From an uncultured bacterium (GTDB lineage: Bacteria > Nitrospirota > Thermodesulfovibrionia > Thermodesulfovibrionales > Thermodesulfovibrionaceae), in the NCBI GenBank assembly GCA_937998865.1, contig CALLBR010000039.1, forward strand, positions 1 through 64,000: DNA of 64,000 nucleotides, given 5' to 3'. Shown here in pieces: positions 1-64,000 of the stretch. The position numbers were made by a program, and so were the translations under genes. The first letter of the stretch is position 1; every line of letters begins with the position of its first letter. A model generated the notes under the pieces. That model searched no databases. It was not told the origin of the DNA and was given only the letters and a program-made list of their open reading frames with translations.

Positions 1-777
1 GGCATCGGTAATGGTATCTCACTTATAATATTTGCTGGTATTGTAGCAAGATTTCCAAACGCAATATTTTATACATATAACCTTGTCAAGACAGGTGAAT
101 TGTCTATATTCTTTGTACTTATTTTAGTGGTTGTGATGGTGGCTGTTGTGGCAGGTATAATATTTATTGAAAGAGGACAGAGAAGAATTCCTATTCAATA
201 TGCCAAGAGAGTTATTGGAAGAAAAATGTATGGAGGATACACCACTTATTTACCATTAAAAATAAATTCTGCTGGTGTAATTCCCCCAATTTTTGCTTCA
301 TCCGTATTAATGTTCCCTGCTACCATTGCAGGTTTTATAGCTATTCCCTGGGTTCAAGAACTATCAAAACAGCTTGCACCAGGAAGTTTTTTGCACATAA
401 TTTTATATGTAGGTTTAATTATTTTCTTCACTTATTTTTATACAGCTGTTATTTACAATCCAGTAGAAATTGCTGAAAATTTGCAGAAAAATGGTGGATT
501 TATAACAGGTGTAAGGCCTGGACAAAAAACTTCAGAGTATATCTATAGAGTTCTGTCTCGTCTCACCTTCATAGGAGCTTTATATCTCAGTGCTGTATGC
601 GTATTGCCGGAAATACTAATTTCACAGTTTAAAGTTCCCTTTTATTTTGGCGGAACATCCCTTTTAATTGCAGTGGGAGTGGCTCTTGATACAGTATCTC
701 AGATTGAAACTCATATGATTAGTAGATCCTACGACGGCTTTTTCAAGAAATTCAGGATAAAGGGTAGGAAGGATTAA
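1..777 (+). CDS. secY: Protein translocase subunit SecY, C-terminal part (5' end outside window)
   Basis: The reading frame is already open at base 1 and ends at the TAA at 775-777, so 258 codons of the C-terminal part are visible. The first residues, GIGNGISLIIFAGIVARFPN, are the conserved SecY segment after the central helices. They are followed by the large cytoplasmic loop (RRIPIQYAKR, a ribosome/SecA contact region) and several membrane helices. SecY forms the channel of the Sec translocon with SecE. The position before map, infA and rpmJ is the usual end of the spc operon. The adk gene that often sits between secY and map is absent; the next start is only 6 nt downstream. The identification is certain; only the length is unknown. 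Confidence 0.97.
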   Translation, partial: GIGNGISLIIFAGIVARFPNAIFYTYNLVKTGELSIFFVLILVVVMVAVVAGIIFIERGQRRIPIQYAKRVIGRKMYGGYTTYLPLKINSAGVIPPIFASSVLMFPATIAGFIAIPWVQELSKQLAPGSFLHIILYVGLIIFFTYFYTAVIYNPVEIAENLQKNGGFITGVRPGQKTSEYIYRVLSRLTFIGALYLSAVCVLPEILISQFKVPFYFGGTSLLIAVGVALDTVSQIETHMISRSYDGFFKKFRIKGRKD

Positions 778-783
778 TTCTTA

Positions 784-1533
784 GTGATAATAATAAAAAA
801 TTCTGAAGAGATAGATAAAATAAGAAAAGCCTGTTTTATTGTGGCAAAGGTATTAGAAGAATTAAAAGGATATATAAAAGAGGGAATTTCTACAAAAGAC
901 ATAGAAAAGTTCATTGAAAACTTAATTATTAAAATGGGTGGTATACCAGCATTTAAGGGTTATAGAGGATATCCAGCAAGTGCCTGTATTTCATTGAATG
1001 ACCAGGTAGTTCATGGTATACCCTCTGAAAAGGTATTTATTAAAGATGGAGATGTGGTCAGTGTAGATGTGGGTGTTATAAAGGATGGATTTTATGGTGA
1101 CGCAGCTTATACATACGGCATAGGAGGAGTTTCAGAGAAGACAAAAAAACTTCTTACTGTAACAAAAGAATCTCTATATAAGGGGATTGAAAAAGCTATA
1201 GCTGGAAATAGGGTAGGAGATATATCAGCTGCCATTCAAAAACATGTGGAGAGTAATGGTTTTTCAGTTGTTAGAGCTTTTGTAGGCCACGGGATAGGAC
1301 GGTCACTCCATGAAGATCCTCAAATACCTAATTTTGGTAAAGAAAAAACAGGAGTCAAACTTAGAAAAGGTATGACTTTAGCAATAGAACCAATGGTAAA
1401 CATGGGCACCCATGAAGTAACTATTTTAGAAGATGGCTGGACAGCTGTTACAAAGGACGGTTCATTGTCAGCACATTTTGAGCATACCATTGCAATTACT
1501 GATGGTGAACCTGAAATCTTGACTAAATTATAA
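784..1533 (+). CDS. map: Type I methionine aminopeptidase
   Basis: Removes the initiator methionine from nascent proteins in the cytoplasm using two divalent metal ions. The 249-residue length fits the short bacterial type I class without an N-terminal zinc extension. Metal ligands of the pita-bread fold are visible: D95, D106, H169, E202 and E233, with the substrate-binding H77 in the VVHGIP motif. The start is GTG at 784, with an AAGGA-type ribosome binding site inside the end of secY. It lies directly between secY and infA, so it is part of the ribosomal protein operon. No key residue is missing. Confidence 0.97.
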   Translation: MIIIKNSEEIDKIRKACFIVAKVLEELKGYIKEGISTKDIEKFIENLIIKMGGIPAFKGYRGYPASACISLNDQVVHGIPSEKVFIKDGDVVSVDVGVIKDGFYGDAAYTYGIGGVSEKTKKLLTVTKESLYKGIEKAIAGNRVGDISAAIQKHVESNGFSVVRAFVGHGIGRSLHEDPQIPNFGKEKTGVKLRKGMTLAIEPMVNMGTHEVTILEDGWTAVTKDGSLSAHFEHTIAITDGEPEILTKL

Positions 1534-1559
1534 AATAATAGATATATTAACAAGTTAAG

Positions 1560-1778
1560 ATGCCGAAAGAAGATCACATAGAAATGCAGGGAACTATTGA
1601 GGAAGCCTTACCAAATGCAATGTTCAAGGTAAGGTTAGACAATGGGCATTTAATTTTAGCTTATGTTTCTGGCAAAATGAGGATGCATTTTATAAAAATT
1701 TTACCGGGAGATAAAGTTCTTGTTGAAATGTCTCCTTACGATCTTACAAAGGGTAGAATAATTTACAGATTCAAATAG
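1560..1778 (+). CDS. infA: Translation initiation factor IF-1
   Basis: A 72-residue S1/OB-fold protein of the standard IF-1 length. It binds the ribosomal A site and helps IF-2 and IF-3 during initiation. The sequence has the typical N-terminal EGTI-type strand ([15 protein letters not shown]) and the C-terminal motif [15 protein letters not shown], which is nearly invariant in the family. It lies between map and rpmJ as in most bacterial spc/alpha operons. There is only a weak ribosome binding site before the ATG. Confidence 0.97.
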
Positions 1779-1788
1779 GAGGTGTAAT

Positions 1789-1902
1789 TTGAAAGTAAGA
1801 GCATCTGTTAAAAGAGTTTGTTCAAAGTGTAAGGTAATAAAAAGAAAGGGAGTAATAAGAGTAATTTGTGAAAATCCAAAGCACAAACAGAGACAGGGCT
1901 AA
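1789..1902 (+). CDS. rpmJ: 50S ribosomal protein L36
   Basis: A 37-codon gene starting with TTG at 1789 behind a strong TAGGAGGTG ribosome binding site (1776-1784). The protein begins [14 protein letters not shown] and ends KHKQRQG. It holds C11, C14, C27 and H32, the Cys3-His zinc ribbon of the zinc-binding L36 form. L36 is a small rRNA-binding protein of the large subunit. It sits between infA and rpsM, the standard location. The TTG start is supported by position relative to the ribosome binding site and by the exact family length. Confidence 0.96.
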
Positions 1903-1917
1903 GGAAGGAGAAAAAAT

Positions 1918-2283
1918 ATGGCAAGAATAGCAGGTGTAGATATACCTAAAAATGAAAGAGTAGAAATAGGATTAACAAGAATATTCGGTATTGGTAGAAG
2001 CCTTTCTAATTCAATTCTAAGAGAGACAGGTATTGACCCTAATAAAAGGGTAAAGGATCTAACCGATGAAGAGATAGTAAAAATAAGAAATGAAATAGAG
2101 AGGAAGTATAAGGTTGAAGGAGAATTAAGAAAAGAAATTTCGATGAACATTAAAAGATTGATAGATATTGGTTGTTATAGAGGAATGAGGCATGCTGCCA
2201 ATTTACCAGTGAGAGGACAAAGGACAAGAACTAATGCAAGGACGAGAAAAGGTCCTAGAAGAAAATTGATAAAGAAAAAATAA
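1918..2283 (+). CDS. rpsM: 30S ribosomal protein S13
   Basis: 121 residues, the usual S13 length. It starts [19 protein letters not shown], the conserved N-terminus, has the helix-two-turn-helix region, and ends in a basic tail ([20 protein letters not shown]) that reaches tRNAs in the decoding site. S13 lies in the head of the 30S subunit and contacts L5. It is preceded by an AAGGAAGGAG ribosome binding site (1901-1910) and begins the alpha operon order S13-S11-S4-alpha-L17. Confidence 0.98.
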
Positions 2284-2304
2284 TTAAGGAGGTTATATAG
2301 ATTA

Positions 2305-2691
2305 ATGGCACAGAAAAGAAAAGGTATAAAAAAAATTAAAAAAAATGTTCCTCATGGAATAGCCCATGTACAGACATCATTTAATAACACTATAATTACA
2401 GTAACAGATCTCAATGGAAATGTTTTAGCTTGGGCATCAGCTGGAAGTTGTGGTTTTAAAGGTTCAAGAAAAGGAACTCCCTATGCAGCTCAAATAGCAG
2501 CAGAGACAGTAGCTAAAAGGGTATCTGAAATGGGAATGAAGCAGATTGATGTGCTTATAAAAGGTCCTGGTGCTGGGCGAGAGACAGCTATAAGAGCATT
2601 GCAGGCTGCAGGTTTAGAGATAAATCTCATAAAGGATGTAACACCTGTTCCTCATAATGGGTGCAGACCTCCAAAGAGAAGGAGGGTGTAA
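2305..2691 (+). CDS. rpsK: 30S ribosomal protein S11
   Basis: 128-residue S11 with the conserved core [23 protein letters not shown] and the C-terminal motif [19 protein letters not shown]11 is part of the 30S platform near the E site and the Shine-Dalgarno helix. It is preceded by an AAGGAGGTT ribosome binding site, and its stop codon directly touches the rpsD start, indicating tight translational coupling. Confidence 0.98.
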
Positions 2692-3318
2692 ATGGCTAGA
2701 TATATAGGTCCATTATGTAGATTATGCAGAAGGGAAGGAATGAAATTATTCTTAAAAGGTACAAGATGTTATACAGAGAAATGTGCTTTTGAAAGGAGAA
2801 AATATCCTCCAGGTCAACATGGTCATAATAGAGCAAAATTATCCGATTATGGTTTGCAATTGAGAGAAAAACAAAAGGTTAAAAGAATATACGGGATAAT
2901 GGAGAGACAATTTAAGAATTACTTTGAAAAGGCAACTAAAATGAAGGGAGTAACTGGTGAAAATCTGCTTAAACTACTTGAGAGACGATTAGATAATGTT
3001 ATTTACAGAATGGGTTTTGCAATAAACAGAAGACAAGCAAGGCAATTAGTAAAACACGGATATTTTTTAGTGAATAGTAGAAAAGTTAATATTCCTTCCT
3101 ATTTACTGAAACCTGGAGATGTGGTAGAAGTCGTTGCGAAAGGAAAAGAAAAAGATTTAATAAAGGATAATTTGGCAATGGCAGAGCAAAGAGGTTTTCC
3201 TGCTTGGACAGAGATTAATATGGAAGAGATGAAAGGTAAGTTTTTAAGAATTCCAGAAAGAGATGAAATTCAATTACCAGTTCATGAACAGTTGATTGTA
3301 GAGTTCTATTCCAAGTAG
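2692..3318 (+). CDS. rpsD: 30S ribosomal protein S4, zinc-binding form
   Basis: 208 residues. The N-terminus carries C9, C12, C26 and C31, the four-cysteine zinc knuckle of the C+ form of S4, which many bacteria have lost. The S4 RNA-binding domain follows ([25 protein letters not shown], about residues 96-160). S4 is a primary 16S rRNA binder in 30S assembly and often the autoregulator of this operon. The ATG at 2692 abuts the rpsK stop codon with no gap; the ribosome binding site lies inside the rpsK end (AAGGAGGGTG). Confidence 0.98.
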
Positions 3319-3346
3319 TATTAATTTATTCAATTGGAGGATTTAT

Positions 3347-4378
3347 ATGAGTTTTTATAAAGAATTTCAAATGCCAAAAAGGGTAGAGTTTGACAGTGAG
3401 ACTCTAACTGAGACATATGGCAAATTGATTATTGAACCTCTGGAGAGAGGTTATGGAACAACCATAGGGAATTCCTTAAGAAGAGTGTTACTTTCATCCA
3501 TAGAGGGAGCAGCTATATACGCAATAAGGATAAATGGAGTTTTACATGAGATAAGTTCAATTCCCGGCATAAAGGAAGATGTCATAGACATAGTTTTAAA
3601 TATAAAAAGGATAAGAATTAAATATATTTCGGAAGTATCTGACAAAAAAATAGCAACTATAAAAGTGAAAGGACCTGGTGATGTATACGCTAAGGACATA
3701 ATAACAGACGGAACCTATGAAATTTTAAATAAAGACCAATATATTTGCTCCTTAGATCAAGATACAGAATTAGAAATGTATCTCTATTTAAGAAAAGGTA
3801 GAGGATATATTCCCTCTGAATTAATTAAAGATGATGATTTGCCGGTAGACGCAATAACTATAGATGCCCTATTTAGTCCTTTGAAAAAGGTAAACTTTAG
3901 GGTTGAAAAAACAAGAGTCGGTGAGTTAACTGATTATGATAAATTAGTCCTTGAACTTTGGACTGATGGTAGTATAACTCCAGAAAAAGCTATTTCAGAA
4001 GCTTCAGATATTCTTATCAGGCATTTTGACATTCTTAAATTCAAATCATCTCATGAAAGTATAATCACAGAGCAAAAAGAATTGGAAATAAATGATAAGA
4101 AAATAGAGGATTATGACAAATTAAGTGAAAATGTATTGAAACCCATAGAGGATCTTGAATTATCAGTAAGAGCTTATAACTGCCTTAAAAGTGCTGGAAT
4201 CAATTTAATTGCCGAATTAATACAGAAAACAGAGAATGATCTTATGAAAACTAAAAATTTTGGTAAACGTTCCTTAGAAGAGATAAAAGAGGTATTAGGC
4301 AAGCAAGGTCTAAAATTAGGAATGAAATTAGAACCAGAACTTCTTGAAAAGTTAAATGAGAAAGTTCAAAGGGGGTAA
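3347..4378 (+). CDS. rpoA: DNA-directed RNA polymerase subunit alpha
   Basis: 343 residues. The N-terminal dimerisation domain (about 1-230) shows ERGYGTTIGNSLRRVLLSSI, the conserved helix. The C-terminal domain (about 262-325), with SVRAYNCLKSAGI and KNFGKRSLEEIKEVL, binds UP elements and activators. An acidic/lysine-rich linker (about 235-258) separates them. The ATG at 3347 follows a TTGGAGGATT ribosome binding site. It lies between rpsD and rplQ as in the classic alpha operon. Confidence 0.98.
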   Translation: MSFYKEFQMPKRVEFDSETLTETYGKLIIEPLERGYGTTIGNSLRRVLLSSIEGAAIYAIRINGVLHEISSIPGIKEDVIDIVLNIKRIRIKYISEVSDKKIATIKVKGPGDVYAKDIITDGTYEILNKDQYICSLDQDTELEMYLYLRKGRGYIPSELIKDDDLPVDAITIDALFSPLKKVNFRVEKTRVGELTDYDKLVLELWTDGSITPEKAISEASDILIRHFDILKFKSSHESIITEQKELEINDKKIEDYDKLSENVLKPIEDLELSVRAYNCLKSAGINLIAELIQKTENDLMKTKNFGKRSLEEIKEVLGKQGLKLGMKLEPELLEKLNEKVQRG

Positions 4379-4383
4379 ACATA

Positions 4384-4785
4384 ATGAGACATAGAGTTGA
4401 TGGAAGGCATTTTGGTAGAACAGCAAACCAGAGGAAGGCTCTTTTAAGAAACCTTTTAGCCTCTTTGATTAAATATGAAAGGATAGAAACAACTGTTGCT
4501 AAAGCGAAGGCTGTAAGGGAACTTGCCGAAAGACTTGTAACTTTTGGAAAAAAGGGAGATTTGCATTCAAGAAGACTCGCCCTTTCCTATTTGCCTAATA
4601 AGGAACTTATAAGAAAGCTATTTACTGACATTGCACCTCGTTTTTCTGATAGGAATGGAGGATATGTACGAGTTGTAAGGACTGGCTTTCGCATAAAAGA
4701 TAGTGCTCCTATGGCAATCCTTGAATTTGTTGATTATTCAAAACCTAAAAAAGAAAATAAAAAAGAAGAAAAAAAGAAAGACTAA
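4384..4785 (+). CDS. rplQ: 50S ribosomal protein L17
   Basis: 133 residues. The conserved start MRHRVDGRHFGRTANQRKAL is followed by the compact alpha/beta core near the exit tunnel. After about residue 118 the chain becomes a lysine/glutamate tail (KPKKENKKEEKKKD), an extension beyond the minimal family length that is probably disordered. It ends the alpha operon; a tRNA-Asn gene follows 39 nt after the stop codon and may be co-transcribed. Confidence 0.97.
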   Translation: MRHRVDGRHFGRTANQRKALLRNLLASLIKYERIETTVAKAKAVRELAERLVTFGKKGDLHSRRLALSYLPNKELIRKLFTDIAPRFSDRNGGYVRVVRTGFRIKDSAPMAILEFVDYSKPKKENKKEEKKKD

Positions 4786-4824
4786 TTTGACAGAAATCTA
4801 CTAAATTTGCTATTTTTAAATAAT

Positions 4825-4897
4825 TCCTGGGTAGCTCAGCCGGCAGAGCGGGTGGCTGTTAACCACTTGGTCGGGGGTTCGAATCCCTCCCCAGGAG
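4825..4897 (+). tRNA. tRNA-Asn (anticodon GTT)
   Basis: A full cloverleaf is readable. The 7-bp acceptor stem is TCCTGGG with CCCAGGA, the D arm is GTAGCTCAGCCGGCAGAGC, and the anticodon stem-loop is GTGGC-TGTTAAC-CAC with GTT as anticodon. The T arm GGGGG-TTCGAAT-CCCTC has one G-U pair, and the discriminator is G4897. The 3' CCA is not encoded. It sits between rplQ and rplT on the same strand with no obvious promoter of its own, so it is probably processed from the ribosomal-protein transcript. Confidence 0.95.
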
Positions 4898-4921
4898 TTT
4901 AAATTTTAAAAATGTTCTCTC

Positions 4922-4936
4922 GGATGCTTAGCATCC
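4922..4936 (+). other. Small hairpin between tRNA-Asn and rplT
   Basis: GGATGC-TTA-GCATCC forms a 6-bp stem with a 3-nt loop, 27 nt before the rplT start. It could be a processing signal after tRNA-Asn or part of an L20 leader. It has no U-rich tail, so it is not a convincing terminator. Confidence 0.35.
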
Positions 4937-4962
4937 TCAGGATGAAATAATGGAGGAATTAA

Positions 4963-5325
4963 ATGCCAAGAGTAAAAGGTGGATTTAAAACTAGACGTTA
5001 CCATAAAAAAATACTTTCTCAGGCAAAGGGTTATTACAGCGGAAGACATCGTAGCTATAAAGTAGCAGCCAAAGCAGTTGAAAAAGCACTAGAACACTCT
5101 TACAAGGATAGAAGACTTAAAAAAAGAGATTTTAGGTCTCTCTGGATTACAAGAATTAATGCTGCTGCAAGAATGTTTGGACTAACCTATAGCCAATTTA
5201 TGAGCGGACTTAAAAAAGCTAATATTAGCCTTAATAGAAAAATCCTTGCAGACATTGCTTATAATGATATTCAATCTTTTAAGGAAATAGTTGAGAGAGT
5301 AAAACCTTTTGTGAAAGCTGCATAA
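4963..5325 (+). CDS. rplT: 50S ribosomal protein L20
   Basis: 120 residues beginning [20 protein letters not shown], the family N-terminus. The long basic helix ([22 protein letters not shown]) and the globular C-terminal domain with RITRINAA-like [18 protein letters not shown] are present. L20 is an early 23S assembly protein and in many bacteria represses its own operon. The usual upstream partners infC and rpmI are missing here; the gene is instead behind tRNA-Asn. It is preceded by a TGGAGGAATT ribosome binding site, and its stop codon directly touches the pheS start. Confidence 0.97.
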
Positions 5326-6333
5326 ATGGAAGATCCCCTTAAACAAGAGTTTCTTATAGATCTAAATAAAATAGATTCTTTACAAGCCCTTCTTAATACG
5401 AAAGCTAAATATATAGGGAAAAAGGGTATTTTAACTGAAAAAATAAAAAGTCTTGGTCAACTTCCACAGGAGGAAAGAAAAGCTCAAGGTAAGCTTTTGA
5501 ATGAACTCAAAAATTTTATTGAAGAGCAAATCAAACATAAAGAATCAGAGCTCAAACAGCAACAGATAAGGGAATCTTTAACTCGAGACTATATTGATAT
5601 AACTTTTCCTGGGAAGGATTATTATTTTGGTGGAAGTCATCCTGTAAATAAAACCCTTCTTGAAATAATTGATATTTTTAGTGAGCTTGGCTTTACAATC
5701 GAAGAGGGACCTGAGGTAGAACTTGATTACTATAATTTTGAAGCTCTCAATATCCCTAAGAATCATCCGGCAAGAGACATGCAGGATACATTTTATGTGA
5801 ACGAAGATGTAGTCTTGAGGACTCATACTTCACCTGTGCAAGTAAGAGTTATGGAAAAGAAAAAGCCACCTTTAAGATTTATTTCACCTGGGAAAGTATA
5901 TAGATGTGATTCTGATGTTACTCATACTCCTATGTTTCATCAAGTAGAGGGGCTAATGGTGGATGAACAAGTATCCTTTTCTAATCTAAAAGGAATCCTC
6001 ATATATTTTTTACAAAGATTTTTTGGTGAGAAAATACCTGTGAGATTTAGACCAAGTTTTTTCCCCTTTACAGAGCCCTCCACTGAGATAGATATAGGGT
6101 GTATTATCTGTGGAGCTAAAGGCTGTAGAGTATGTAAAGGCACAGGTTGGCTTGAAGTTCTTGGAGCTGGAATGGTTCATCCAAATGTCTTCAAATTTGC
6201 AGGATATCCTGACAAAAGGTATACAGGTTTTGCCTTCGGAATGGGAGTAGAGAGACTCACCATGCTTAAATATGGCATAGATGACATAAGACTTTTCTTT
6301 GACAATGACATAAGATTTTTGAGGCAATTCTGA
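5326..6333 (+). CDS. pheS: Phenylalanine--tRNA ligase alpha subunit
   Basis: 335 residues, the usual bacterial length. An N-terminal coiled coil (about 1-85) contacts tRNA-Phe. The class II catalytic core has motif 2 ([20 protein letters not shown], about 187-206) and motif 3 ([18 protein letters not shown]). It forms an alpha2-beta2 enzyme with PheT and makes Phe-tRNA. A CxxC...CxxC insertion ([17 protein letters not shown], about residues 264-280) is visible before motif 3, as in many bacterial PheS. It is coupled to rplT without a gap and overlaps pheT by one base. Confidence 0.98.
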
Positions 6334-8417
6334 TGAGAGTTCCTTTAAGTTGGTTAAAAGAATACCTTGAAGGACAGATAGATGATAATATTATTGCTGA
6401 CTCTCTTACTATGGCAGGTCTAGAGGTTGCAGCTTTAGAGCATATAGATAGAGATAAGGTTTTAGAGATTGAAGTAACACCAAACAGGTCTGATTGTCTA
6501 AGTATAATTGGGATTGCAAGGGAAGTAAAAGCTATATTTGATTTAAAACTAAAAAAACCAGTTTTCAACATTGAAAAGGAACTTAAAGGAAGCAACTTTA
6601 ATATTATCATTGCAAACTCTGAATTATGTTATCGTTATGCTGCTAGGATTGTAAAAGGAATAAAAGTAGGGCCTTCACCAGAATGGCTCAAGGAGCGAAT
6701 AGAAAAATGTGGAATTCGATCCATCAATAATATTGTAGATATAACTAATTACGTTTTGCTTGAGTATGGTCATCCTCTTCATGCCTTTGATCTTGATCTT
6801 CTTGAAGGAAACTGCATAAGAGTTGGAACTCCTGCAGACTTTGGTAAAGAAGAGGAAGAAATGGAAACACTTGATGGAGTGAAGAGAAAATTATCCAGAG
6901 AGGATCTCCTAATTTGGGATGGCATTAAACCTATTGCGATTGCTGGAGTAATGGGGGGTGCAAACACTGAAGTCACTGATAAAACTAAGAATATACTTAT
7001 TGAAAGTGCTTACTTTAAACCTGAATCAATAAGAAGAACTTCAAAAAGGCTTGGTCTTATTACAGAAGCCTCTTATAGATTTGAAAGAGGTACTGATATA
7101 GAAGACCTCATAGAAGCTCTTGATAGAGCAGCTTTTTTAATTAAGGAAATTGCTGGCGGAGATATTTATGAGATTATAGACGTATATCCAAAAAAGATTC
7201 CTCAAGTCAAAATATCTTTCAGCACTCAAAAACTTAGTCAATTTATAGGAGTTAACTTAAAAGAGGATGAAATAATAAACATACTTAATCGTCTCCATAT
7301 AAAGGTGCATAAAGAAGGAGATTTCTATATTGCCCTTGTTCCATCTCATAGACAGGATTTATCCATGCCTGAAGATATTGCTGAAGAAGTAGCAAGAATA
7401 TTTGGTTATGATAAAATTCCTGCTGAGTTACCCGAGGTATTTAAACCCGTCTTTGAAGATGTAGAATCTTCGAAGAAAAGAAGATTTTTAAGAAGTATAA
7501 GAAATTTTATTATAAATCTTGGCTTTAATGAGGCTGTTAATTTTAGTTTTATTTCGCCAGAAGAGCTTAATATTTTTGAAATACCCGAAAATGATTTAAG
7601 AAGAAAATATGTATCCCTTTTAAATCCTCTCAGGCAAGAAGAATCAATATTGAGAACTATGCTAATGCCTGGACTTTTAAGAAATGTGGAGAGAAATACC
7701 TCCAGAGGAATAGATTCAGTAAGAGTCTTTGAAATAGGAAAAGTCTTTTTCAAAAATGATGAGACTATACTGCCCACGGAAGATATTCACTTAGGAATTA
7801 TTTTAAAAAAAGAAGAAGATTACAAAAATCCTTTTAAGGAAGATCCCTATGATTTCTTTGCATTAAAGGGAGTATTAGATGGTTTATTTAGACATCTAAA
7901 AATTGAAAATCTTCTTTACCATAGAAGCAAAGAATCTTTTTTACATAAGGGTCAATCAGCGGATATTTTTGTAAAGGGAGATAAAATTGGATTTATAGGC
8001 ATAATTTCTCCTCGTGTCTTATCAAAGTATGATTTTAAAACAAAACCTCATATTTGCATGGCAGAGATAAACCTTGAAAAGCTTTTTAGTATTCATTCTA
8101 AAAATTGTTCACTTAACTACAAACCATTTTCCATGTATCCGCCTGTAAAGCGAGATACAGCCCTTTTAATCTCAAAGGATTTTGAAGCTCAAAAGCTACT
8201 TGATTTGATAAAAAAATATGGAAGTGATTTAATTGAAGATTTCTATATTTTCGATATTTACAAAGGTAAAGGAATTCCCGAGGGAAAACAAAATATTGCT
8301 TTCCGAGTCATCTATAGAGCCTTTGATAGGACTCTTAAATCAGAAGAAGTTACGGAATTGCATACTAAGCTTATTGAAAGAATAATCTCAGAAACAGGCG
8401 CAGAGATAAGGTCTTAA
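6333..8417 (+). CDS. pheT: Phenylalanine--tRNA ligase beta subunit lacking the B2 (EMAP-II-like) domain
   Basis: 694 residues, against roughly 785-800 in typical bacterial PheT. The sequence runs from B1 ([12 protein letters not shown]...MAGLEV, 1-33) almost straight into KVLEIEVTPNRSDCLSIIGIARE (about 42-64). The roughly 110-residue OB-fold tRNA-binding-like B2 domain that normally separates these parts is therefore missing. The B3/B4 editing region, B5, the catalytic-like B6/B7 module and the C-terminal ferredoxin-like anticodon-binding domain (from about 602, MYPPVKRDTALLI) are all present. The frame is intact with no frameshift, so this is a clean domain loss and not damage. It overlaps the pheS stop codon by one base. 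Confidence 0.96.
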   Translation: MRVPLSWLKEYLEGQIDDNIIADSLTMAGLEVAALEHIDRDKVLEIEVTPNRSDCLSIIGIAREVKAIFDLKLKKPVFNIEKELKGSNFNIIIANSELCYRYAARIVKGIKVGPSPEWLKERIEKCGIRSINNIVDITNYVLLEYGHPLHAFDLDLLEGNCIRVGTPADFGKEEEEMETLDGVKRKLSREDLLIWDGIKPIAIAGVMGGANTEVTDKTKNILIESAYFKPESIRRTSKRLGLITEASYRFERGTDIEDLIEALDRAAFLIKEIAGGDIYEIIDVYPKKIPQVKISFSTQKLSQFIGVNLKEDEIINILNRLHIKVHKEGDFYIALVPSHRQDLSMPEDIAEEVARIFGYDKIPAELPEVFKPVFEDVESSKKRRFLRSIRNFIINLGFNEAVNFSFISPEELNIFEIPENDLRRKYVSLLNPLRQEESILRTMLMPGLLRNVERNTSRGIDSVRVFEIGKVFFKNDETILPTEDIHLGIILKKEEDYKNPFKEDPYDFFALKGVLDGLFRHLKIENLLYHRSKESFLHKGQSADIFVKGDKIGFIGIISPRVLSKYDFKTKPHICMAEINLEKLFSIHSKNCSLNYKPFSMYPPVKRDTALLISKDFEAQKLLDLIKKYGSDLIEDFYIFDIYKGKGIPEGKQNIAFRVIYRAFDRTLKSEEVTELHTKLIERIISETGAEIRS

Positions 8418-8432
8418 TAATTAAAGGTCTTA

Positions 8433-9506
8433 TTATTTTTCTTTTATGGGAATTCTAATTATAAAGGTACTACCTTTGTCAATTTCACTTTCCACAGATA
8501 TGAATCCTCTATAGTATTGTACTATTGTTAGAGCAACAGTTAGTCCAAGTCCTGGTCCATAAATTTTGGAAGTAAAAAAAGGATCGAATATTTTTTTTAT
8601 AATTTCCTTCGGAATTCCCTTGCCCGTGTCGGAAATTTGAATTAACAAATCATTTTCAGCTTTCTTTAAGGAAATCCTTAATAACTTTTTATCCTTTTTT
8701 TCCATAGCTTCAATGGAATTCCTTATGATGTTTCTCAAGACGATTTTTAAATGTTCTTTATCAATATAAATGATTAATGAAGGGTCTTGAAAATCTGTCT
8801 CTACCTCAATTGATTTTTCTTCTATTTCTTTTGAGAATTCCTCTAAAACTTCTTCTATTATCCTCACCACATGAACATTTTCAAGAAAACCGATAGCAAT
8901 CATTTTAAGAGTGAGTATTTCTCTTAAAAGCTTTTCTAATCTTTCAGATTCTTGAAGTATTGTCATTAAGTAGGGTTTATTAGGATCTCCGGCTGGCAAG
9001 TTGTCATATACCTTCTTTGCAAAACCAGCAATACTTACTATGGGATTTCTTATTTCGTGGGAGAGACTATCAATTAGCTTTCTTATTGACTCTGTCCTTT
9101 CTTCCTCTATAATTTTTTCTGCTGTCTCTTTCTTTATAAGAAGAGAACGAATTCTGGCGGATAGTTCCCTATAGTCAAAAGGTTTAGGAACATAATCATC
9201 AGCCCCTATATCAAGTCCCTTCACTTTACTTTCTACATCTGACTTTGCTGTTAGCATTATAATAGGTATAAATTTTGTTTTTTCATCAGACTTTAAACGT
9301 TTACAAACTTCGTATCCATCAAGCTTGGGCATCATCACATCGAGTATAATAATATCAGGGTAAGATTCATAGACTTTCTGCAAGGCTTCCTCACCGTCAT
9401 AGGCTTCTTTAGTAATGTATCCCTCAGCCTTGAGTCTTTTTCGAAGGAGTTCTACTGTGTCCATATTATCGTCTACTATTAAAATTGTGTGTGTGTTGTC
9501 GCTCAT
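8433..9506 (-). CDS. Receiver-histidine kinase fusion (response regulator with C-terminal kinase)
   Basis: 357 residues with no membrane segment. The receiver domain (about 1-125) has phosphoacceptor D56, T86 and K108. A short coiled linker leads to a HisKA H-box (SLSHEIRNPIVSIAG, phospho-accepting H150) and a HATPase_c domain with N box (IIRNSIEAM), G1 (DTGKGIP) and G2 (GPGLGLTVAL). It is thus a cytoplasmic kinase whose activity may be set by its own receiver. It overlaps the preceding single-domain regulator by 4 nt and is the last gene of the cytochrome-kinase operon. It has no DNA-binding output, so the final target is not visible here. Confidence 0.92.
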   Translation of the reverse strand: MSDNTHTILIVDDNMDTVELLRKRLKAEGYITKEAYDGEEALQKVYESYPDIIILDVMMPKLDGYEVCKRLKSDEKTKFIPIIMLTAKSDVESKVKGLDIGADDYVPKPFDYRELSARIRSLLIKKETAEKIIEEERTESIRKLIDSLSHEIRNPIVSIAGFAKKVYDNLPAGDPNKPYLMTILQESERLEKLLREILTLKMIAIGFLENVHVVRIIEEVLEEFSKEIEEKSIEVETDFQDPSLIIYIDKEHLKIVLRNIIRNSIEAMEKKDKKLLRISLKKAENDLLIQISDTGKGIPKEIIKKIFDPFFTSKIYGPGLGLTVALTIVQYYRGFISVESEIDKGSTFIIRIPIKEK

Positions 9507-9871
9507 TTGTCTTTTAGGTAAATTCTTATTTGATTAGGTAATTCTCTAACATTAATTGGTTTTGATATATAACCGTCGCAGCCTGCTTGAAGAGCTTTTT
9601 CTTGATCTCCTCGCATGGCATGGGCAGTAAAGGCTATAATGGGAATATCTTTAAAATCAGCTCTCTCTTTGAGTCTTCTTGTTGCTTCGTAACCGTCAAT
9701 TTTAGGAATTGATATATCCATAAGTATAAGATCTGGCCTATAAGCAATGGCTTTTGCAATTGCCTCTTCTCCATCCACTGCTTCTATTATTTCATAGTCA
9801 TGTTTTTTTAGTGTTTTTTTAACCAATTCTCTGGAGTCCTCATTGTCATCCACAACAAGAATTCTTTTCAT
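9503..9871 (-). CDS. Single-domain response regulator (DivK/CheY-like)
   Basis: 122 residues forming only a receiver domain: acidic pair D8/D9, phosphoacceptor D52, T82 and K104. The GHDAYISKP-type end (CDGYISKPINVRE) is typical of phosphorelay shuttle receivers. It lies between a membrane hybrid kinase and a receiver-kinase, 3 nt after the former and overlapping the latter by 4 nt. That position suggests it carries phosphoryl groups between them or competes for them; this role is inferred. No effector domain is present. Confidence 0.92.
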   Translation of the reverse strand: MKRILVVDDNEDSRELVKKTLKKHDYEIIEAVDGEEAIAKAIAYRPDLILMDISIPKIDGYEATRRLKERADFKDIPIIAFTAHAMRGDQEKALQAGCDGYISKPINVRELPNQIRIYLKDK

Positions 9872-9874
9872 TTC

Positions 9875-12547
9875 TTAGCCTCCGATTCTTCTTAGACTAT
9901 TCCTTAGTTCATTAATAAGTTCTTCCTCTGAAAAGAGATCTTTATTTATTATATCCTTAATCCGACCATCAAGTTCCTCTTTTTCTTTCTCACTTAACTC
10001 TTTGTTTGTTAGAGCAATTATTGGAACTTCTTTTAGTTCCGGTGAAATTTTTATAAAATCAATAAAATCAAAAGCACTACTAAGGGGATCTGTTATGTTA
10101 ACAATTACAAGATCAGGTTTTTGAGATTGGACTATATTAATAGCTTCTTTACTGTTTAAGGCTCCATACACCTCATAACCGCTTTCCTTTAGGGTCTGTG
10201 ATATCTCTCTATTTGTCTTTTCATCTCTTTCTAAAAGGAAAACCTTCCTAATGGACCTATATTTTTCTAAGTTTTTAATTTTTCTTAGGAGTAAATTGCC
10301 ATCCAGAGGCTTTACAAAGTAATCTGTTGCACCGAGGCTAAAGCCGAGAGTTTTGTTATCTATTATAGATACTATTATCACTGGAATATCTTTTGTCTCT
10401 GGATCTTCTTTTAATTCTTTTAATACTTGCCATCCGTCTTTTTTGGGCATCATTATGTCAAGAGTGATGGCAATGGGTTTTATCTCTTTTACTTTATTGA
10501 TCGCCTCTTCGCTACTGAGTATTCCAATTACTTTGTAATCCTTTTCTAAATATTTTTTTATCAAATCTATGGCATCAGGATTGTCATCAATAGCTAAAAC
10601 AACCTTCTCCTTTTCTGAGGTTTTGGCAGGATATGTTAAGGTAGATTCTTTGTGTAACACAAGATCTCTTACTACTTCACAGATTTTGCAAGCATCTATT
10701 TTCTCTGGATATGAACCAATTTTTATTCCTTTACAATGGGTTCCCAGTACAATCCAACATCTTTTTTCTGGTGAACCATACTCAGGGCAATTAACATGGC
10801 CACACTGAGTATAATCCCAACATCTTACTAATTTGCCTTCGTAGGAGGGTTCTTGTAGAAAAACTTCCTTGGGAACTTCGAAATATCGAGATAGCTCCTC
10901 AGCCATTTTTTCTTCAATTACTGGATCAGGTTTTTCAAAGATTTCTCTCTTAAAAGGTAACAAAACATAAAAAGTACTGCCTTTGCCTACTTCACTTTCA
11001 GCCCAAACCATACCTTTATGTAAAGCTACTAAACCTCTAACAATACTTAATCCAAGTCCTGTACCTTCATATTGTCTTGTTGTGGAGATATCAGCCTGGG
11101 CAAATTTATCGAAAATTTTATCAAGATCTTCCTTTTTAATCCCTATCCCTGTATCAGTAACTGAAATTTCGATAAATTGAGGATTACCCTCTTTGTCTAA
11201 ACCTCTTTCAGAGACTTTCGCTCTTATACTTATTCCTCCTTCGTGAGTGAATTTCACGGCATTTGATAAAAGATTGATGAGAATTTGTTTAGTTTTATCT
11301 TCGTCCACATATAGTTTTTCAGCTCCTGCTTCAATTGAGAGGGAAAAAGTTAATCCTTTTTTTGCAATTAAGGGTTCAAAAGTAACCATGATATTATCAA
11401 TAATTTCTCTTAAATATACTTCTTTAGGTCTAAGTTCGATCTTGCCTGACTCAATTTTTGAAATATCAAGAACATCGTTTATTAACTGAAGGAGGTGTTT
11501 AGCATTTGCAGAAACTTTTTTAAGAGAGGCCTTTTGGTCATCATTGAGGGGGCCATCAACTTCATCAAGAAGTAATTCTGTGTAGCCAATTATGGCATTC
11601 ATAGGAGTTCTTAATTCATGTGACATGTTTGCGATGAAAGCAGATTTAAGTGTATCAAGTTCTTTTAGTTGTTTATTCGCTTTTTGAAGTAAAGCCACTA
11701 GTTCTTCTCTTTCCTCAAGAAGTTTGGCTCTTCGGGTTAATTCCTTTTCAAGTTCCATCTTAGATTTAGCAACCTCATTAACCATGTGGTTAAAAGTCTC
11801 TGTTAAGGTGCCAATCTCATCAGAGGGATATTTATCTATTGTAGTCATCTCTCCTTTTGCAAATTTGTGGGCAGCATCAACGAGATTATTGAGGGGTTTT
11901 CGGATGAATTTACTTACTACTATATTAGTCGTTAAAATTGCTAATAAAGAAGCAAAAATTGTAAGAGCCAGTGATCTATTTCTTTGCGCCATGACTGTCT
12001 TGTAAACATCCTCTACATCTGTTTTCATGACTAATGCACCGAGAACTTTTCTTGAAGAACCATGACAGTGATAACATTCGGGTGCATTTTTAATAGGAAG
12101 TATGGAAATTAAATTACGTTTACCTTCTATCTTGATAATGGAAGAGTATCTCGATAGAGCTTCCTCTTTAAGGCTTTTTTTCATTGTATTATTAAAAGTT
12201 TCATTTTGAATTATATTATGTATTGAGTCATTTAAATATATCTTGTCAGAGGTAAAGGATATAATTCCGTTAAAATCTGTTAGAAATACTTTAATTTTTT
12301 TATACTTTTGACCAATTTCCTCTAAATCTCTATGAATAGCTTCACTGTCACCAACAGTTAAGGGGTGTTTCATTGTTGCATATATGGTATCTAAAACTTC
12401 ATTGTTACCCTCTTCAACTAATCGCATTCTATCGCCTACACCAAAATATATTCTGAAGGTTATTTCAATAATCATTACGAGTATAATTATTCCAATAATA
12501 GTGATCATAATTTTGTTGCCAATTTTTTGAGTAATGAACTTAAACAT
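9875..12547 (-). CDS. Membrane hybrid histidine kinase with periplasmic c-type haem motif
   Basis: 890 residues. One helix at about 14-32 and a second at about 193-212 enclose a periplasmic domain with a CYHCH haem c attachment motif (C158, C161, H162). HAMP (about 212-262), HisKA (MSHELRTP, H310) and HATPase_c (N429; DTGIGI; GTGLGLS) follow. A seven-cysteine segment, 576-623 (CWDY...CGH..CPEY..., two-CW type), precedes two receivers. The first has D697. The second has N817 at the phosphoacceptor place, so it is probably not phosphorylated. It follows a tetraheme cytochrome gene with a TAATG overlap. Family knowledge plus the haem motif point to sensing redox state or a haem ligand; the signal itself is inference. 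Confidence 0.93.
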   Translation of the reverse strand: MFKFITQKIGNKIMITIIGIIILVMIIEITFRIYFGVGDRMRLVEEGNNEVLDTIYATMKHPLTVGDSEAIHRDLEEIGQKYKKIKVFLTDFNGIISFTSDKIYLNDSIHNIIQNETFNNTMKKSLKEEALSRYSSIIKIEGKRNLISILPIKNAPECYHCHGSSRKVLGALVMKTDVEDVYKTVMAQRNRSLALTIFASLLAILTTNIVVSKFIRKPLNNLVDAAHKFAKGEMTTIDKYPSDEIGTLTETFNHMVNEVAKSKMELEKELTRRAKLLEEREELVALLQKANKQLKELDTLKSAFIANMSHELRTPMNAIIGYTELLLDEVDGPLNDDQKASLKKVSANAKHLLQLINDVLDISKIESGKIELRPKEVYLREIIDNIMVTFEPLIAKKGLTFSLSIEAGAEKLYVDEDKTKQILINLLSNAVKFTHEGGISIRAKVSERGLDKEGNPQFIEISVTDTGIGIKKEDLDKIFDKFAQADISTTRQYEGTGLGLSIVRGLVALHKGMVWAESEVGKGSTFYVLLPFKREIFEKPDPVIEEKMAEELSRYFEVPKEVFLQEPSYEGKLVRCWDYTQCGHVNCPEYGSPEKRCWIVLGTHCKGIKIGSYPEKIDACKICEVVRDLVLHKESTLTYPAKTSEKEKVVLAIDDNPDAIDLIKKYLEKDYKVIGILSSEEAINKVKEIKPIAITLDIMMPKKDGWQVLKELKEDPETKDIPVIIVSIIDNKTLGFSLGATDYFVKPLDGNLLLRKIKNLEKYRSIRKVFLLERDEKTNREISQTLKESGYEVYGALNSKEAINIVQSQKPDLVIVNITDPLSSAFDFIDFIKISPELKEVPIIALTNKELSEKEKEELDGRIKDIINKDLFSEEELINELRNSLRRIGG

Positions 12548-12984
12548 TAATGGGCTCCTCCATATAAGAGAGGCTTAAATCGAAATGCTCTGACTCTTTC
12601 TTCTGTATGGCAAGGTTCACATATTTTAATGGTGAAATTTCTCTTTATGTATTTAGGGTTTTTTGTTTCCACATGTTTCTTTCCAGGACCGTGGCATACT
12701 TCACATCCAGTATTTTTAAGATGAGGAGTTTTCTCAACTGAGATAAAACCACCTTTTTGCCCATAGGCTGTTGTATGGCATTGATAGCATGTTTTTAATT
12801 CCTCTTGTGTTATTTTATTTTTCATTTTTTCTACTGCTTCAAAAGAACGAGACATTCTTGAATATTTAATAAAATTTTCGTATTGAATTGTATGGCAATT
12901 TTTACATCTTTCAGTTCCCACATACTCTGAAAGAGTTATGGTTGGTGTAAGGAGAAAAATTAAAAAAGTAAGTAGAAATTTCAT
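12547..12984 (-). CDS. Tetraheme cytochrome c, periplasmic (cytochrome c554-like)
   Basis: 145 residues with a signal peptide (1-19) and four CxxCH haem sites: C27-H31, C66-H70, C94-H98 and C122-H126. The spacing and CHGPGKKH segment resemble the cytochrome c554/c3-type electron carriers of respiratory anaerobes. It is the first gene of an operon whose next gene is a haem-motif sensor kinase; the stop and the kinase start share one base. It may pass redox information or electrons to the kinase's periplasmic domain (inference). There is no Shine-Dalgarno sequence: the -10 element ends 6 nt before the ATG, implying a leaderless message. Confidence 0.92.
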   Translation of the reverse strand: MKFLLTFLIFLLTPTITLSEYVGTERCKNCHTIQYENFIKYSRMSRSFEAVEKMKNKITQEELKTCYQCHTTAYGQKGGFISVEKTPHLKNTGCEVCHGPGKKHVETKNPKYIKRNFTIKICEPCHTEERVRAFRFKPLLYGGAH

Positions 12985-12990
12985 ATTAAA

Positions 12991-13020
12991 AGAATATCAA
13001 ACAAAGTAGAAATTTGTAAA
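12991..13020 (-). promoter_or_regulatory. Promoter of the cytochrome/kinase operon, leaderless type
   Basis: On the minus strand: -35 TTTACA (13015-13020), 18-nt spacer, then extended -10 TGA-TATTCT (hexamer 12991-12996). Only 6 nt separate the -10 from the ATG at 12984, so the expected start of transcription is the start codon itself. Confidence 0.6.
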
Positions 13021-13242
13021 CTCTTAAGAGATAGAGTTTCGTTAATTTTTGAAATGATAATTTGATGAGATTGTTTCAGGCATTGGAAAGAGTTCTTCAT
13101 AATACATAATTTCCAATGACACCCCTAGATGATTGCTTCTCAGAATATGATAAGAAGTCCATTAGGTAAAGAGATTGAGATATCAAAAAAGAAAGAGTGA
13201 AACATTAAACTTCTATTTCAGAGTAAGTTGAAATTTTAGGAT
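13021..13242. other. Intergenic stretch between the kinase operon and the YmdB-like gene
   Basis: Together with the promoter this gap is 258 nt. Apart from the promoter of the cytochrome gene, I see only an 8-bp inverted repeat, CATTGGAA / TTCCAATG, at about 13080-13120. No convincing gene, tRNA or terminator was found. Confidence 0.4.
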
Positions 13243-14037
13243 TTATTTTAAAGCTATTCTCTCAATTTTTAGGGCTTTTCCTGTAGAATTGTCAATTTCT
13301 AAATATACTGCTGAAAATATTGAGGGAGCCGTGGCAACCTCAAATTTTTTTGGCATTTGAGTTAGAAACTTTTCTATTACCTCTTCTTTTTTAAATCCTA
13401 TAACAGAATTTTCAGGTCCTGTCATGCCTACATCAGTAATGCAGGCTGTTCCTTTTGGTAAAATTTTTTCATCAGCAGTCTGAACATGGGTATGAGTGCC
13501 TATAATTGCACTTACCTTACCATCAAAATAATGGGCAAAGGCAATTTTTTCTGATGTAGCTTCTCCATGAAAATCAATGATAATGACATTAGTTTCTTTT
13601 TTGACTCTTTCTAATTCTTTTTTTGTTACTCTGAAAGGACAATCCAGAACATTCATAAAAATCCTTCCAGATACATTTATGACAGCCACTAAATTATTTT
13701 TCTTTGTTTTTAATAAAATAATGCCCGATCCAGGAACTTCATCGGGATAGTTTATAGGTCTTAGAATTCGATGTTCTTTTGCGATGTAGGACACTGCTTC
13801 TTTTTTGTCCCATACATGGTTTCCCGTAGTTATAATATCTATGCCATAAGAGAAGAGCTCCTCTGCTGTCTCCTGCGTAATACCAAAACCTCCAGCACTA
13901 TTTTCTCCATTAGCTACTACTAATTCTAAATCATATTTTTCGGTAAGTTTTGGCAGAAGAGCTTTAACAATCTGTCTTCCTGGCTTTCCTACAATATCGC
14001 CAATAAATAGAATTCTTACTGGATTACTATTTAGCAT
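13243..14037 (-). CDS. YmdB-family metallophosphoesterase (2',3'-cyclic nucleotide phosphodiesterase)
   Basis: 264 residues of the TIGR00282/YmdB family. Calcineurin-like metal motifs are visible: GDIVGKPGR (D14), NGENSAGG (43-50), GNHVWD (72-77), [10 protein letters not shown] and [11 protein letters not shown]. Family members hydrolyse 2',3'-cyclic nucleotides and in Bacillus influence RNase Y-dependent RNA levels. Here the gene directly follows rny and overlaps it by 11 nt, the same pairing as in Bacillus. The shared operon supports a joint role in RNA turnover. Confidence 0.93.
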
Positions 14038-15589
14038 ATTCGATAAATCTTGACTCTCTTATTACTGTTACTTTTATCTGTCCTGGATAGCTAAGCTCTT
14101 TTTCAATTCTTTTGCTTAGTTCTCTAGCAAGAAGAGCACATTCTTCATCGGATAATATATCAGGCCTTACAATAAGCCTTACTTCTCTTCCAGCCTGAAT
14201 GGCATAACTAGTCTGAACTCCCTGAAAGGACATAGCAAGTTCCTCTAACTTGGTTAGTCTTTTAATGTAACTCTCTATAGTCTCTCTTCTTACTCCGGGC
14301 CGTGCAGCTGAAAGGGCGTCTGCTGCTGCTACAAGAGCAGATTCTACACAGCTGAATTCCACATCTTCGTGATGTGATAATATGGCATTTATGACTTCTT
14401 CAGACTCACCATATTTTCTTGCAAGCATGGCACCAATTTCTTGGTGAGATCCCTCCATTTCATGGTCTACTGCTTTACCAATATCATGAAGAAGTCCTGC
14501 TCTTTTTGCTAAATTCACATTTACCCCTATTTCCCCTGCCATAATTCCGCTTAACCAAGCTACCTCTTTTGAGTGCTGGAGAACATTTTGACCATAAGAG
14601 GTTCTATATTTAAGTCTTCCAATAAGTTTAATAATTTCAGGATGTATACCACTTAGACCAAGCTCAAATACAGCTTTCTCTCCTTCTTCTCTTATGGATA
14701 TATCCACATCTCTACGGGCTTTCTCTACTACTTCTTCAATTCTTGCTGGATGAATTCTGCCATCGGCGATCAATCTTTCAAGAGCTATCCTTGCAACCTC
14801 TCTTCTTATAGGATCAAAAGAGGAGAGGATAACCAGCTCGGGAGTATCATCAACCACAAGGTCCACACCTGTTAAAGCTTCAAAAGCTCTTATGTTTCTG
14901 CCTTCTCTTCCGATTATTCTACCTTTCATTTCATCGCTAGGCAAACTTACTGCAGTAACTGTGGCATCTACTACGTAATCACTAGCATATCTCTGCACAG
15001 CGAGGCTTAATATTTCTTTAGCCTTTTTATCTGCTTCCTGCTTTGCTTCTTCCTCAATCCTCTTGATAAGTTTTGCAGCTTCAAATTTGGCTTCTTGTTC
15101 AATTTTTCTGAATAACTCCTGTCTTGCCTCTTCTTCTTTCATGTTTGCTATTTTTTCTAATAAATTTTGTTGTTCTTTAATTAATTGTTTGTAATAATTT
15201 TCCTTGTCCAGAATCTGTTTTTCTCTTGAGATAAGTTCTTTTTCTATTCTATTTAATTCAGCTTCTTTTCTTTCAACTTGTTCTAATTTTCTGTCCAGTA
15301 ACTCTTCTTTTTGACGGAGCCTTTTTTCTTGATAAGATATCTCCTTAGTTTTCTCTTTGATCTCTTTGTCTGCCTCAGATTTCAATTGGTATACCACTTC
15401 TTTAGCTGTAAGATGGGCTTCTTTTTTTATTGCCTCTGCTTCCTTTTTAGCTTCTTCTATTATTCTCTGCACTTCCTCATGAATTTTTAATTTTTCCTCG
15501 CTTATTTTACTCTTTTTATAGAGATATAAAACATAACCGGCACCAACACCAGCAACGATAGATAAAAGAATATATATAATGAATTCCAT
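14027..15589 (-). CDS. rny: Ribonuclease Y
   Basis: 520 residues. One N-terminal membrane helix (about 4-24), a long charged coiled coil (about 28-200), a KH RNA-binding domain ([19 protein letters not shown], about 223-241) and an HD catalytic domain with H368-D369 in the [13 protein letters not shown] motif. RNase Y starts mRNA decay at the inner membrane in bacteria that lack RNase E. The ATG has a good GGAGGTG ribosome binding site 7 nt upstream. The gene lies immediately downstream of the 6S RNA gene on the same strand. Confidence 0.97.
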
Positions 15590-15704
15590 AAGAACACCTC
15601 CAAAAAGGTTAATATTTAGGCTTCCTTATAGGAATATGATGAAGTGGATAGAGAAATCTATAAAGATTTAGATTATTATTAAACTCTTTTGTATCTATCT
15701 TAAA

Positions 15705-15718
15705 GTGGACTAATCCAC
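15705..15718 (-). terminator. Possible terminator hairpin after 6S RNA
   Basis: GTGGA-TTAG-TCCAC followed by TTT on the minus strand, about 10 nt after the end of the 6S stem. The stem is only 5 bp, so this could be a weak terminator or a processing site upstream of rny. Confidence 0.35.
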
Positions 15719-15727
15719 CATCATCAT

Positions 15728-15901
15728 ATCCCCGCCCTGCCGTGTGGTCGGAAAGTTAGATCCCACTCGGACAAGTGGGTGCCTTGTAGGTAGGTTAGGC
15801 TTCCTCCGCAGAGGCATGCTCACCCGCTACCTACGCTGGCTCCCTAACGGACCTAACTGCCGGATCCCCTTTTCCTCCATCACGCACAGGGCAGGAAGCC
15901 T
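15728..15901 (-). ncRNA. ssrS: 6S RNA
   Basis: About 174 nt, GC-rich against its AT-rich surroundings and without a plausible protein. On the minus strand the ends form a long closing stem (15881-15894 with 15732-15746; CTGCCCTGTGCGTG against CACACGGCAGGGCGG, one bulge and one mismatch). This leads to a central bulge and a distal arm (CTACCTAC 15827-15834 with GTAGGTAG 15786-15793; CCCACT/AGTGGG at 15762-15779). The arm contains GTGAGCATGC...GGAGGAAGCCT, closely matching the E. coli 6S segment GTGAGCATGC...CCGAGAAGCCT. 6S RNA mimics an open promoter and binds the housekeeping RNA polymerase holoenzyme. A covariance search was not run. Confidence 0.85.
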
Positions 15902-15908
15902 TTATTAT

Positions 15909-15938
15909 TTTATACCAAAAAAGGATAAAGATATGCAA
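15909..15938 (-). promoter_or_regulatory. Promoter of 6S RNA
   Basis: On the minus strand: -35 TTGCAT (15933-15938), 18-nt spacer, -10 TATAAA (15909-15914). Transcription is expected to begin at about 15900-15902, exactly at the 5' side of the 6S closing stem, which supports both calls. Confidence 0.65.
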
Positions 15939-16065
15939 TCTTTTGAATTAAAATTATAAATGTCTCTTTAATACTTTTATTTGCGCTGAAAAATGCTGGC
16001 TCTTCAATTATTAAAAATTAAAGATTTTACTTATAAAATAAAAGAGTTTTGTCTAAAAGAGTGTA

Positions 16066-18456
16066 TTAGGGGATAAAATAATATCTTAACCCTCCACCAA
16101 TACTCCATTCATTATAGCTACCTGAAATGTTTCCTTTTCCCTGTACATATATTGAGATATTTTTTGTTATATTATGTCTTCCTGAGATTTCAAAGCTTCC
16201 ACCAAATTTTGATTTTTTCTCACTTTCATAGTAACCTTTAAGGTCTCCAAGGGCTGAGGAACCAAATAAACTTAAATTTTCTGAAAACTTTGGATAATGG
16301 GGACTTGAATCATTTCTGTAATAAATATAGCCCAGAGAGGCTTTTATATCCAATGCAATGCCACAACATTCTTTAACTTGATATCTAAAGGTAGGTCCTA
16401 ACATGGTAAAAATTTGGGGACTAAAATAACCACCATGACCATAGGTGAAAAAGTTACTATTTCTGTTAAAGTGTTTAACTACAAAAAAAGCTCCAATGTC
16501 AAATTGTTTTTTTTCATCCAACAAGATAGTTTTCCCTATACTAATATTACCTCCCAGATAATAGTTTTCCCATACATTTTTACCCCAAATGTAGTCAAAT
16601 TCTCCAGAGATAGTAAGCCAATAGGAGTTTGATAAATCAAAATTTATGCCTCCATTAATTCCTGTTTTTATTACTCTGCCCCACTTAGAAGAAGAGTAAG
16701 GGTCCTTTTGTCCTTGTATAGAAAGTATTGACTCTTCTGTTGAATTTTGATGGAGATTAATATAAAAATTCTTATAATCCAAATTTAAAGAAAATAGAAG
16801 CATTGGTGAGACAGTACCATTAAGAGGAGTTGAACTAATAGAAAATAAAATATGAGGATAACCTTCTATTTCATAAAATATTTCAGGCTGAAAAAGCCAC
16901 TTGGAGGTAATGGGACTGTTTTTTTGAGGCTCTCCGTTAAGGTATCTATAATATTTACCCACATAGGGTGCACTGCTTAAGGAACCTGAATTAACATATT
17001 TTGGAATTAATCTTAAGCTTAGAACTTTCCCTTCTCTTATTGGATAATGAAGAGAAAAAGGTATTGTTAACTCACTTAGTTTTGATAATCCCTGATCTCC
17101 TGACTTAAATCTAAAAGTACTTCCAAACTGGAAAGAAGGAAACTGCTCTCTCCAGTAACAGGCTTTATTGTTTAAGGAGTCCACATGGGAGGCTAATAAG
17201 GGGAAACCTTCGTTGCAATACCATTCAGCAGCCTTTTGTTTTGATATGGTATCTGATTGTTTGGAAAGCTTCTTTATTGTACTGAAGGCTTTGGAGTAAT
17301 TTTTATCATTAAGTTCTCTGTTAGCTTTTCTTAAAAAGGCATCAGCCTTTAAAAGATTAAGTTTATCTGAGGAGATTTTGCTTTTTTCAATTAGATCTAT
17401 TAATTCTTGGTCTTTATTTAAGTCATTGTAACAGTAAGCAATTCCAAGTAAATACTCTTCCTTAGGTTCTTTTTGGTAAAGTTCAGAAAATAGATTTAAT
17501 GCTTTTTCATATTCTCTCCCGTTATAGTAATGCCATGCTAAAAGAGTTTTAGCTGTAATATCTTGTGGTGAGATTTTTAATATTTCTTTAGCGATTTTTT
17601 CCATCTCTGGAGAAGACTTGTCTTTTTCACTAATAAGGGAGGAAAGTTCATAGAGTATTCCTAACCTGAGCTCAGGTTCAATGTTACAAGGGAGTAGTTT
17701 CTCAAAAGTCTTCTTAGATGCTTCGTATTCATTGAAATTTCTTAATTTCTGGGCAGTATTAAAAAAGATTTCTGGATTAAGGCAGTTATATAAATATCTC
17801 TCATTTTTCATCAAGAAATCTAAAAAAACTGATTTTTCTTGTGAATCTTCAATTGCTTTAAAACTCTTTGTAATGATCCCTTTATGAATTTCATTTAAGT
17901 AGTCCTTGCCTTCTTCATCACTGAGGCTTAAAGCATATTGCTCTGCTTCCACGTAATTTTCCATCTTTATTGAGATCTCAATAATGTTTTTTAATACTTC
18001 CTTTTCTCTATAAGGGATTTTGTAGAGATACTGAAAATGTTTGAGTGCTTCTTCGAAGAGTCTTTGATTTTTTAGGGAATAAGCAAGTCCAAGTCTTGCA
18101 GATAGAGCCATATCTCTATTCTGTGATTCTATAAGAGTGAAAAATTTATTTGAGGCTTCTTCATATTTTCCCTCTTCATAGGATTCCCATGCCTTTTTTA
18201 AAACTGAATTTTCTATAATTTTTCTATCTATCTTTTTTGTTATAGGTTCTGCTTTGGGTTTTTCAATGACTATTTTTTCTTGCTTTTTTATTAGTGGTTG
18301 CTCCAAGGAAGTTTTATCAGGTTGCATAGGGCTTTGAATAATCTTTGTAGATTCACCAAATTTCTCAATCTTAATAATATGTTCCTGCTTTTCCTCTTGC
18401 CCATAAATATTGCTAATCAGGATAAGACTAAATAAAATAAGAAGTAATGCCTTCAT
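16066..18456 (-). CDS. bcsC: Cellulose synthase operon outer-membrane protein, BcsC-like (TPR + beta-barrel)
   Basis: 796 residues from the ATG at 18456; this start shares an ATGA overlap with the bcsZ stop and has GGGAGGAG before it. A longer form starting at 18468 is possible. Signal peptide (MKALLLILFSLILISNIYG), a basic/proline linker, about nine TPR-like helical pairs (about 85-430), then a beta-rich C-terminal part (about 445-796) that ends GGGLRYYFIP like an outer-membrane barrel. BcsC guides cellulose through the periplasm and outer membrane. It is shorter than the about 1150-residue enterobacterial protein because it has fewer TPRs. It is the last gene of the bcsABZC operon. Confidence 0.88.
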   Translation of the reverse strand: MKALLLILFSLILISNIYGQEEKQEHIIKIEKFGESTKIIQSPMQPDKTSLEQPLIKKQEKIVIEKPKAEPITKKIDRKIIENSVLKKAWESYEEGKYEEASNKFFTLIESQNRDMALSARLGLAYSLKNQRLFEEALKHFQYLYKIPYREKEVLKNIIEISIKMENYVEAEQYALSLSDEEGKDYLNEIHKGIITKSFKAIEDSQEKSVFLDFLMKNERYLYNCLNPEIFFNTAQKLRNFNEYEASKKTFEKLLPCNIEPELRLGILYELSSLISEKDKSSPEMEKIAKEILKISPQDITAKTLLAWHYYNGREYEKALNLFSELYQKEPKEEYLLGIAYCYNDLNKDQELIDLIEKSKISSDKLNLLKADAFLRKANRELNDKNYSKAFSTIKKLSKQSDTISKQKAAEWYCNEGFPLLASHVDSLNNKACYWREQFPSFQFGSTFRFKSGDQGLSKLSELTIPFSLHYPIREGKVLSLRLIPKYVNSGSLSSAPYVGKYYRYLNGEPQKNSPITSKWLFQPEIFYEIEGYPHILFSISSTPLNGTVSPMLLFSLNLDYKNFYINLHQNSTEESILSIQGQKDPYSSSKWGRVIKTGINGGINFDLSNSYWLTISGEFDYIWGKNVWENYYLGGNISIGKTILLDEKKQFDIGAFFVVKHFNRNSNFFTYGHGGYFSPQIFTMLGPTFRYQVKECCGIALDIKASLGYIYYRNDSSPHYPKFSENLSLFGSSALGDLKGYYESEKKSKFGGSFEISGRHNITKNISIYVQGKGNISGSYNEWSIGGGLRYYFIP

Positions 18457-19496
18457 CTCTCCTCCCATTTAAGAATTAAGAGGGAAAGAGTAAAGGAGTA
18501 GTAATTTTTCTCTTCCTGCATTTTCCTAAACCCTGTATCTTTTAGTTTTTCCCCTAGCTGAGTCTTTCCAATTTTTTTTGCCAAGTAAGAAAATATTAAA
18601 TAATGCATAGCCATAGCATCTTGAGAAGAAAGTCTTCCATCCTTTAGGTTTAAGTCCTTTGGAATATAGTTAATTTTTTCTGTGAGTTCTAAAAAATTTC
18701 TAAATTTTTCCAAAATTTTATTTTCCTTAGCCATAACTGCATAAAGAGGTATTCTAATTGCCTCAAAACCAAAAATACTCTCTCTGTCATCAGGCAGAGT
18801 TATGGTATTATTATTCTGTATGACAATCCAATCAGCAGGAAGGCTATACTGCCCAAAATTAACTTTTTCTAAAAATCTTATACTTTCAGAATAAAAATTT
18901 TCCCAAAAATCTTTATCACTAATGGCTGCAAATGCTTTATAGGCTGGCAGAATATAGTAGGAAGGATTAAGAATCAAAGATTCTCCCTTTTGAAAACCAA
19001 AATATCCTGGTAAAAGATATTGGTAACTGTCTCTCTTAATTATCAAAAGCTCCTTTATATCCTTAATAATTGCCTTTGCTTCATTTATAAATTCCTCCTT
19101 ACGCCATTTTTCTCCAGCCAGGCATAAGGCATAGGCAACTAAAGTATCTCCATCTGTGGCATTATTGTAGTCTAAGACTGTCCATTTACCAGAGATATGC
19201 TTTCCCCAGCTCCAGGAGAGGAGATTATCGCCTTTTCTTTTTTGAAGGTTAAATTTCGTCCAATTCCACAGTTTTTCAAAGGTCTCTTTATCATCAAACA
19301 AAACACTAAGTAGCATTCCATAGCCTTGTGCTTCAGAATGAGTAATAGAGTTATTTTGAAAGTCTATAACTCTACCATCCTCTGAGATAAAGTTTTTTTT
19401 GTAGTATATCCATTTATCTATAAGCATATCTGCAAAGGCATATTTATGAAAAAAGATAACTAAAAACACAAATAAAATTTTATTTTTCAGATTCAT
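18453..19496 (-). CDS. bcsZ: Periplasmic endoglucanase, GH8 family (BcsZ)
   Basis: 347 residues with a signal peptide (1-22). GH8 signature regions: SEAQGYGMLL with the general acid E55, WSWGK, NNATDGDTLVAYAL (D115, D117), and GFEAIRIPLY at 242-251. In enterobacterial BcsZ the matching position in YDAIR is the catalytic aspartate; here it is E245, a conservative change worth checking. BcsZ trims nascent cellulose in the periplasm and is needed for normal polymer export. It overlaps bcsB by 17 nt and bcsC by 4 nt, so it belongs to one translation-coupled operon. Confidence 0.9.
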   Translation of the reverse strand: MNLKNKILFVFLVIFFHKYAFADMLIDKWIYYKKNFISEDGRVIDFQNNSITHSEAQGYGMLLSVLFDDKETFEKLWNWTKFNLQKRKGDNLLSWSWGKHISGKWTVLDYNNATDGDTLVAYALCLAGEKWRKEEFINEAKAIIKDIKELLIIKRDSYQYLLPGYFGFQKGESLILNPSYYILPAYKAFAAISDKDFWENFYSESIRFLEKVNFGQYSLPADWIVIQNNNTITLPDDRESIFGFEAIRIPLYAVMAKENKILEKFRNFLELTEKINYIPKDLNLKDGRLSSQDAMAMHYLIFSYLAKKIGKTQLGEKLKDTGFRKMQEEKNYYSFTLSLLILKWEER

Positions 19497-21702
19497 TTAG
19501 CCTTTTCCTTTTAAAGCTTTGTAAAGCTCTGTAAATAAAGTAAGCCAAGATTGTAATCAAAATTATCATTAAAATTGTAAAAGCCATAGGATGGGCATAA
19601 ATCCAAGCATATAAACCTGAAAAAATTCCCATATTGCCTACATAATAAACTCTATCAGTATAGTAGGAAGATACAGTCTCTTCAGGATTTTGAGGATCAA
19701 AAATAGTTAAGGCACCACCTACTTTTGCCGTAAAGGAAGGCTCCCAGAGGGGATCAACTCCCTTTATAAGAGATTCCTCATCAGAGGCTGTAAAAATAAT
19801 GGAGGTTTTTCTACTTTCATAGGGAGATTCAAACTCTGAAAGCACTGTCCATTTACCATCCTGTTTACCGGAGAAATTGATACTGGATTTAGTAAAGACA
19901 AACTCTGACTTTGACTTAAAAATTGGTAAAAATTTCTCAATAAAGGCTCTAAACTTTGAATTTAAACTGGTTTCACCCTTTTCAAAATGTTTCACAAGAT
20001 AGTAGATAAAACTACCTCCTTGTTGTATTTGGATGCCAGCTGAGTTAAGAAAATCTTTTGGAGTTTTTTCATAAGAGCCCACTAAAAGAATATTTTTATT
20101 TTTCAATTTTTTTATGTCATAAGAAACTTTAATGCCAAAAGGAACATATCCAGCTCTTTGAGCAGATAAGGCAACAAGATTTATAGCAGCAGACAAAGTC
20201 TTATTGTCTTGGTCTGTTATGAAAAGCCCTGTGTTGCTAAAATCTGCTGGTTTAGAAAAGGGAAAGGCATCTGTAAAAAATAATGATAAATTAGGCATTT
20301 CTGTCCAAGAGGGCATATTAGGTAATGATAGCTTTGAATCCTCAAAAATAGTAAGTTGAAGATTCTCTGTCTGCACAAACTCACAGTACCCTGTTATAAG
20401 AGGAGACAAAACTGCTGTAAAAGTTATCAAATTATAGCCTGGCTTAAATAAACTTAAGGGTAAGTCAATAATGTAATTCCTTATTAATCCTCCTTTTATG
20501 TTATCAAGGTGAATTGAGGCTACGTATTTACCATTTATTTGAAGGTTAAGGCTGCTGTCTTTTCTCATCCCACTTCCATAACTAAAATTAAGCTTCAGGG
20601 ATATGAAAGAATTTGGTTTAAGAAATACATAAGAAGGTAGTCTAAAATCCAATGTTGTGGACTTTGCACCAACTCCTCTAAAGTTTGTGTTGAAGAAGTT
20701 CAAATCTCTAAAAGAATATTCATAACCTGGAAGCAAAACTCCTCTTCCAGCAGGAGCATTTTTAGGGACTAAGTTTATATTATCAATCTTCATATACTGA
20801 ACTTGTGGGAAAGGAAAATTAATGGAGGAAAAGGCTAATACGGATTTTCTGAGCTCTTCATAATTGTCTCCCTTAAGGATAATGTAAGCATAATAGGGAT
20901 CATCCTTTGGAGCAATAATTTTTATAATACTTCCTTTTTCTTGAATAGAGTCTCCTATAGTTTCCCTAATAAATTCACTTTCACCAATTATGATATTGTC
21001 AATACCCTTTTTTACTTTCTCGGAAATTTGAAAATTAACCGGCCTATATTCAAACTTTAGAGCAATAGCAGAAGCTACCATGGAAGCTAATTCAATAGTC
21101 TCTTCTTTTTTATTATTTACAACAAGATTAACTTCGTTTTTCCCAAACATTTTTGAGTCAAAGAGAAAATTAGCTATTGAAGATAAGTTTTCAGGTACTT
21201 TTTTTAAAGATATTTCAAAATCAAGGGTAGCTTTATCAAATTCAAGGGTTGTCCATAGTTCAGGTGAAGAGGGGTCTTCGCATTCATTTGTAAAGTGATG
21301 TGCTACAGTAAAGTTTAACTCATTGTATCCAGACTTTAGGAGGTTTACTGGAAGATTAATAGAGGCTTTACCTTGAGGTAACTGAGGATTAAGAGTTATC
21401 TGAGCAATAGGATGTTCGTTAAGCCATACTACAAGCCTTGACCTATTTTGAAGCAAAGCTGTAGAGTTTATATAGGAAAAATTAAGGACTGCCTTATTAA
21501 TCTGCCATCTGTCTGGAATGGGAATCTTCATCTTCATGTGATTTGCCATACCCATTAGGGTTGTGGTACTTACTGGTGTAACTTTAGAAAGAGGAATATT
21601 GATTTTTAAAATTTCCTGAGAGTAAACATCCTTTGAAGCAAAAATAATTAATGCCAAAAAACATAAAGAGAAAATTATTTTGAAATGCTGAATCCTCTCC
21701 AT
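19480..21702 (-). CDS. bcsB: Cellulose synthase subunit B (periplasmic, membrane-anchored)
   Basis: 740 residues. N-terminal signal segment (about 11-29), two repeats of a jelly-roll carbohydrate-binding plus flavodoxin-like module (about 40-320 and 345-680), and one C-terminal membrane helix (about 703-724) followed by a basic cytoplasmic tail (RALQSFKRKR). Conserved pieces include LNEHPIAQI and ECEDPSSPELWTTLE. BcsB pairs with BcsA at the inner membrane and helps pull the glucan through the periplasm. It overlaps bcsA by 28 nt and bcsZ by 17 nt. Confidence 0.92.
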   Translation of the reverse strand: MERIQHFKIIFSLCFLALIIFASKDVYSQEILKINIPLSKVTPVSTTTLMGMANHMKMKIPIPDRWQINKAVLNFSYINSTALLQNRSRLVVWLNEHPIAQITLNPQLPQGKASINLPVNLLKSGYNELNFTVAHHFTNECEDPSSPELWTTLEFDKATLDFEISLKKVPENLSSIANFLFDSKMFGKNEVNLVVNNKKEETIELASMVASAIALKFEYRPVNFQISEKVKKGIDNIIIGESEFIRETIGDSIQEKGSIIKIIAPKDDPYYAYIILKGDNYEELRKSVLAFSSINFPFPQVQYMKIDNINLVPKNAPAGRGVLLPGYEYSFRDLNFFNTNFRGVGAKSTTLDFRLPSYVFLKPNSFISLKLNFSYGSGMRKDSSLNLQINGKYVASIHLDNIKGGLIRNYIIDLPLSLFKPGYNLITFTAVLSPLITGYCEFVQTENLQLTIFEDSKLSLPNMPSWTEMPNLSLFFTDAFPFSKPADFSNTGLFITDQDNKTLSAAINLVALSAQRAGYVPFGIKVSYDIKKLKNKNILLVGSYEKTPKDFLNSAGIQIQQGGSFIYYLVKHFEKGETSLNSKFRAFIEKFLPIFKSKSEFVFTKSSINFSGKQDGKWTVLSEFESPYESRKTSIIFTASDEESLIKGVDPLWEPSFTAKVGGALTIFDPQNPEETVSSYYTDRVYYVGNMGIFSGLYAWIYAHPMAFTILMIILITILAYFIYRALQSFKRKRLNESEK

Positions 21703-23945
21703 ATCTCCCCCAAATTTTTATATTTTTTTATCTTTGATAACATAAATTCTGCCAATCCCCTTATATTTCTTCCCATAGCCTGAAAGCCTGTTATAAGTAA
21801 ATATGTAAAACCAGCCAATATTCCTTTTTGTCTTTGCCTTCTTTGCCAGAAAAATTCCCATCTTCCACTGTCACCATAAACATATTTGACTATAGTGCTT
21901 TCTTCATTGCTTTCATGAAAACTACATCCTATGTGTAAAGATTTATCAAGAATACTTACTCTTTTTACTACTAATAAAAAACTAAACTTTTCTCCAAAAT
22001 TGTTCCATGTTAATATCTCAAGAGTTTGATTTAAAAAAGGTATGAAATTTACATTTTTCATTTCTAAAGCCAAGCCACCTAAGGAAATATCCTTAACTTT
22101 AGCTTTGAAGCTTCTTAAAGTGCCAGGAACAATTATCAAAGCCTCCTCTTCTGTTAAGATTCTGTGATATCTTCTAATTTGTCTTAACTCATATAGAGCA
22201 CCTATGCAGGCAATAATCATAACTAAATTGAAAATAGTCCAAGACATGCAAACAGCCACAGCACCCCTTTCAAGGGGTGAATAAAGCCACTTATTTATGC
22301 CTGCATAAATACCAACAAGACATAATAGGAAAAGAACATAAAAGGGTATAACTCTCATATTAACAACACTTTCTTTCAGACTTACTCCCTTTGGAGTAAC
22401 CTTAAATGTAGGAGCCTTGGGATTAAGAATAGCACCAATAGTTGGAAAAAGTAAGAAAAAACTTTGAGCTGTCTCAAAAACTTCAGAAAAGAAAGGATGT
22501 CTAACTTTCCCATATAGATAATTAGAAATACTAAAGGATCCTAAGAGATGAGGGAGTGCATAGGATAGGATTTGTTCAATAGATACGTTATAAACTCTCA
22601 AAGTAAAAAGAAGATAAAAAAGAGGTGCAAAAATAAAAATTACCCTTGCCATCCCAAAAAACCAAAATATACAGTTATTTGTATAGCATAATTTTTGATA
22701 CCATTTTAACCCTTTTTGTTTGAAAGGATTTTTAAGCATAAGTATTTGAATCATACCCTGAGTCCATCGGCTTCTTTGAGTTATAAAGTCATCAAAGGTT
22801 TCTGGTGAAAGACCACATAGCATAGGTTTTTTCAGATAGGCACTTCTATAACCTCTACTGTGAAGAGTTAGAGATGTTTCTGCATCCTCTGTAATTGTTT
22901 TTCCAGAAAAACCTCCTGCTTCCTCAAGGTATTTTCTCCTTAAAACAGCTCCAGAGCCACAGAAAAAGGAGGAATTCCAAAAATCTAAACCTCTGTGAAT
23001 CTCACTGTAAAACATCTCATTTTCTCCTGGTGCTTCAGCATAGGTGCCAAGATTTTTTTCAATGGGAGATGGATTGATAAAAAAGTGGGGAGTTTGAACT
23101 AAGAAAAGCTTTTCATCTTTAAGAAAGAATCCTACAGTTTTGTCAAGGAAATCTGTTGTGGGAACATGGTCACAATCTAAAACAACTATCAAATCCCCTC
23201 CTTTTTTGGGAAGGTTTCCGTAGCAATACCACTCTGAACCTTTTAATCTCTCTTCACTATAACCTTCAGAAGTAAGCCATAGAGCATTATTAAGATTTCC
23301 AGCTTTTGCATGCTCATTTTTTTGCCTAGTAATGTAATTTATCTCAAATTCCTGGGCAATCTTTTTTAAGGTTTCATATCTTTGCCATGCCTTTGCTCTT
23401 TTTTCAGGTTCTGGTTGATTTCTTTTTTCGAGTGTGCCACCATCATCGAGAATAAATATGTTAAGTTTTTCCTTGGGGTATTTCATCTCTTTACAGGCAA
23501 TAACAGTAGTTCTTATGATTTCAAGGGGCTCATTATAAGTAGGAATAAAAATATCAACTGTGGGAAGTAATTTTTTGTCTTCAGGTAGTTCGGGAGGAAC
23601 TCGTTTTATAGGATTTATATTAACAAATATTCCAAGGATATAAATTGCAATGGCATACGTTTCAGCGAGATATAGCAAAAGCATGGAGATAATATCAAAT
23701 ACTCCTGTATAACTTAAGGTATTAAAAGTTCTGAAAATCCAATATCTTAATGTGAGAAAAAATCCAATAGATAAGACTAAAACTCTTAAAAATTGATGCT
23801 TTTCTTTTCTTGTAAGAAAGAGTATTAATGCCAATGAAAAATAGGCTAATACTGATTGCTGAAAAATGTCGAGGTAAAGTGAGGAAACTAAAATTAAAGC
23901 AAAAGCAATTAATATAATTGATATTACTCTAACTTTATAAATCAT
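21675..23945 (-). CDS. bcsA: Cellulose synthase catalytic subunit with PilZ domain
   Basis: 756 residues from the ATG at 23945 (a TTG at 23957 would add four; numbering below uses the longer form). Membrane helices lie at about 8-30, 35-75, 85-112 and 430-585. The GT2 domain has DDGG (171-174), the UDP/metal DCD (261-263), FFCGSG (331-336), TED (356-358) and QRSRW (394-398) that binds the acceptor. After the last helix, RQIRR (592-596) and DISLGG (623-628) are the c-di-GMP-binding motifs of PilZ. It makes beta-1,4-glucan from UDP-glucose and exports it, activated by c-di-GMP. All key residues are intact. First gene of the operon. Confidence 0.96.
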   Translation of the reverse strand: MIYKVRVISIILIAFALILVSSLYLDIFQQSVLAYFSLALILFLTRKEKHQFLRVLVLSIGFFLTLRYWIFRTFNTLSYTGVFDIISMLLLYLAETYAIAIYILGIFVNINPIKRVPPELPEDKKLLPTVDIFIPTYNEPLEIIRTTVIACKEMKYPKEKLNIFILDDGGTLEKRNQPEPEKRAKAWQRYETLKKIAQEFEINYITRQKNEHAKAGNLNNALWLTSEGYSEERLKGSEWYCYGNLPKKGGDLIVVLDCDHVPTTDFLDKTVGFFLKDEKLFLVQTPHFFINPSPIEKNLGTYAEAPGENEMFYSEIHRGLDFWNSSFFCGSGAVLRRKYLEEAGGFSGKTITEDAETSLTLHSRGYRSAYLKKPMLCGLSPETFDDFITQRSRWTQGMIQILMLKNPFKQKGLKWYQKLCYTNNCIFWFFGMARVIFIFAPLFYLLFTLRVYNVSIEQILSYALPHLLGSFSISNYLYGKVRHPFFSEVFETAQSFFLLFPTIGAILNPKAPTFKVTPKGVSLKESVVNMRVIPFYVLFLLCLVGIYAGINKWLYSPLERGAVAVCMSWTIFNLVMIIACIGALYELRQIRRYHRILTEEEALIIVPGTLRSFKAKVKDISLGGLALEMKNVNFIPFLNQTLEILTWNNFGEKFSFLLVVKRVSILDKSLHIGCSFHESNEESTIVKYVYGDSGRWEFFWQRRQRQKGILAGFTYLLITGFQAMGRNIRGLAEFMLSKIKKYKNLGEIWRGFSISK

Positions 23946-23963
23946 AGAAATGGACAATAATAA

Positions 23964-23992
23964 ATTATATTTTTTTTGATTCCATAATTCAA
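23964..23992 (-). promoter_or_regulatory. Promoter of the bcsABZC operon
   Basis: On the minus strand: -35 TTGAAT (23987-23992), 17-nt spacer, perfect -10 TATAAT (23964-23969). The expected transcription start is at about 23957, where a TTG in frame with bcsA lies; the first ATG is 12 nt further on. No ribosome binding site is visible, so bcsA is translated from a very short or absent leader. Confidence 0.7.
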
Positions 23993-24037
23993 GAGATAAG
24001 TCAAAGGAGGATTATAAATTTTCAATAAATGTACATA

Positions 24038-24067
24038 TTGACTTAACTGTATTTGTAAGGTTATAGT
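24038..24067 (+). promoter_or_regulatory. Promoter of the tRNA-CAT / zinc-ribbon gene transcript
   Basis: -35 TTGACT (24038-24043), 18-nt spacer, -10 TATAGT (24062-24067). The expected start is about 18 nt before the tRNA, giving a short 5' leader for RNase P. Confidence 0.6.
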
Positions 24068-24091
24068 AATCTTGTAGTGTCTGTTTTGACT

Positions 24092-24165
24092 GGGCCCATA
24101 GCTCAGCTGGTCAGAGCTACCGGCTCATAACCGGTTGGTCCCAGGTTCGAATCCTGGTGGGCCCA
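24092..24165 (+). tRNA. tRNA with anticodon CAT (probably elongator tRNA-Met)
   Basis: The acceptor stem GGGCCCA pairs with TGGGCCC; the anticodon arm ACCGG-CTCATAA-CCGGT carries CAT; the T arm is CCAGG-TTCGAAT-CCTGG and the discriminator A. The first acceptor pair is G-C, so it is not a classic initiator tRNA with a 1-72 mismatch. A CAT anticodon may also mark tRNA-Ile2 after lysidine modification; the sequence alone does not fully exclude this. CCA is not encoded. It has its own promoter and lies 29 nt before a protein gene. Confidence 0.93.
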
Positions 24166-24193
24166 TTTCCAACAAAGAGGAGATAAAGCAAGA

Positions 24194-24931
24194 GTGGTGG
24201 AGGAGTTAAAAACTCTCATTGAATTACAACAAATAGATTCTCAAATAATTTCTCTAAGGCAGCAAACAGAATTAATCCCCTTAGAAATAAAAAAAATCGA
24301 TGAGATGATATCTAAAGTTCAGAGTGATTTTGAAAATGAAAATAAAAAACTAATTGAATTTGAAAAAAGGAAAAAGGAAAAAGAGAGAGAAATCGAAGAT
24401 TTAAATGATAAGATAAGAAAACTGAAAGAAAAAACTTCACAAGTGAAAACTAATAAGGAATATCAGGCTTTACTTCATGAAATTGAGAGTGTAGAGGAGA
24501 CAATAAGAGCAAAAGAAGAAATTCTTCTTCAGACCATGTATGAAATTGATGAGTACAAGAAGAAGATTGAAAATATAAAAAAGGAAACTTCTTCAAAAAA
24601 GAGTGAATTAGAGCAAAAAAAGACTGAATTAGAGAGTAAAATTGAAGGATTGCATCAAGAGATAGAAAGATTAAAGAATCTTCGTAAAGAAATAGCCATT
24701 AATATACCTTCCTCTCTTTATGACGAATATAGAGAACTTATGAAGAAGCACAAAGGTACTGCTGTTGTGCAAGTAATAAACTCCGTTTGTCAGGGATGCT
24801 TCTTACATATCCCTCCCCAACTTTATGTTGAGATAAAGCTTAATCAATCAATTAAGTATTGTCCTCAATGTGGTCGCATTTTATATTTCAAAGCTAAGGA
24901 AAAAGAAGAAGAACAAAGGGTCATTTCTTAA
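24194..24931 (+). CDS. Coiled-coil protein with C-terminal zinc ribbon (PF02591/CT398 type)
   Basis: 245 residues starting GTG at 24194. Residues about 5-170 form a long charged coiled coil in two helices. The C-terminal part has C199, C202, C223 and C226 (VCQGCF...YCPQCGRIL), the zinc ribbon of the PF02591 family. A nucleic-acid or scaffold role has been proposed for homologues, but a precise function is not established. The stop codon overlaps the start of the RNase H-like gene by one base, and both follow tRNA-CAT in one unit. Confidence 0.85.
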   Translation: MVEELKTLIELQQIDSQIISLRQQTELIPLEIKKIDEMISKVQSDFENENKKLIEFEKRKKEKEREIEDLNDKIRKLKEKTSQVKTNKEYQALLHEIESVEETIRAKEEILLQTMYEIDEYKKKIENIKKETSSKKSELEQKKTELESKIEGLHQEIERLKNLRKEIAINIPSSLYDEYRELMKKHKGTAVVQVINSVCQGCFLHIPPQLYVEIKLNQSIKYCPQCGRILYFKAKEKEEEQRVIS

Positions 24932-25332
24932 TGAAAGCAAAGCTTCACTGTGATGGAGCTTCGCGAGGTAACCCTGGTGAGGCAGGAATAGGATGTTTTA
25001 TTCAGCTAAGTGACGGAAGAACTATAAAAATATCAGAGCATATTGGCATAACCACTAACAATGTAGCTGAATATAAGGCTTTAATCAAGGGTTTAGAGGC
25101 TGCTAAAGAGGCAGGTGCCGAGGAAATTGAGATTTTTTCAGATAGTGAATTATTAGTAAGACAAATTTGTGGTATCTATAAGGTTAAAAATAAAAATCTC
25201 AGGGAACTCTATGAGAGAGTCAGAAAACTTCTGAGCAAATTTAAATTATACACAATAACACACATAAAAAGAGATGATAATGCCATTGCTGACATTCTTG
25301 CAAAAGAGGCCACATGGAAATCAGGAAAATAA
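24931..25332 (+). CDS. Ribonuclease HI family protein (short, archaeal-like)
   Basis: 133 residues with the RNase H fold and all four catalytic acids: D8 (CDGASRGNPG), E47 (NNVAEYKAL), D71 (SDSELLVRQ) and D121 (NAIADILAKEA). H111 and R114 lie in HIKRDDN. It lacks the basic protrusion of E. coli RNase HI, like archaeal and Gram-positive YpdQ/RnhA-type proteins. The expected activity is cutting RNA in RNA/DNA hybrids. It overlaps the following thiolase gene by 19 nt. Confidence 0.9.
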   Translation: MKAKLHCDGASRGNPGEAGIGCFIQLSDGRTIKISEHIGITTNNVAEYKALIKGLEAAKEAGAEEIEIFSDSELLVRQICGIYKVKNKNLRELYERVRKLLSKFKLYTITHIKRDDNAIADILAKEATWKSGK

Positions 25333-26216
25333 GATGTAAAATATGTAATTCTCTGAAAGAAGGTCTAATTCTTGAACACTACAACTTAAAAGTATGTCTT
25401 AATTGCTTCCCTGACTTCTTTAGAAAAAGAGTTGATGAAACAATCAAAAAATTCAACATGTTCACAAAGTTTGATAAAGTTTTAATTGCTTTGTCTGGTG
25501 GAAAAGATAGTATGAGTTTAGCTAAATCCTTGAAAGATTTAGGTTATTCAGTAAAAGCCTTACACATTAATATGGAAATTAAAGATATTTCAAATGAAAC
25601 CAGCTTAATAGTTAAAAATTTCTGTGAGAATGAAAAGCTGGAGCTGAAAATAATAAACCTGAGTGATTATTTCCCCTCTAACTTAGAAGAATTATCTAAA
25701 ATTGCAAAAAAGCCAATTTGTTCAGTTTGTGGTTCTGTAAGAAGATACATTATGAATAGAGAAGCTTTTAGTAGAGTTATTGTTACCGGCCATACACTCA
25801 ATGATGAAGTATCTTTCCTTCTGAAAAACCTTATTTTTTGGGATGACCATCTTCTTAGTCGTATAAATCCTATTCTTGCTGAAAAGGAAGGGTTTAGTAG
25901 AAAGGCAAAACCCCTATGCCTAACAAGTGAGGAGGAGACTCGATCTTTTTGTGAAATATTGGGGATAGAGTATGTGGACGCTCCTTGTCCTTATAAATCT
26001 AAAGTGTATGATGTATTCAAAGGGATAGCATTACAACTTAATGAGAAATTTCCCGGTTCCATAATAGGCTTTTATAAGGGATATCTTAAGAGAATTAGAA
26101 ATTTTTATCCTGAAAAAGAAGAGAGTTCTCTTTTGCAAAAATGTAAAAATTGCGGATATTTGACAACAGCAGAGATATGTAGTATTTGCAGATTAAAGGA
26201 AAAGCTGTTAGAATAA
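25314..26216 (+). CDS. TtcA/TtuA-family tRNA 2-thiolation enzyme
   Basis: 300 residues. N-terminal zinc finger C8, C11, C28, C31; PP-loop SGGKDS at 61-66 for tRNA adenylation; C136 and C139 (PICSVCGSVRR) plus C225 (DAPCPY), which match the three cysteines holding a 4Fe-4S cluster; C-terminal zinc finger C277, C280, C289, C292. Two zinc fingers flanking the PP-loop core are the mark of the TtuA/Ncs6 branch. In Thermus, TtuA makes 2-thio-ribothymidine-54, which stabilises tRNA at high temperature. That would fit a thermophile, but TtuA versus TtcA activity is inferred. The start overlaps the RNase H-like gene. Confidence 0.87.
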   Translation: MEIRKIRCKICNSLKEGLILEHYNLKVCLNCFPDFFRKRVDETIKKFNMFTKFDKVLIALSGGKDSMSLAKSLKDLGYSVKALHINMEIKDISNETSLIVKNFCENEKLELKIINLSDYFPSNLEELSKIAKKPICSVCGSVRRYIMNREAFSRVIVTGHTLNDEVSFLLKNLIFWDDHLLSRINPILAEKEGFSRKAKPLCLTSEEETRSFCEILGIEYVDAPCPYKSKVYDVFKGIALQLNEKFPGSIIGFYKGYLKRIRNFYPEKEESSLLQKCKNCGYLTTAEICSICRLKEKLLE

Positions 26217-26221
26217 ACAAT

Positions 26222-26743
26222 ATGGACGAAGTATTGAAAATCATAAAAGCCAGAAGAAGCATCAGATCCTATCGCAATGAGCCTATTCCTCCAGTTATTT
26301 TAAATAAAATTATAGAAGCTCTTATATGGGCACCTTCTGCAGGAAATCTTCAAGCCAGAAAATTTTATTTTGTTTTTAACAAAACTCTTAAAAGAGAGTT
26401 GGCAAGAGCCTCTTTAAATCAAATGTTTATAGCAGAAGCACCTTTAGTCATAGTTGGCTGTGTAGATAGAGATAAAATTTATCCTCGCTATGGCGAAAGA
26501 GGAGTAAATCTTTACGCAATACAAGATGTAGCTTGTAGTATTACTAATGCCATGCTTGTAGCTGTGGAAAACGGGTTAGGAACTGTTTGGATTGGAGCTT
26601 TCATGGAAGAGGCTGTATCTAAAATTTTAAAACTTCCTGAAAATCTAAGACCAGTTGTAATTCTTCCAGTGGGTTATCCAGAACGGATACCTACTGCTCC
26701 TCCAAGAGTATCTAAGCATGAGGCTGTGGAGTTTATTGAATGA
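26222..26743 (+). CDS. Nitroreductase family flavoprotein
   Basis: 173 residues from the ATG at 26222. An upstream TTG at 26186 would add 12 residues that read into the previous gene and do not look like the family. FMN-binding signatures: KARRSIRSYRNEPIPP near the start, WAPSAGNLQARKFYFV, and NGLGTVWIGAF...ILPVGYP. Such enzymes use NAD(P)H and FMN to reduce nitro compounds, quinones or, in some branches, flavin; the substrate cannot be told here. It starts 5 nt after the thiolase stop and overlaps the phosphatase gene by an ATGA. Confidence 0.9.
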   Translation: MDEVLKIIKARRSIRSYRNEPIPPVILNKIIEALIWAPSAGNLQARKFYFVFNKTLKRELARASLNQMFIAEAPLVIVGCVDRDKIYPRYGERGVNLYAIQDVACSITNAMLVAVENGLGTVWIGAFMEEAVSKILKLPENLRPVVILPVGYPERIPTAPPRVSKHEAVEFIE

Positions 26744-27537
26744 GAGAACCTTTAATAGTTGCTCTAGAAGTCGCTCAGCAGGCAGGTAGATTAATTCGAG
26801 ATAATTTTGGAAAATTAATTGAAGGGCAGATAGCTCAAAAAAGTTTTTCTGATTTTGTAACAAAAATAGACATAGAATCGGAAAAACTCATTATTACAAA
26901 TTTGAATAAACATTTCCCCCAACACCAAATTATGGCTGAAGAGTCATCTAAAAAATATATTAATGCTGAATACCTATGGATAATAGATCCTCTTGATGGA
27001 ACAACAAATTTTATCCACAGTTTTCCCTTTGTTGCTGTATCTATTGCTTTGATGTATAGAGGAGAATTAATTTTAGGAGTTGTCCACGATCCGTTAAGGA
27101 GTGAGACCTTTTATGCTGAAAAGGGTAGTGGAGCTTATTTGAATGGAAAGAGAATAAAGGTATCATCTATTTCAGAGCCCTCTTACTCACTTATTGCCAC
27201 AGGCTTTCCCTTTCGTCATAAAGAGCATATAGAGAATTACATAAAAATTTTTAATAAAATGCTTTATTTAGTAAATGATCTTAGAAGGGCAGGAGCTGCA
27301 GCTATTGATTTAGCCTATGTTGCCTGTGGAAGAGTGGATGGTTTCTTTGAGTATGCTTTAAACCCTTGGGATGTAGGTGCTGGAATTATTTTAATAGAGG
27401 AGGCTGGAGGAAAGGTTTCAGATTTTGATGGCACGAGTAATTGTCTTTTTACAGGGAATATAATTGCAGGAAATCCCTTTATCCATAAATTTTTAGCGGA
27501 TAATTTGAAAGAGATCCTAGGAGGTAGCAGTGGGTAA
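26740..27537 (+). CDS. Inositol monophosphatase family protein (IMPase/FBPase-like)
   Basis: 265 residues. Metal-binding motifs of the lithium-sensitive phosphatases: E67-E68 in MAEESS, DPLDGTTNFIHSFP (about 83-96) and NPWDVGAGIILIEEAGG. Bacterial members hydrolyse inositol-1-phosphate, fructose-1,6-bisphosphate, NADP or PAP; no residue here separates these choices. It overlaps the nitroreductase start/stop by 4 nt and the aconitase gene by 8 nt, so all are translated from one message. Confidence 0.93.
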   Translation: MREPLIVALEVAQQAGRLIRDNFGKLIEGQIAQKSFSDFVTKIDIESEKLIITNLNKHFPQHQIMAEESSKKYINAEYLWIIDPLDGTTNFIHSFPFVAVSIALMYRGELILGVVHDPLRSETFYAEKGSGAYLNGKRIKVSSISEPSYSLIATGFPFRHKEHIENYIKIFNKMLYLVNDLRRAGAAAIDLAYVACGRVDGFFEYALNPWDVGAGIILIEEAGGKVSDFDGTSNCLFTGNIIAGNPFIHKFLADNLKEILGGSSG

Positions 27538-29473
27538 AAACATTGTTCAAAAAATATTAGAGTCTCATCTTGTTTATGGGGAATTAAAACCAGGAAATCT
27601 AATTGGAGTAAGAGTTGACGAAGTTTATACTCAGGATGCCACAGGAACTATGACATGGTTAGAATTTGAAGCCATTGGGTTGGATAGGGTAAAAGTTCCC
27701 TTAGCAGTTTCCTATGTAGATCACAACATGCTGCAGAGTAATTTCATGAATGCCGATGACCATCTGTTTCTCAGGACAGCAGCTGCAAAATTTGGAGCCT
27801 ATTTTTCACGACCTGGTAACGGAATTTGCCATCAAGTAAATTTGGAGAGATTTGCAGCCCCGGGAATGATTGCCTTAGGGACTGATAGTCATACACCCAC
27901 TGGAGGTGGGATGGGAATGATTTCCATTGGAGTAGGTGGACTTGAAGCAGCCTCTGTAATGGCAGGGATGCCCTTTGAATTTACTATGCCCAAAATAGTA
28001 AGGGTAAATCTAAGAGGAAAACTTCAAAGGCCTTATGTTACAGCCATGGATGTGATACTTACTTTACTTAAAATGTTAAGTGTAAAAGGTGGAGTGGGCA
28101 AAATCTTTGAATACGGAGGACCGGGGGTAAAAGATTTATCTCTAACTGAGAGAGCTACCATAACAAATATGGGTGCAGAGTTAGGTGCTACCACATCAAT
28201 TTTCCCTAGTGATGAAAATACTCTAAAATTTCTTAGAGCCCAAGGTAGAGGGCATCAGTGGATAGAATTGCAAGCAGACGATGATGCTGAGTATGATGAA
28301 ATAATAGAATTAGATCTTTCTGAAGTACAACCTATGATTGCTCAGCCTCATAGTCCTGATAATGTTGTTTCACTAAGAGAAATAAAGGGAACCAAAATAG
28401 ATCAGGTATGTATTGGTTCTTGTACTAATTCTTCCTATAAAATCATGAAAACTGTAGCTTCGATTCTAAGGGGAAAAACTATTCATCCAGAGGTTACTCT
28501 CTTTATTAATCCAGGCTCAAAACAAGTCTATGAAATGCTTGCCAAAGATGGCTCTTTGGAAAGCATAGTGTCATCTGGAGCCAGAATCCTTGAGTCTGCC
28601 TGTGGTCCATGCATAGGTATGGGTGGAGCTCCCGGAAGTGGTCAAAAATCTCTCCGTTCTTATAATAGAAATTTCAAGGGTCGTTCAGGTACAAAAGATG
28701 CCTTTGTATATTTAGCCTCACCTGTTATTTGTGCTTTAGCTGCCATATATGGAATGATAGTAGATCCTCTGGAAGTAAATTCAGATATAGAGATAGTGGA
28801 TGAACCTGAAAGTTTCCTTGTAAACGACAATATGATAATACCTCCTCAAAAGGATAGAAATATAGAAATTATAAAAGGTCCAAATATAAAAGAAGTGCCT
28901 GTGAAAGATCCCATAGAAAAAATGATTAAAGCTGAGGTTTTACTTAAACTGGGAGATAATATAACTACTGATGATATTTTACCTGCAGGTAGTCAGATAC
29001 TTCCTTATCGTTCAAATATTCCTATGATTGCTACTTTTACCTTTAAAAACATAGATGAAACTTTTTATGAAAGAGCAATTTCAGCTAAGAATAGAGGCGG
29101 AGGAGTCATTGTAGGAGGAGAAAATTACGGGCAAGGCTCTTCTCGTGAGCATGCTGCAATTGCTCCTATGTATCTTGGTGTTAAAGCAGTTTTAGCAAAA
29201 TCCTTTGCCCGAATTCACAGATCTAATCTAATAAATTTCGGAATTATCCCTCTTCTCTTCAGTGATCCTTCAGATTATGAGAAAGTTCAACAAGGTGATC
29301 TTTTGGAAATAGACAATATTTTAGAAAATATCAAAGGTGAACAAAACTACGAAATTAGAATTGTCAATAAAAATATATCTTTCAGAGTTTTATCCAATCT
29401 AAACTCTAAGGAAATAGAACTTATTCTACAGGGAGGTTTATTACCATACGTAAGAAGGAGGGTTTTGGGATAA
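27530..29473 (+). CDS. Aconitate hydratase (short prokaryotic type)
   Basis: 647 residues from the GTG at 27530. The 4Fe-4S ligands are C298 (CIGSCTNSSYK), C358 and C361 (SACGPCIGMGGAPGSG). Substrate motifs include DSHTPTGGGMGM and the C-terminal swivel-domain loop GGENYGQGSSREHAA. The length matches the putative aconitase group of anaerobes and mitochondria-like aconitases, about 100-250 residues shorter than AcnA or AcnB. It interconverts citrate and isocitrate in the TCA cycle or its reverse. It is the last gene of this operon; a promoter for ihfA starts right after its stop. Confidence 0.93.
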   Translation: MGKNIVQKILESHLVYGELKPGNLIGVRVDEVYTQDATGTMTWLEFEAIGLDRVKVPLAVSYVDHNMLQSNFMNADDHLFLRTAAAKFGAYFSRPGNGICHQVNLERFAAPGMIALGTDSHTPTGGGMGMISIGVGGLEAASVMAGMPFEFTMPKIVRVNLRGKLQRPYVTAMDVILTLLKMLSVKGGVGKIFEYGGPGVKDLSLTERATITNMGAELGATTSIFPSDENTLKFLRAQGRGHQWIELQADDDAEYDEIIELDLSEVQPMIAQPHSPDNVVSLREIKGTKIDQVCIGSCTNSSYKIMKTVASILRGKTIHPEVTLFINPGSKQVYEMLAKDGSLESIVSSGARILESACGPCIGMGGAPGSGQKSLRSYNRNFKGRSGTKDAFVYLASPVICALAAIYGMIVDPLEVNSDIEIVDEPESFLVNDNMIIPPQKDRNIEIIKGPNIKEVPVKDPIEKMIKAEVLLKLGDNITTDDILPAGSQILPYRSNIPMIATFTFKNIDETFYERAISAKNRGGGVIVGGENYGQGSSREHAAIAPMYLGVKAVLAKSFARIHRSNLINFGIIPLLFSDPSDYEKVQQGDLLEIDNILENIKGEQNYEIRIVNKNISFRVLSNLNSKEIELILQGGLLPYVRRRVLG

Positions 29474-29474
29474 C

Positions 29475-29504
29475 TTGACAACTCAAGAAGTAAATATTTT
29501 AAAA
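29475..29504 (+). promoter_or_regulatory. Promoter of the IHF-like / MerR unit
   Basis: A consensus -35 TTGACA (29475-29480) begins two bases after the aconitase stop codon. With an 18-nt spacer the -10 is TTAAAA (29499-29504), followed by about 33 nt of leader and an AAGGAGG ribosome binding site. Confidence 0.5.
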
Positions 29505-29543
29505 TTCAATGACTTAATCTTAAATTGAAAATAAGGAGGCTTC

Positions 29544-29816
29544 ATGACAAAAGCAGATCTTGTAAATTACATTTTTGAAAAAATTGGACTTCCCAAAACA
29601 GAAATACAGAAAATAGTAGATACTCTCTTTGAGACTCTCAAAGAGGGATTAATGGAAGATGAAATAATTAAAATTTCAGGTTTTGGAGTATTTACGGTGA
29701 GAAAAAAAGGAGCAAGAATGGGGAGAAATCCTAAAAGCATGGAGCCCGTTGAAATAAAACCAAGACGGGTAGTTACATTTAGACCTAGTGATAAGCTGAA
29801 AGAAAAGTTAAAATAA
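29544..29816 (+). CDS. ihfA: HU/IHF family DNA-binding protein, IHF alpha-like
   Basis: 90 residues. It starts [16 protein letters not shown] and has the beta-arm sequence with [30 protein letters not shown], which follows E. coli IHF alpha ([22 protein letters not shown]) closely. IHF bends DNA at promoters, origins and recombination sites. A MerR gene follows 8 nt downstream, the same ihfA-merR arrangement seen in Proteobacteria. No IHF beta gene is in this window, so it could also act as a homodimer. Confidence 0.9.
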   Translation: [90 protein letters not shown]

Positions 29817-29824
29817 ATCTTACA

Positions 29825-30172
29825 ATGGGAGAATCCCCTCAAAAAGAATTACCCTTTAAACTATTTTACAAAATAGGTGAAACAAGCAAGATTGTGGGAG
29901 TAGAACCATATGTTTTAAGATTTTGGGAGAAAGAATTCCCTTTTCTTAAACCAAAAAAAACAAAAGGTGGACAAAGATTATTTACTAATAAAGACATTCA
30001 AATTCTTTTGCAAATAAAGAAGATGCTTTATGAAGAAAAATATACCATAGAGGGTGTTAGAAAGAAATTAATGGAGAGATTTAACTACCTAAATAGCGAT
30101 AAAAAAATTAAAGAAGATCTCTTAGAGAAGATTAGGATAAAATTAAGAGAAATTCTTGAAATTCTCTCCTAA
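29825..30172 (+). CDS. MerR family transcriptional regulator (short, YcgE/IHF-linked type)
   Basis: 115 residues. The winged helix-turn-helix at about 13-80 shows FYKIGETSKIVGVEPYVLRFWEKEFPFLKPKKTKGGQRLFTNKDIQ, the MerR pattern with the RFWE variant of RYYE. A short helical dimerisation segment follows, and there are no metal-binding cysteines. The downstream effector domain is nearly absent, so the signal is unknown. It is the usual partner of ihfA in conserved neighbourhoods. Confidence 0.9.
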   Translation: MGESPQKELPFKLFYKIGETSKIVGVEPYVLRFWEKEFPFLKPKKTKGGQRLFTNKDIQILLQIKKMLYEEKYTIEGVRKKLMERFNYLNSDKKIKEDLLEKIRIKLREILEILS

Positions 30173-30223
30173 GGCAGATTAAAAGAAATAAAAAATATAA
30201 CCTTCCTTTTGTTAAATATTTCA

Positions 30224-30253
30224 TTTAAAAAATGATGGCATATTCAATATAAT
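30224..30253 (+). promoter_or_regulatory. Promoter of the secreted metalloprotease-like gene
   Basis: -35 TTTAAA (30224-30229), 18-nt spacer, perfect -10 TATAAT (30248-30253). The start of translation at 30287 has a separate AAGGAG ribosome binding site, so this transcript carries a leader of about 27 nt. Confidence 0.55.
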
Positions 30254-30286
30254 AAAGCATATTTCACATTTTATAAGGAGAAAAAT

Positions 30287-32215
30287 ATGGCTTTGAAATT
30301 TATGTCTTTTTTATTTTTTTCATGTTTTATTTTTTTCTCCCTTTCTTTTGCCCTTACAATGGAGGAATTAGAAGAAAAATTAGGAGAGGTAGGAATCAAG
30401 AGTACTGGGAGTGGAGATTTAAATAGTCTTATGGAAAAATATAGAGAAATAATAATGCAATTGGATTCATCAATTATTGAATCTACCACAAGGGGATTTT
30501 TACCTGCCATATCTTCAAGAATTGCTGACACTCCGGAAAGAGAAATTCAAAGAAGAAGAGACATAATAAATAGTCAATATAAGTCTATGAAATTCAAAGA
30601 TGATCCCAATTTAGACAAAGAACAAGAAGATTTTTATATTGCAAAGGCAATACCAATTGAAGGTTATATAATCATAGAGGGAGGAGAAAAATTTCTTTGG
30701 TATAATAATCAAGTTAAACAGGAAATTAAATATTTAATCAAAGAACAATTTGTAGGAAATTTAATATTTTTAGAAACATTAAACAATCAGGCAAATAATA
30801 TAGCAAAGGAAAGACAATACCTCCTTGACACCCTCTCGACAGATATCAAGATTTTAAATCAAGCAGGGAAAATATGTACTAAATGGAGTTATTACAGTCC
30901 CGCCCTTTGTGAGAAATATTCAAATTTTATTCTCTATGAGATTGACAAAAGCGAATTCTATCCCAATTTTTCCTCAGGAGTAGTAAACATTTCTTCAAAG
31001 GGAAACAATGAAATAGAAATAGAAGCAAATGCCCCAAATATAACATTTTATGCAAAGGATGGACTTAATAGAATACCGGCTAAGATAGGATGTACCAATG
31101 GTAAATGGAGACTTTCTATAAAAGAATTTGAAAAATTGATTAATTTAGGTTCTTTCACTCTTAAAAGAGAAATTGGGTATAAATCTCCAGTAGAATCTTC
31201 CTGTATACCTGGTTCTACAATGACTTTTTATTTGAGAGTGAAACAGGATGAGCCTCCAAAATGTAATGAACAAAAAAATGTACAAATTAAAATAACAAAA
31301 CCTGTAGATAATAGCAGATATATTTTTACTGATGAAGGGAAGACGGGAAGCCTTATTATTGAACTTGAGGCAAAAGTAAATCCTTCTGAATATAAAAATT
31401 CTGTGGAATGGGAAATCCCAGAAATGGAAGGCTCCACTGTAGAATTTAAACCCTTTTCTTATTCTTCTAAGCCTAAAGGAGAAAAAGTTGAGGTTATTTA
31501 TAAAGGTTTGCCCTATGCTTTAGGGTCTTTTGGAAGACAAAGAGTAAAAGCTCGTATAAATGCTAATGGTTGTAATGTAGAGGATAGCAAGGAGATTTTA
31601 ATTTTCTATCCAAGAGATGCTAAAAATAACCCCGAGGGTAAATATTATAATTGGTTTTACTATTGGAGACAGTCACCTGCAGCAAAACCTTTTGGACAAA
31701 ATGTAAAAATAGAATTTGGAGGAACAGAATACGATTTGTGTGAAGGTAACCATACTATGGCAATATATAAACCCGAGGATTTATTTAAAGCAATTTACAT
31801 ATGTGATCTAACTAAAAAAGTGGGGGGAAATTTTGAAGTAACAATCCCTCTTGTGAATCGGTATGTCCCTGAGACTCTTCAGAGAAAGAAGTTAGTTACC
31901 TACACTCATATTGATACTTTCGCAGTTTTGGTTATGCATGAGTTTACCCATTTCAATAATTTTCATACCTGGTGGTTTGGAAAATCTATGGAGGAAAGAG
32001 AAAGACAAGACAGAGATTATGATGGTGTCCCTGATAGATTAGAAAATGAAATGGGTTTTGATCCTAATAAGTTTCAGACTTTTTGGGGAGATGATGAGGA
32101 TTTTAAAAACATAAACGGTGATGAAGAATTTACTGCTTATGAGTCTACCTATGATTACCCAATAGGAAAATTTGATACTTATGATTGGGGTAAACCTGGA
32201 AAAAATTGGGAATGA
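30287..32215 (+). CDS. Secreted protein with C-terminal HExxH zinc-protease-like motif
   Basis: 642 residues, family not recognised. A signal peptide (about 1-23) is followed by a helical region with charged segments (about 25-190). Beta-rich segments with four or more cysteines follow (about 210-520). The C-terminal domain holds MHEFTHFNNFH (H551, E552, H555), a zincin HExxH motif. It is followed by DRDYDGVPDRLENEMGFDP (575-593), a calcium-binding thrombospondin-3/EF-hand-like loop, and acidic residues around 613-619 that could supply the third zinc ligand. It is probably an exported metallopeptidase, but activity and substrate are unproven. It stands alone between a MerR gene and a convergent radical SAM gene. 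Confidence 0.75.
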   Translation: MALKFMSFLFFSCFIFFSLSFALTMEELEEKLGEVGIKSTGSGDLNSLMEKYREIIMQLDSSIIESTTRGFLPAISSRIADTPEREIQRRRDIINSQYKSMKFKDDPNLDKEQEDFYIAKAIPIEGYIIIEGGEKFLWYNNQVKQEIKYLIKEQFVGNLIFLETLNNQANNIAKERQYLLDTLSTDIKILNQAGKICTKWSYYSPALCEKYSNFILYEIDKSEFYPNFSSGVVNISSKGNNEIEIEANAPNITFYAKDGLNRIPAKIGCTNGKWRLSIKEFEKLINLGSFTLKREIGYKSPVESSCIPGSTMTFYLRVKQDEPPKCNEQKNVQIKITKPVDNSRYIFTDEGKTGSLIIELEAKVNPSEYKNSVEWEIPEMEGSTVEFKPFSYSSKPKGEKVEVIYKGLPYALGSFGRQRVKARINANGCNVEDSKEILIFYPRDAKNNPEGKYYNWFYYWRQSPAAKPFGQNVKIEFGGTEYDLCEGNHTMAIYKPEDLFKAIYICDLTKKVGGNFEVTIPLVNRYVPETLQRKKLVTYTHIDTFAVLVMHEFTHFNNFHTWWFGKSMEERERQDRDYDGVPDRLENEMGFDPNKFQTFWGDDEDFKNINGDEEFTAYESTYDYPIGKFDTYDWGKPGKNWE

Positions 32216-32253
32216 AAATGGTAGAAGCTCTCAGCCAAATTAATTTTTTATAA

Positions 32254-33435
32254 CTATAAACTGTTCTTAAAATTATTATGGGGCAACATTTGATAACATT
32301 TGAAAAAATCTCTACTGTCGCTTTTATTTGAAAGGCTGAAGGCTCTGTATCTACATCCGCCAAAACATTCATTAAGGAAAGGACATTTAATCCTGCTACA
32401 TTCAAGTTCAGTGAGGAGTATTTGTCTTTTTTTACTCCATAGATTTTCGAGTCCTTCATCCATGTCTCCCAAAGGCTCTTCTTCATAAAAGGAGCAAAAA
32501 CCTGCTTTTCCAGAGGCAAAGATAGCTAAAAGATGGACTCCGCAAGCATATCCCTCAGCTCGAGGATGTTGCTGCTTTGCAAAGCCATATTGTCTCATAA
32601 TTTTGCCTGCTACTACTGGTTCAACGAAAAACTCTTGATTAAATCTAAGATTACCTGTCATTGTTAAAGCATCCACATTCCACTCTCTAACACCAAGGTT
32701 TTTAACCAATTCTTCAAGTTTCTCAAAGTCTGTGAGATTTTTCTTATGAATTACAGTGGCTACTGATACTTGAAAACCTTTATCCAGTGCTCTTTGTATT
32801 GCCGAGAGAGCTTTATGGAATGTGCCAATACCACGAAGACTCTCATGTGCTTCTTTCATTCCATCAAGACTTATTTGAATTTCTTCTACATTAAGGCTTT
32901 TAAGACGATTCTCTGTAAGTAAAAGTCCATTGGTGAAAAGTATTTTTCTTATTGCATATTTGGAGAGAAAATCATTTATCCTATCAAATTCCTTGTGCAA
33001 GAGAGGTTCTCCTCCTGTAATCAGAACTCTTAGTCCTTGGAGATCTTCAAATTCTTTAAGAAGTTTAGAGATTTTGTCAGCAGGAAGATCAATATTTTCC
33101 CTTTTACCTACGAAGCAGTGTTTACACTTCAGATTACACCTTTTTGTTATTTGAAGTTCCAAATATCTTAAGGAAGGAATAGGAGATTGTCTTATTTTAG
33201 GATTGAGTCTTTCCTGAGGTTTTTCCGTTATTATATCTTCTTGAAGACAGAAATTAATTAAGTCAGAGAAATCTATTAAATCATTGCCTTCAAGAGACTG
33301 CTGGGTTAATTTTATTAAAAATTTCATAGCTTTTTCATCTATGCTGTATAGTTCATCAGTTTTTATGTTGTAAAGAGATGGAAATTCAATAAGTTTGATA
33401 AAAAAGTTTTCTTTTAGGTAATACTTAGAGCTCAT
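32254..33435 (-). CDS. Radical SAM/SPASM protein with PqqD-like N-terminus
   Basis: 393 residues. About 1-75 resemble a PqqD/RiPP-recognition-like wing (YLKENFFIKLIEFPSLYNIKTDELYSID). The radical SAM core has C100, C104, C107 in CNLKCKHC and GGEPLLH. The C-terminal SPASM part has C298, C314, C346, C351, C357, C361 and C380 for auxiliary iron-sulfur clusters. Homologous architectures modify peptides or, in the NirJ/AhbD branch, haem precursors. No small precursor peptide is visible nearby, so the substrate is open. It overlaps the beta-CASP nuclease gene by 11 nt, as the second gene of that operon. Confidence 0.87.
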   Translation of the reverse strand: MSSKYYLKENFFIKLIEFPSLYNIKTDELYSIDEKAMKFLIKLTQQSLEGNDLIDFSDLINFCLQEDIITEKPQERLNPKIRQSPIPSLRYLELQITKRCNLKCKHCFVGKRENIDLPADKISKLLKEFEDLQGLRVLITGGEPLLHKEFDRINDFLSKYAIRKILFTNGLLLTENRLKSLNVEEIQISLDGMKEAHESLRGIGTFHKALSAIQRALDKGFQVSVATVIHKKNLTDFEKLEELVKNLGVREWNVDALTMTGNLRFNQEFFVEPVVAGKIMRQYGFAKQQHPRAEGYACGVHLLAIFASGKAGFCSFYEEEPLGDMDEGLENLWSKKRQILLTELECSRIKCPFLNECFGGCRYRAFSLSNKSDSRDFFKCYQMLPHNNFKNSL

Positions 33436-34750
33436 AGGAAGATAATCTTTCTGGTATGTGACAATTTAATGCAAGTGTACTTTCAATCTTTTCTTTGAAA
33501 TTTTCAATTATATTCTGTTCACCATGAACAAGGAATATTTCAGGTTTATTTTCAATCTTACCAAGCCATCCTATAAGTTCTTCTTGATCTCCATGAGCTG
33601 AAAATCCTCCGATAGTATAGATTTTTGCCCTGACAGGTCGCATTTTCCCAAGAATAGGGACTTCTTTTTGCCCATCAACAATTTTTCGTCCAAGAGTTCC
33701 CTTTGCCTGAAAACCAACGAAAATAATACTACATTCTGGTCTGTCTATGTTATGATGAAGATGATATAAAATTCGACCCCCTTGACACATCCCACTTCCT
33801 GCAATTATTACAGCTTTTGATTTAATGTTATTGAGTTTTTTTGAATCATCAACAGTTTTGAGAAAATGAAGTCTAAGTGATGTTTTTTTTAAGTTTCTCA
33901 TTTCTTTTAAAGCTTCCTCATCAAAAACTTCTGGATGGGAAAGATAGATTCTCGTTGCTTCTTCTGCAAGGGGGCTGTCAAGATAGACATCTATTGGCTC
34001 AATCAAGCTCTTCTTAACAGCACTATTAAGTGTATATAGGAGATCTTGTGTTCTTCCTACTGCAAAGGATGGTATTATTACATTTCCACCCTTTTGAAAA
34101 GTCTCTTTTATAGCTGAAAGTAGCTCTTTAATGCTTTCATCTAAACTTTTATGAAGTCTGTTACCATAGGTAGATTCCATAATCACATATTTAGCCTTCT
34201 TTGGTGGGCATGGATCTCTAAGAATTGGATAATTCTTTCTGCCAAGGTCACCTGAAAAAACAATCTCCTTATCGTATACCTTTATTTCAACAGAAGCAGA
34301 CCCAAGTATATGTCCTGCATCTAAAAGCTTGATTTTAATTTCATGGAAGTTAATTTCCTTTTCATAAGGTAAAGGTTCGATTCGGTGCAAAGCATTTAGA
34401 ATGTCTGATTCTTCATAGATTAGTCTCTTGGAATCTTCATTTTTCTGAATTTTTAAGGCATCAAATAGCATTATTTCCAAAAGATCTTTTGTGGGGGGAG
34501 TGGATATAATTTTTCCTCTAAAACCTTCTCTTAGTAATTTTGGTGTTAAAGCTGAGTGATCAAGATGGGCGTGAGTTAGAATTAAAAGATCAATTTTTCT
34601 CGGATTGAAAGGAAAAGGCTCATAATTAAGATATTCCTTTTCATCCTCTTGAAAAAGTCCACAATCAATAAGAATATTTTTTCCATTGGTAGACAATAAA
34701 AAACAAGAACCTGTAACATTTTTCGTAGCACCAAAAAACTTAATTTGCAT
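33425..34750 (-). CDS. Metallo-beta-lactamase beta-CASP ribonuclease family protein
   Basis: 441 residues. MBL motifs: HAHLDH (59-64), GDLGRKNYP, and downstream GFSAHGDQEEL and LVHGEQ. The beta-CASP insertion includes ESTYGNRLH and SGMCQGGRILYHLHHNI, and the RMMBL domain closes the chain. Proteins with this arrangement are zinc-dependent RNA endo/exonucleases related to CPSF73; in bacteria several cut or trim RNA. It has no Shine-Dalgarno sequence; an extended -10 element ends 7 nt before the ATG. It is followed in the same operon by a radical SAM gene, a pairing with no obvious known pathway. Confidence 0.92.
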   Translation of the reverse strand: MQIKFFGATKNVTGSCFLLSTNGKNILIDCGLFQEDEKEYLNYEPFPFNPRKIDLLILTHAHLDHSALTPKLLREGFRGKIISTPPTKDLLEIMLFDALKIQKNEDSKRLIYEESDILNALHRIEPLPYEKEINFHEIKIKLLDAGHILGSASVEIKVYDKEIVFSGDLGRKNYPILRDPCPPKKAKYVIMESTYGNRLHKSLDESIKELLSAIKETFQKGGNVIIPSFAVGRTQDLLYTLNSAVKKSLIEPIDVYLDSPLAEEATRIYLSHPEVFDEEALKEMRNLKKTSLRLHFLKTVDDSKKLNNIKSKAVIIAGSGMCQGGRILYHLHHNIDRPECSIIFVGFQAKGTLGRKIVDGQKEVPILGKMRPVRAKIYTIGGFSAHGDQEELIGWLGKIENKPEIFLVHGEQNIIENFKEKIESTLALNCHIPERLSSYEL

Positions 34751-34757
34751 GGAAATG

Positions 34758-34766
34758 ATGATAACA
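34758..34766 (-). promoter_or_regulatory. Extended -10 promoter of the beta-CASP nuclease operon, leaderless type
   Basis: TGT-TATCAT on the minus strand (hexamer 34758-34763) ends 7 nt before the ATG at 34750. The -35 region is weak, as expected for an extended -10 promoter. Confidence 0.45.
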
Positions 34767-35048
34767 TAAAAAAATATAATAATGGTAGTTTTAAGTTAAG
34801 TTTTAAAATCCCTCAAATTAGTAACTTTATGAAAAGGCTTTGATTGCAGAGGAGAAAATTTTTCATCTTAAACTTTTAAGTATTTTTGCTTTTCTATTGA
34901 CAAGAATTATAATTCCTGTTGATAACTCATATTCCAAAATCCTTTAATTCTTTCGGTAATTCAGGGCAGTACAGTTTTGTTGAAAAATTTATTTATTAAA
35001 TGCCATATTAATTTTATCTAAAAAAAGTAGTATTTGTTGGAGGATTGT

Positions 35049-36167
35049 ATGATTTATCTTGATTATAATGCTACAACTCCCATTGACAAGCGAGTTAAAG
35101 ATGAATTGATTAAAGCATTAGATATTTTTGGAAATCCTTCAAGCCTTCATAAGATTGGCCAAAAAGCAAAAGAGGTCGTGGAAAACTCAAGGCAAAAAAT
35201 AGCAAAACTCATAGATGCTGAAGAGGAGGAGATAATCTTTACAAGTGGTGGTACAGAGGCAAATAATCTTGCCATCTTTGGTCGAGCCTTATGCTTTAGG
35301 AAAGGTCACATTATAACATCTTCTATTGAACATCCCTCGGTGCTTAATCCTTGCAAAGAGCTTCAAAGAATGGGTTATGATATTACCTATCTTCCTGTTG
35401 ACTCTCAAGGAATAGTTAATCCTGATGATGTTAAAAAAGCCATAAAGAAAGATACAATACTTGTTACTGTTATGCATTCCAACAACGAAACAGGATCTTT
35501 ACAACCTATTAAAGAAATAGGAGAAATTCTAAGGGAAAAAGAGATCCCTTTTCATACTGACTGCTCTCAAAGCATTGGTAAAGTTTCCGTATCAGTTAAA
35601 GAATTAAATGTTACTATGCTATCCATGGCAGGACATAAATTTTATGCTCCAAAGGGTATAGGGGCATTGTTTTTTAGAAAAGACTTTATCTTAAAACCTC
35701 TATTGCTTGGTGCCTCTCATGAAAAAGGTTTAAGACCCGGTACAGAGAATGTTCCTTATATAGTTGCTCTTGCAAAGGCTTGTGAAATTACAAGAGAAGA
35801 AATTGATCTTACAATTGCTCATTTAAGCAATATTACGAGTATTTTAATGGAGAGAATTTTAAGCATTAATGAAGTAAAGCTAAATGGTTCTAAGAGTAAA
35901 AGACTTCCTAATACACTAAATATCTCAATACATGGAATTGATGCTAATAAATTCGTAAGTTTCATTGGAGATAAAGTAGCTCTTTCAGCAGGAGCAGCTT
36001 GCCATGGAAACAGTAAAAAACCCAGTCATGTTTTATTAGCAATGGGACTTTCTGAAAGAGAGGCTTTATCTTCCCTTAGAATAAGTACTGGTAAATTTAC
36101 CACCTTGCAAGATGTTTATGATGCGTCTGAAATAATCGAATCATACATAGAAAAAATGAGGAGGTAA
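35049..36167 (+). CDS. Cysteine desulfurase (NifS/IscS class)
   Basis: 372 residues from the ATG at 35049, chosen because GGAGG (35039-35043) stands 5 nt before it and the protein then starts MIYLDYNATTPID as in the family. PLP lysine K197 (MAGHKFYAPKG), H95 above the cofactor, and catalytic C318 (SAGAACHGN) are present. It removes sulfur from cysteine for iron-sulfur clusters, thiolated tRNA or cofactors. The tRNA thiolase, radical SAM protein and NifU-like protein in this window are possible users. It is followed 3 nt later by a macro-domain gene. The 283-nt upstream gap holds no gene I can support. Confidence 0.94.
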   Translation: MIYLDYNATTPIDKRVKDELIKALDIFGNPSSLHKIGQKAKEVVENSRQKIAKLIDAEEEEIIFTSGGTEANNLAIFGRALCFRKGHIITSSIEHPSVLNPCKELQRMGYDITYLPVDSQGIVNPDDVKKAIKKDTILVTVMHSNNETGSLQPIKEIGEILREKEIPFHTDCSQSIGKVSVSVKELNVTMLSMAGHKFYAPKGIGALFFRKDFILKPLLLGASHEKGLRPGTENVPYIVALAKACEITREEIDLTIAHLSNITSILMERILSINEVKLNGSKSKRLPNTLNISIHGIDANKFVSFIGDKVALSAGAACHGNSKKPSHVLLAMGLSEREALSSLRISTGKFTTLQDVYDASEIIESYIEKMRR

Positions 36168-36170
36168 GCT

Positions 36171-36698
36171 ATGGAGGAAAAAATAATAAATAATAAAAAA
36201 ATACGCCTTCTTATAGGAGACATAACAGAGAGAGATACTGAGGCAATAGTTAATGCTGCAAACAATTATCTTAAACATGGGGGTGGTGTTGCTGGAGCAA
36301 TTGTAAAAAAAGGAGGTATAATCATTCAAGAGGAAAGCGATAGAATCGGCTTTGTAGAGACTGGATCTGCTGCTATTACGAGTGCAGGAAAGTTAAAAGC
36401 CAAGTATGTAATTCATGCAGTAGGTCCCATTTGGGGACAAGGGCAGGAAGAAGTTAAATTAAAAAGTGCAGTAATATCAGCCTTAAAAATTGCTGAAGAG
36501 TATGGATTAAGGAGTATTTCTTTCCCTGCCATAAGTGCTGGCATTTATGGATGTCCAAAAGACATGGTAGCCAGAGTCTTAGTTCATACCGCAAAAGAAT
36601 ATTTGGAGAGTAGAGATACAAGTTTGGCTTTAGTTGAATTTTGTATTTTTGATGAAGATACTTATCGTTATTTTAAGGCAGAGTTTGATAAAATATAA
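36171..36698 (+). CDS. Macro domain protein (ADP-ribose-binding/deacetylase)
   Basis: 175 residues covering one macro domain. Ligand motifs: GDITERDTEAIVNAANN (16-32), HGGGVAGAI, and AISAGIYGCPKDM. Family members bind ADP-ribose and many hydrolyse O-acetyl-ADP-ribose or remove ADP-ribose from proteins. It starts 3 nt after the cysteine desulfurase with a GAGG ribosome binding site, so the two are co-expressed. A functional link is not obvious. Confidence 0.93.
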   Translation: MEEKIINNKKIRLLIGDITERDTEAIVNAANNYLKHGGGVAGAIVKKGGIIIQEESDRIGFVETGSAAITSAGKLKAKYVIHAVGPIWGQGQEEVKLKSAVISALKIAEEYGLRSISFPAISAGIYGCPKDMVARVLVHTAKEYLESRDTSLALVEFCIFDEDTYRYFKAEFDKI

Positions 36699-36706
36699 AT
36701 AAAAGT

Positions 36707-36778
36707 GCCGGGATAGCTCAGCGGTAGAGCAGTCGATTCGTAATCGACCGGTCGTGGGTTCAAATCCCATTCCCGGCT
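36707..36778 (+). tRNA. tRNA-Thr (anticodon CGT)
   Basis: The acceptor stem GCCGGGA pairs with TCCCGGC; the D arm is TAGCTCAGCGGTAGAGC; the anticodon arm GTCGA-TTCGTAA-TCGAC carries CGT, reading ACG; the T arm is GTGGG-TTCAAAT-CCCAT. The discriminator base T36778 is also the last base of the convergent DUF458 gene's stop codon. CCA is not encoded. It lies 8 nt after the macro-domain gene and may share its transcript. Confidence 0.95.
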
Positions 36779-37272
36779 TAATTAGTATATCTGTCTGCTA
36801 CTTTAGTAGCTCCATAAGAATCGGGTTTTGTAACAGCAATATAACCTGAGCCTACAATCATTTTTATGACTTCTTTAACTAAAGTTCTTGTGGCACCATT
36901 TCTTCCAATATCGAGATGAATCTCCACAGGAAGCCGGCTGAAGCCATTTTCTGAGAGCATTTTTTTTATAGTTTCAGCAATTTCAAGACTCAAGGAAGCT
37001 TCAGTGAATATTCTTGTTTTTAAATTTTCAATTTTCTTCTGTCTCATTTTTCTATAGAAATATCTACCTCCAGAGCCCTTTCGATGAATTATTATTGCTG
37101 TTACAAAAACTGTCTCCTCTCCTGGAAAAGAGTCACTTCCTACAATTAAGCTATAGTTTCTTTCTGGTTGCTCCTTTATAAAGTCAACAATTTTTTGAAA
37201 AACTTGCTGAAGGGATAAATTACCATAAGTAGGGCTGATAAAAAGATCTTCTATAGAGGACTCAACCTCCAT
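36778..37272 (-). CDS. DUF458 (YkuK-like) RNase H-fold protein
   Basis: 164 residues. The sequence SLIVGSDSFPGEETVFVTAIIIHRKGSGGRYFYRK with LPVEIHLDIGRNGATRTLVKEV fits the DUF458/YkuK family. That family is predicted to adopt an RNase H-like fold with acidic residues at the active site (D46 in GSDS, D118 in LDIG). The biochemical function is not established. Its stop codon overlaps the 3' base of tRNA-Thr on the other strand. The start at 37272 is only 10 nt from an extended -10 element. Confidence 0.85.
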   Translation of the reverse strand: MEVESSIEDLFISPTYGNLSLQQVFQKIVDFIKEQPERNYSLIVGSDSFPGEETVFVTAIIIHRKGSGGRYFYRKMRQKKIENLKTRIFTEASLSLEIAETIKKMLSENGFSRLPVEIHLDIGRNGATRTLVKEVIKMIVGSGYIAVTKPDSYGATKVADRYTN

Positions 37273-37282
37273 AATTTTTTTA

Positions 37283-37312
37283 ATTTTATCAGAAAAAACT
37301 TCTTCTTTGCAA
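37283..37312 (-). promoter_or_regulatory. Promoter of the DUF458 gene, very short leader
   Basis: On the minus strand: -35 TTGCAA (37307-37312), 18-nt spacer, extended -10 TGA-TAAAAT (hexamer 37283-37288). The leader before the ATG at 37272 would be about 3 nt. Confidence 0.6.
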
Positions 37313-37767
37313 TTTAATATATTTTAAACAAGCCTACTCTGTGACAAGCGTGACAATCCTTCATTGGTTTTTTTTATGCTTTATTGAGGAAAGGCCTTCA
37401 GGCTTTCTAAGCTATTTTATTGTAACCCAATAAAGTAAAAAGGCGGATTGCTTTGCTCTTGCCGCAGAAAGAAGCAAAATAACCCCAGGGAAAAGGAGTT
37501 ATTGGCCATGACCTCCCATCTTTATGCGATGAGAGTAAGATATGGAGAAATTTTAAGACATCCTTTTTAGCATCCTTAGGAAGACTAGATAAATAGAGCT
37601 TATTCAGTTCTTTAAGTGTGGGCAATTTTGACTTCTTAGGTATTTTTTGCCTAAATCTTGACACCTCTCCGAATAAAAAAACACATAAAAAATACAATAT
37701 ATTTAGCAATGAGTATCATGGCATTTTTCTTGCTTTTTTCTTGAGTAAAAAGAAAAAGGAGGACGAA
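37313..37767. other. Intergenic stretch with a doubtful 100-codon reading frame
   Basis: 455 nt before the diguanylate cyclase. A reading frame on the minus strand (37407-37709) would encode a basic 100-residue protein with a hydrophobic start and an end GKSKAIRLFTLLGYNKIA. It has no ribosome binding site, no recognised family and overlaps the cyclase's own upstream region, so it may be a decayed gene or chance. A TTGACA at 37658-37663 could be part of the cyclase promoter, but no matching -10 is clear. Confidence 0.3.
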
Positions 37768-38526
37768 ATGAATATAAAAGCTATTTCAATCAATTTAGCC
37801 AAAGGTTTTCATAAATTTTTCATACTCAATACAGTGATGGTTATATCTGCCTTTTTAGTTTTATTTTTCTTGCTGGATTATGAGAAGAAGGATTTGCTCA
37901 TTACCATTTCTTTAGTTTTTCTTGGAATAATCTTGATTAACTATTTTGTCACAAAAGTTATACAAGACAGAATGGATAAATTGATAAGACATTCTTTTGA
38001 AAAAGTAGAAGCTCAATTGTATTTTGATGAATTAACTTCCGTATACAATAGAAAAACAGGTTTAAATAGATTGAGGGAAGAATTAATAAGAGCAAAGAGA
38101 ACAGGTAAACCATTATCAATAGCTATACTTGATATTGATGATTTTAAAAAGATAAATGACACATATGGTCATCTCGTGGGAGATAGAGTTTTGAATTATG
38201 TAGCTACGCAGATAAAAACTTCTCTAAGAGCCTGTGATATTGTTGCAAGATATGGTGGTGAAGAGTTTTTAATAATTTTACCCGATACTGATGAAATAAA
38301 TGCTCTTGCTGCTCTTGAAAGAGTAAGAAAACAAATATCAAAAAAACCTTTGAAAGTTGGCAATGAAAGACTCTTTGTTACTGCAAGCATAGGTTTGACA
38401 GAGATTGAACTTATAGAAGATCCCTTCGAAGCTATAAATCAAGCGGATTTAGCCTTATACCAAGCTAAGAGAGATGGGAAGGATAAAGTGGAGATTTTTT
38501 TGAAATATACTAAAAATAGAAATTAA
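37768..38526 (+). CDS. Diguanylate cyclase, membrane-bound, with intact GGEEF and I-site
   Basis: 252 residues from the ATG at 37768, which has AAAGGAGG 7 nt upstream; longer forms would start in non-coding sequence. Two membrane helices (about 18-36 and 43-63) with hardly any loop are followed by a GGDEF domain. The active-site motif is GGEEF at 163-167, and the RxxD inhibitory site (RACD, 154-157) lies exactly five residues before it. It should convert two GTP to c-di-GMP with product feedback. A likely client in this window is the PilZ-bearing cellulose synthase. Its end overlaps recG on the other strand by 4 nt. Confidence 0.93.
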   Translation: MNIKAISINLAKGFHKFFILNTVMVISAFLVLFFLLDYEKKDLLITISLVFLGIILINYFVTKVIQDRMDKLIRHSFEKVEAQLYFDELTSVYNRKTGLNRLREELIRAKRTGKPLSIAILDIDDFKKINDTYGHLVGDRVLNYVATQIKTSLRACDIVARYGGEEFLIILPDTDEINALAALERVRKQISKKPLKVGNERLFVTASIGLTEIELIEDPFEAINQADLALYQAKRDGKDKVEIFLKYTKNRN

Positions 38527-40592
38527 GCTACAGTGAAGTTTTCTATTTTATTTTTCCAGAATTCTTCTAATTTTGCCTTTAACTTGGGAAAATGCTGTAG
38601 GTAAGGTTCTTCTTGCAAGATTAATTCAGCTTCTTTTCTTGCAACTTCAAGTATTTCTTTGTCTCTTATTAAGTTAACAGATTTCAGATCTGGCATTCCT
38701 GATTGTTTTGTGCCAAAAAGTTCTCCAGGTCCTCTTATGTTTAAATCCTCTTCTGCTATTTTAAAACCATCATTGTAATTAACCATAGCCTTTAATCTCA
38801 TTTCAGCTTCTTTTGTCATATTATAAGGAATTAGAATGCATCTGGAAGGTCTTACCCCTCTGCCAACTCTGCCTCTTAATTGATGTAATTGGGACAAACC
38901 AAATCTTTCAGCATTAGTGATTATCATGAGAGAAGCATTAGGCACATCAACACCTACTTCAATAACTGTAGTAGAAACGAGAATTTTTATATCACCTTTA
39001 CGAAAAGCCTCCATTATCTCCTCTCTTTTTTTGTAAGGTAATTTTCCATGAAGAAGTCCTATAGAGTATTGGGGAAATATCTTTTGTAAAATTTCATAGC
39101 CTTTTTTTGCATTATGCAGATCAAGATTTTCAGATTCCTCAATTAGAGGATATACTATGTATACTTGTCCACCTTTTTGGATTTCTTCTTCAATGATGGC
39201 GTAGACTTTCTTTTTATTATTTTTATCAATAACTTCAGTTATGACAGGTTTTCTTCCAGAGGGAAGTTCATCAATAATTGAACAATCAAGATCTCCATAC
39301 ACAGTAAGTGCTAAGGTTCTAGGAATAGGAGTTGCTGTCATTACAAGAGTATCGGGATTAAATCCTTTCTTTTTCAATAGATACCTCTGAATTACTCCGA
39401 ATCTGTGTTGTTCATCAATTACAATTAGTCCAAGATTTTTAAATTTTACATATTCTTGAATTAAGGCATGAGTTCCAACTACTATATTAGCTGAGCCTGA
39501 TTCTATTAAATTAGTGTACTTATTGTGTTCAGAAGTATGAATGATAACATTTACCTTTAAATTTTTAAGAAGGGAACTAATATTCTTAAAATGCTGTTCT
39601 GCCAATATTTCTGTTGGTGCCATTAGAGCTGTTTGATATCCTGCTTCTACAGCAGCAAGCATAGCAATTAAGGCTACAATTGTCTTTCCACATCCTACAT
39701 CTCCCTGCAATAGTCTATTCATGGGAACAGGTTTTTTCATGTCCTCAAGAATTTCTTCTATAACTCTAAGCTGAGCTTTAGTTAGCTTAAAGGGAAGATT
39801 ATTAATAAACTCTTCAATTAGCTTTCCCTTACCCTGTATAGATATTCCCTTTTCCTTCTGGTGGGATTTTTTAATAAGAACAATCCCAAGCTGAAGAAGG
39901 AAAAGTTCATCAAAAATTATTCTCTTATGGTAAGGAGTAATTCCCTCCTTTATTTCTTTTAATGACAAATCTGAAGGAGGAAAATGAACCCCATAAAGGG
40001 CCTCTGAAATCTCAGATAAATTAAGTTTTCTCATTAAATACTCTGGAAGATAATCACTCAGGTAGGTTTTGGAGTATTCTAAGGCAGCCTTAATAATATT
40101 CCTCATTTGTTTTTGCGATAGCCCCTCAGTAAGTCTATAGATTGGCAAAATTCCTGAAACTTCCTCCGAATTTTCATCCTTAATGTCAATTTCTGGATTA
40201 AGTATTTCGAAAGCATTCCCTCTAAAATCCAATTGCACTTTACCGAATATTTTTATGAAACTTTTAGGTTTTAGAATTTTACTCAGATAAGTTTGATTAA
40301 ACCATTTAGCTTTAATAAAACCTGTTCCATCAGATATAACTATTTCCAAAATTTTTAAGCCTTTCCTAGGCGAAAGCTCATTAATCTCCAATATTTTCCC
40401 ATTAATACTAACTATATCTCCTGGCTTAAGTTCATAAATTAATTTTTTATTACGTCGGTCTTCGTATTGGACAGGAAGATAATAAAGAGCGTCAAAAACA
40501 GTTCTGATACCTAATTTTTGGAGAAGTAAGGCTTTTTTAGGTCCTACACCTTTTAGATATTGGATGGGAAGATATAATCCTTTTTCTTGCAT
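38523..40592 (-). CDS. recG: ATP-dependent DNA helicase RecG
   Basis: 689 residues. An N-terminal wedge/OB domain (about 1-150) binds branched DNA. The helicase core has Walker A GDVGCGKT (297-304), DEQHRFG (393-399), TATPIPRT and the C-terminal QLRGRVGRG motif. RecG remodels stalled replication forks and Holliday junctions. It shares one base with the nusA stop codon (TAATG overlap), so it is in the rimP-nusA transcript, where infB would normally be. Confidence 0.96.
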   Translation of the reverse strand: MQEKGLYLPIQYLKGVGPKKALLLQKLGIRTVFDALYYLPVQYEDRRNKKLIYELKPGDIVSINGKILEINELSPRKGLKILEIVISDGTGFIKAKWFNQTYLSKILKPKSFIKIFGKVQLDFRGNAFEILNPEIDIKDENSEEVSGILPIYRLTEGLSQKQMRNIIKAALEYSKTYLSDYLPEYLMRKLNLSEISEALYGVHFPPSDLSLKEIKEGITPYHKRIIFDELFLLQLGIVLIKKSHQKEKGISIQGKGKLIEEFINNLPFKLTKAQLRVIEEILEDMKKPVPMNRLLQGDVGCGKTIVALIAMLAAVEAGYQTALMAPTEILAEQHFKNISSLLKNLKVNVIIHTSEHNKYTNLIESGSANIVVGTHALIQEYVKFKNLGLIVIDEQHRFGVIQRYLLKKKGFNPDTLVMTATPIPRTLALTVYGDLDCSIIDELPSGRKPVITEVIDKNNKKKVYAIIEEEIQKGGQVYIVYPLIEESENLDLHNAKKGYEILQKIFPQYSIGLLHGKLPYKKREEIMEAFRKGDIKILVSTTVIEVGVDVPNASLMIITNAERFGLSQLHQLRGRVGRGVRPSRCILIPYNMTKEAEMRLKAMVNYNDGFKIAEEDLNIRGPGELFGTKQSGMPDLKSVNLIRDKEILEVARKEAELILQEEPYLQHFPKLKAKLEEFWKNKIENFTVA

Positions 40593-41695
40593 TAAGCTGA
40601 GTCATTTTTCTCTTCTTTTAGTCCTTCCTTAAGAGATTGATGAGCTTCCTTAATTTTTAACTGAGAATATTCTGTTTCACTTAATACATCAATGTTCCAA
40701 CCTGTAAGTTTTGAGGCAAGTCTAACGTTTTGTCCTTTTTTACCTATTGCCAAAGATAGTTGATCATTTTCCACTACAACAACAGCAGTTTTTTCCTTCT
40801 CATTAATGCCCACTTTGAGGACCATTGCAGGAGTTAAAGCTTTAGCAATAAAGATACTGATATTTTCACTATATGGTATTATATCTATCCTCTCTCCCTT
40901 TAATTCTCTTACAATAGCTTGAACTCTTGTTCCTTTCATGCCAACACAAGCTCCCACGGGATCAACAGCAGGATCTTTTGAGTATACAGCAATTTTGGTT
41001 CTTTCTCCAGGATCTCTGGCAATGCTTTTAATCTGGACAATTCCGTCTTGGATTTCTGGAACTTCTAAATGAAATAAACCAATGACAAAATAAGGATGAG
41101 TCCGAGAAGCTTTTATTATAGGGTCCTTGGAGGTTTGTTTTACTTCATAGATGTAAGCCTTTATAAGATCTCCTCTTTTTAGATTATCTTGAGGTAATAC
41201 TTCTTTTTCAGGCAATATCACTTCAGCTTTTCCAACTAAAATATAAAAATTTCCCTTTTCTTTCCTTAGTATGGTTCCGCTTATAATTGTGCCTACTTTG
41301 TCCTTAAATTCTTCATAAATTACAGAACGCTCAATATCTCTAATCTTTTGGAATAAAACATGTTTTGCTGTTTGAACAGCTATCCGACCAAAATCCTGAA
41401 TTGAGAGGGGTATTTCAACGGTGTCGCCAATACCTTTATTCTCGAATTTTTCTTTTACTTCTTCAATAGAAATTTCTGATAATGGATCCGATACATTTTC
41501 TACGACTTTTTTTATTTCGAAGATATTTATGTCAAAAGTTTGAGGATCTATTTTTAGTTTTATAGTGGATTTATTTCCGTATTTTTTTCTTATGGCTGAA
41601 ATTAAAGCTGTTTCGAGTAACTCAATAACAGCATCTTTGTTAATTCCTTTTTCTTTCATTATTTGTTCTGTTAAAATCTTTAACTCTTTTCCCAT
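40592..41695 (-). CDS. nusA: Transcription termination/antitermination factor NusA
   Basis: 367 residues. N-terminal polymerase-binding domain (about 1-125), S1 domain (about 130-200) and two KH domains (about 225-345; GACVGMKGTRVQAI and AIGKKGQNVRLASKLTGW). It lacks the C-terminal acidic repeats of E. coli NusA, as in most bacteria. It affects pausing, intrinsic termination and rRNA antitermination. It follows rimP by 4 nt, and recG follows with a one-base overlap; infB, rbfA and truB are not attached. Confidence 0.97.
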   Translation of the reverse strand: MGKELKILTEQIMKEKGINKDAVIELLETALISAIRKKYGNKSTIKLKIDPQTFDINIFEIKKVVENVSDPLSEISIEEVKEKFENKGIGDTVEIPLSIQDFGRIAVQTAKHVLFQKIRDIERSVIYEEFKDKVGTIISGTILRKEKGNFYILVGKAEVILPEKEVLPQDNLKRGDLIKAYIYEVKQTSKDPIIKASRTHPYFVIGLFHLEVPEIQDGIVQIKSIARDPGERTKIAVYSKDPAVDPVGACVGMKGTRVQAIVRELKGERIDIIPYSENISIFIAKALTPAMVLKVGINEKEKTAVVVVENDQLSLAIGKKGQNVRLASKLTGWNIDVLSETEYSQLKIKEAHQSLKEGLKEEKNDSA

Positions 41696-41699
41696 CGGT

Positions 41700-42194
41700 T
41701 TAGCCTAAATAAATTTGTGCTTTAATTATTTTATCAAAAGGAATAAATAATGATTCTCTTTTTTGTATTTTTTTTGTTCCTTTAATATTGCCCTCTTTCA
41801 ATTCAATTCTGACCCATTCTTGCCCAACATCAATGATTTTTCCTATAAAAAATGTTCTGCCTGAAATTTTTTCTTTTGTAGTTATTTTAATCTCTCTTCC
41901 TAAATTTTTTGAAAAATCCCTCTGATTTCTTAGTGGCCTATCCAGTCCAGGAGATGAAACTTGCAAGGTATATGGACCTTTTATAGGATCTTCTACATCC
42001 AGTATAGCTTCAAGTGAACGTGAGAAAGTTTCACAATCTCTTACTGTTACTCCCTTTTCTTTATCTATAAAAACAGTAACTACTAATCCTTTGTTTCCAG
42101 GATGAATTTCTAAATCAACCACTTCTACTCCTTCACTTTCACTTATTTGTTCAGCATAATTTTTAATCAAATCTTTTAATTCCTTAATATTCAT
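41700..42194 (-). CDS. rimP: Ribosome maturation factor RimP
   Basis: 164 residues. Conserved segments GVEVVDLEIHPGNKGLVVTVFIDKEKGVTVRDCETFSR and YTLQVSSPGLDRPLRNQRDFSKNLG mark RimP, needed for 30S maturation. It is the first gene of rimP-nusA-recG. There is no strong ribosome binding site before the ATG, and a terminator-like hairpin stands only 26 nt upstream; the promoter could not be located. Confidence 0.95.
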   Translation of the reverse strand: MNIKELKDLIKNYAEQISESEGVEVVDLEIHPGNKGLVVTVFIDKEKGVTVRDCETFSRSLEAILDVEDPIKGPYTLQVSSPGLDRPLRNQRDFSKNLGREIKITTKEKISGRTFFIGKIIDVGQEWVRIELKEGNIKGTKKIQKRESLFIPFDKIIKAQIYLG

Positions 42195-42220
42195 AAAAAA
42201 CTCGTAATTGTCAAAATAAA

Positions 42221-42240
42221 AGAGTGGGTAAACCCACTCT
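42221..42240 (-). terminator. Terminator-like hairpin upstream of rimP
   Basis: AGAGTGGGT / ACCCACTCT with a 2-nt centre, followed on the minus strand by TTTATTTT. It points toward rimP. It may be a back-up terminator for the lipoprotein gene or an attenuator in the rimP leader. Confidence 0.5.
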
Positions 42241-42268
42241 CAAAAATTTTAACACTTTTTAAGATTTT

Positions 42269-42303
42269 AAAGCAACACCAAGAATTATTCTTGGTGTTGC
42301 TTT
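42269..42303 (-). terminator. Strong rho-independent terminator after the lipoprotein gene
   Basis: A perfect 17-nt inverted repeat, AAAGCAACACCAAGAAT and ATTCTTGGTGTTGCTTT, with one base between. On the minus strand it lies 18 nt after the lipoprotein stop codon. A-runs and T-runs at both ends make it possibly bidirectional. Confidence 0.8.
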
Positions 42304-42320
42304 CATTATATACTACTGAA

Positions 42321-42563
42321 CTATTTTTTCTCAGCAGGCTTTTCAGGAGCTTTAGGTGCCTCTGGAGCCTTAGGTGCTTCAGGAGCCTTAGGTGCTTCAG
42401 GAGCTTTTGGTTCTTCAGGAGCCTTAGGTGCTTCAGGAGCGGGTGTTGGTGCAGGAGCAGGTGCTTCAGGCTTCTTTGGTTCCTCGGCCTTTTTGCATCC
42501 TAAAGCAAAGCTAAAGGATACCATAAGAATTAATGAGAGTACTAATGCTAATATTTTTTTCAT
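42321..42563 (-). CDS. Small lipoprotein with proline/alanine-rich hexapeptide repeats
   Basis: 80 residues. Signal sequence (1-22) ending in a lipobox-like FALG with C23. After that the chain is low-complexity: repeated PEAPKA/PEEPKA units with alternating lysine and glutamate to the end. Such tails can span the periplasm or cell wall as flexible rods. No family beyond a lipoprotein can be named. It has a very good AGGAGGTGA ribosome binding site, its own promoter and a strong terminator, so it is an independent, possibly highly expressed gene. Confidence 0.75.
   Translation of the reverse strand: MKKILALVLSLILMVSFSFALGCKKAEEPKKPEAPAPAPTPAPEAPKAPEEPKAPEAPKAPEAPKAPEAPKAPEKPAEKK
42349..42438 (-). 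repeat. 18-bp tandem repeat inside the lipoprotein gene
   Basis: Five consecutive 18-bp units (42349-42366, 42367-42384, 42385-42402, 42403-42420, 42421-42438) encode the PEAPKA hexapeptides. Units two, three and five are identical in sequence; the others carry a few substitutions. Copy number could change by slippage without a frameshift. Confidence 0.85.
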
Positions 42564-42629
42564 CTTCTCTAGTCACCTCCTTTCAATTTAAATTTTAGTG
42601 CCTGAAACTGAAACCCGATAGACTTTTAT

Positions 42630-42659
42630 TTTTTACCACTGAATATAATTTTTTGTCAA
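42630..42659 (-). promoter_or_regulatory. Promoter of the small lipoprotein gene
   Basis: On the minus strand: consensus -35 TTGACA (42654-42659), 18-nt spacer, weak -10 TAAAAA (42630-42635). This leaves a leader of about 60 nt. Confidence 0.5.
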
Positions 42660-42673
42660 CTGCTATTTTAATG

Positions 42674-43045
42674 TTATTTTACAACAACTCTATGACCAGT
42701 AAGATTAATAATTAAGACTACTAAGGCAATTATCACAAGAGCTAAAATGACAGCAGCTCCAGCATCGCCAGCTATCTTTAATTCGTCAATTTTCAATGCA
42801 AGGCTATGTAAAGTTTGTTCATCTAAAGTGTTGAGTCTGTCAAGAATCTCTTTTTCTGAATAGCCAAAATCTTTGAGTCTTTGGGATATAATTTTCATCT
42901 CAAGAAATTTCTGAATTTTTTGTAAATCCTCACTTTTAGTATTAAGAGTTACTTCAGAAGGAATAAAAGCTGCTCCTGCTGATTGAACAAAGCCGATGAA
43001 AAAAATTGCTACCGATAAATAAAGAGCTAAAATTTTCTTGAGCAT
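42674..43045 (-). CDS. PA2779-like small membrane protein
   Basis: 123 residues from the ATG at 43045, which follows GGAGGTGC at the right distance; an upstream ATG at 43087 lies within the promoter. Signal-like helix (about 3-25), a helical middle region with the segment RLKDFGYSEKEILDRLNTLDEQTLHSLALKIDEL, and a C-terminal membrane helix (about 97-117) ending GHRVVVK. This pattern matches the PA2779 family of uncharacterised envelope proteins, often found beside a TPR/cysteine-peptidase partner. Here a TPR lipoprotein is upstream on the same strand. Confidence 0.7.
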   Translation of the reverse strand: MLKKILALYLSVAIFFIGFVQSAGAAFIPSEVTLNTKSEDLQKIQKFLEMKIISQRLKDFGYSEKEILDRLNTLDEQTLHSLALKIDELKIAGDAGAAVILALVIIALVVLIINLTGHRVVVK

Positions 43046-43073
43046 TAAGCACCTCCTGGTTTTTTTGATATTT

Positions 43074-43103
43074 ATTATATTATGCAAAGCTTATCATCTT
43101 CAA
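43074..43103 (-). promoter_or_regulatory. Promoter of the PA2779-like gene
   Basis: On the minus strand: -35 TTGAAG (43098-43103), 18-nt spacer, perfect -10 TATAAT (43074-43079). The leader before the ATG is about 20-25 nt and holds the ribosome binding site. Confidence 0.6.
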
Positions 43104-43209
43104 GCCCATGTCATGCCATAAACTTTAGCAACGAGATAATATTTTCTTTCTCGCTTTAATGATAAGGTGCTCATGAGATTGTGAAGTATTTCTTAGAGGT
43201 GCATAGCAA

Positions 43210-43692
43210 TTACAGAAAGGAGGGATTTTCTGTTTTCAATCTCTCTTTTATCTTCTTCAAAGTATCCTCATATTGTTTTACCTTTTCAGGGTTGTCGTGT
43301 TCTATCTGGATTGCCTTCTTTATTAATTCCTCTGCCATGTCCAGTTTTTCTCCTTTTAGGTAGTAAAGCCAAGCCAAGTTATTGTAAGCATCGGCAAGTT
43401 TGCTGTCTTTTTTTAATGCTTTTTTATAATTCTTCTCAGCTTTATCATACTCGTTGGTTGTTAGATAAATATTTCCTAAGAAAAGAAAGCCTCGTGCGTC
43501 TCTCTTCGATGCTTCCTTGTAGTGTTCTATTGCCTCTTGTAAGAGTCCTTTTTTCTCATAACTTAGTCCCAGTTGAAGATGTTCTTCTGGAGTTAAAGGA
43601 TCTTGAAGTATGACTATTTTTGGCATAGAACAACCTGACAGAAATAATATTATAAGAAAAAGGCAGTAAATATATTTATTCCTTAAGCTCAT
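43210..43692 (-). CDS. TPR-repeat lipoprotein
   Basis: 160 residues. Signal peptide with lipobox LSGC (C21), then about three tetratricopeptide repeats (about 34-125; EHLQLGLSYEKKGLLQEAIEHYKEA, FLFLGNIYLTTNEYDKAEKNYKKAL, AYNNLAWLYYLKGEKLDMAEELIKKAI). TPRs mediate protein contacts; the protein is probably lipid-anchored in the periplasm. The sequence before the TPRs resembles the C-terminal part of PA2778-type proteins, but their cysteine peptidase domain is absent. The start lies 7 nt after an extended -10 and lacks a ribosome binding site. Confidence 0.85.
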   Translation of the reverse strand: MSLRNKYIYCLFLIILFLSGCSMPKIVILQDPLTPEEHLQLGLSYEKKGLLQEAIEHYKEASKRDARGFLFLGNIYLTTNEYDKAEKNYKKALKKDSKLADAYNNLAWLYYLKGEKLDMAEELIKKAIQIEHDNPEKVKQYEDTLKKIKERLKTENPSFL

Positions 43693-43699
43693 GGAGTAA

Positions 43700-43708
43700 A
43701 TTATAGCA
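43700..43708 (-). promoter_or_regulatory. Extended -10 promoter of the TPR lipoprotein, leaderless type
   Basis: TGC-TATAAT on the minus strand (hexamer 43700-43705) ends 7 nt before the ATG at 43692. It faces the divergent priA-like promoter; both start codons are only 37 nt apart. Confidence 0.55.
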
Positions 43709-43714
43709 TAAAAT

Positions 43715-43723
43715 TGTTAAAAT
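43715..43723 (+). promoter_or_regulatory. Extended -10 promoter of the priA-like gene, leaderless type
   Basis: TGT-TAAAAT (hexamer 43718-43723) ends 6 nt before the ATG at 43730. The -35 region is weak and no ribosome binding site is present. Confidence 0.5.
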
Positions 43724-43729
43724 TAGTTT

Positions 43730-45610
43730 ATGCCCTACTATGATGTATCTATCCCTCTCAAACTTAAAAGACTCACCTATTACTATGAAAAAGACGAAGA
43801 TTTAGTAGGATACGGAGTTACAGTTCCGCTAAAAAATAACTTTTATGATGGTTTAGTCTTAGCAAAAGGATATGAAAAACCAAAAGAAGTTGAAAACATA
43901 AGAGAAATAAAGCAAATATGGGGCAGGGTATATTCAAAAGAGTTTATGGATTTCCTGTCTTGGATGAGTTTCTATTATGTAGCTGAAATTGGTTCCATTT
44001 TAAGGTTGACTTTTTTTGATATCATAATTTCTTTTTTGAAAGGTAAAAAAAAGAAAAAAAAAGCAAAAATTGAGCTACCCAAACCTGAGGAATTTGATTT
44101 ACTAAAAAACATATTAGTAAATGAAAAGACTACTGAAAAAATCATTGAGGCAATGGAGAAGGGAGAATATAAGGGTTTTTTAATACATTGTCCAACTTTT
44201 ATTTATGAAATTAAGCTAATGATTGAAATGGCTACTAAGGTTTTATCTCAGCACAAGCAAGTTCTATTAATTCTTCCTGAAATCAAAGATGTGAATTTTC
44301 TTTTTCAAATTCTAAGGGAAAAATTTGGTGACGCTGTTGTAAGACTTCATAGCCAAATAAAGAATTTTGAACTTTATGAAAGCATTGAAAAAATTTTGGA
44401 AGATAGAGCAAAAATAATCATAGGAACAAGATTTGCAATTTTTGCTCCTGCAAAGAATCTCTCCCTTCTTTTGATTTCACAGGAATCAAGTTGGCTTTAC
44501 AAAGGAGAGGAAACTCCTCGTTACAATGCAAGAGATGGAGCTGTCATGAGAGGGTTTATAGAATCTTGTCCTGTCCTATTATGTGATACAATGCCCTCTG
44601 TTAATTCCTATTGGAATGCTCTTAGAGGGAAATATGAATTAATAGATGATTTTAATAGAATGCCTCATCCAGAAATAAGAATTCTTAGACAACCTTCATG
44701 GCAAGTTTTTCATCCTGAAGTTTTACTCCATTTAAAGCTCTACAACAAAGAGGGAATTTTAGCTATTGCTCCAAGAGCAGGATTTAGTCTATTAAGATGT
44801 TCTGAATGCGGAGAAGTTTTAAAATGTGAAAAGTGTGGGTATGGAATGATTTATCATAAAAATATGGACATTTTAGAATGTGCAAAATGTGATATTAAGT
44901 TACAGATTCCAAACATATGTCCTAATTGCGGAGGGATTGAAATCCATCCTATTGGAACTGGCGTTGAAAGATTAAGGGAAGAACTTGGAAATATTTTTTC
45001 ATCAAAGAAATCACTTTTGAGAAACTACAATTTTTACAGCAAAGACTTGGAAGGTATACTTATTCTTCAGGCTTCAAAAACTAAAAAGACTTACATTCCT
45101 CAGTTTAAATTAGCTTTATTAGTGGATTTTGACTTTTTTCTCTCTATCCCTGATTATAGAGCAATGGAGAATGCTTTTGGAAAAGTGATGTTTTTATCCC
45201 ATATGATAAAAAGCGAAGGAATAATATTTATCCAGACCAGAAATCCTGATAATGCTTTCTTTAAATATCTTCGTTCTTATGATTTCAAGGGTTTTTATAA
45301 TCACGAACTTAGTTATCGAAAAGAAACCCTTTTTCCTCCCTTTGCAAGACTAATAAAGCTTACCTTTAATATTAAAAAGGACAGTTGGAAGGAACTAAGT
45401 ATTAGACTTAGAGATTTTTTGAAGTCAAATTCCACGGCAGATGTTATGGGACCTTTTAATGATCAGAAAAAGAAACAAATTTTCTTTATACTACGTTCAA
45501 AAGATAGGGGAAAACTAACTGAAGAAGTTCACTTTCTTATTAGATGGTTAAAGAACATGAAAGGTTTTTCAGTAGGAGTGGAGGTGGACCCAGTAAATTT
45601 AAGAACATAA
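43730..45610 (+). CDS. priA: Primosomal protein N' (PriA)-like, ATPase motifs lost
   Basis: 626 residues. PriA landmarks are present: N-terminal 3'-DNA-binding domain (YDVSIPL...YGVTVPLKNNFYDGLVL), GTRFAIFAP (232-240), PRYNARDGAVMRG (263-275), all eight zinc cysteines (C357, C360, C366, C369, C384, C387, C397, C400), and GTGVERLREEL. But the Walker A place reads LIHCPTFIYE (151-160) instead of GxTGSGKT, and the DEEH box reads SQES (250-253). Helicase activity is therefore not expected; a structural replication-restart role, as in actinobacterial PriA, is inferred. The frame is intact. The end overlaps ribF by 12 nt. Confidence 0.88.
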   Translation: MPYYDVSIPLKLKRLTYYYEKDEDLVGYGVTVPLKNNFYDGLVLAKGYEKPKEVENIREIKQIWGRVYSKEFMDFLSWMSFYYVAEIGSILRLTFFDIIISFLKGKKKKKKAKIELPKPEEFDLLKNILVNEKTTEKIIEAMEKGEYKGFLIHCPTFIYEIKLMIEMATKVLSQHKQVLLILPEIKDVNFLFQILREKFGDAVVRLHSQIKNFELYESIEKILEDRAKIIIGTRFAIFAPAKNLSLLLISQESSWLYKGEETPRYNARDGAVMRGFIESCPVLLCDTMPSVNSYWNALRGKYELIDDFNRMPHPEIRILRQPSWQVFHPEVLLHLKLYNKEGILAIAPRAGFSLLRCSECGEVLKCEKCGYGMIYHKNMDILECAKCDIKLQIPNICPNCGGIEIHPIGTGVERLREELGNIFSSKKSLLRNYNFYSKDLEGILILQASKTKKTYIPQFKLALLVDFDFFLSIPDYRAMENAFGKVMFLSHMIKSEGIIFIQTRNPDNAFFKYLRSYDFKGFYNHELSYRKETLFPPFARLIKLTFNIKKDSWKELSIRLRDFLKSNSTADVMGPFNDQKKKQIFFILRSKDRGKLTEEVHFLIRWLKNMKGFSVGVEVDPVNLRT

Positions 45611-46552
45611 GAAGAGTTTTGTCCTGTCTCTTTGAAAAATTTTTTTTGCTCTTTCAACATCTTTGGCAATTGAATCTTTAAGTTCCTCCACTGAGGAAAA
45701 TTTCTTTTCATCTCTTAATCTTGATATAAAGTGAATTCTAATTTTTTTTCCAAGAAGATTTTCTCTAAAATCAAGAATATGAACCTCATAACTAAGTTGG
45801 GAATTTCCAAATGTTGGATTTTTACCTATATTAGCAACACCTTTAAAGGTCTTACTCATGTGAGGTAATGTTACTTTAACAGCATATACACCTTCCTTAG
45901 GAATAATCTCCTGGAATGGTAAGATGTTTGCAGTAGGATATCCCAAAAGTGATGAGCCTCTACCAAAGCCTTTTATAACTTCACCGTCTATGTGATAGGC
46001 TCTTCCAAGGAACATATTAGCCTCTTTAATGTTGCCTTCCATTAAAGCATTTCTTACAGAGGTGCTGCTTAAAATTTTACCTTTCTTCTTATAGGCTTTC
46101 AGAACCGTGACTCCAAATCCATAGGTTTTACCAAGGATTTTCAATAAATCTCTGTCTCCCTTTCTACTCCTCCCAAATCTATAGTCGTAACCCACAATAA
46201 TCCATTTGGCGTTTAGTTTCCCAACTAAAATGTCTTTTACAAAATCCTCTGCTTCTATTTGAGCAAATTCTAAGGTAAAGGGTATTAAAACCGTTACATC
46301 TATTCCGCATTTTTCAATAAGTTTAAGTTTATCCTCTGTAGTAGTAATTAATTTCAAAGGATGCTCTTTAAATAAAACCTTTATTGGATGAGGATGAAAA
46401 GTTACTACAACACTTTTACTATTGTTCTGTTTTGCTTTTTTCTTTAAATACTCAAAGATTTTCTGATGTCCTAAGTGGACACCGTCAAAGTTTCCTATGG
46501 TTATGAATGTATTTTTTGCTTCAAGCTTCTCAATTCCTCTAATTACCTGCAT
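45599..46552 (-). CDS. ribF: Bifunctional riboflavin kinase / FAD synthetase
   Basis: 317 residues. The N-terminal adenylyltransferase has TIGNFDGVHLGHQKIF (16-31) and a GYDYRFGR motif. The C-terminal riboflavin kinase has GRGSSLLGYPTANI and the beta-barrel end. It makes FMN and then FAD. It overlaps coaE by 14 nt, as the last gene of mutS-coaE-ribF. Confidence 0.95.
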   Translation of the reverse strand: MQVIRGIEKLEAKNTFITIGNFDGVHLGHQKIFEYLKKKAKQNNSKSVVVTFHPHPIKVLFKEHPLKLITTTEDKLKLIEKCGIDVTVLIPFTLEFAQIEAEDFVKDILVGKLNAKWIIVGYDYRFGRSRKGDRDLLKILGKTYGFGVTVLKAYKKKGKILSSTSVRNALMEGNIKEANMFLGRAYHIDGEVIKGFGRGSSLLGYPTANILPFQEIIPKEGVYAVKVTLPHMSKTFKGVANIGKNPTFGNSQLSYEVHILDFRENLLGKKIRIHFISRLRDEKKFSSVEELKDSIAKDVERAKKIFQRDRTKLFLCS

Positions 46553-47150
46553 ATTTCCTCTCCATGGTTATGAGTTTTTGATATAATGCCTCAACCTGTT
46601 GAGCTGTTTCCTCAAGTGTTCCTGAATTATCTATTACATAATCAGATTTTGATTTTTTCATCTCAATAGGAAATTGACTGCTTAATCTTTTCAGTGCCTC
46701 TTCTAAGGAGAAGCCTTTTTTTTGGAGCCTTTTAATTGCGGTGTCTTCATTTGTAAAAACTGTGATTATGAGGTCAAATTTATTTTGATAGCCCCTTTCA
46801 AAAATTACAGGAGCCTCTACTATCACTATCGTTGGTTCACCTCTTTTGGGGATGCTATTTATGATTTCATCTACTTTTTCAAAAACCTTGGGATGGAGTA
46901 TGTTCTCAAGATAAATTCTCATTAAGGGATTGTCAAAGATAATGTGAGCTATGTATTTTTTATCAATTTTTCCATGTTTAAAAACATCATCACCGAAGAG
47001 TTTTCTGATTTCTTCTATTACCTCTCTTTCTTTAAATAAATCATCTACAATTTTATCAGTATCTATTGTATAACAACCAAGTTTTCTAAACATTTCTGCT
47101 ACTGTGCTTTTGCCCATGCCAAAATTTCCTGTAAGTCCTACTTTAATCAT
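46539..47150 (-). CDS. coaE: Dephospho-CoA kinase
   Basis: 203 residues. P-loop GLTGNFGMGKST (5-16), which differs from the common GLTGGIGSGKS by NF for GI; DTD at 30-32; LID region with KKGFSLEEALKRLSSQ and VIDNSG near the end. It catalyses the last step of coenzyme A synthesis. It overlaps mutS by 8 nt and ribF by 14 nt. Confidence 0.94.
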   Translation of the reverse strand: MIKVGLTGNFGMGKSTVAEMFRKLGCYTIDTDKIVDDLFKEREVIEEIRKLFGDDVFKHGKIDKKYIAHIIFDNPLMRIYLENILHPKVFEKVDEIINSIPKRGEPTIVIVEAPVIFERGYQNKFDLIITVFTNEDTAIKRLQKKGFSLEEALKRLSSQFPIEMKKSKSDYVIDNSGTLEETAQQVEALYQKLITMERKYAGN

Positions 47151-49710
47151 CTTTAAGTAACTCCTTCAATTCTTTCAGCTTTTTTAGTGCTTTTTGAGGA
47201 GTTAAAGAGTCGTAATCAATCTTTGAAAGCTCATTCTTAAGGGGATCACCTTGAAAGAAGAGATCTAATTGCCTTGCTTTTATTGGGAAAATTTGGAATT
47301 CTTTTTTCTCAAGCCTTTGAAGAAGTTCCTTTGCCTTTCTTAGTATTTCTTCTGGCAGTCCTGCAAGGCGAGCAACCTGAATACCGTAACTTTTATCAGC
47401 ACCACCTGGTCTTATTTTTCTCAAGAAAATTATCTCCTCTCCCCATTCTTTTACCTCTACAGTGTAATTTTTTACACAATCATGACTAAAAGCAAGAGCT
47501 GTCAGTTCATGATAGTGTGTGGCAAAAAGAGTTCTGGCTCTTATTTTTTCAGCAATGTATTCTACCACTGACCACGCAATACTTATTCCATCGAAAGTGC
47601 TCGTTCCTCGGCCAACTTCATCAAGTATTATAAAACTCTTTTGAGTAGCATTATTTAAGATATTTGCCGTCTCTATCATTTCTACCATAAAAGTGCTTTG
47701 ACCCTTTGATAAAAAATCTGAAGCACCAATGCGTGTGAAAATCCTATCCACAATACCTATTTGAGCACTCTTGGCAGGAACAAAGGATCCCATTTGTGCC
47801 ATTAGAATTATTAAAGCATTCTGTCTCATATATGTGGACTTACCTGCCATATTAGGTCCGGTAAGAATTATAATCCTTTGGTCATCTGTGCCAATTAATA
47901 GATCATTAGGTATAAATTTTGTGTCATGAAGTTTTCCTATTTGGATTAGTCTCTCGATAACCGGATGTCTTCCTTCTCTTATTTCAATAACTTGTGAGTC
48001 ATTTATTATTGGCCTTACATAATTGTATTTAGCTGCTACTTTTGCGAGGGAGAGAAGAAAGTCTAAGTAACCTATGGTTTCAGAATTAAAAATAATCTTT
48101 TCCACATAAGTTGACAGTGACTCTATAAGTTCAAAGTAGAGTTCTTGCTCAAGTATTTTTAATTTCTCCTCTGCTGTAATAATTTTTGCCTCAAGATCTT
48201 TAAGTTCCTCAGTAAAATATCTTTCAGAATTTGCAAGAGTTTGTTTTCTAATGTAGTGAGCTGGAACAAGGGGGAGATTTGGTTTAGTAACTTCAATATA
48301 ATATCCAAAAACTCTATTAAAACCAATCTTTAATGAGCTTATTCCGGTTTTTTTTCTTTCAACTTCCTCCATTTTAAGAATGTATTCCTTACCCTGTCGG
48401 CTTAGTGTTCTAAATTCATCTATTTGCCTATTGTAACCCTCTTTAAAAATTTCTCCTTCTGTTATTATTGTTGGTGGATTTTCTTTCAGGGCATTCTCTA
48501 TTTTTTCTACCATTTCATTCAGTTCATAAAGTTTTTCGGAGAGATTCCTCAAGAGGGGCGAATCACTTTTTAAAGTTTTTTTTAATTGAGGTATTTTCTT
48601 TAAGGCATTTTTTATTGCTAAAAGTTCCTTGGGATTTATAGTTCTATTTCTAATTTTAAAGGCAAGTCTTTCAGTGTCTGGAAAATCCTTTAGAATCTCC
48701 TCTATCTTTTCTCTCAAAATATAACTTTTATAGAAAGCTTCTACACCATCAAGTCGGTTTTCAATTTCATCCTTTTTCAAAAGGGGACAGGACATAGCAT
48801 TTCTCAAGTACCGAGTACCCATAGGTGTAAGTGTTTGATCTAAGACCCATAGCAAAGAACCTTCAAAATTTCCGTCAAGGGATGAGAAGAGTTCAAGATT
48901 TTTTCTTGTAGAGCCATCAAGAAGCATATACTCGGAGAGATTGAGCACTTTTAGTTCTTTAAATTCTGTGTGCTGTTTATTTTCCTCGAGATATTTTAAG
49001 AGGGCACCAGCAGCAGAAATTGCGTTGTGGAGTTCTTCAGCACCATAGCTATTAAGAGAAGCAATCTTAAAATGTTCTAAAAGATTTTTATAGGAAAGAG
49101 AGTAATCAAATTTCCATTCTTCAATAAAGGTTTTCAGGTAGGATGCTAATTCGTATTTCATGATCTCTTTCATACTGTTTGGTAAAAGGAGCTCTTTTGG
49201 TTCAAATCTTTGAACCTCATCAGAAATACTTTTGTCCGACTCATAAATGAAAAACTGTCCTGTCGTAATATCTGCTAAGGCAATTCCTTTTTTTCCCTTT
49301 GAGGGATATACTGCCATGATGTATATGTTTTCTTTAACCCCTTCAGGAAGATAAGTTCCCGGGGTAAGTACTTTAACTACCTGTCTTTCTACAATGCCCT
49401 TGGAAGTTTTTGGATCCCCTATTTGTTCACATATGGCTACCTTATAGCCCTCCTTAAGTAATCTTTCAATGTAGGATGAGGCTGAGAAATAGGGGATACC
49501 ACACATAGGAATTGGATTGTCTTTTGATTTATCTCGTGATGTGAGGGTTATGCCTAATATGCGAGAGGAAAGTATAGCATCTTCACCAAACATCTCATAG
49601 AAGTCACCAAGTCTGAAAAATAAAATAGCATCCCTGTATTGTTCTTTTATCTTTAAATACTGCTTCATCAGGGGAGTAATTTCTTCCTGTGAGATTGTAA
49701 GAAAGTTCAT
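47143..49710 (-). CDS. mutS: DNA mismatch repair protein MutS
   Basis: 855 residues, the usual length. The mismatch-binding domain has RLGDFYEMFGEDA (33-45; F37 and E39 of the FxE wedge). The connector, lever and clamp domains follow; the ATPase has TGPNMAGKSTYMRQ, STFMVEM, DEVGRGTSTFDG and ATHYHEL. A short C-terminal tail follows. It recognises mispairs and activates repair. Its promoter TATAAT ends 6 nt before the ATG and there is no ribosome binding site, so a leaderless message is likely. First gene of an operon with coaE and ribF. Confidence 0.97.
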   Translation of the reverse strand: MNFLTISQEEITPLMKQYLKIKEQYRDAILFFRLGDFYEMFGEDAILSSRILGITLTSRDKSKDNPIPMCGIPYFSASSYIERLLKEGYKVAICEQIGDPKTSKGIVERQVVKVLTPGTYLPEGVKENIYIMAVYPSKGKKGIALADITTGQFFIYESDKSISDEVQRFEPKELLLPNSMKEIMKYELASYLKTFIEEWKFDYSLSYKNLLEHFKIASLNSYGAEELHNAISAAGALLKYLEENKQHTEFKELKVLNLSEYMLLDGSTRKNLELFSSLDGNFEGSLLWVLDQTLTPMGTRYLRNAMSCPLLKKDEIENRLDGVEAFYKSYILREKIEEILKDFPDTERLAFKIRNRTINPKELLAIKNALKKIPQLKKTLKSDSPLLRNLSEKLYELNEMVEKIENALKENPPTIITEGEIFKEGYNRQIDEFRTLSRQGKEYILKMEEVERKKTGISSLKIGFNRVFGYYIEVTKPNLPLVPAHYIRKQTLANSERYFTEELKDLEAKIITAEEKLKILEQELYFELIESLSTYVEKIIFNSETIGYLDFLLSLAKVAAKYNYVRPIINDSQVIEIREGRHPVIERLIQIGKLHDTKFIPNDLLIGTDDQRIIILTGPNMAGKSTYMRQNALIILMAQMGSFVPAKSAQIGIVDRIFTRIGASDFLSKGQSTFMVEMIETANILNNATQKSFIILDEVGRGTSTFDGISIAWSVVEYIAEKIRARTLFATHYHELTALAFSHDCVKNYTVEVKEWGEEIIFLRKIRPGGADKSYGIQVARLAGLPEEILRKAKELLQRLEKKEFQIFPIKARQLDLFFQGDPLKNELSKIDYDSLTPQKALKKLKELKELLKDD

Positions 49711-49716
49711 TTATTT

Positions 49717-49746
49717 ATTATAACTTATTGCTTTAATGACCTTGAA
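49717..49746 (-). promoter_or_regulatory. Promoter of mutS-coaE-ribF, leaderless type
   Basis: On the minus strand: -35 TTCAAG (49741-49746), 18-nt spacer, perfect -10 TATAAT (49717-49722), which ends 6 nt before the ATG at 49710. Confidence 0.65.
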
Positions 49747-49778
49747 ATTTATAAACCTACTTTTATTGCAACAACTAG

Positions 49779-50160
49779 GGCTTGCTTCTCTACGCTTACG
49801 ATGACAACAGAGGGTCCATTGCTATTACGACATTAAATGTAAAGGAGTGGAAGTACGAAGCAATCTCTTTTATAGAGGCTTGAGGTTTTTTTCTGTAATT
49901 GGGAGCAGTCCAAAGGATTGCGTGGCAATCTCTCTTTATGAAACTACCTTTCCTTCTTCGTCATTTCGAGCACCAGAAGGGTGCGAAGAAATCACAATGC
50001 AGCCTTTTCAGTAAAAAAGTAAGAGACGAGATTGCTTCGTTGCTTCCTTTCCTAAAAATGACAGAAAAAAGTGCCCGTATTAACAAAAAAGACTTGCATT
50101 AAAGGTACGAAGGAGAGAGTGTATTACCCTTTTTGAGAAAGGACTCGCAATAACATTATG
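49779..50160. repeat. Intergenic zone of decayed palindromic repeats
   Basis: No gene is supported between mutS and the coiled-coil gene. The stretch holds several copies, in both directions, of pieces such as CGAAGCAATCTC (49855-49866), TCGTCATTTCGAGC with GTGCGAAGAAATC (49958-49994), and the inverse GAGACGAGATTGCTTCG...AATGACAG (50023-50064). These resemble the dispersed GTCATTGCGAGCGAAGCGAAGCAATCTC-type elements seen in many bacterial genomes. Copies here are mutated. They could fold into hairpins in RNA. Confidence 0.55.
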
Positions 50161-50253
50161 ATGACAGAAGGGCTCTAATGACAAAATATTAAGAAGGTTT
50201 GCAATAAAAGAATACCAAAGAGTTACCTTCGAGAAATGGAAAAATAATAATAG

Positions 50254-50283
50254 TTGCAAGGAGTTTATAACAATATCTATACT
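50254..50283 (+). promoter_or_regulatory. Promoter of the coiled-coil nuclease-like gene, very short leader
   Basis: -35 TTGCAA (50254-50259), 18-nt spacer, -10 TATACT (50278-50283), 9 nt before the ATG at 50293. The TTG at 50254, which might be taken as a start codon, is part of the -35 element. Confidence 0.65.
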
Positions 50284-50292
50284 AAAATTATT

Positions 50293-51243
50293 ATGATAGT
50301 TACAACATCATTACTGGAAGAAATTGCAAAGCTTGATCCTCCCCTAAGAACTGCCTTTATTGAGATAATGAAGGGCATAGAGAAAGCTATTGGAGATGTA
50401 GTAACAAGGCGAGATTTTCTTGAGCTCAGTGAGAGGGTTAACCGAATTGCCAAAGCTGTAGAAGAGCTTGCAGAGGCTCAAATAAAAAGTGAGGAGCGTT
50501 TAAGTAAAGTTGAAAAAGCCCTTAAGGAACTGGCAGAAGCCCAGAAGAAGACAGAAGAAAGGCTTAATAGGCTTGAAGAGGTTGTAACAGAGCTAGCAGA
50601 AGCTCAGAAGAAGACAGAAGAGAGGCTTAATAGGCTTGAAGAGGTTGTAACAGAACTGGCAGAAGCTCAGAAGAAAACAGAAGAGAGGCTTAATAGGCTT
50701 GAAGAGGTTGTAACAGAACTGGCAGAAGCCCAGAAGAAAACAGAAGAGAGGCTTAATAGGCTTGAAGAGGTTGTAACAGAACTGGCAGAAGCTCAGAAGA
50801 AGACAGAAGAAAGACTCAACAAACTTATTGAAGAACACATAAAGACAAGAGAGCAAGTTGGTTCTTTGGCTCATACAGTAGGGTATTTTCTTGAAAATGA
50901 AGCATATAAGTATCTACCAAAGCTTCTAATGAAAGACTTTGGCATTACTGTGGAAGGTTCTCTAATAAGAGATTATATAGAAGTATCCCCTAACAAATAT
51001 GAGGAAATAAATATTATTGGTAAAGGAAGAAAGAATGGTAATGAGGTTATAATATTGGGAGAGGCAAAAACTCAACTTAAGAAATCACACATAGATAAAT
51101 TTATTTCTTTGGTAAAAAAGATTGAGAAATTTTATCCTTCTGACAAGATACTCATTTTTGTAACCCATCAAACTTCACCTCTTGTAAGAGACTATGCTAA
51201 TAAAAAGGGAGTGAAGATTTATTTTAGTTATCAGTTTGTGTAG
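50293..51243 (+). CDS. Coiled-coil repeat protein with PD-(D/E)xK nuclease-like C-terminus (DUF3782-like)
   Basis: 316 residues from the ATG at 50293. A short helical head (1-50) is followed by six 21-residue coiled-coil repeats (about 58-183; ELAEAQKKTEERLNRLEEVVT) encoded by 63-bp tandem repeats. The C-terminal domain (about 190-316) has KYEEINIIGKG...VIILGEAKTQ, like the core of PD-(D/E)xK nucleases: E257-x-K259 is intact, but N240 stands where an aspartate is usual. Similar proteins are common in thermophiles and some archaea; their function is not known. Nuclease activity is doubtful without the aspartate. It stands alone between mutS and polB. Confidence 0.75.
   Translation: MIVTTSLLEEIAKLDPPLRTAFIEIMKGIEKAIGDVVTRRDFLELSERVNRIAKAVEELAEAQIKSEERLSKVEKALKELAEAQKKTEERLNRLEEVVTELAEAQKKTEERLNRLEEVVTELAEAQKKTEERLNRLEEVVTELAEAQKKTEERLNRLEEVVTELAEAQKKTEERLNKLIEEHIKTREQVGSLAHTVGYFLENEAYKYLPKLLMKDFGITVEGSLIRDYIEVSPNKYEEINIIGKGRKNGNEVIILGEAKTQLKKSHIDKFISLVKKIEKFYPSDKILIFVTHQTSPLVRDYANKKGVKIYFSYQFV
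50464..50841 (+). repeat. 63-bp tandem repeat array within a coding region
   Basis: Six in-frame 63-bp units. The first (50464-50526) and last (50779-50841) are diverged, and four nearly identical units span 50527-50778. Each encodes three heptads of coiled coil. Differences between inner units are mostly silent A/G changes, suggesting recent duplication and selection for the protein sequence. Confidence 0.9.
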
Positions 51244-51268
51244 AATTTTTCAGAAAGTCAAATAACTC

Positions 51269-53626
51269 TTAAAAAAGTTTAGATTTTTTCTCAAAGGCTT
51301 TTAATATTCGCATGGAAAGGGGTATTATCTGATTTTCAATGTAGTATTCTAAATCAATATTCGAAAAGTCTGCCAATTCAATAGGATAAGCTCTTTCACT
51401 AATGGAGCCCTTTCCTTTTTGTATTACATATCCTATGACACTTCCCTGTCCGATGGTAAATCCCTTTTGAGCTAATCTTTTTGCTGCTACAACATGGGGA
51501 GCCATTTGTTTGTATTCAGAAAGAGGCTTTGACAGCTGTTCATAAACTACCAAATCTTTTATATTAAAATTTCCTTCTCTTAAGGCTTTAATCCTCTCTT
51601 CAAGGTATCTAAAAGCTGCTTCCATGTTTTCCTCTATTAGGCAAAGTCTTAAAATTTCCTGCTGTGTATGCCTTGCGTATCTGCAGAGATCTCTTCGAAT
51701 GATTTCAAGTCCTCTTATCTTTAGTTTTCCCATCTCATCAAGTAAAGCGTATCTTTTTTTTGCTGTGCCTCCAGCTTCTCTCGGTACAAAAAGACCTTTA
51801 AGGTAGTATCCTTCTAAGTCAAGTCTCATCATGCCGGGAAGTTCATTATTTATTTCTGAGAGAAATTTTTCAAGTTCTTCTTTATTGCCCTTTACCTTTA
51901 AAAATGCTGAATCAGTATCGCCATAAATAGGATGGAATCCTCTCTGTTCCGCTTTTTTAAGTACTTCCTTTATCCAGTATCTTCCAAAAGCTGAGATGGA
52001 TTCAGCACATTCCTTCGAGTACCATCTACTGGCAGGATAGGCATAGTAACCATAAGAGGCGTTGATTATAGTTTTAAGTGCTCTTTGTTTTGTATCAAGG
52101 GTATGATATTCAGGAGATTCAGGAGATAGTTTTTTAAGTTCTCCTTTTAGTTTAAGTCTATCTTTCAGAAGTTCCTCTACTGCAAGAGATTCAAATCCCC
52201 TCTTTTTAGTGCAAAACCAATATGGAAATTCAGGAACTTTTATTCCTTCTTCTTTACAACAAGAGCAATTAAGTGTTTCAATTGAAATGTTGTAAGTGGC
52301 AATGATTGAGGGATAAAGAGAGGCAAAGTCAACAACAGCAATGCCCTTGTGAAGTCCAATCTCAGGTTCTTTAACAAAACCTCCTTCAAAACTTTGACCT
52401 TGACGAGCCTTTATTTCATCAAATTTGGGTTGATTTGGAATAACTCTATTTTCTCTCTTTGCTCTCTTAATATAGTGCCATTCCACAAGCTGGCTATAAG
52501 GCATGCGGGAAGTATCAAAAAGAGACTGTCCTGTGATTTTTGTAAGTTCTTCAATTTCAGGTAAAAGCATCTTTGTAAGACTATAAACAAGCTTGCTGTC
52601 CTTAAGGCAGTATTGAGCAAGCCTGTCAAGTTCATGTCCTTTGTCCCAAGCTTGCATAATATCCTCATATTCCATGTCAAGTTTGGTATCTCCCAGTAAC
52701 TCTGCAGCCACATTTTTAAGAGTGAGTTGTTCACTTTGAAGGAAAGGAGATAGAATATTTAAGACAAAATTATAAATGTCTATGTGGACTCTTCCTGTGA
52801 GCCGAGCAGTGGTAAACCTTGCTCTTTTTGAAAGAGTTATTCCTGAATTGTCTCTTGACAATACTCCCAAGTTAACTTTCAGTGCTTTGGCTCTTTCTTT
52901 TAAAATAGGCATGTCATAAAGATCAGTGTTATAGCCAGCTATTATGTCAGGATCATAATCCTGAATAATCTTAAGAAATTCCTCTATAAGGGATTTTTCA
53001 TCTTTCACAAGAATTACATCTACAGAATAATGAGACTGTTGATAGGTGATGATTTTTTCTAAATTTTCACCAACTACCGATATCATTATGATTGAAGGAG
53101 TTCCTCTTTTAATCTCTATTACTTCCATATCAAAGGTAAGGAGCCTGAGGGATGGTTTAGGTTTATCTACTTTTTTAGTGATTTTTTTTGCTTTATCACC
53201 ATCTAATATGATTTCAAGCCAGTCAAGGCAGGAAAAATCTCGTTCTGCAAGATACACTCGTGGAGCACCAATTTGATATTCAAATTCATCAATGACAGAA
53301 CCTGAGCCTCCTCTTTTTGCTTCTAAGAATTTTATTTCATCTCTTACTTTTTGTAGATCTTGATGCCGCTGTGTAAAGATCATTAGAAAATCTTGCTCTT
53401 TACCATTTAAATTTTTAGAAACCTCAGAGATTTCCAAGACTGGAAGCTTCTTGTATTTGATTAACTCTTCAATTTCTACCTTTGCAACTTCTTTATCTTT
53501 GCACAAGACTAAAAAGCAAGGCTTATAGGAATTATCAATAACACTAATTCTTTTGCTTTCTTCATTAATGCCGAAAAGAATTATACCTTCTTGACTTTCA
53601 TCTATGTCTATGAGATATATAAGCAT
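51269..53626 (-). CDS. polB: Family B DNA polymerase (Pol II-like)
   Basis: 785 residues. The 3'-5' exonuclease has Exo I FDMEV (D166, E168), Exo II GYNTDLYDMP (D235/D238) and Exo III YCLKDSKL (Y339, D343). The polymerase has motif A DFASLYPS (D433), motif B KTIINASYGYYAYP (519-531) and motif C YGDTDS (D570, D572). All catalytic acids are present, so it should be active with proofreading. Bacterial family B enzymes serve in restart after DNA damage and translesion synthesis. An extended -10 ends 6 nt before the ATG and no ribosome binding site is seen. A four-cysteine cluster (C454, C456, C457, C472) lies after motif A. Confidence 0.95.
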   Translation of the reverse strand: MLIYLIDIDESQEGIILFGINEESKRISVIDNSYKPCFLVLCKDKEVAKVEIEELIKYKKLPVLEISEVSKNLNGKEQDFLMIFTQRHQDLQKVRDEIKFLEAKRGGSGSVIDEFEYQIGAPRVYLAERDFSCLDWLEIILDGDKAKKITKKVDKPKPSLRLLTFDMEVIEIKRGTPSIIMISVVGENLEKIITYQQSHYSVDVILVKDEKSLIEEFLKIIQDYDPDIIAGYNTDLYDMPILKERAKALKVNLGVLSRDNSGITLSKRARFTTARLTGRVHIDIYNFVLNILSPFLQSEQLTLKNVAAELLGDTKLDMEYEDIMQAWDKGHELDRLAQYCLKDSKLVYSLTKMLLPEIEELTKITGQSLFDTSRMPYSQLVEWHYIKRAKRENRVIPNQPKFDEIKARQGQSFEGGFVKEPEIGLHKGIAVVDFASLYPSIIATYNISIETLNCSCCKEEGIKVPEFPYWFCTKKRGFESLAVEELLKDRLKLKGELKKLSPESPEYHTLDTKQRALKTIINASYGYYAYPASRWYSKECAESISAFGRYWIKEVLKKAEQRGFHPIYGDTDSAFLKVKGNKEELEKFLSEINNELPGMMRLDLEGYYLKGLFVPREAGGTAKKRYALLDEMGKLKIRGLEIIRRDLCRYARHTQQEILRLCLIEENMEAAFRYLEERIKALREGNFNIKDLVVYEQLSKPLSEYKQMAPHVVAAKRLAQKGFTIGQGSVIGYVIQKGKGSISERAYPIELADFSNIDLEYYIENQIIPLSMRILKAFEKKSKLF

Positions 53627-53632
53627 ATTGTA

Positions 53633-53641
53633 AGTATACCA
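53633..53641 (-). promoter_or_regulatory. Extended -10 promoter of polB, leaderless type
   Basis: TGG-TATACT on the minus strand (hexamer 53633-53638) ends 6 nt before the ATG at 53626. No good -35 and no ribosome binding site are present. A LexA-like box was not recognised. Confidence 0.55.
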
Positions 53642-53723
53642 AAAAGATTTTAATTAGAAAAAAATGATGAGTGTAAATTTTTTATAGCCTTCAGAATGAG
53701 TAAATTTTTATTAAAATTTGCAT

Positions 53724-53751
53724 TTGCAAAAAAATCTACATTTGATATAAT
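53724..53751 (+). promoter_or_regulatory. Promoter of the B12-fold-like/GGDEF-like pair, leaderless type
   Basis: -35 TTGCAA (53724-53729), 16-nt spacer, extended -10 TGA-TATAAT (hexamer 53746-53751). Only 5 nt separate the -10 from the ATG at 53757. Confidence 0.7.
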
Positions 53752-53756
53752 TAACT

Positions 53757-54842
53757 ATGGAAATTTCAGCTTTGAAAAAAATAAGTGAACTGGTAGATAT
53801 TTCTGATGATTTTATTGAGATACTTAAAACTAGTATCCCCCGGGCAATGCCTTTAGTTAAATCTGAAATTTTATCAAATAAAAAGCTTTATCAGTTAATA
53901 GGTAACAATTCCATAAAATTTTTAGAAGAAGTTCTTGAAAATGAAATTAAGATTATTTTAAAGTCCTTAGAATTTGATAATTTTGATTTTTTAATGAAAA
54001 ATTTATCACGCTTATTTAGTATTTGCATAAATAGGGGTTTTCAAAAAGAGTTTTTCAAAATTGATAATTTTTCTTGGAGCCTTGCCCTCTCCTCGAGCAT
54101 GATTAGATATGGTGAGGAGATAAAAATGTTTTACTCCTACATTTATCAAAATTTTGAGAGAATTGTCTCCTATCTTGATTATAGAGAGACATCCTATGAA
54201 TTTGTGGGAAAATATGAAGAGTTCTTTAGAAATTATCTCATTACACTTTTAGAGGGAGATTCCATAGAAGCTCAAATTTTATTAAAAAATTTTTTATTAG
54301 ATGACGAAAAGAGGGAAAAATTATATTTTCATCTTTTGTATCCATGCATATATAAAATTAGAACTCTTTATGAAACAGGCTTTATAGATGAACAAGAGGC
54401 TTATATGTCTTTTTCTGTTTTAAATAAAACGCTCTCATCCATTTATGAGGAAAAAATTCAAAAAGAAAAATCAAAATCTTATTTCCTTTATTTACCAGTA
54501 ACAAACATAATTGGTGAAAGGATACTAAATTTTTATAATAAATTAGAAGCTAACATTCTATCCCATATTTTAGCTTTCAAAGGATTTGAAACCTTTCTAT
54601 CAAATGCTAATCAAATAATTAGTGAAAAAATTAATTTTGAGGAAAGTCTTGTCTTTTTATGGGGTATTTCTCCTTTTAATTTTGAAGATTTCAAAAAAAT
54701 CATTGAAACCCTAAGAGCTAAATCCAGTGAGAGTAAATTCTTCATTTTTTCCGAAGACTTGCATAGCACGCCTCAATTACAATATTATGGAATTACCTTA
54801 AATAATCCAAAGAAAATTTTAGACATCATAGAAAATGTTTGA
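53757..54842 (+). CDS. Putative sensor protein with B12-binding-like fold, cobalamin motif missing
   Basis: 361 residues; no family is certain. Residues about 1-140 are all-helical (perhaps globin- or cap-like). About 160-232 (LLEGDSIEAQILLKNFL...YPCIYKIRTLYETGFIDEQEAYMS) follow the helical cap of B12-dependent sensors such as CarH/methionine synthase. About 240-361 show the alternating strand-helix pattern of the B12 Rossmann domain (GFETFLSNANQI, LVFLWGISPFNFEDFKKIIETLR). The DxHxxG cobalamin-ligand motif is replaced near 249-256 by NIIGERIL, so B12 binding is doubtful. It overlaps the PAS-GGDEF-like gene by 8 nt, so both probably act together. These fold assignments are inference by eye. 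Confidence 0.6.
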   Translation: MEISALKKISELVDISDDFIEILKTSIPRAMPLVKSEILSNKKLYQLIGNNSIKFLEEVLENEIKIILKSLEFDNFDFLMKNLSRLFSICINRGFQKEFFKIDNFSWSLALSSSMIRYGEEIKMFYSYIYQNFERIVSYLDYRETSYEFVGKYEEFFRNYLITLLEGDSIEAQILLKNFLLDDEKREKLYFHLLYPCIYKIRTLYETGFIDEQEAYMSFSVLNKTLSSIYEEKIQKEKSKSYFLYLPVTNIIGERILNFYNKLEANILSHILAFKGFETFLSNANQIISEKINFEESLVFLWGISPFNFEDFKKIIETLRAKSSESKFFIFSEDLHSTPQLQYYGITLNNPKKILDIIENV

Positions 54843-55794
54843 AAAATATTTAAAAAAAATTTTTGAAAAAGAAAAAACTGAACAGACTCGAGAAAGCGAA
54901 GAGGAAGTGAGGGGTTTATTGAGATTAAACATTGATTTTCTGATAGATTACATAGAAGAATTAGGAAACATAGTTTTTATAATTACAGATAAGGATTTGA
55001 TAATAAAGCATGCTAATAAAACTTTCCTAAGAATGGTAAATTTTGAAGATGTTAATGGAAAGAATTTAAAAATATTTCTACCTACCTACGTGAAACATTT
55101 ACCGATCCCAGAGAGTGAAAAGAGGGAAAAAATTTATCTTCATTTAAAGTGTAGGAAGCCAGATGTGAATATATGCCTTGAAGGTTATGTTTACGAGAAA
55201 AATAACATGCTTCTTTTCTTTCTAGAGAAAAGAATTTATGTTTATCATGAGCTTTATGAAAAAATATCAGAATTAAATAATGAAATCGCCGAATTAACAA
55301 GAGAATCAAAAAAGAAACAGATTCTTATAGAAAAACTACAGAAAGAACTCAAAGAGTCATTAAGAAAAGACTACCTCACAGAGCTATTTAACCGTTCCTA
55401 TTTTGAAGAAGTCTTAGAGAGAGAAATAAACAAGATAAAAAGATATAGAATTCCTTTGAGCTTAGTTTTAGTAGATGTGGAAAATTTTAAAGAGGTGAAC
55501 CAAAACTATGGAAGAACAACTGGAGACAGAGTCCTTAAGGACTTAGGTAAACTTTTATATGAGAATACAAGAATGGTGGACATGGTCTTTCGAATGGAAG
55601 AGGACAATTTTATTATTTTACTACCCAACACAAAGGGGGAGGGTGCTAACATTGTAGCAAAAAAAATAAAAAACTTGATTAACTCTACCTTATTTGAGGG
55701 TAATATAAGCATTTCTGTAAATACTGTATCTTTAGAGTGTAGCGAGGAGGATACTGTAGAATCAGTTATAGATAGGGTTTATAGAGCTTATTAA
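54835..55794 (+). CDS. PAS-GGDEF-like protein with degenerate active site and kept I-site
   Basis: 319 residues. A PAS-like domain (about 38-130; NIVFIITDKDLIIKHANKTFLRMVNF), a coiled coil (about 135-178), then a GGDEF-type domain (from 179; DYLTELFNRSYFEEVLEREI, LVDVENFKEVNQNYG). The signature position reads EEDNF (255-259) in place of GGDEF, so cyclase activity is not expected. RMVD (246-249) lies exactly five residues before it and matches the RxxD c-di-GMP-binding site. A c-di-GMP receptor role is therefore inferred. Its partner gene upstream encodes a B12-fold-like protein. Confidence 0.85.
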   Translation: MFEKYLKKIFEKEKTEQTRESEEEVRGLLRLNIDFLIDYIEELGNIVFIITDKDLIIKHANKTFLRMVNFEDVNGKNLKIFLPTYVKHLPIPESEKREKIYLHLKCRKPDVNICLEGYVYEKNNMLLFFLEKRIYVYHELYEKISELNNEIAELTRESKKKQILIEKLQKELKESLRKDYLTELFNRSYFEEVLEREINKIKRYRIPLSLVLVDVENFKEVNQNYGRTTGDRVLKDLGKLLYENTRMVDMVFRMEEDNFIILLPNTKGEGANIVAKKIKNLINSTLFEGNISISVNTVSLECSEEDTVESVIDRVYRAY

Positions 55795-55853
55795 ATTTTA
55801 ATTTCATGTTAAAATAAAAATTGTTTAAATAAAACTGAAAGAAGGGGGCTTTT

Positions 55854-56078
55854 ATGATTGACAAAGCTAAGGTTGAACAAGTTTTAGGGAAAATTAGAGT
55901 GGGGCTTATGGCTGATGGAGGTAATATTGAATTAGTAGAGATTAAGGATGACAAAATCTATGTAAAATTAAAGGGTGCCTGCGGAACTTGTCCTATGGCT
56001 ACTCTTACTCTTAAAAACTGGGTGGAGAAGACATTAAAAAGCGAAATCCCTGAAGTAAAGGAAGTAGTAGCTGTGTAA
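55854..56078 (+). CDS. NifU C-terminal-domain (Nfu-like) iron-sulfur scaffold protein
   Basis: 74 residues covering one NifU-like domain: MADGGNIELVEIKDDKIYVKLKGACGTCPMATLTLK with the cluster-binding C44 and C47 (CGTC). Nfu proteins carry 4Fe-4S clusters to target enzymes. A ribosome binding site AAGAAGGGGG precedes the ATG. It lies 59 nt after the GGDEF-like gene and 4 nt before amiC, so it may share the amidase transcript by position only. The cysteine desulfurase at 35049 could feed it. Confidence 0.92.
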   Translation: MIDKAKVEQVLGKIRVGLMADGGNIELVEIKDDKIYVKLKGACGTCPMATLTLKNWVEKTLKSEIPEVKEVVAV

Positions 56079-56082
56079 AGTA

Positions 56083-57297
56083 ATGTTCAGGATTTTTTTA
56101 TTTTTTTTACTCTTTTTTACATTATCACTGGCCTTTGCTGAAGAAAAACTTCAGATTAAGGATATAAGATATTACGAAATCAATAATGGTATAAGGGTCA
56201 TCATTGAAACCACTGGATTTGTTGAGTTTACAAAGGGGCAGCTAAAAAATCCAGAGAGACTATTTTTTGATTTTAAAAAAGTTCAACTAAACAAAGAGAT
56301 AAAAAAGGAATTTCTAATAAACAAACACAACATTGGTAAGATCCGCGTAGGTCAATTTGATCCTAATACTGCAAGAATTGTCTTTGATCTACTAAACAGT
56401 GAATATGAATTTAAAATTATTCAGCTAGAAGATCCTTCCAGAGTGGTCATAGACATCTACTCTGTTAAGGATAATGCCAGTTCCTTTATTGACATAAATA
56501 GAGAAAATGACAAAAAACTTAAACTTATTAAAAAGAAGATTGTGATTGATCCAGGACATGGAGGTAAAGATTCTGGTGCTATTGGACCTAATGGACTTAT
56601 GGAAAAAGATGTGGTTCTTGATATTGCTTTAAAGATTAGAGAAATAATGAAGGATAACCCTAAGTATGAAATTATTTTAACGAGAGACAATGATACTTTC
56701 ATTCCCCTTCAGGAAAGAACAGAGATAGCAAATAGAAATAAAGCAGATTTATTTATTTCAATTCATGCAAATGCTTCTTTAAACCCTCATGCACGCGGGA
56801 TAGAAACATACATCCTAAATTGGACTGATGATGAGGAGGCAATCAGAGTTGCAGCAAGAGAAAACGCTATATCAGTAAAAAAAATGAAAGAATTAAAAGG
56901 AGAGATAGGTACAATGCTTGCATCTTTGGAAAGAGAGGCTAAAAGGGATGATTCTGTAAAGATTGCAGGATATGTTCATAATTCATTAGTTAATGGAATA
57001 AAATTTTCCTTTCCAAGGAATGATAACGGATTAAAACAGGCACTTTTTTATGTTTTGGTGGGTGCTCAAATGCCTTCGTGTCTACTTGAAGTCGCTTATA
57101 TTAGCAATCCAGAAGAGGAAAGATTATTGGCTAATGAGAAATTCAGGATGAATATTGCCCAAGCAATAGCTGAGGGCATAGAGAATTATTTTGAGAAATC
57201 AGAAAAAGTTAGAAAAGTTAAATATACTAGTAACTTTTTAATAAGAGCGGACAATAAAAAGTCAAAAAACTCAAAAATAGGCTCCAAAAAACTCTAA
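56083..57297 (+). CDS. N-acetylmuramoyl-L-alanine amidase with AMIN domain (AmiC-like)
   Basis: 404 residues. Signal peptide (1-19), AMIN domain (about 22-128) that targets peptidoglycan or secretion complexes, and Amidase_3 domain (about 152-375). Zinc ligands H159 (DPGHGG), E174 and H228 (SIHAN) are present, and the catalytic E336 lies in LLEVAYISNPEE. A basic tail follows. It cleaves the bond between MurNAc and the stem peptide during daughter-cell separation. The two genes after it encode a D-aminoacylase and a C26 peptidase, which could act on released peptides. Confidence 0.93.
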   Translation: MFRIFLFFLLFFTLSLAFAEEKLQIKDIRYYEINNGIRVIIETTGFVEFTKGQLKNPERLFFDFKKVQLNKEIKKEFLINKHNIGKIRVGQFDPNTARIVFDLLNSEYEFKIIQLEDPSRVVIDIYSVKDNASSFIDINRENDKKLKLIKKKIVIDPGHGGKDSGAIGPNGLMEKDVVLDIALKIREIMKDNPKYEIILTRDNDTFIPLQERTEIANRNKADLFISIHANASLNPHARGIETYILNWTDDEEAIRVAARENAISVKKMKELKGEIGTMLASLEREAKRDDSVKIAGYVHNSLVNGIKFSFPRNDNGLKQALFYVLVGAQMPSCLLEVAYISNPEEERLLANEKFRMNIAQAIAEGIENYFEKSEKVRKVKYTSNFLIRADNKKSKNSKIGSKKL

Positions 57298-57303
57298 ACA
57301 AAA

Positions 57304-58857
57304 ATGGAATTATTTATAAAAGATGCCCTTTTAATTGACGGAACTGGAAAACCTTCCTTTCAGAGTAACATTGGAATAGAGGGAGAAAAAATAATTTACA
57401 TTGGAAAAGAGACCTTTGCAGCCAAGAGGGTAATTGAAGCAAAAGAACTTATTGTAACTCCTGGCTTTATTGATACTCATTCCCATTCCGATTTTACAAT
57501 TCTTGCAGATCCCAGGGCTGAAGGTAAAATAACTCAGGGAATTACAACAGAGATTAATGGAAACTGCGGAGTATCACCTTTCCCTCTTAGTGGTGAAGCC
57601 TTTGATAGAAGAATTACAGAAATTAATTCTTTAGGCTTAAAACCTTGGAAAACCATAGAACAATACATAGATCTCCTAAAAAAGGCAAATCCTTCTATAA
57701 ATCTCGCTTTTTTTTGTGGTCATGGTAATATTAGAGGCTCAGTTATAGGTTATAAAAATGTGAAGGCTAATAGAAAGCAGCTTAGTGTTATGAAAAACCT
57801 TCTAAAAAAACACTTTTTTTACTCAATAAAGGGGCTTTCTACTGGTCTCATATATCCTCCGGGAATGTTTGCAGAAAGGGAGGAATTAATTGAACTTAGC
57901 AAAATAGTGGCTAAATATGGTGGTCTCTATACAACACATATGAGAAGCGAGGGTGAAAAACTCTTTTCAGCCTTGGAGGAAACTTTATCTATAGGTAAAG
58001 AAGCAAAAATTCCAGTACATATTTCTCATATTAAGACATCTGGAAGAGAAAATTGGTGGAAAATAGACTCTCTCCTTAGCATAATTGAAGGCGCCCAAAA
58101 GGAAGGCTTAAAGATTACCTGCGATAGATATCCCTATACTGCTTCCTCTACGGATTTAGATGCTTTTCTGCCTTCCTGGATAGTGGAAGGAAGCAGAGAG
58201 GATATTATAAAGAGGTTAAAAAATTCAAAAGTAAGAAAGCAGATAAAAAAATATTTAAAATCAAAGGGAGAGAGCTTTCTTAAGAGTCTCCTAATCTCTG
58301 ATACCGCTTTTCACTCCGATAAAAAATTTGAAGGTAAAAGTTTAGGCGAATTAACAAACTTAGAGAATGCAGCAGATTTCATTGCAGACCTCCTAATCCG
58401 CTCAAACCTAAGGGTAGGTGCTATTTACTTTGGAATGAAAGAGGAAAATCTAATAAAAATACTTTCGAAACCCTATGTAATGATTGGTACAGACAGTTCA
58501 GCAAAATCAAGCAATGGAATTACTGCCCATGGAAAACCTCATCCAAGAGGCTTTGGAAGCTTTCCAAGATTTTTAAGAAGGTATGTTTTAGAGAAAAATA
58601 TCATAAAAATTGAAGAAGCTATAGAGAAAATTACTGCACTGCCTGCAAAAATTTTTAAAATTGAAAAAAGGGGACTAATCAAAGAGGGATATTTTGCTGA
58701 TTTAGTCATAATGGACCTCAATGAAATTGAAGATACCGCAACCTTTGAAGAGCCTTTCAAAATTGCAAAGGGTATCAAATATGTAATTGTAAACGGTTCA
58801 GTAACTGTAGAAGATGGCACACTTAGTGATATAAGAAAGGGGCAAATCCTCCTATGA
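57304..58857 (+). CDS. N-acyl-D-amino-acid deacylase (D-aminoacylase family amidohydrolase)
   Basis: 517 residues of the amidohydrolase superfamily. It has VTPGFIDTHSHSDF (H59, H61), GNCGVSPFP with the bridging cysteine typical of D-aminoacylases, GHGNIRG, THMRSEG, HISHIKTSG and GTDSSA near the end. The expected reaction removes the acyl group from N-acyl-D-amino acids, or hydrolyses D-amino-acid-containing dipeptides. It starts 6 nt after amiC and overlaps the next gene by 4 nt. Linked use in breaking down peptidoglycan peptides is inference. Confidence 0.9.
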   Translation: MELFIKDALLIDGTGKPSFQSNIGIEGEKIIYIGKETFAAKRVIEAKELIVTPGFIDTHSHSDFTILADPRAEGKITQGITTEINGNCGVSPFPLSGEAFDRRITEINSLGLKPWKTIEQYIDLLKKANPSINLAFFCGHGNIRGSVIGYKNVKANRKQLSVMKNLLKKHFFYSIKGLSTGLIYPPGMFAEREELIELSKIVAKYGGLYTTHMRSEGEKLFSALEETLSIGKEAKIPVHISHIKTSGRENWWKIDSLLSIIEGAQKEGLKITCDRYPYTASSTDLDAFLPSWIVEGSREDIIKRLKNSKVRKQIKKYLKSKGESFLKSLLISDTAFHSDKKFEGKSLGELTNLENAADFIADLLIRSNLRVGAIYFGMKEENLIKILSKPYVMIGTDSSAKSSNGITAHGKPHPRGFGSFPRFLRRYVLEKNIIKIEEAIEKITALPAKIFKIEKRGLIKEGYFADLVIMDLNEIEDTATFEEPFKIAKGIKYVIVNGSVTVEDGTLSDIRKGQILL

Positions 58858-59495
58858 AGTTCATAGGAATTACTTGTAGCATGGACGAAAAAAATTATTT
58901 TCTTCCCATTGACTATTCAAAGAAAATAAGAGAATTTGGTTTTTATCCCCTCCTAATTACTCCTGATATGACCAAAATAAAGCACAAGATTGTAAATACT
59001 ATCTCTGGATTTATAATTTCTGGAGGTGGTGATATAAATCCTAAATTTTATGGAGAGAAAAATATAGGTAGCAAAAACATAGTACCAGACAGAAGGGTAG
59101 AAAGCGAATTTGAATATTTAGAGATTCTTTTATCCTCCAGGAAACCCATATTAGGTATATGCTATGGAATGCAGCTAATAAATGTTTTTTTTGGTGGCTC
59201 CTTGATACAAAATATAAAAACAGAAATAAATCATACTGAAGGGTTTCATGAAATAGAGATATTTGAGGATTTCCCTTTACAAACAAACAAAGGCATTGTG
59301 AATACCTCTCATCATCAAGCAATAAAAACTCTTGGCAAAGACCTGGAAGTTTTCTGTAAAGCCGAAGATGAAATAATAGAAGGAATTTATCTGAAGGGCC
59401 ATCCCTTTTTCGTGGGAGTTCAATGGCATCCTGAGAGAGATAGAGGAGAAATCTCCGCAGAGCTTTGGCAAAAATTTTTTAAAAGAGTAAAATAA
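58854..59495 (+). CDS. Class I glutamine amidotransferase-like hydrolase (peptidase C26, PuuD-like)
   Basis: 213 residues. Triad: C103 in LGICYGMQLIN, H192 and E194 in VQWHPERD. GGGDINPKFYG near residue 60 is typical of gamma-glutamyl-GABA hydrolases of the PuuD family. It probably cuts a gamma-glutamyl amide bond; peptidoglycan peptides also contain a gamma-D-glutamyl link, which would fit the neighbouring genes. The start overlaps the aminoacylase stop (ATGA). Confidence 0.9.
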   Translation: MKFIGITCSMDEKNYFLPIDYSKKIREFGFYPLLITPDMTKIKHKIVNTISGFIISGGGDINPKFYGEKNIGSKNIVPDRRVESEFEYLEILLSSRKPILGICYGMQLINVFFGGSLIQNIKTEINHTEGFHEIEIFEDFPLQTNKGIVNTSHHQAIKTLGKDLEVFCKAEDEIIEGIYLKGHPFFVGVQWHPERDRGEISAELWQKFFKRVK

Positions 59496-59498
59496 ATT

Positions 59499-60572
59499 AT
59501 GAGCCCTTCAAGAAAATACAGAATTTCCTTAGAGAGAAGCTTCTATATTTGGATTTTATTGTTCTTTATCGGACTTCTTGGTTATATTAATTATCTGATT
59601 TTAAAATTTTTTTTCGCTGCTGCTGGTTGGGCTATAGTTATTGCTTTAGTTTCTCATCCAATTTTTGATTTTTTACTTAAGTATCTAAAATACCGAGGGT
59701 TAGCTGCTCTTGTTACTTTAGTAATTGTGATAATTATTTTTCTTTTCCCTTTTGTTTTTATCTCCTATGAGATAATTTTAGAGGCAAGTGAACTCATAAA
59801 AAATTTGGACATTCCTGAATTGATTAATAAACTCACTACTAATCCTCTGCTTTTAAAAATTCTCGAGAAACTCAAGTTCATAACTGGTGGCGATGTGGAA
59901 TCCTTAAAAAACCTTATCCGAGAGGAATTATCAGGAATTATGAAAACTACAGCTTTAAGAATTGCTCATGGGTTTGGAGATGTGGTGAATTCCTTCATAA
60001 ATCTTGTTTTAATATTTTTCATTGCCTTTTTCTTCATAAAGGATGGAGATCATTTTGTTAGAAAAATCATAGAGTTTCTGCCTTTTTCAGAAGCAGACAA
60101 AGTTTCTATAAGAAATCAAATCAAAAATATTATCTATACAACTTTCTACGGAGGAGTTCTCATTGCCATACTTCAAGGAACAATTTTAGGGATAACTTTC
60201 TCTTTCCTTGGGATTCCCTCAGCGACTCTTTGGGGATTTGCAACAGCCATTGCTTCTTTTATACCTGTCTTAGGTGCTTTTTCTGTATGGGGTCCTGCAG
60301 CAGTTTATTTATTCATAAAAGGTTATATACTCAAGGGTATAATTCTTATCCTTGTGGGAGGCTTAATTATAAGCTCTATAGATAATGTTTTAAAACCTCT
60401 TATCATTAAAGGTAAAGTAGATCTTCCCCTGATTTTTATTTTCCTGTCTGTCTTAGGAGGTATAAAGGTTTTTGGTCTTATTGGTTTTATTATTGGACCT
60501 CTTGTATTTAGCCTTTTTGTCTCATTCCTTGAAATACTAAAAAACTTCATAGGAGGTGGGGAAAATGTTTGA
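59499..60572 (+). CDS. AI-2E family transporter (UPF0118 permease)
   Basis: 357 residues with about eight membrane helices (clusters at about 14-50, 65-90, 155-180, 215-345). A soluble loop occupies about 95-150. Conserved pieces include FFFIKDGDHFVRKI, LQGTILGITFSFLGIPSATLWG, PVLGAFSVWGPAAVYLF and DNVLKPLIIKGK. Family members export small molecules such as AI-2 or act as Na+/H+ antiporters; the substrate here is unknown. It starts 3 nt after the C26 gene and overlaps the next by 8 nt. Confidence 0.93.
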   Translation: MSPSRKYRISLERSFYIWILLFFIGLLGYINYLILKFFFAAAGWAIVIALVSHPIFDFLLKYLKYRGLAALVTLVIVIIIFLFPFVFISYEIILEASELIKNLDIPELINKLTTNPLLLKILEKLKFITGGDVESLKNLIREELSGIMKTTALRIAHGFGDVVNSFINLVLIFFIAFFFIKDGDHFVRKIIEFLPFSEADKVSIRNQIKNIIYTTFYGGVLIAILQGTILGITFSFLGIPSATLWGFATAIASFIPVLGAFSVWGPAAVYLFIKGYILKGIILILVGGLIISSIDNVLKPLIIKGKVDLPLIFIFLSVLGGIKVFGLIGFIIGPLVFSLFVSFLEILKNFIGGGENV

Positions 60573-61686
60573 AAGAGAGGATTTAGTTGCTCTTGAAAAA
60601 TTTAATGCTGGAGAAAATTATGTATTAAGTCTATTCCTCAATGTCTCACCTCAAGAGAGAAAAAGAGGAGGATACCTATCAAAATTTAAAAATCTTGTTA
60701 AATCTCTACCAGAGGAAAAAATCTCCCTTGTAAAAGAAGACATAGATAAAATCGAGAGATTTCTTCAAGGAGAAAGAGAATCCTTTAAAAAATTCCTTGT
60801 CCTTTACAGTTGCCTTAAAGAGGATCTGTGGGTTCGTTATGATTTAAACATGGAGGAACTTAAAGAGGAAATTATTATTGATAAAACACCTTATACAAGC
60901 CCTCTCTTTGATCTCTTAGACAATTATCAAAAGTATGGTGTGCTTCTGGTTGACAAGCGTACTGCCAGAGTCTTCTTGGTTTTTCTTGGAGATATTGAGG
61001 AGTATGCCATGTTAGTAAGTGATGATGTTCCAGGCAAACATAAAAAAGGAGGATGGTTTGCTCTTGCTGAAAAAAGATACGAGAGACATATAGAATATCA
61101 CATTAAAATGCATCTTAAAGAAGTGATTGATAAATTTGATGATTTCCTAAAGGAAAAAGAGATAAGAAGAATAATAATTGCTGGACCTGATGAAGCGATT
61201 TCAGAGTTAATGCTAATTCTTCCTCAAGAGATAAAACAAAAAATTATAGGAAGAACATATATAGAAAAGCATGCCTCAAAAGAAGAAGTTCTTCAAAAGG
61301 TAACCCCTCTCATAGATTCTTATGAAAGGATGAAAGAGAGCATGACTCTTTCAGAATTAATTACAAGATCAAGAAAAAACAATAATGCTGTCTTAGGAAT
61401 TGATGATGTTCTGAAATACCTAAGGGACAAAAGAGTTATGAAACTTATTGTTCCAAGGGATTACGCTATAGAGGGAAAAGTTTGTTCCACTTGTGGTTTT
61501 GCTACTAAGCAAGATGTGGAATGTTGCATGGAATGTGGAGGATGTGTTATGAAGGTTCAAAATCTAATAGAAAAAGCAACGGAACTAGCAATTCAAAACT
61601 CTGCCTTAATTGAATTTATAAAAGATGAAAAAGAGAAAAAAGAACTAATAGAAAAGGGTGGTATAGGAGCATTTTTAAGATACTAA
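60565..61686 (+). CDS. Bacterial eRF1-like protein (baeRF family), GGW in place of GGQ
   Basis: 373 residues from the ATG at 60565, which has AGGAGGT 7 nt upstream. Its three parts resemble archaeal/eukaryotic release factor 1: an N domain (1-115), a middle RNase H-like domain (about 120-215) with KHKKGGWFALAEKRYERHIEYHI, and a C-terminal L7Ae-like domain (about 215-373) with a CxxC...CCxxCxxC zinc-type insertion (C307, C310, C320, C321, C324, C327). The loop reads GGW (162-164), not the peptide-releasing GGQ. Relatives are proposed to act on stalled ribosomes or hibernation; the role here is inferred. Its end overlaps uvrA by 12 nt. Confidence 0.82.
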   Translation: MFEREDLVALEKFNAGENYVLSLFLNVSPQERKRGGYLSKFKNLVKSLPEEKISLVKEDIDKIERFLQGERESFKKFLVLYSCLKEDLWVRYDLNMEELKEEIIIDKTPYTSPLFDLLDNYQKYGVLLVDKRTARVFLVFLGDIEEYAMLVSDDVPGKHKKGGWFALAEKRYERHIEYHIKMHLKEVIDKFDDFLKEKEIRRIIIAGPDEAISELMLILPQEIKQKIIGRTYIEKHASKEEVLQKVTPLIDSYERMKESMTLSELITRSRKNNNAVLGIDDVLKYLRDKRVMKLIVPRDYAIEGKVCSTCGFATKQDVECCMECGGCVMKVQNLIEKATELAIQNSALIEFIKDEKEKKELIEKGGIGAFLRY

Positions 61687-64000
61687 ATATTTTTTCAAGT
61701 AGGAGGCAGTGTAGGACCTCTCTAAATTTAGAAATTCTGGGAGGCTTCCTTCATAAATAAGGTAGCCTCCCTCTTGTCCACCTTCAGGTCCAAGATCAAT
61801 TATCCAGTCTGCTTGAGTTATTACCTCAGGATTGTGTTCAATAATAACAACTGTGGCTGATTTATCAATAAGTTTTTCAATAACCTTTAAAAATTTCTTT
61901 ACATCCTCGTAGTGAAGACCTACGGTAGGTTCATCAAGTATAAATAGAAAACCTTTAAGAGAGGAGGTTTTTTTTGTTGCAAAGTTATTGAGTATTTCTG
62001 CACAAATTTTCAATCTTTGAGATTCTCCTCCTGAAAGGGTTGTGGCTGGCTGTCCCAGTAGAAGATATCCAAGACCTAAATCTTTTACTATTCCTATTTT
62101 TTCTCTTAATATTGGTTCATCATAAAAAAATTCATAGGCTTCATCAAAACTCATGGATAAAACATCATGTATATTTTTATCTTTGTATTTTACCTCTAAA
62201 GTTTCTCTTTTAAATCTCTTGCCTTCACATTCCTCGCAGGGAAGAAAGAGATCTTCAAAAAAGTACATTTCAATCCTTACGAATCCTTCTCCTTTACACT
62301 GGGAGCAATGACCTAAAGGACTGTTAATTGAAAAATGCCCAGGAGTAAAACCTCTTAACTTTGCCTCCCTAGAGTTTGCAAAAATTTCTCTTATCTTAGA
62401 GTAAATTTCTAAATATGTTACTGGTATTGATTTCGGTGTTTTTCCAATGGGTGACTGATCTACCAATTTTACCCTTTTTAAATTTCTTATTCCTTCTATC
62501 TGACGGTAAGGCAAAGGCTCTTCATTGCTAAGGCCAAATTGTTTTGCTAAAGCCTTATATAATGTGTCAACCACCAAAGAGCTCTTACCAGACCCAGACA
62601 CTCCTGTAACAACCGTAAGGGCATTCACTGGTATGTTAATGTCAATATCTTTAAGATTATGCCCAGTGGCACCTCTCAAAGTAATAAAATTTTTGTAATC
62701 AATATGGGATTTTTTTATAGATAAACTCCCTCTACTCTTCAAATACTCTGAAGTGACAGAGTGAAATTCTAAAAATTTTTTAAGCTCCCCAGAAAAGAGG
62801 ACTTCACCACCGCTTCTACCTCCTTGTGGTCCCATTTCAACGATCCAATCAGCATTAGATATTACATCTCTATCATGTTCTACTACTATCACAGTATTTC
62901 CATAATTTTTAAGTTCTTTCAGTATTTCTATAATCTTTTCTGTGTCCCTTGGATGTAAGCCAACAGTGGGTTCATCAAGAACATAAAGAGTAGAGGTAAG
63001 CCTATGAGAAAGCTGATTTGATATATTGATTCTCTGATATTCTCCGCCTGAAAGAGTTTTTACTTGTCTGTTAAGAGTCAAATATCCAAGTCCCACTCGC
63101 ATAAGAAAGTCAAGTTTCATTTGGATTTGTCTTAGGGGTTCTTCTATAATTTTCCGCTCTTCCCTTGATAAATTCAGATTACTAAGCCATTCTTGAAGTT
63201 TTTTTACAGACATGGCATTTATATCTGCAATATCATAGTCGCCTATTTTGTATATGAGAGCTGACTCCTTTAACCTCTTTCCTCTACAGAGAGGACACAA
63301 AGAGGGTCTTCTTATTCTTGACAGAAAAACTCTTACATGAACTTTATATCTTTTTCTTTCCAATTCATCAAAAAAGTCGTTCAATCCGTAGAAGTGCTGA
63401 TTTCCTGTGAATATTAACTTTTTATGTTCTGAAGGTAAATCTTTGAAGGGAATATTAATATCGATTCCGCTAAGTTTTGCTCCCCTTATTAATTGGTCTT
63501 TCCACCACTTAAGTAAAGGTCTTTCAAAAATCTCTATAGCACCTTCCTTCAAAGAGAGCTCTTTATCGGGAATTATTAAATTTTCATCGTATGATAATAT
63601 ATACCCAAAACCTTTACATTCTGGGCATGCTCCTTGAGGATGATTAAAGGAAAAAAGAATTGGTGTAGCCTCTCCTATCTGTCTGTTACATTTGGCACAT
63701 TGCGCTTCTTTAGGGAAATTAAGGAATAGAAATTTTTCAGGCAGGAAAACTTTAACCTTTCCCATTCTAAAGGCAGTCTCTACAGAATCTGCAAGTCTTG
63801 ATTTGTTAGAAATTTTTAATCGATCTGCTATGACATGAAAGGAGGCGTGGTTGCTCTTTGATAATTGTTCTAAATCTATTACTAAGGGAGATTCCTCTGT
63901 AAAAATTAGAGCCTTTGAAAAACCCAATTGTATAAGTCTTGCAGGTTTCTCTTCAGTCTCAAAGATAATAAAAGCTTTCTGTCCACTGAAGCTCTTAAAA
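61675..64000 (-). CDS. uvrA: Excinuclease ABC subunit A, UvrA (N-terminus outside window)
   Basis: About 775 codons are visible, and the frame stays open up to base 64000 without a start, so the gene continues beyond the window. Seen in order (numbered from an internal TTG at 63927): first zinc module C78/C81 with C100/C103 (HPQGACPECKGFGY), ATPase I signature KTLSGGEYQRI and VLDEPTVGLHP, Walker A II GVSGSGKSSLVVDTL, second zinc finger CSQCKGEG...CEECEGKR, TTLSGGESQRLK, and ILDEPTVGLH. UvrA finds DNA damage with UvrB in nucleotide excision repair. The part before the first zinc module is rather divergent, so it could be a UvrA paralogue. Confidence 0.93.
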   Translation of the reverse strand, partial: FKSFSGQKAFIIFETEEKPARLIQLGFSKALIFTEESPLVIDLEQLSKSNHASFHVIADRLKISNKSRLADSVETAFRMGKVKVFLPEKFLFLNFPKEAQCAKCNRQIGEATPILFSFNHPQGACPECKGFGYILSYDENLIIPDKELSLKEGAIEIFERPLLKWWKDQLIRGAKLSGIDINIPFKDLPSEHKKLIFTGNQHFYGLNDFFDELERKRYKVHVRVFLSRIRRPSLCPLCRGKRLKESALIYKIGDYDIADINAMSVKKLQEWLSNLNLSREERKIIEEPLRQIQMKLDFLMRVGLGYLTLNRQVKTLSGGEYQRINISNQLSHRLTSTLYVLDEPTVGLHPRDTEKIIEILKELKNYGNTVIVVEHDRDVISNADWIVEMGPQGGRSGGEVLFSGELKKFLEFHSVTSEYLKSRGSLSIKKSHIDYKNFITLRGATGHNLKDIDINIPVNALTVVTGVSGSGKSSLVVDTLYKALAKQFGLSNEEPLPYRQIEGIRNLKRVKLVDQSPIGKTPKSIPVTYLEIYSKIREIFANSREAKLRGFTPGHFSINSPLGHCSQCKGEGFVRIEMYFFEDLFLPCEECEGKRFKRETLEVKYKDKNIHDVLSMSFDEAYEFFYDEPILREKIGIVKDLGLGYLLLGQPATTLSGGESQRLKICAEILNNFATKKTSSLKGFLFILDEPTVGLHYEDVKKFLKVIEKLIDKSATVVIIEHNPEVITQADWIIDLGPEGGQEGGYLIYEGSLPEFLNLERSYTASYLKKYLVS

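Follow-up and report, generated by a model that had tools for sequence, protein, structure and literature searches.

Here we describe a two-gene signalling unit that is homologous to, and a paralogue of, an intact pair made of a B12 sensor and a PAS-GGDEF diguanylate cyclase, in which signature motifs have been lost from both partners and the RxxD I-site, the pairing of the two genes and purifying selection on both have been kept. The unit lies in the window, by which we mean the whole 64,000-nucleotide stretch of DNA that was analysed (Table 1). We tentatively read it as a diverged copy of a B12-sensor/cyclase unit that would now serve as a c-di-GMP receptor, with the apo sensor as its adaptor, and we rate this reading at a little under an even chance. 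Set beside the intact pair, it offers a natural before-and-after comparison, within one genus and one genome (G004), of a whole unit whose role shifted from making c-di-GMP to, presumably, reading it while its sensor and its enzyme degenerated in parallel.

Table 1. Features of the gene pair and of the region just upstream (window coordinates).
Feature	Coordinates	Strand	Description	Basis
Promoter-like site 5' of gene 1	53723..53751	+	TG ahead of second hexamer; weak	10/12 consensus match
Gene 1	53757..54842	+	Degenerate globin-cap-B12-fold sensor, 361 aa	ORF
N-terminal globin-like (BBAG/photoglobin-type) domain	53790..54173	+	aa 12-139	E 7e-11 against model of intact N-terminal domains; hhalign E 3e-9
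Four-helix cap (B12-binding_2-like)	54219..54455	+	aa 155-233	PF02607 E 0.006; hhalign E 2e-12; alignment
Rossmann-like former cobalamin-binding domain	54474..54839	+	aa 240-361	hhalign E 2e-6, best shuffle 0.025; motif scan
Gene 1/gene 2 overlap	54835..54842	+	8 nt, ATGTTTGA	Sequence; kept in relatives
Gene 2	54835..55794	+	PAS - coiled coil - degenerate GGDEF, 319 aa	ORF
PAS domain	54943..55239	+	about aa 37-135	PF13426 (PAS_9) E 3e-5, weak, below the family's own cut-off
Coiled-coil linker	55240..55368	+	aa 136-178; LNNEI.xLTRE signature common to partners of intact sensors	Alignment
GGDEF domain	55369..55755	+	aa 179-307; without C-terminal KxxGRN	PF00990 E 6e-29; alignment; motif scan
I-site RMVD	55570..55581	+	aa 246-249	R and D invariant in 7/7 divergent and 5/5 intact copies
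EEDNF at GGEEF position	55597..55611	+	aa 255-259	E[ED]D[NK]F in 7/7 divergent copies

Taken as a single sequence, gene 1 matched nearly nothing: its one Pfam match, to the B12 cap (PF02607, E 0.006, aa 162-226), was sub-threshold, searches of PDB sequences with gene 1 alone or with its own family profile returned no match, and an AlphaFold2 model built with one relative in the alignment was uninformative (pLDDT 40.6, pTM 0.25). At the level of sequence, profile-profile comparison with intact sensors was decisive in placing gene 1 among the B12-sensor homologues. Six divergent sensors compared over their full length with seven intact sensors gave an hhalign E value of 4e-19, and each of the three domains aligned separately (Table 1), the control for the Rossmann part being the best of 20 column shuffles. 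This bears out the cap-like bundle and Rossmann-like domain which a preliminary description of the pair saw in gene 1. The homologous sensor family has three domains, however, consisting of a globin-like domain, a four-helix cap and a B12-binding Rossmann domain, and the N-terminus of gene 1 proved to hold a further, globin-like domain, roughly 140 aa long, ahead of the cap. Its globin-type matches (Phycobilisome and smURFP) were both weak, and a stand-alone gene homologous to it adjoins a B12 gene in locus L055; on this evidence, which is suggestive and short of proof, the domain is probably a bilin-type globin.

The signatures of cobalamin binding are missing from the divergent sensors. Wx9EH is the upper-face adenosyl pocket motif of CarH-type cobalamin photoreceptors, and it occurs together with ExHxxG in all intact sensors that cover these positions, one fragment not reaching Wx9EH. 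Motif scans found Wx9EH, GxxW, ExHxxG and GxxxP in 0/6 divergent sensors, and likewise the E/DxHxxG ... SxT ... GG series that holds the lower axial His and loop. In gene 1 itself, the cap aligns Y...AY where Wx9EH is expected, and the Rossmann domain is without ExHxxG, SxT and GG, in agreement with the lack of DxHxxG first noticed. No His or Cys is invariant across the six divergent sensors, nor any His even in the closest five, and the His residues that are invariant in intact N-terminal domains are replaced. These motifs argue against binding of adenosylcobalamin by the gene 1 protein, and we infer that cobalamin binding has been lost. A more distant B12 protein on G004:C20 is also without ExHxxG. 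In a B12-binding protein of G004 at L056 3678-4715, Wx9EH is kept and DQHDLA stands in place of ExHxxG.

Gene 2 has the PAS, coiled-coil and GGDEF-type architecture first ascribed to it, and segments similar to its linker (LNNEL) are found in the histidine kinase and PAS proteins that partner intact sensors. Alignment with canonical relatives upheld both the EEDNF for GGDEF and the placing of RMVD at the RxxD I-site, five residues ahead of the degenerate motif. Residues of the domain are given in the numbering of PleD. Divergent copies have E[ED] for GG, a conservative D for E370, N/K for E371 and R for H340, and the KxxGRN phosphate-contact motif is present in 0/7 of them and 5/5 intact copies; diguanylate cyclase catalysis has probably been lost. 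The claim that the domain keeps only its c-di-GMP site did not survive. The equivalents of the substrate-site residues D327, K332, N335 and D344 are invariant in all seven divergent copies, these four being among the 42/122 invariant GGDEF columns of the divergent set, and the third I-site arginine (PleD R390 / PelD R402 position) is Lys in 6/7, with Arg only in G012. Since several substrate-site residues are equally conserved, retention of RxxD alone is weak evidence. Bacillus cereus PelD needs the third I-site arginine (PMC7112168), and Lys at this position weakens, without excluding, a PelD/YdaK-like way of working.

The divergent pair was found in 7 of the 16 genomes surveyed in the window's genus (G000, which is the window's own genome, G009, G004, G011, G003, G012 and G008). 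The 8-nt overlap was confirmed in the window and recurs in G009, G004, G011 and G003; an overlap of the same kind (ATGATTGA) is present in G008, and G012 instead has a 10-nt gap. The same N-acetylmuramoyl-L-alanine amidase-like gene lies downstream of the pair in five genomes. Among the 177 genomes of the order, no divergent pair was found outside this genus, the remaining matches being intact sensors, and a scan of viral contigs revealed no relatives. The divergent sensor gene of G008 (L032 1-800; L031 1-210) has an apparent frameshift at contig ends beside an intact GGDEF partner, and assembly error is possible. About 2 kb from the pair in G012 lies a photolyase/cryptochrome-like gene, named by eye from sequence (L033 3989-5359). 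Promoter-like matches around gene 1 were no more numerous than in shuffles, and no RNA elements were found with Rfam over 49000-58000 of the window. At 50527-50810, a 63-bp tandem repeat (4.5 copies, 95% match) encodes coiled-coil repeats of a 329-aa ORF (50254-51243).

Besides its divergent pair, G004 carries an intact one, whose sensor has WETGKISVAEEH (Wx9EH) and NEYHELG (ExHxxG) and whose next gene encodes a PAS-GGDEF protein with RHED...GGEEF. Intact pairs, whole or partial, are also present in G003, G006, G008 and G176. Genes adjoining intact sensors encode PAS-GGDEF, PAS-histidine kinase or PAS-only proteins; in other genera, a PAS-histidine kinase lies by the sensor in L054 and L055 (full sequence) and in L053 (judged from the N-terminus), and a PAS-only protein in L051. 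In the split sensor of L055 (3121-5358), a cap/B12 protein, a PAS-histidine kinase and the stand-alone globin-like protein follow in a row. The best PDB matches of the intact family are photocobilins (8J2W, 8J2X and 8J2Y), with further matches to CarH and methionine synthase; no named system had been recognised for the pair at first, and its ancestral type can now be given as a photocobilin/CarH-like sensor beside a PAS-output partner. Heme oxygenase genes lie by intact globin-B12 sensors at L051 2166-3449 and L054 5770-6429, as expected for biliverdin supply, and none was found in the window's genus. G000, G009 and G012, all of which have the divergent pair, yielded no intact sensor, and B12-binding_2 proteins are absent altogether from G000. 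The intact PAS-GGDEF gene of G008 stands directly 5' of bcsA-bcsB-bcsZ-like genes (named by eye), a gene order which suggests cellulose synthase as the output of the intact pair there. A bcs (cellulose synthase-like) operon, listed with L037, is also present in the window (16066-23957, minus strand), its bcsA having a PilZ domain at 21876-22181.

That G004 holds both pairs, and that a tree separates the divergent cyclases as one group from the intact ones (support 100/99), makes the pairs paralogous. The G012 copy and the outgroups sit on long branches, and the split may date from within the genus or, if accompanied by loss or transfer, from an earlier time. Because intact motifs are widespread in other B12 proteins and cyclases, the change presumably ran from intact to degenerate. 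Across the closer five genomes, dN/dS (NG86; larger dS values are rough owing to saturation) was 0.20-0.33 for gene 1, 0.09-0.24 for gene 2 and 0.09-0.16 for the neighbouring amidase gene, so purifying selection acts on both genes, if a little less strongly than on the amidase. In six genomes divergent gene 1 remains intact, at identities as low as 24%. The preliminary description was essentially right in what it described, and its proposal of a functional unit gains from the purifying selection on both paired genes; its interpretation was partly supported.

A c-di-GMP receptor with an apo-sensor adaptor is the best reading of these data because PelD/YdaK and CarA provide precedents for its two halves. 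Binding of c-di-GMP, a physical complex, a target and the adaptor role are what we infer within it, and neither the kept overlap nor the coiled coil is proof that the two proteins form a complex. The ancestor would have been a globin-B12 (photocobilin/CarH-like) sensor with a PAS-coiled coil-diguanylate cyclase, of which the window pair would be an old paralogue. The sensor would have stopped holding adenosylcobalamin and the cyclase would have stopped joining GTP. The GGDEF domain of gene 2 may now bind c-di-GMP at RxxD, and the apo sensor, still on the PAS/coiled coil, may serve as a structural adaptor or else sense something other than a cofactor, relaying or tuning the c-di-GMP-bound state to a target. 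The second messenger is presumably available, since the window's genome encodes, besides gene 2, several proteins with GGDEF, two with EAL and three with PilZ domains. On balance we doubt, while taking seriously, the fuller scenario in which sensor and enzyme were copied as a unit and their chemistries disappeared in parallel, a B12 light- or cofactor-sensing maker of c-di-GMP becoming a reader and the former B12 domain becoming regulatory or target-binding.

Inactive paralogues commonly act as dominant-negative partners. The pair may accordingly have no small ligand left and serve as a protein-protein regulator, for instance by joining the intact pair or some other cyclase in mixed complexes. 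In G003, G004 and G008 each of the two pairs is represented at least in part, but the divergent pair persists in G000, G009 and G012, whose searches revealed no intact sensor, which rules out the intact pair as its sole target; RxxD is moreover kept in all divergent copies, and we consider this explanation unlikely. The invariant substrate-site residues, with Asp at the E370 position, would also fit a degenerate GGDEF domain that binds GTP or another nucleotide in the old substrate pocket and works as an allosteric module or senses nucleotide levels, with RxxD as a relic. Acidic residues in place of both phosphate-loop glycines and the loss of KxxGRN should disfavour GTP, however, and this possibility appears quite improbable.

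Gene 1 could instead have acquired a new ligand, such as haem, another tetrapyrrole or a redox signal, and pass its signal to the GGDEF protein. SCHIC domains illustrate that the B12 fold can hold haem, and both fold and selection have been maintained here. Against this stand the replaced His residues of the N-terminal domain and the lack of any invariant His or Cys in the divergent-sensor alignment, which make a haem/SCHIC cofactor unlikely and tell against the haem, redox or other His-ligated cofactor proposed at first; biliverdin is unlikely because the genus has no haem oxygenase. A new ligand of any of these kinds is decidedly improbable. Least probable of all is a decaying pair of pseudogenes on their way out. 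The apparent frameshift in G008, albeit at contig ends, and the absence of the pair from about half of the genus would suit decay, yet intact copies persist in six genomes to the gene 1 divergence given above, and dN/dS well under 1 for both genes in the closer five leads us to reject it.

Returning to the receptor with an apo-sensor adaptor, known systems resemble the pair in part. PelD binds c-di-GMP via the RxxD of a degenerate GGDEF domain (PMC7112168), as does YdaK (PMC7064775), and both share with gene 2 a degenerate GG(D/E)EF and a retained RxxD. They are membrane proteins of exopolysaccharide operons, whereas gene 2 encodes a PAS protein, belongs to no such operon and differs from both in its B12-fold partner and its Lys at the third I-site position. 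In Myxococcus, CarA, without Wx9EH, acts B12-independently beside its B12-dependent paralogue CarH (PMC8156234), and is like gene 1 a B12-fold paralogue lacking that motif; CarH and CarA are MerR-type repressors, however, and CarA retains the canonical B12-binding motif that gene 1 has lost. In the BBAG-2 clusters of globin and B12-binding proteins (PMC10151467), a separate globin gene adjoins a B12-binding gene, as in L055, whereas the globin-B12 protein of the window is fused and its genus has no haem oxygenase. Closest are the photocobilins SasPcob and AbDPcob (PDB 8J2W, 8J2X, 8J2Y; PMC10979010), which likewise combine a four-helix cap, a B12 Rossmann domain and a globin-like domain, AbDPcob being likewise tied to diguanylate cyclase output. 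In photocobilins the globin domain is C-terminal and the protein a single-chain fusion; here it is N-terminal, two genes are involved, and the window pair is without any cofactor residues. A photocobilin-diguanylate cyclase fusion has already been published (PMC10979010), and the units described here suggest that the same idea also exists in a two-gene (trans) form, in genomes without haem oxygenase.
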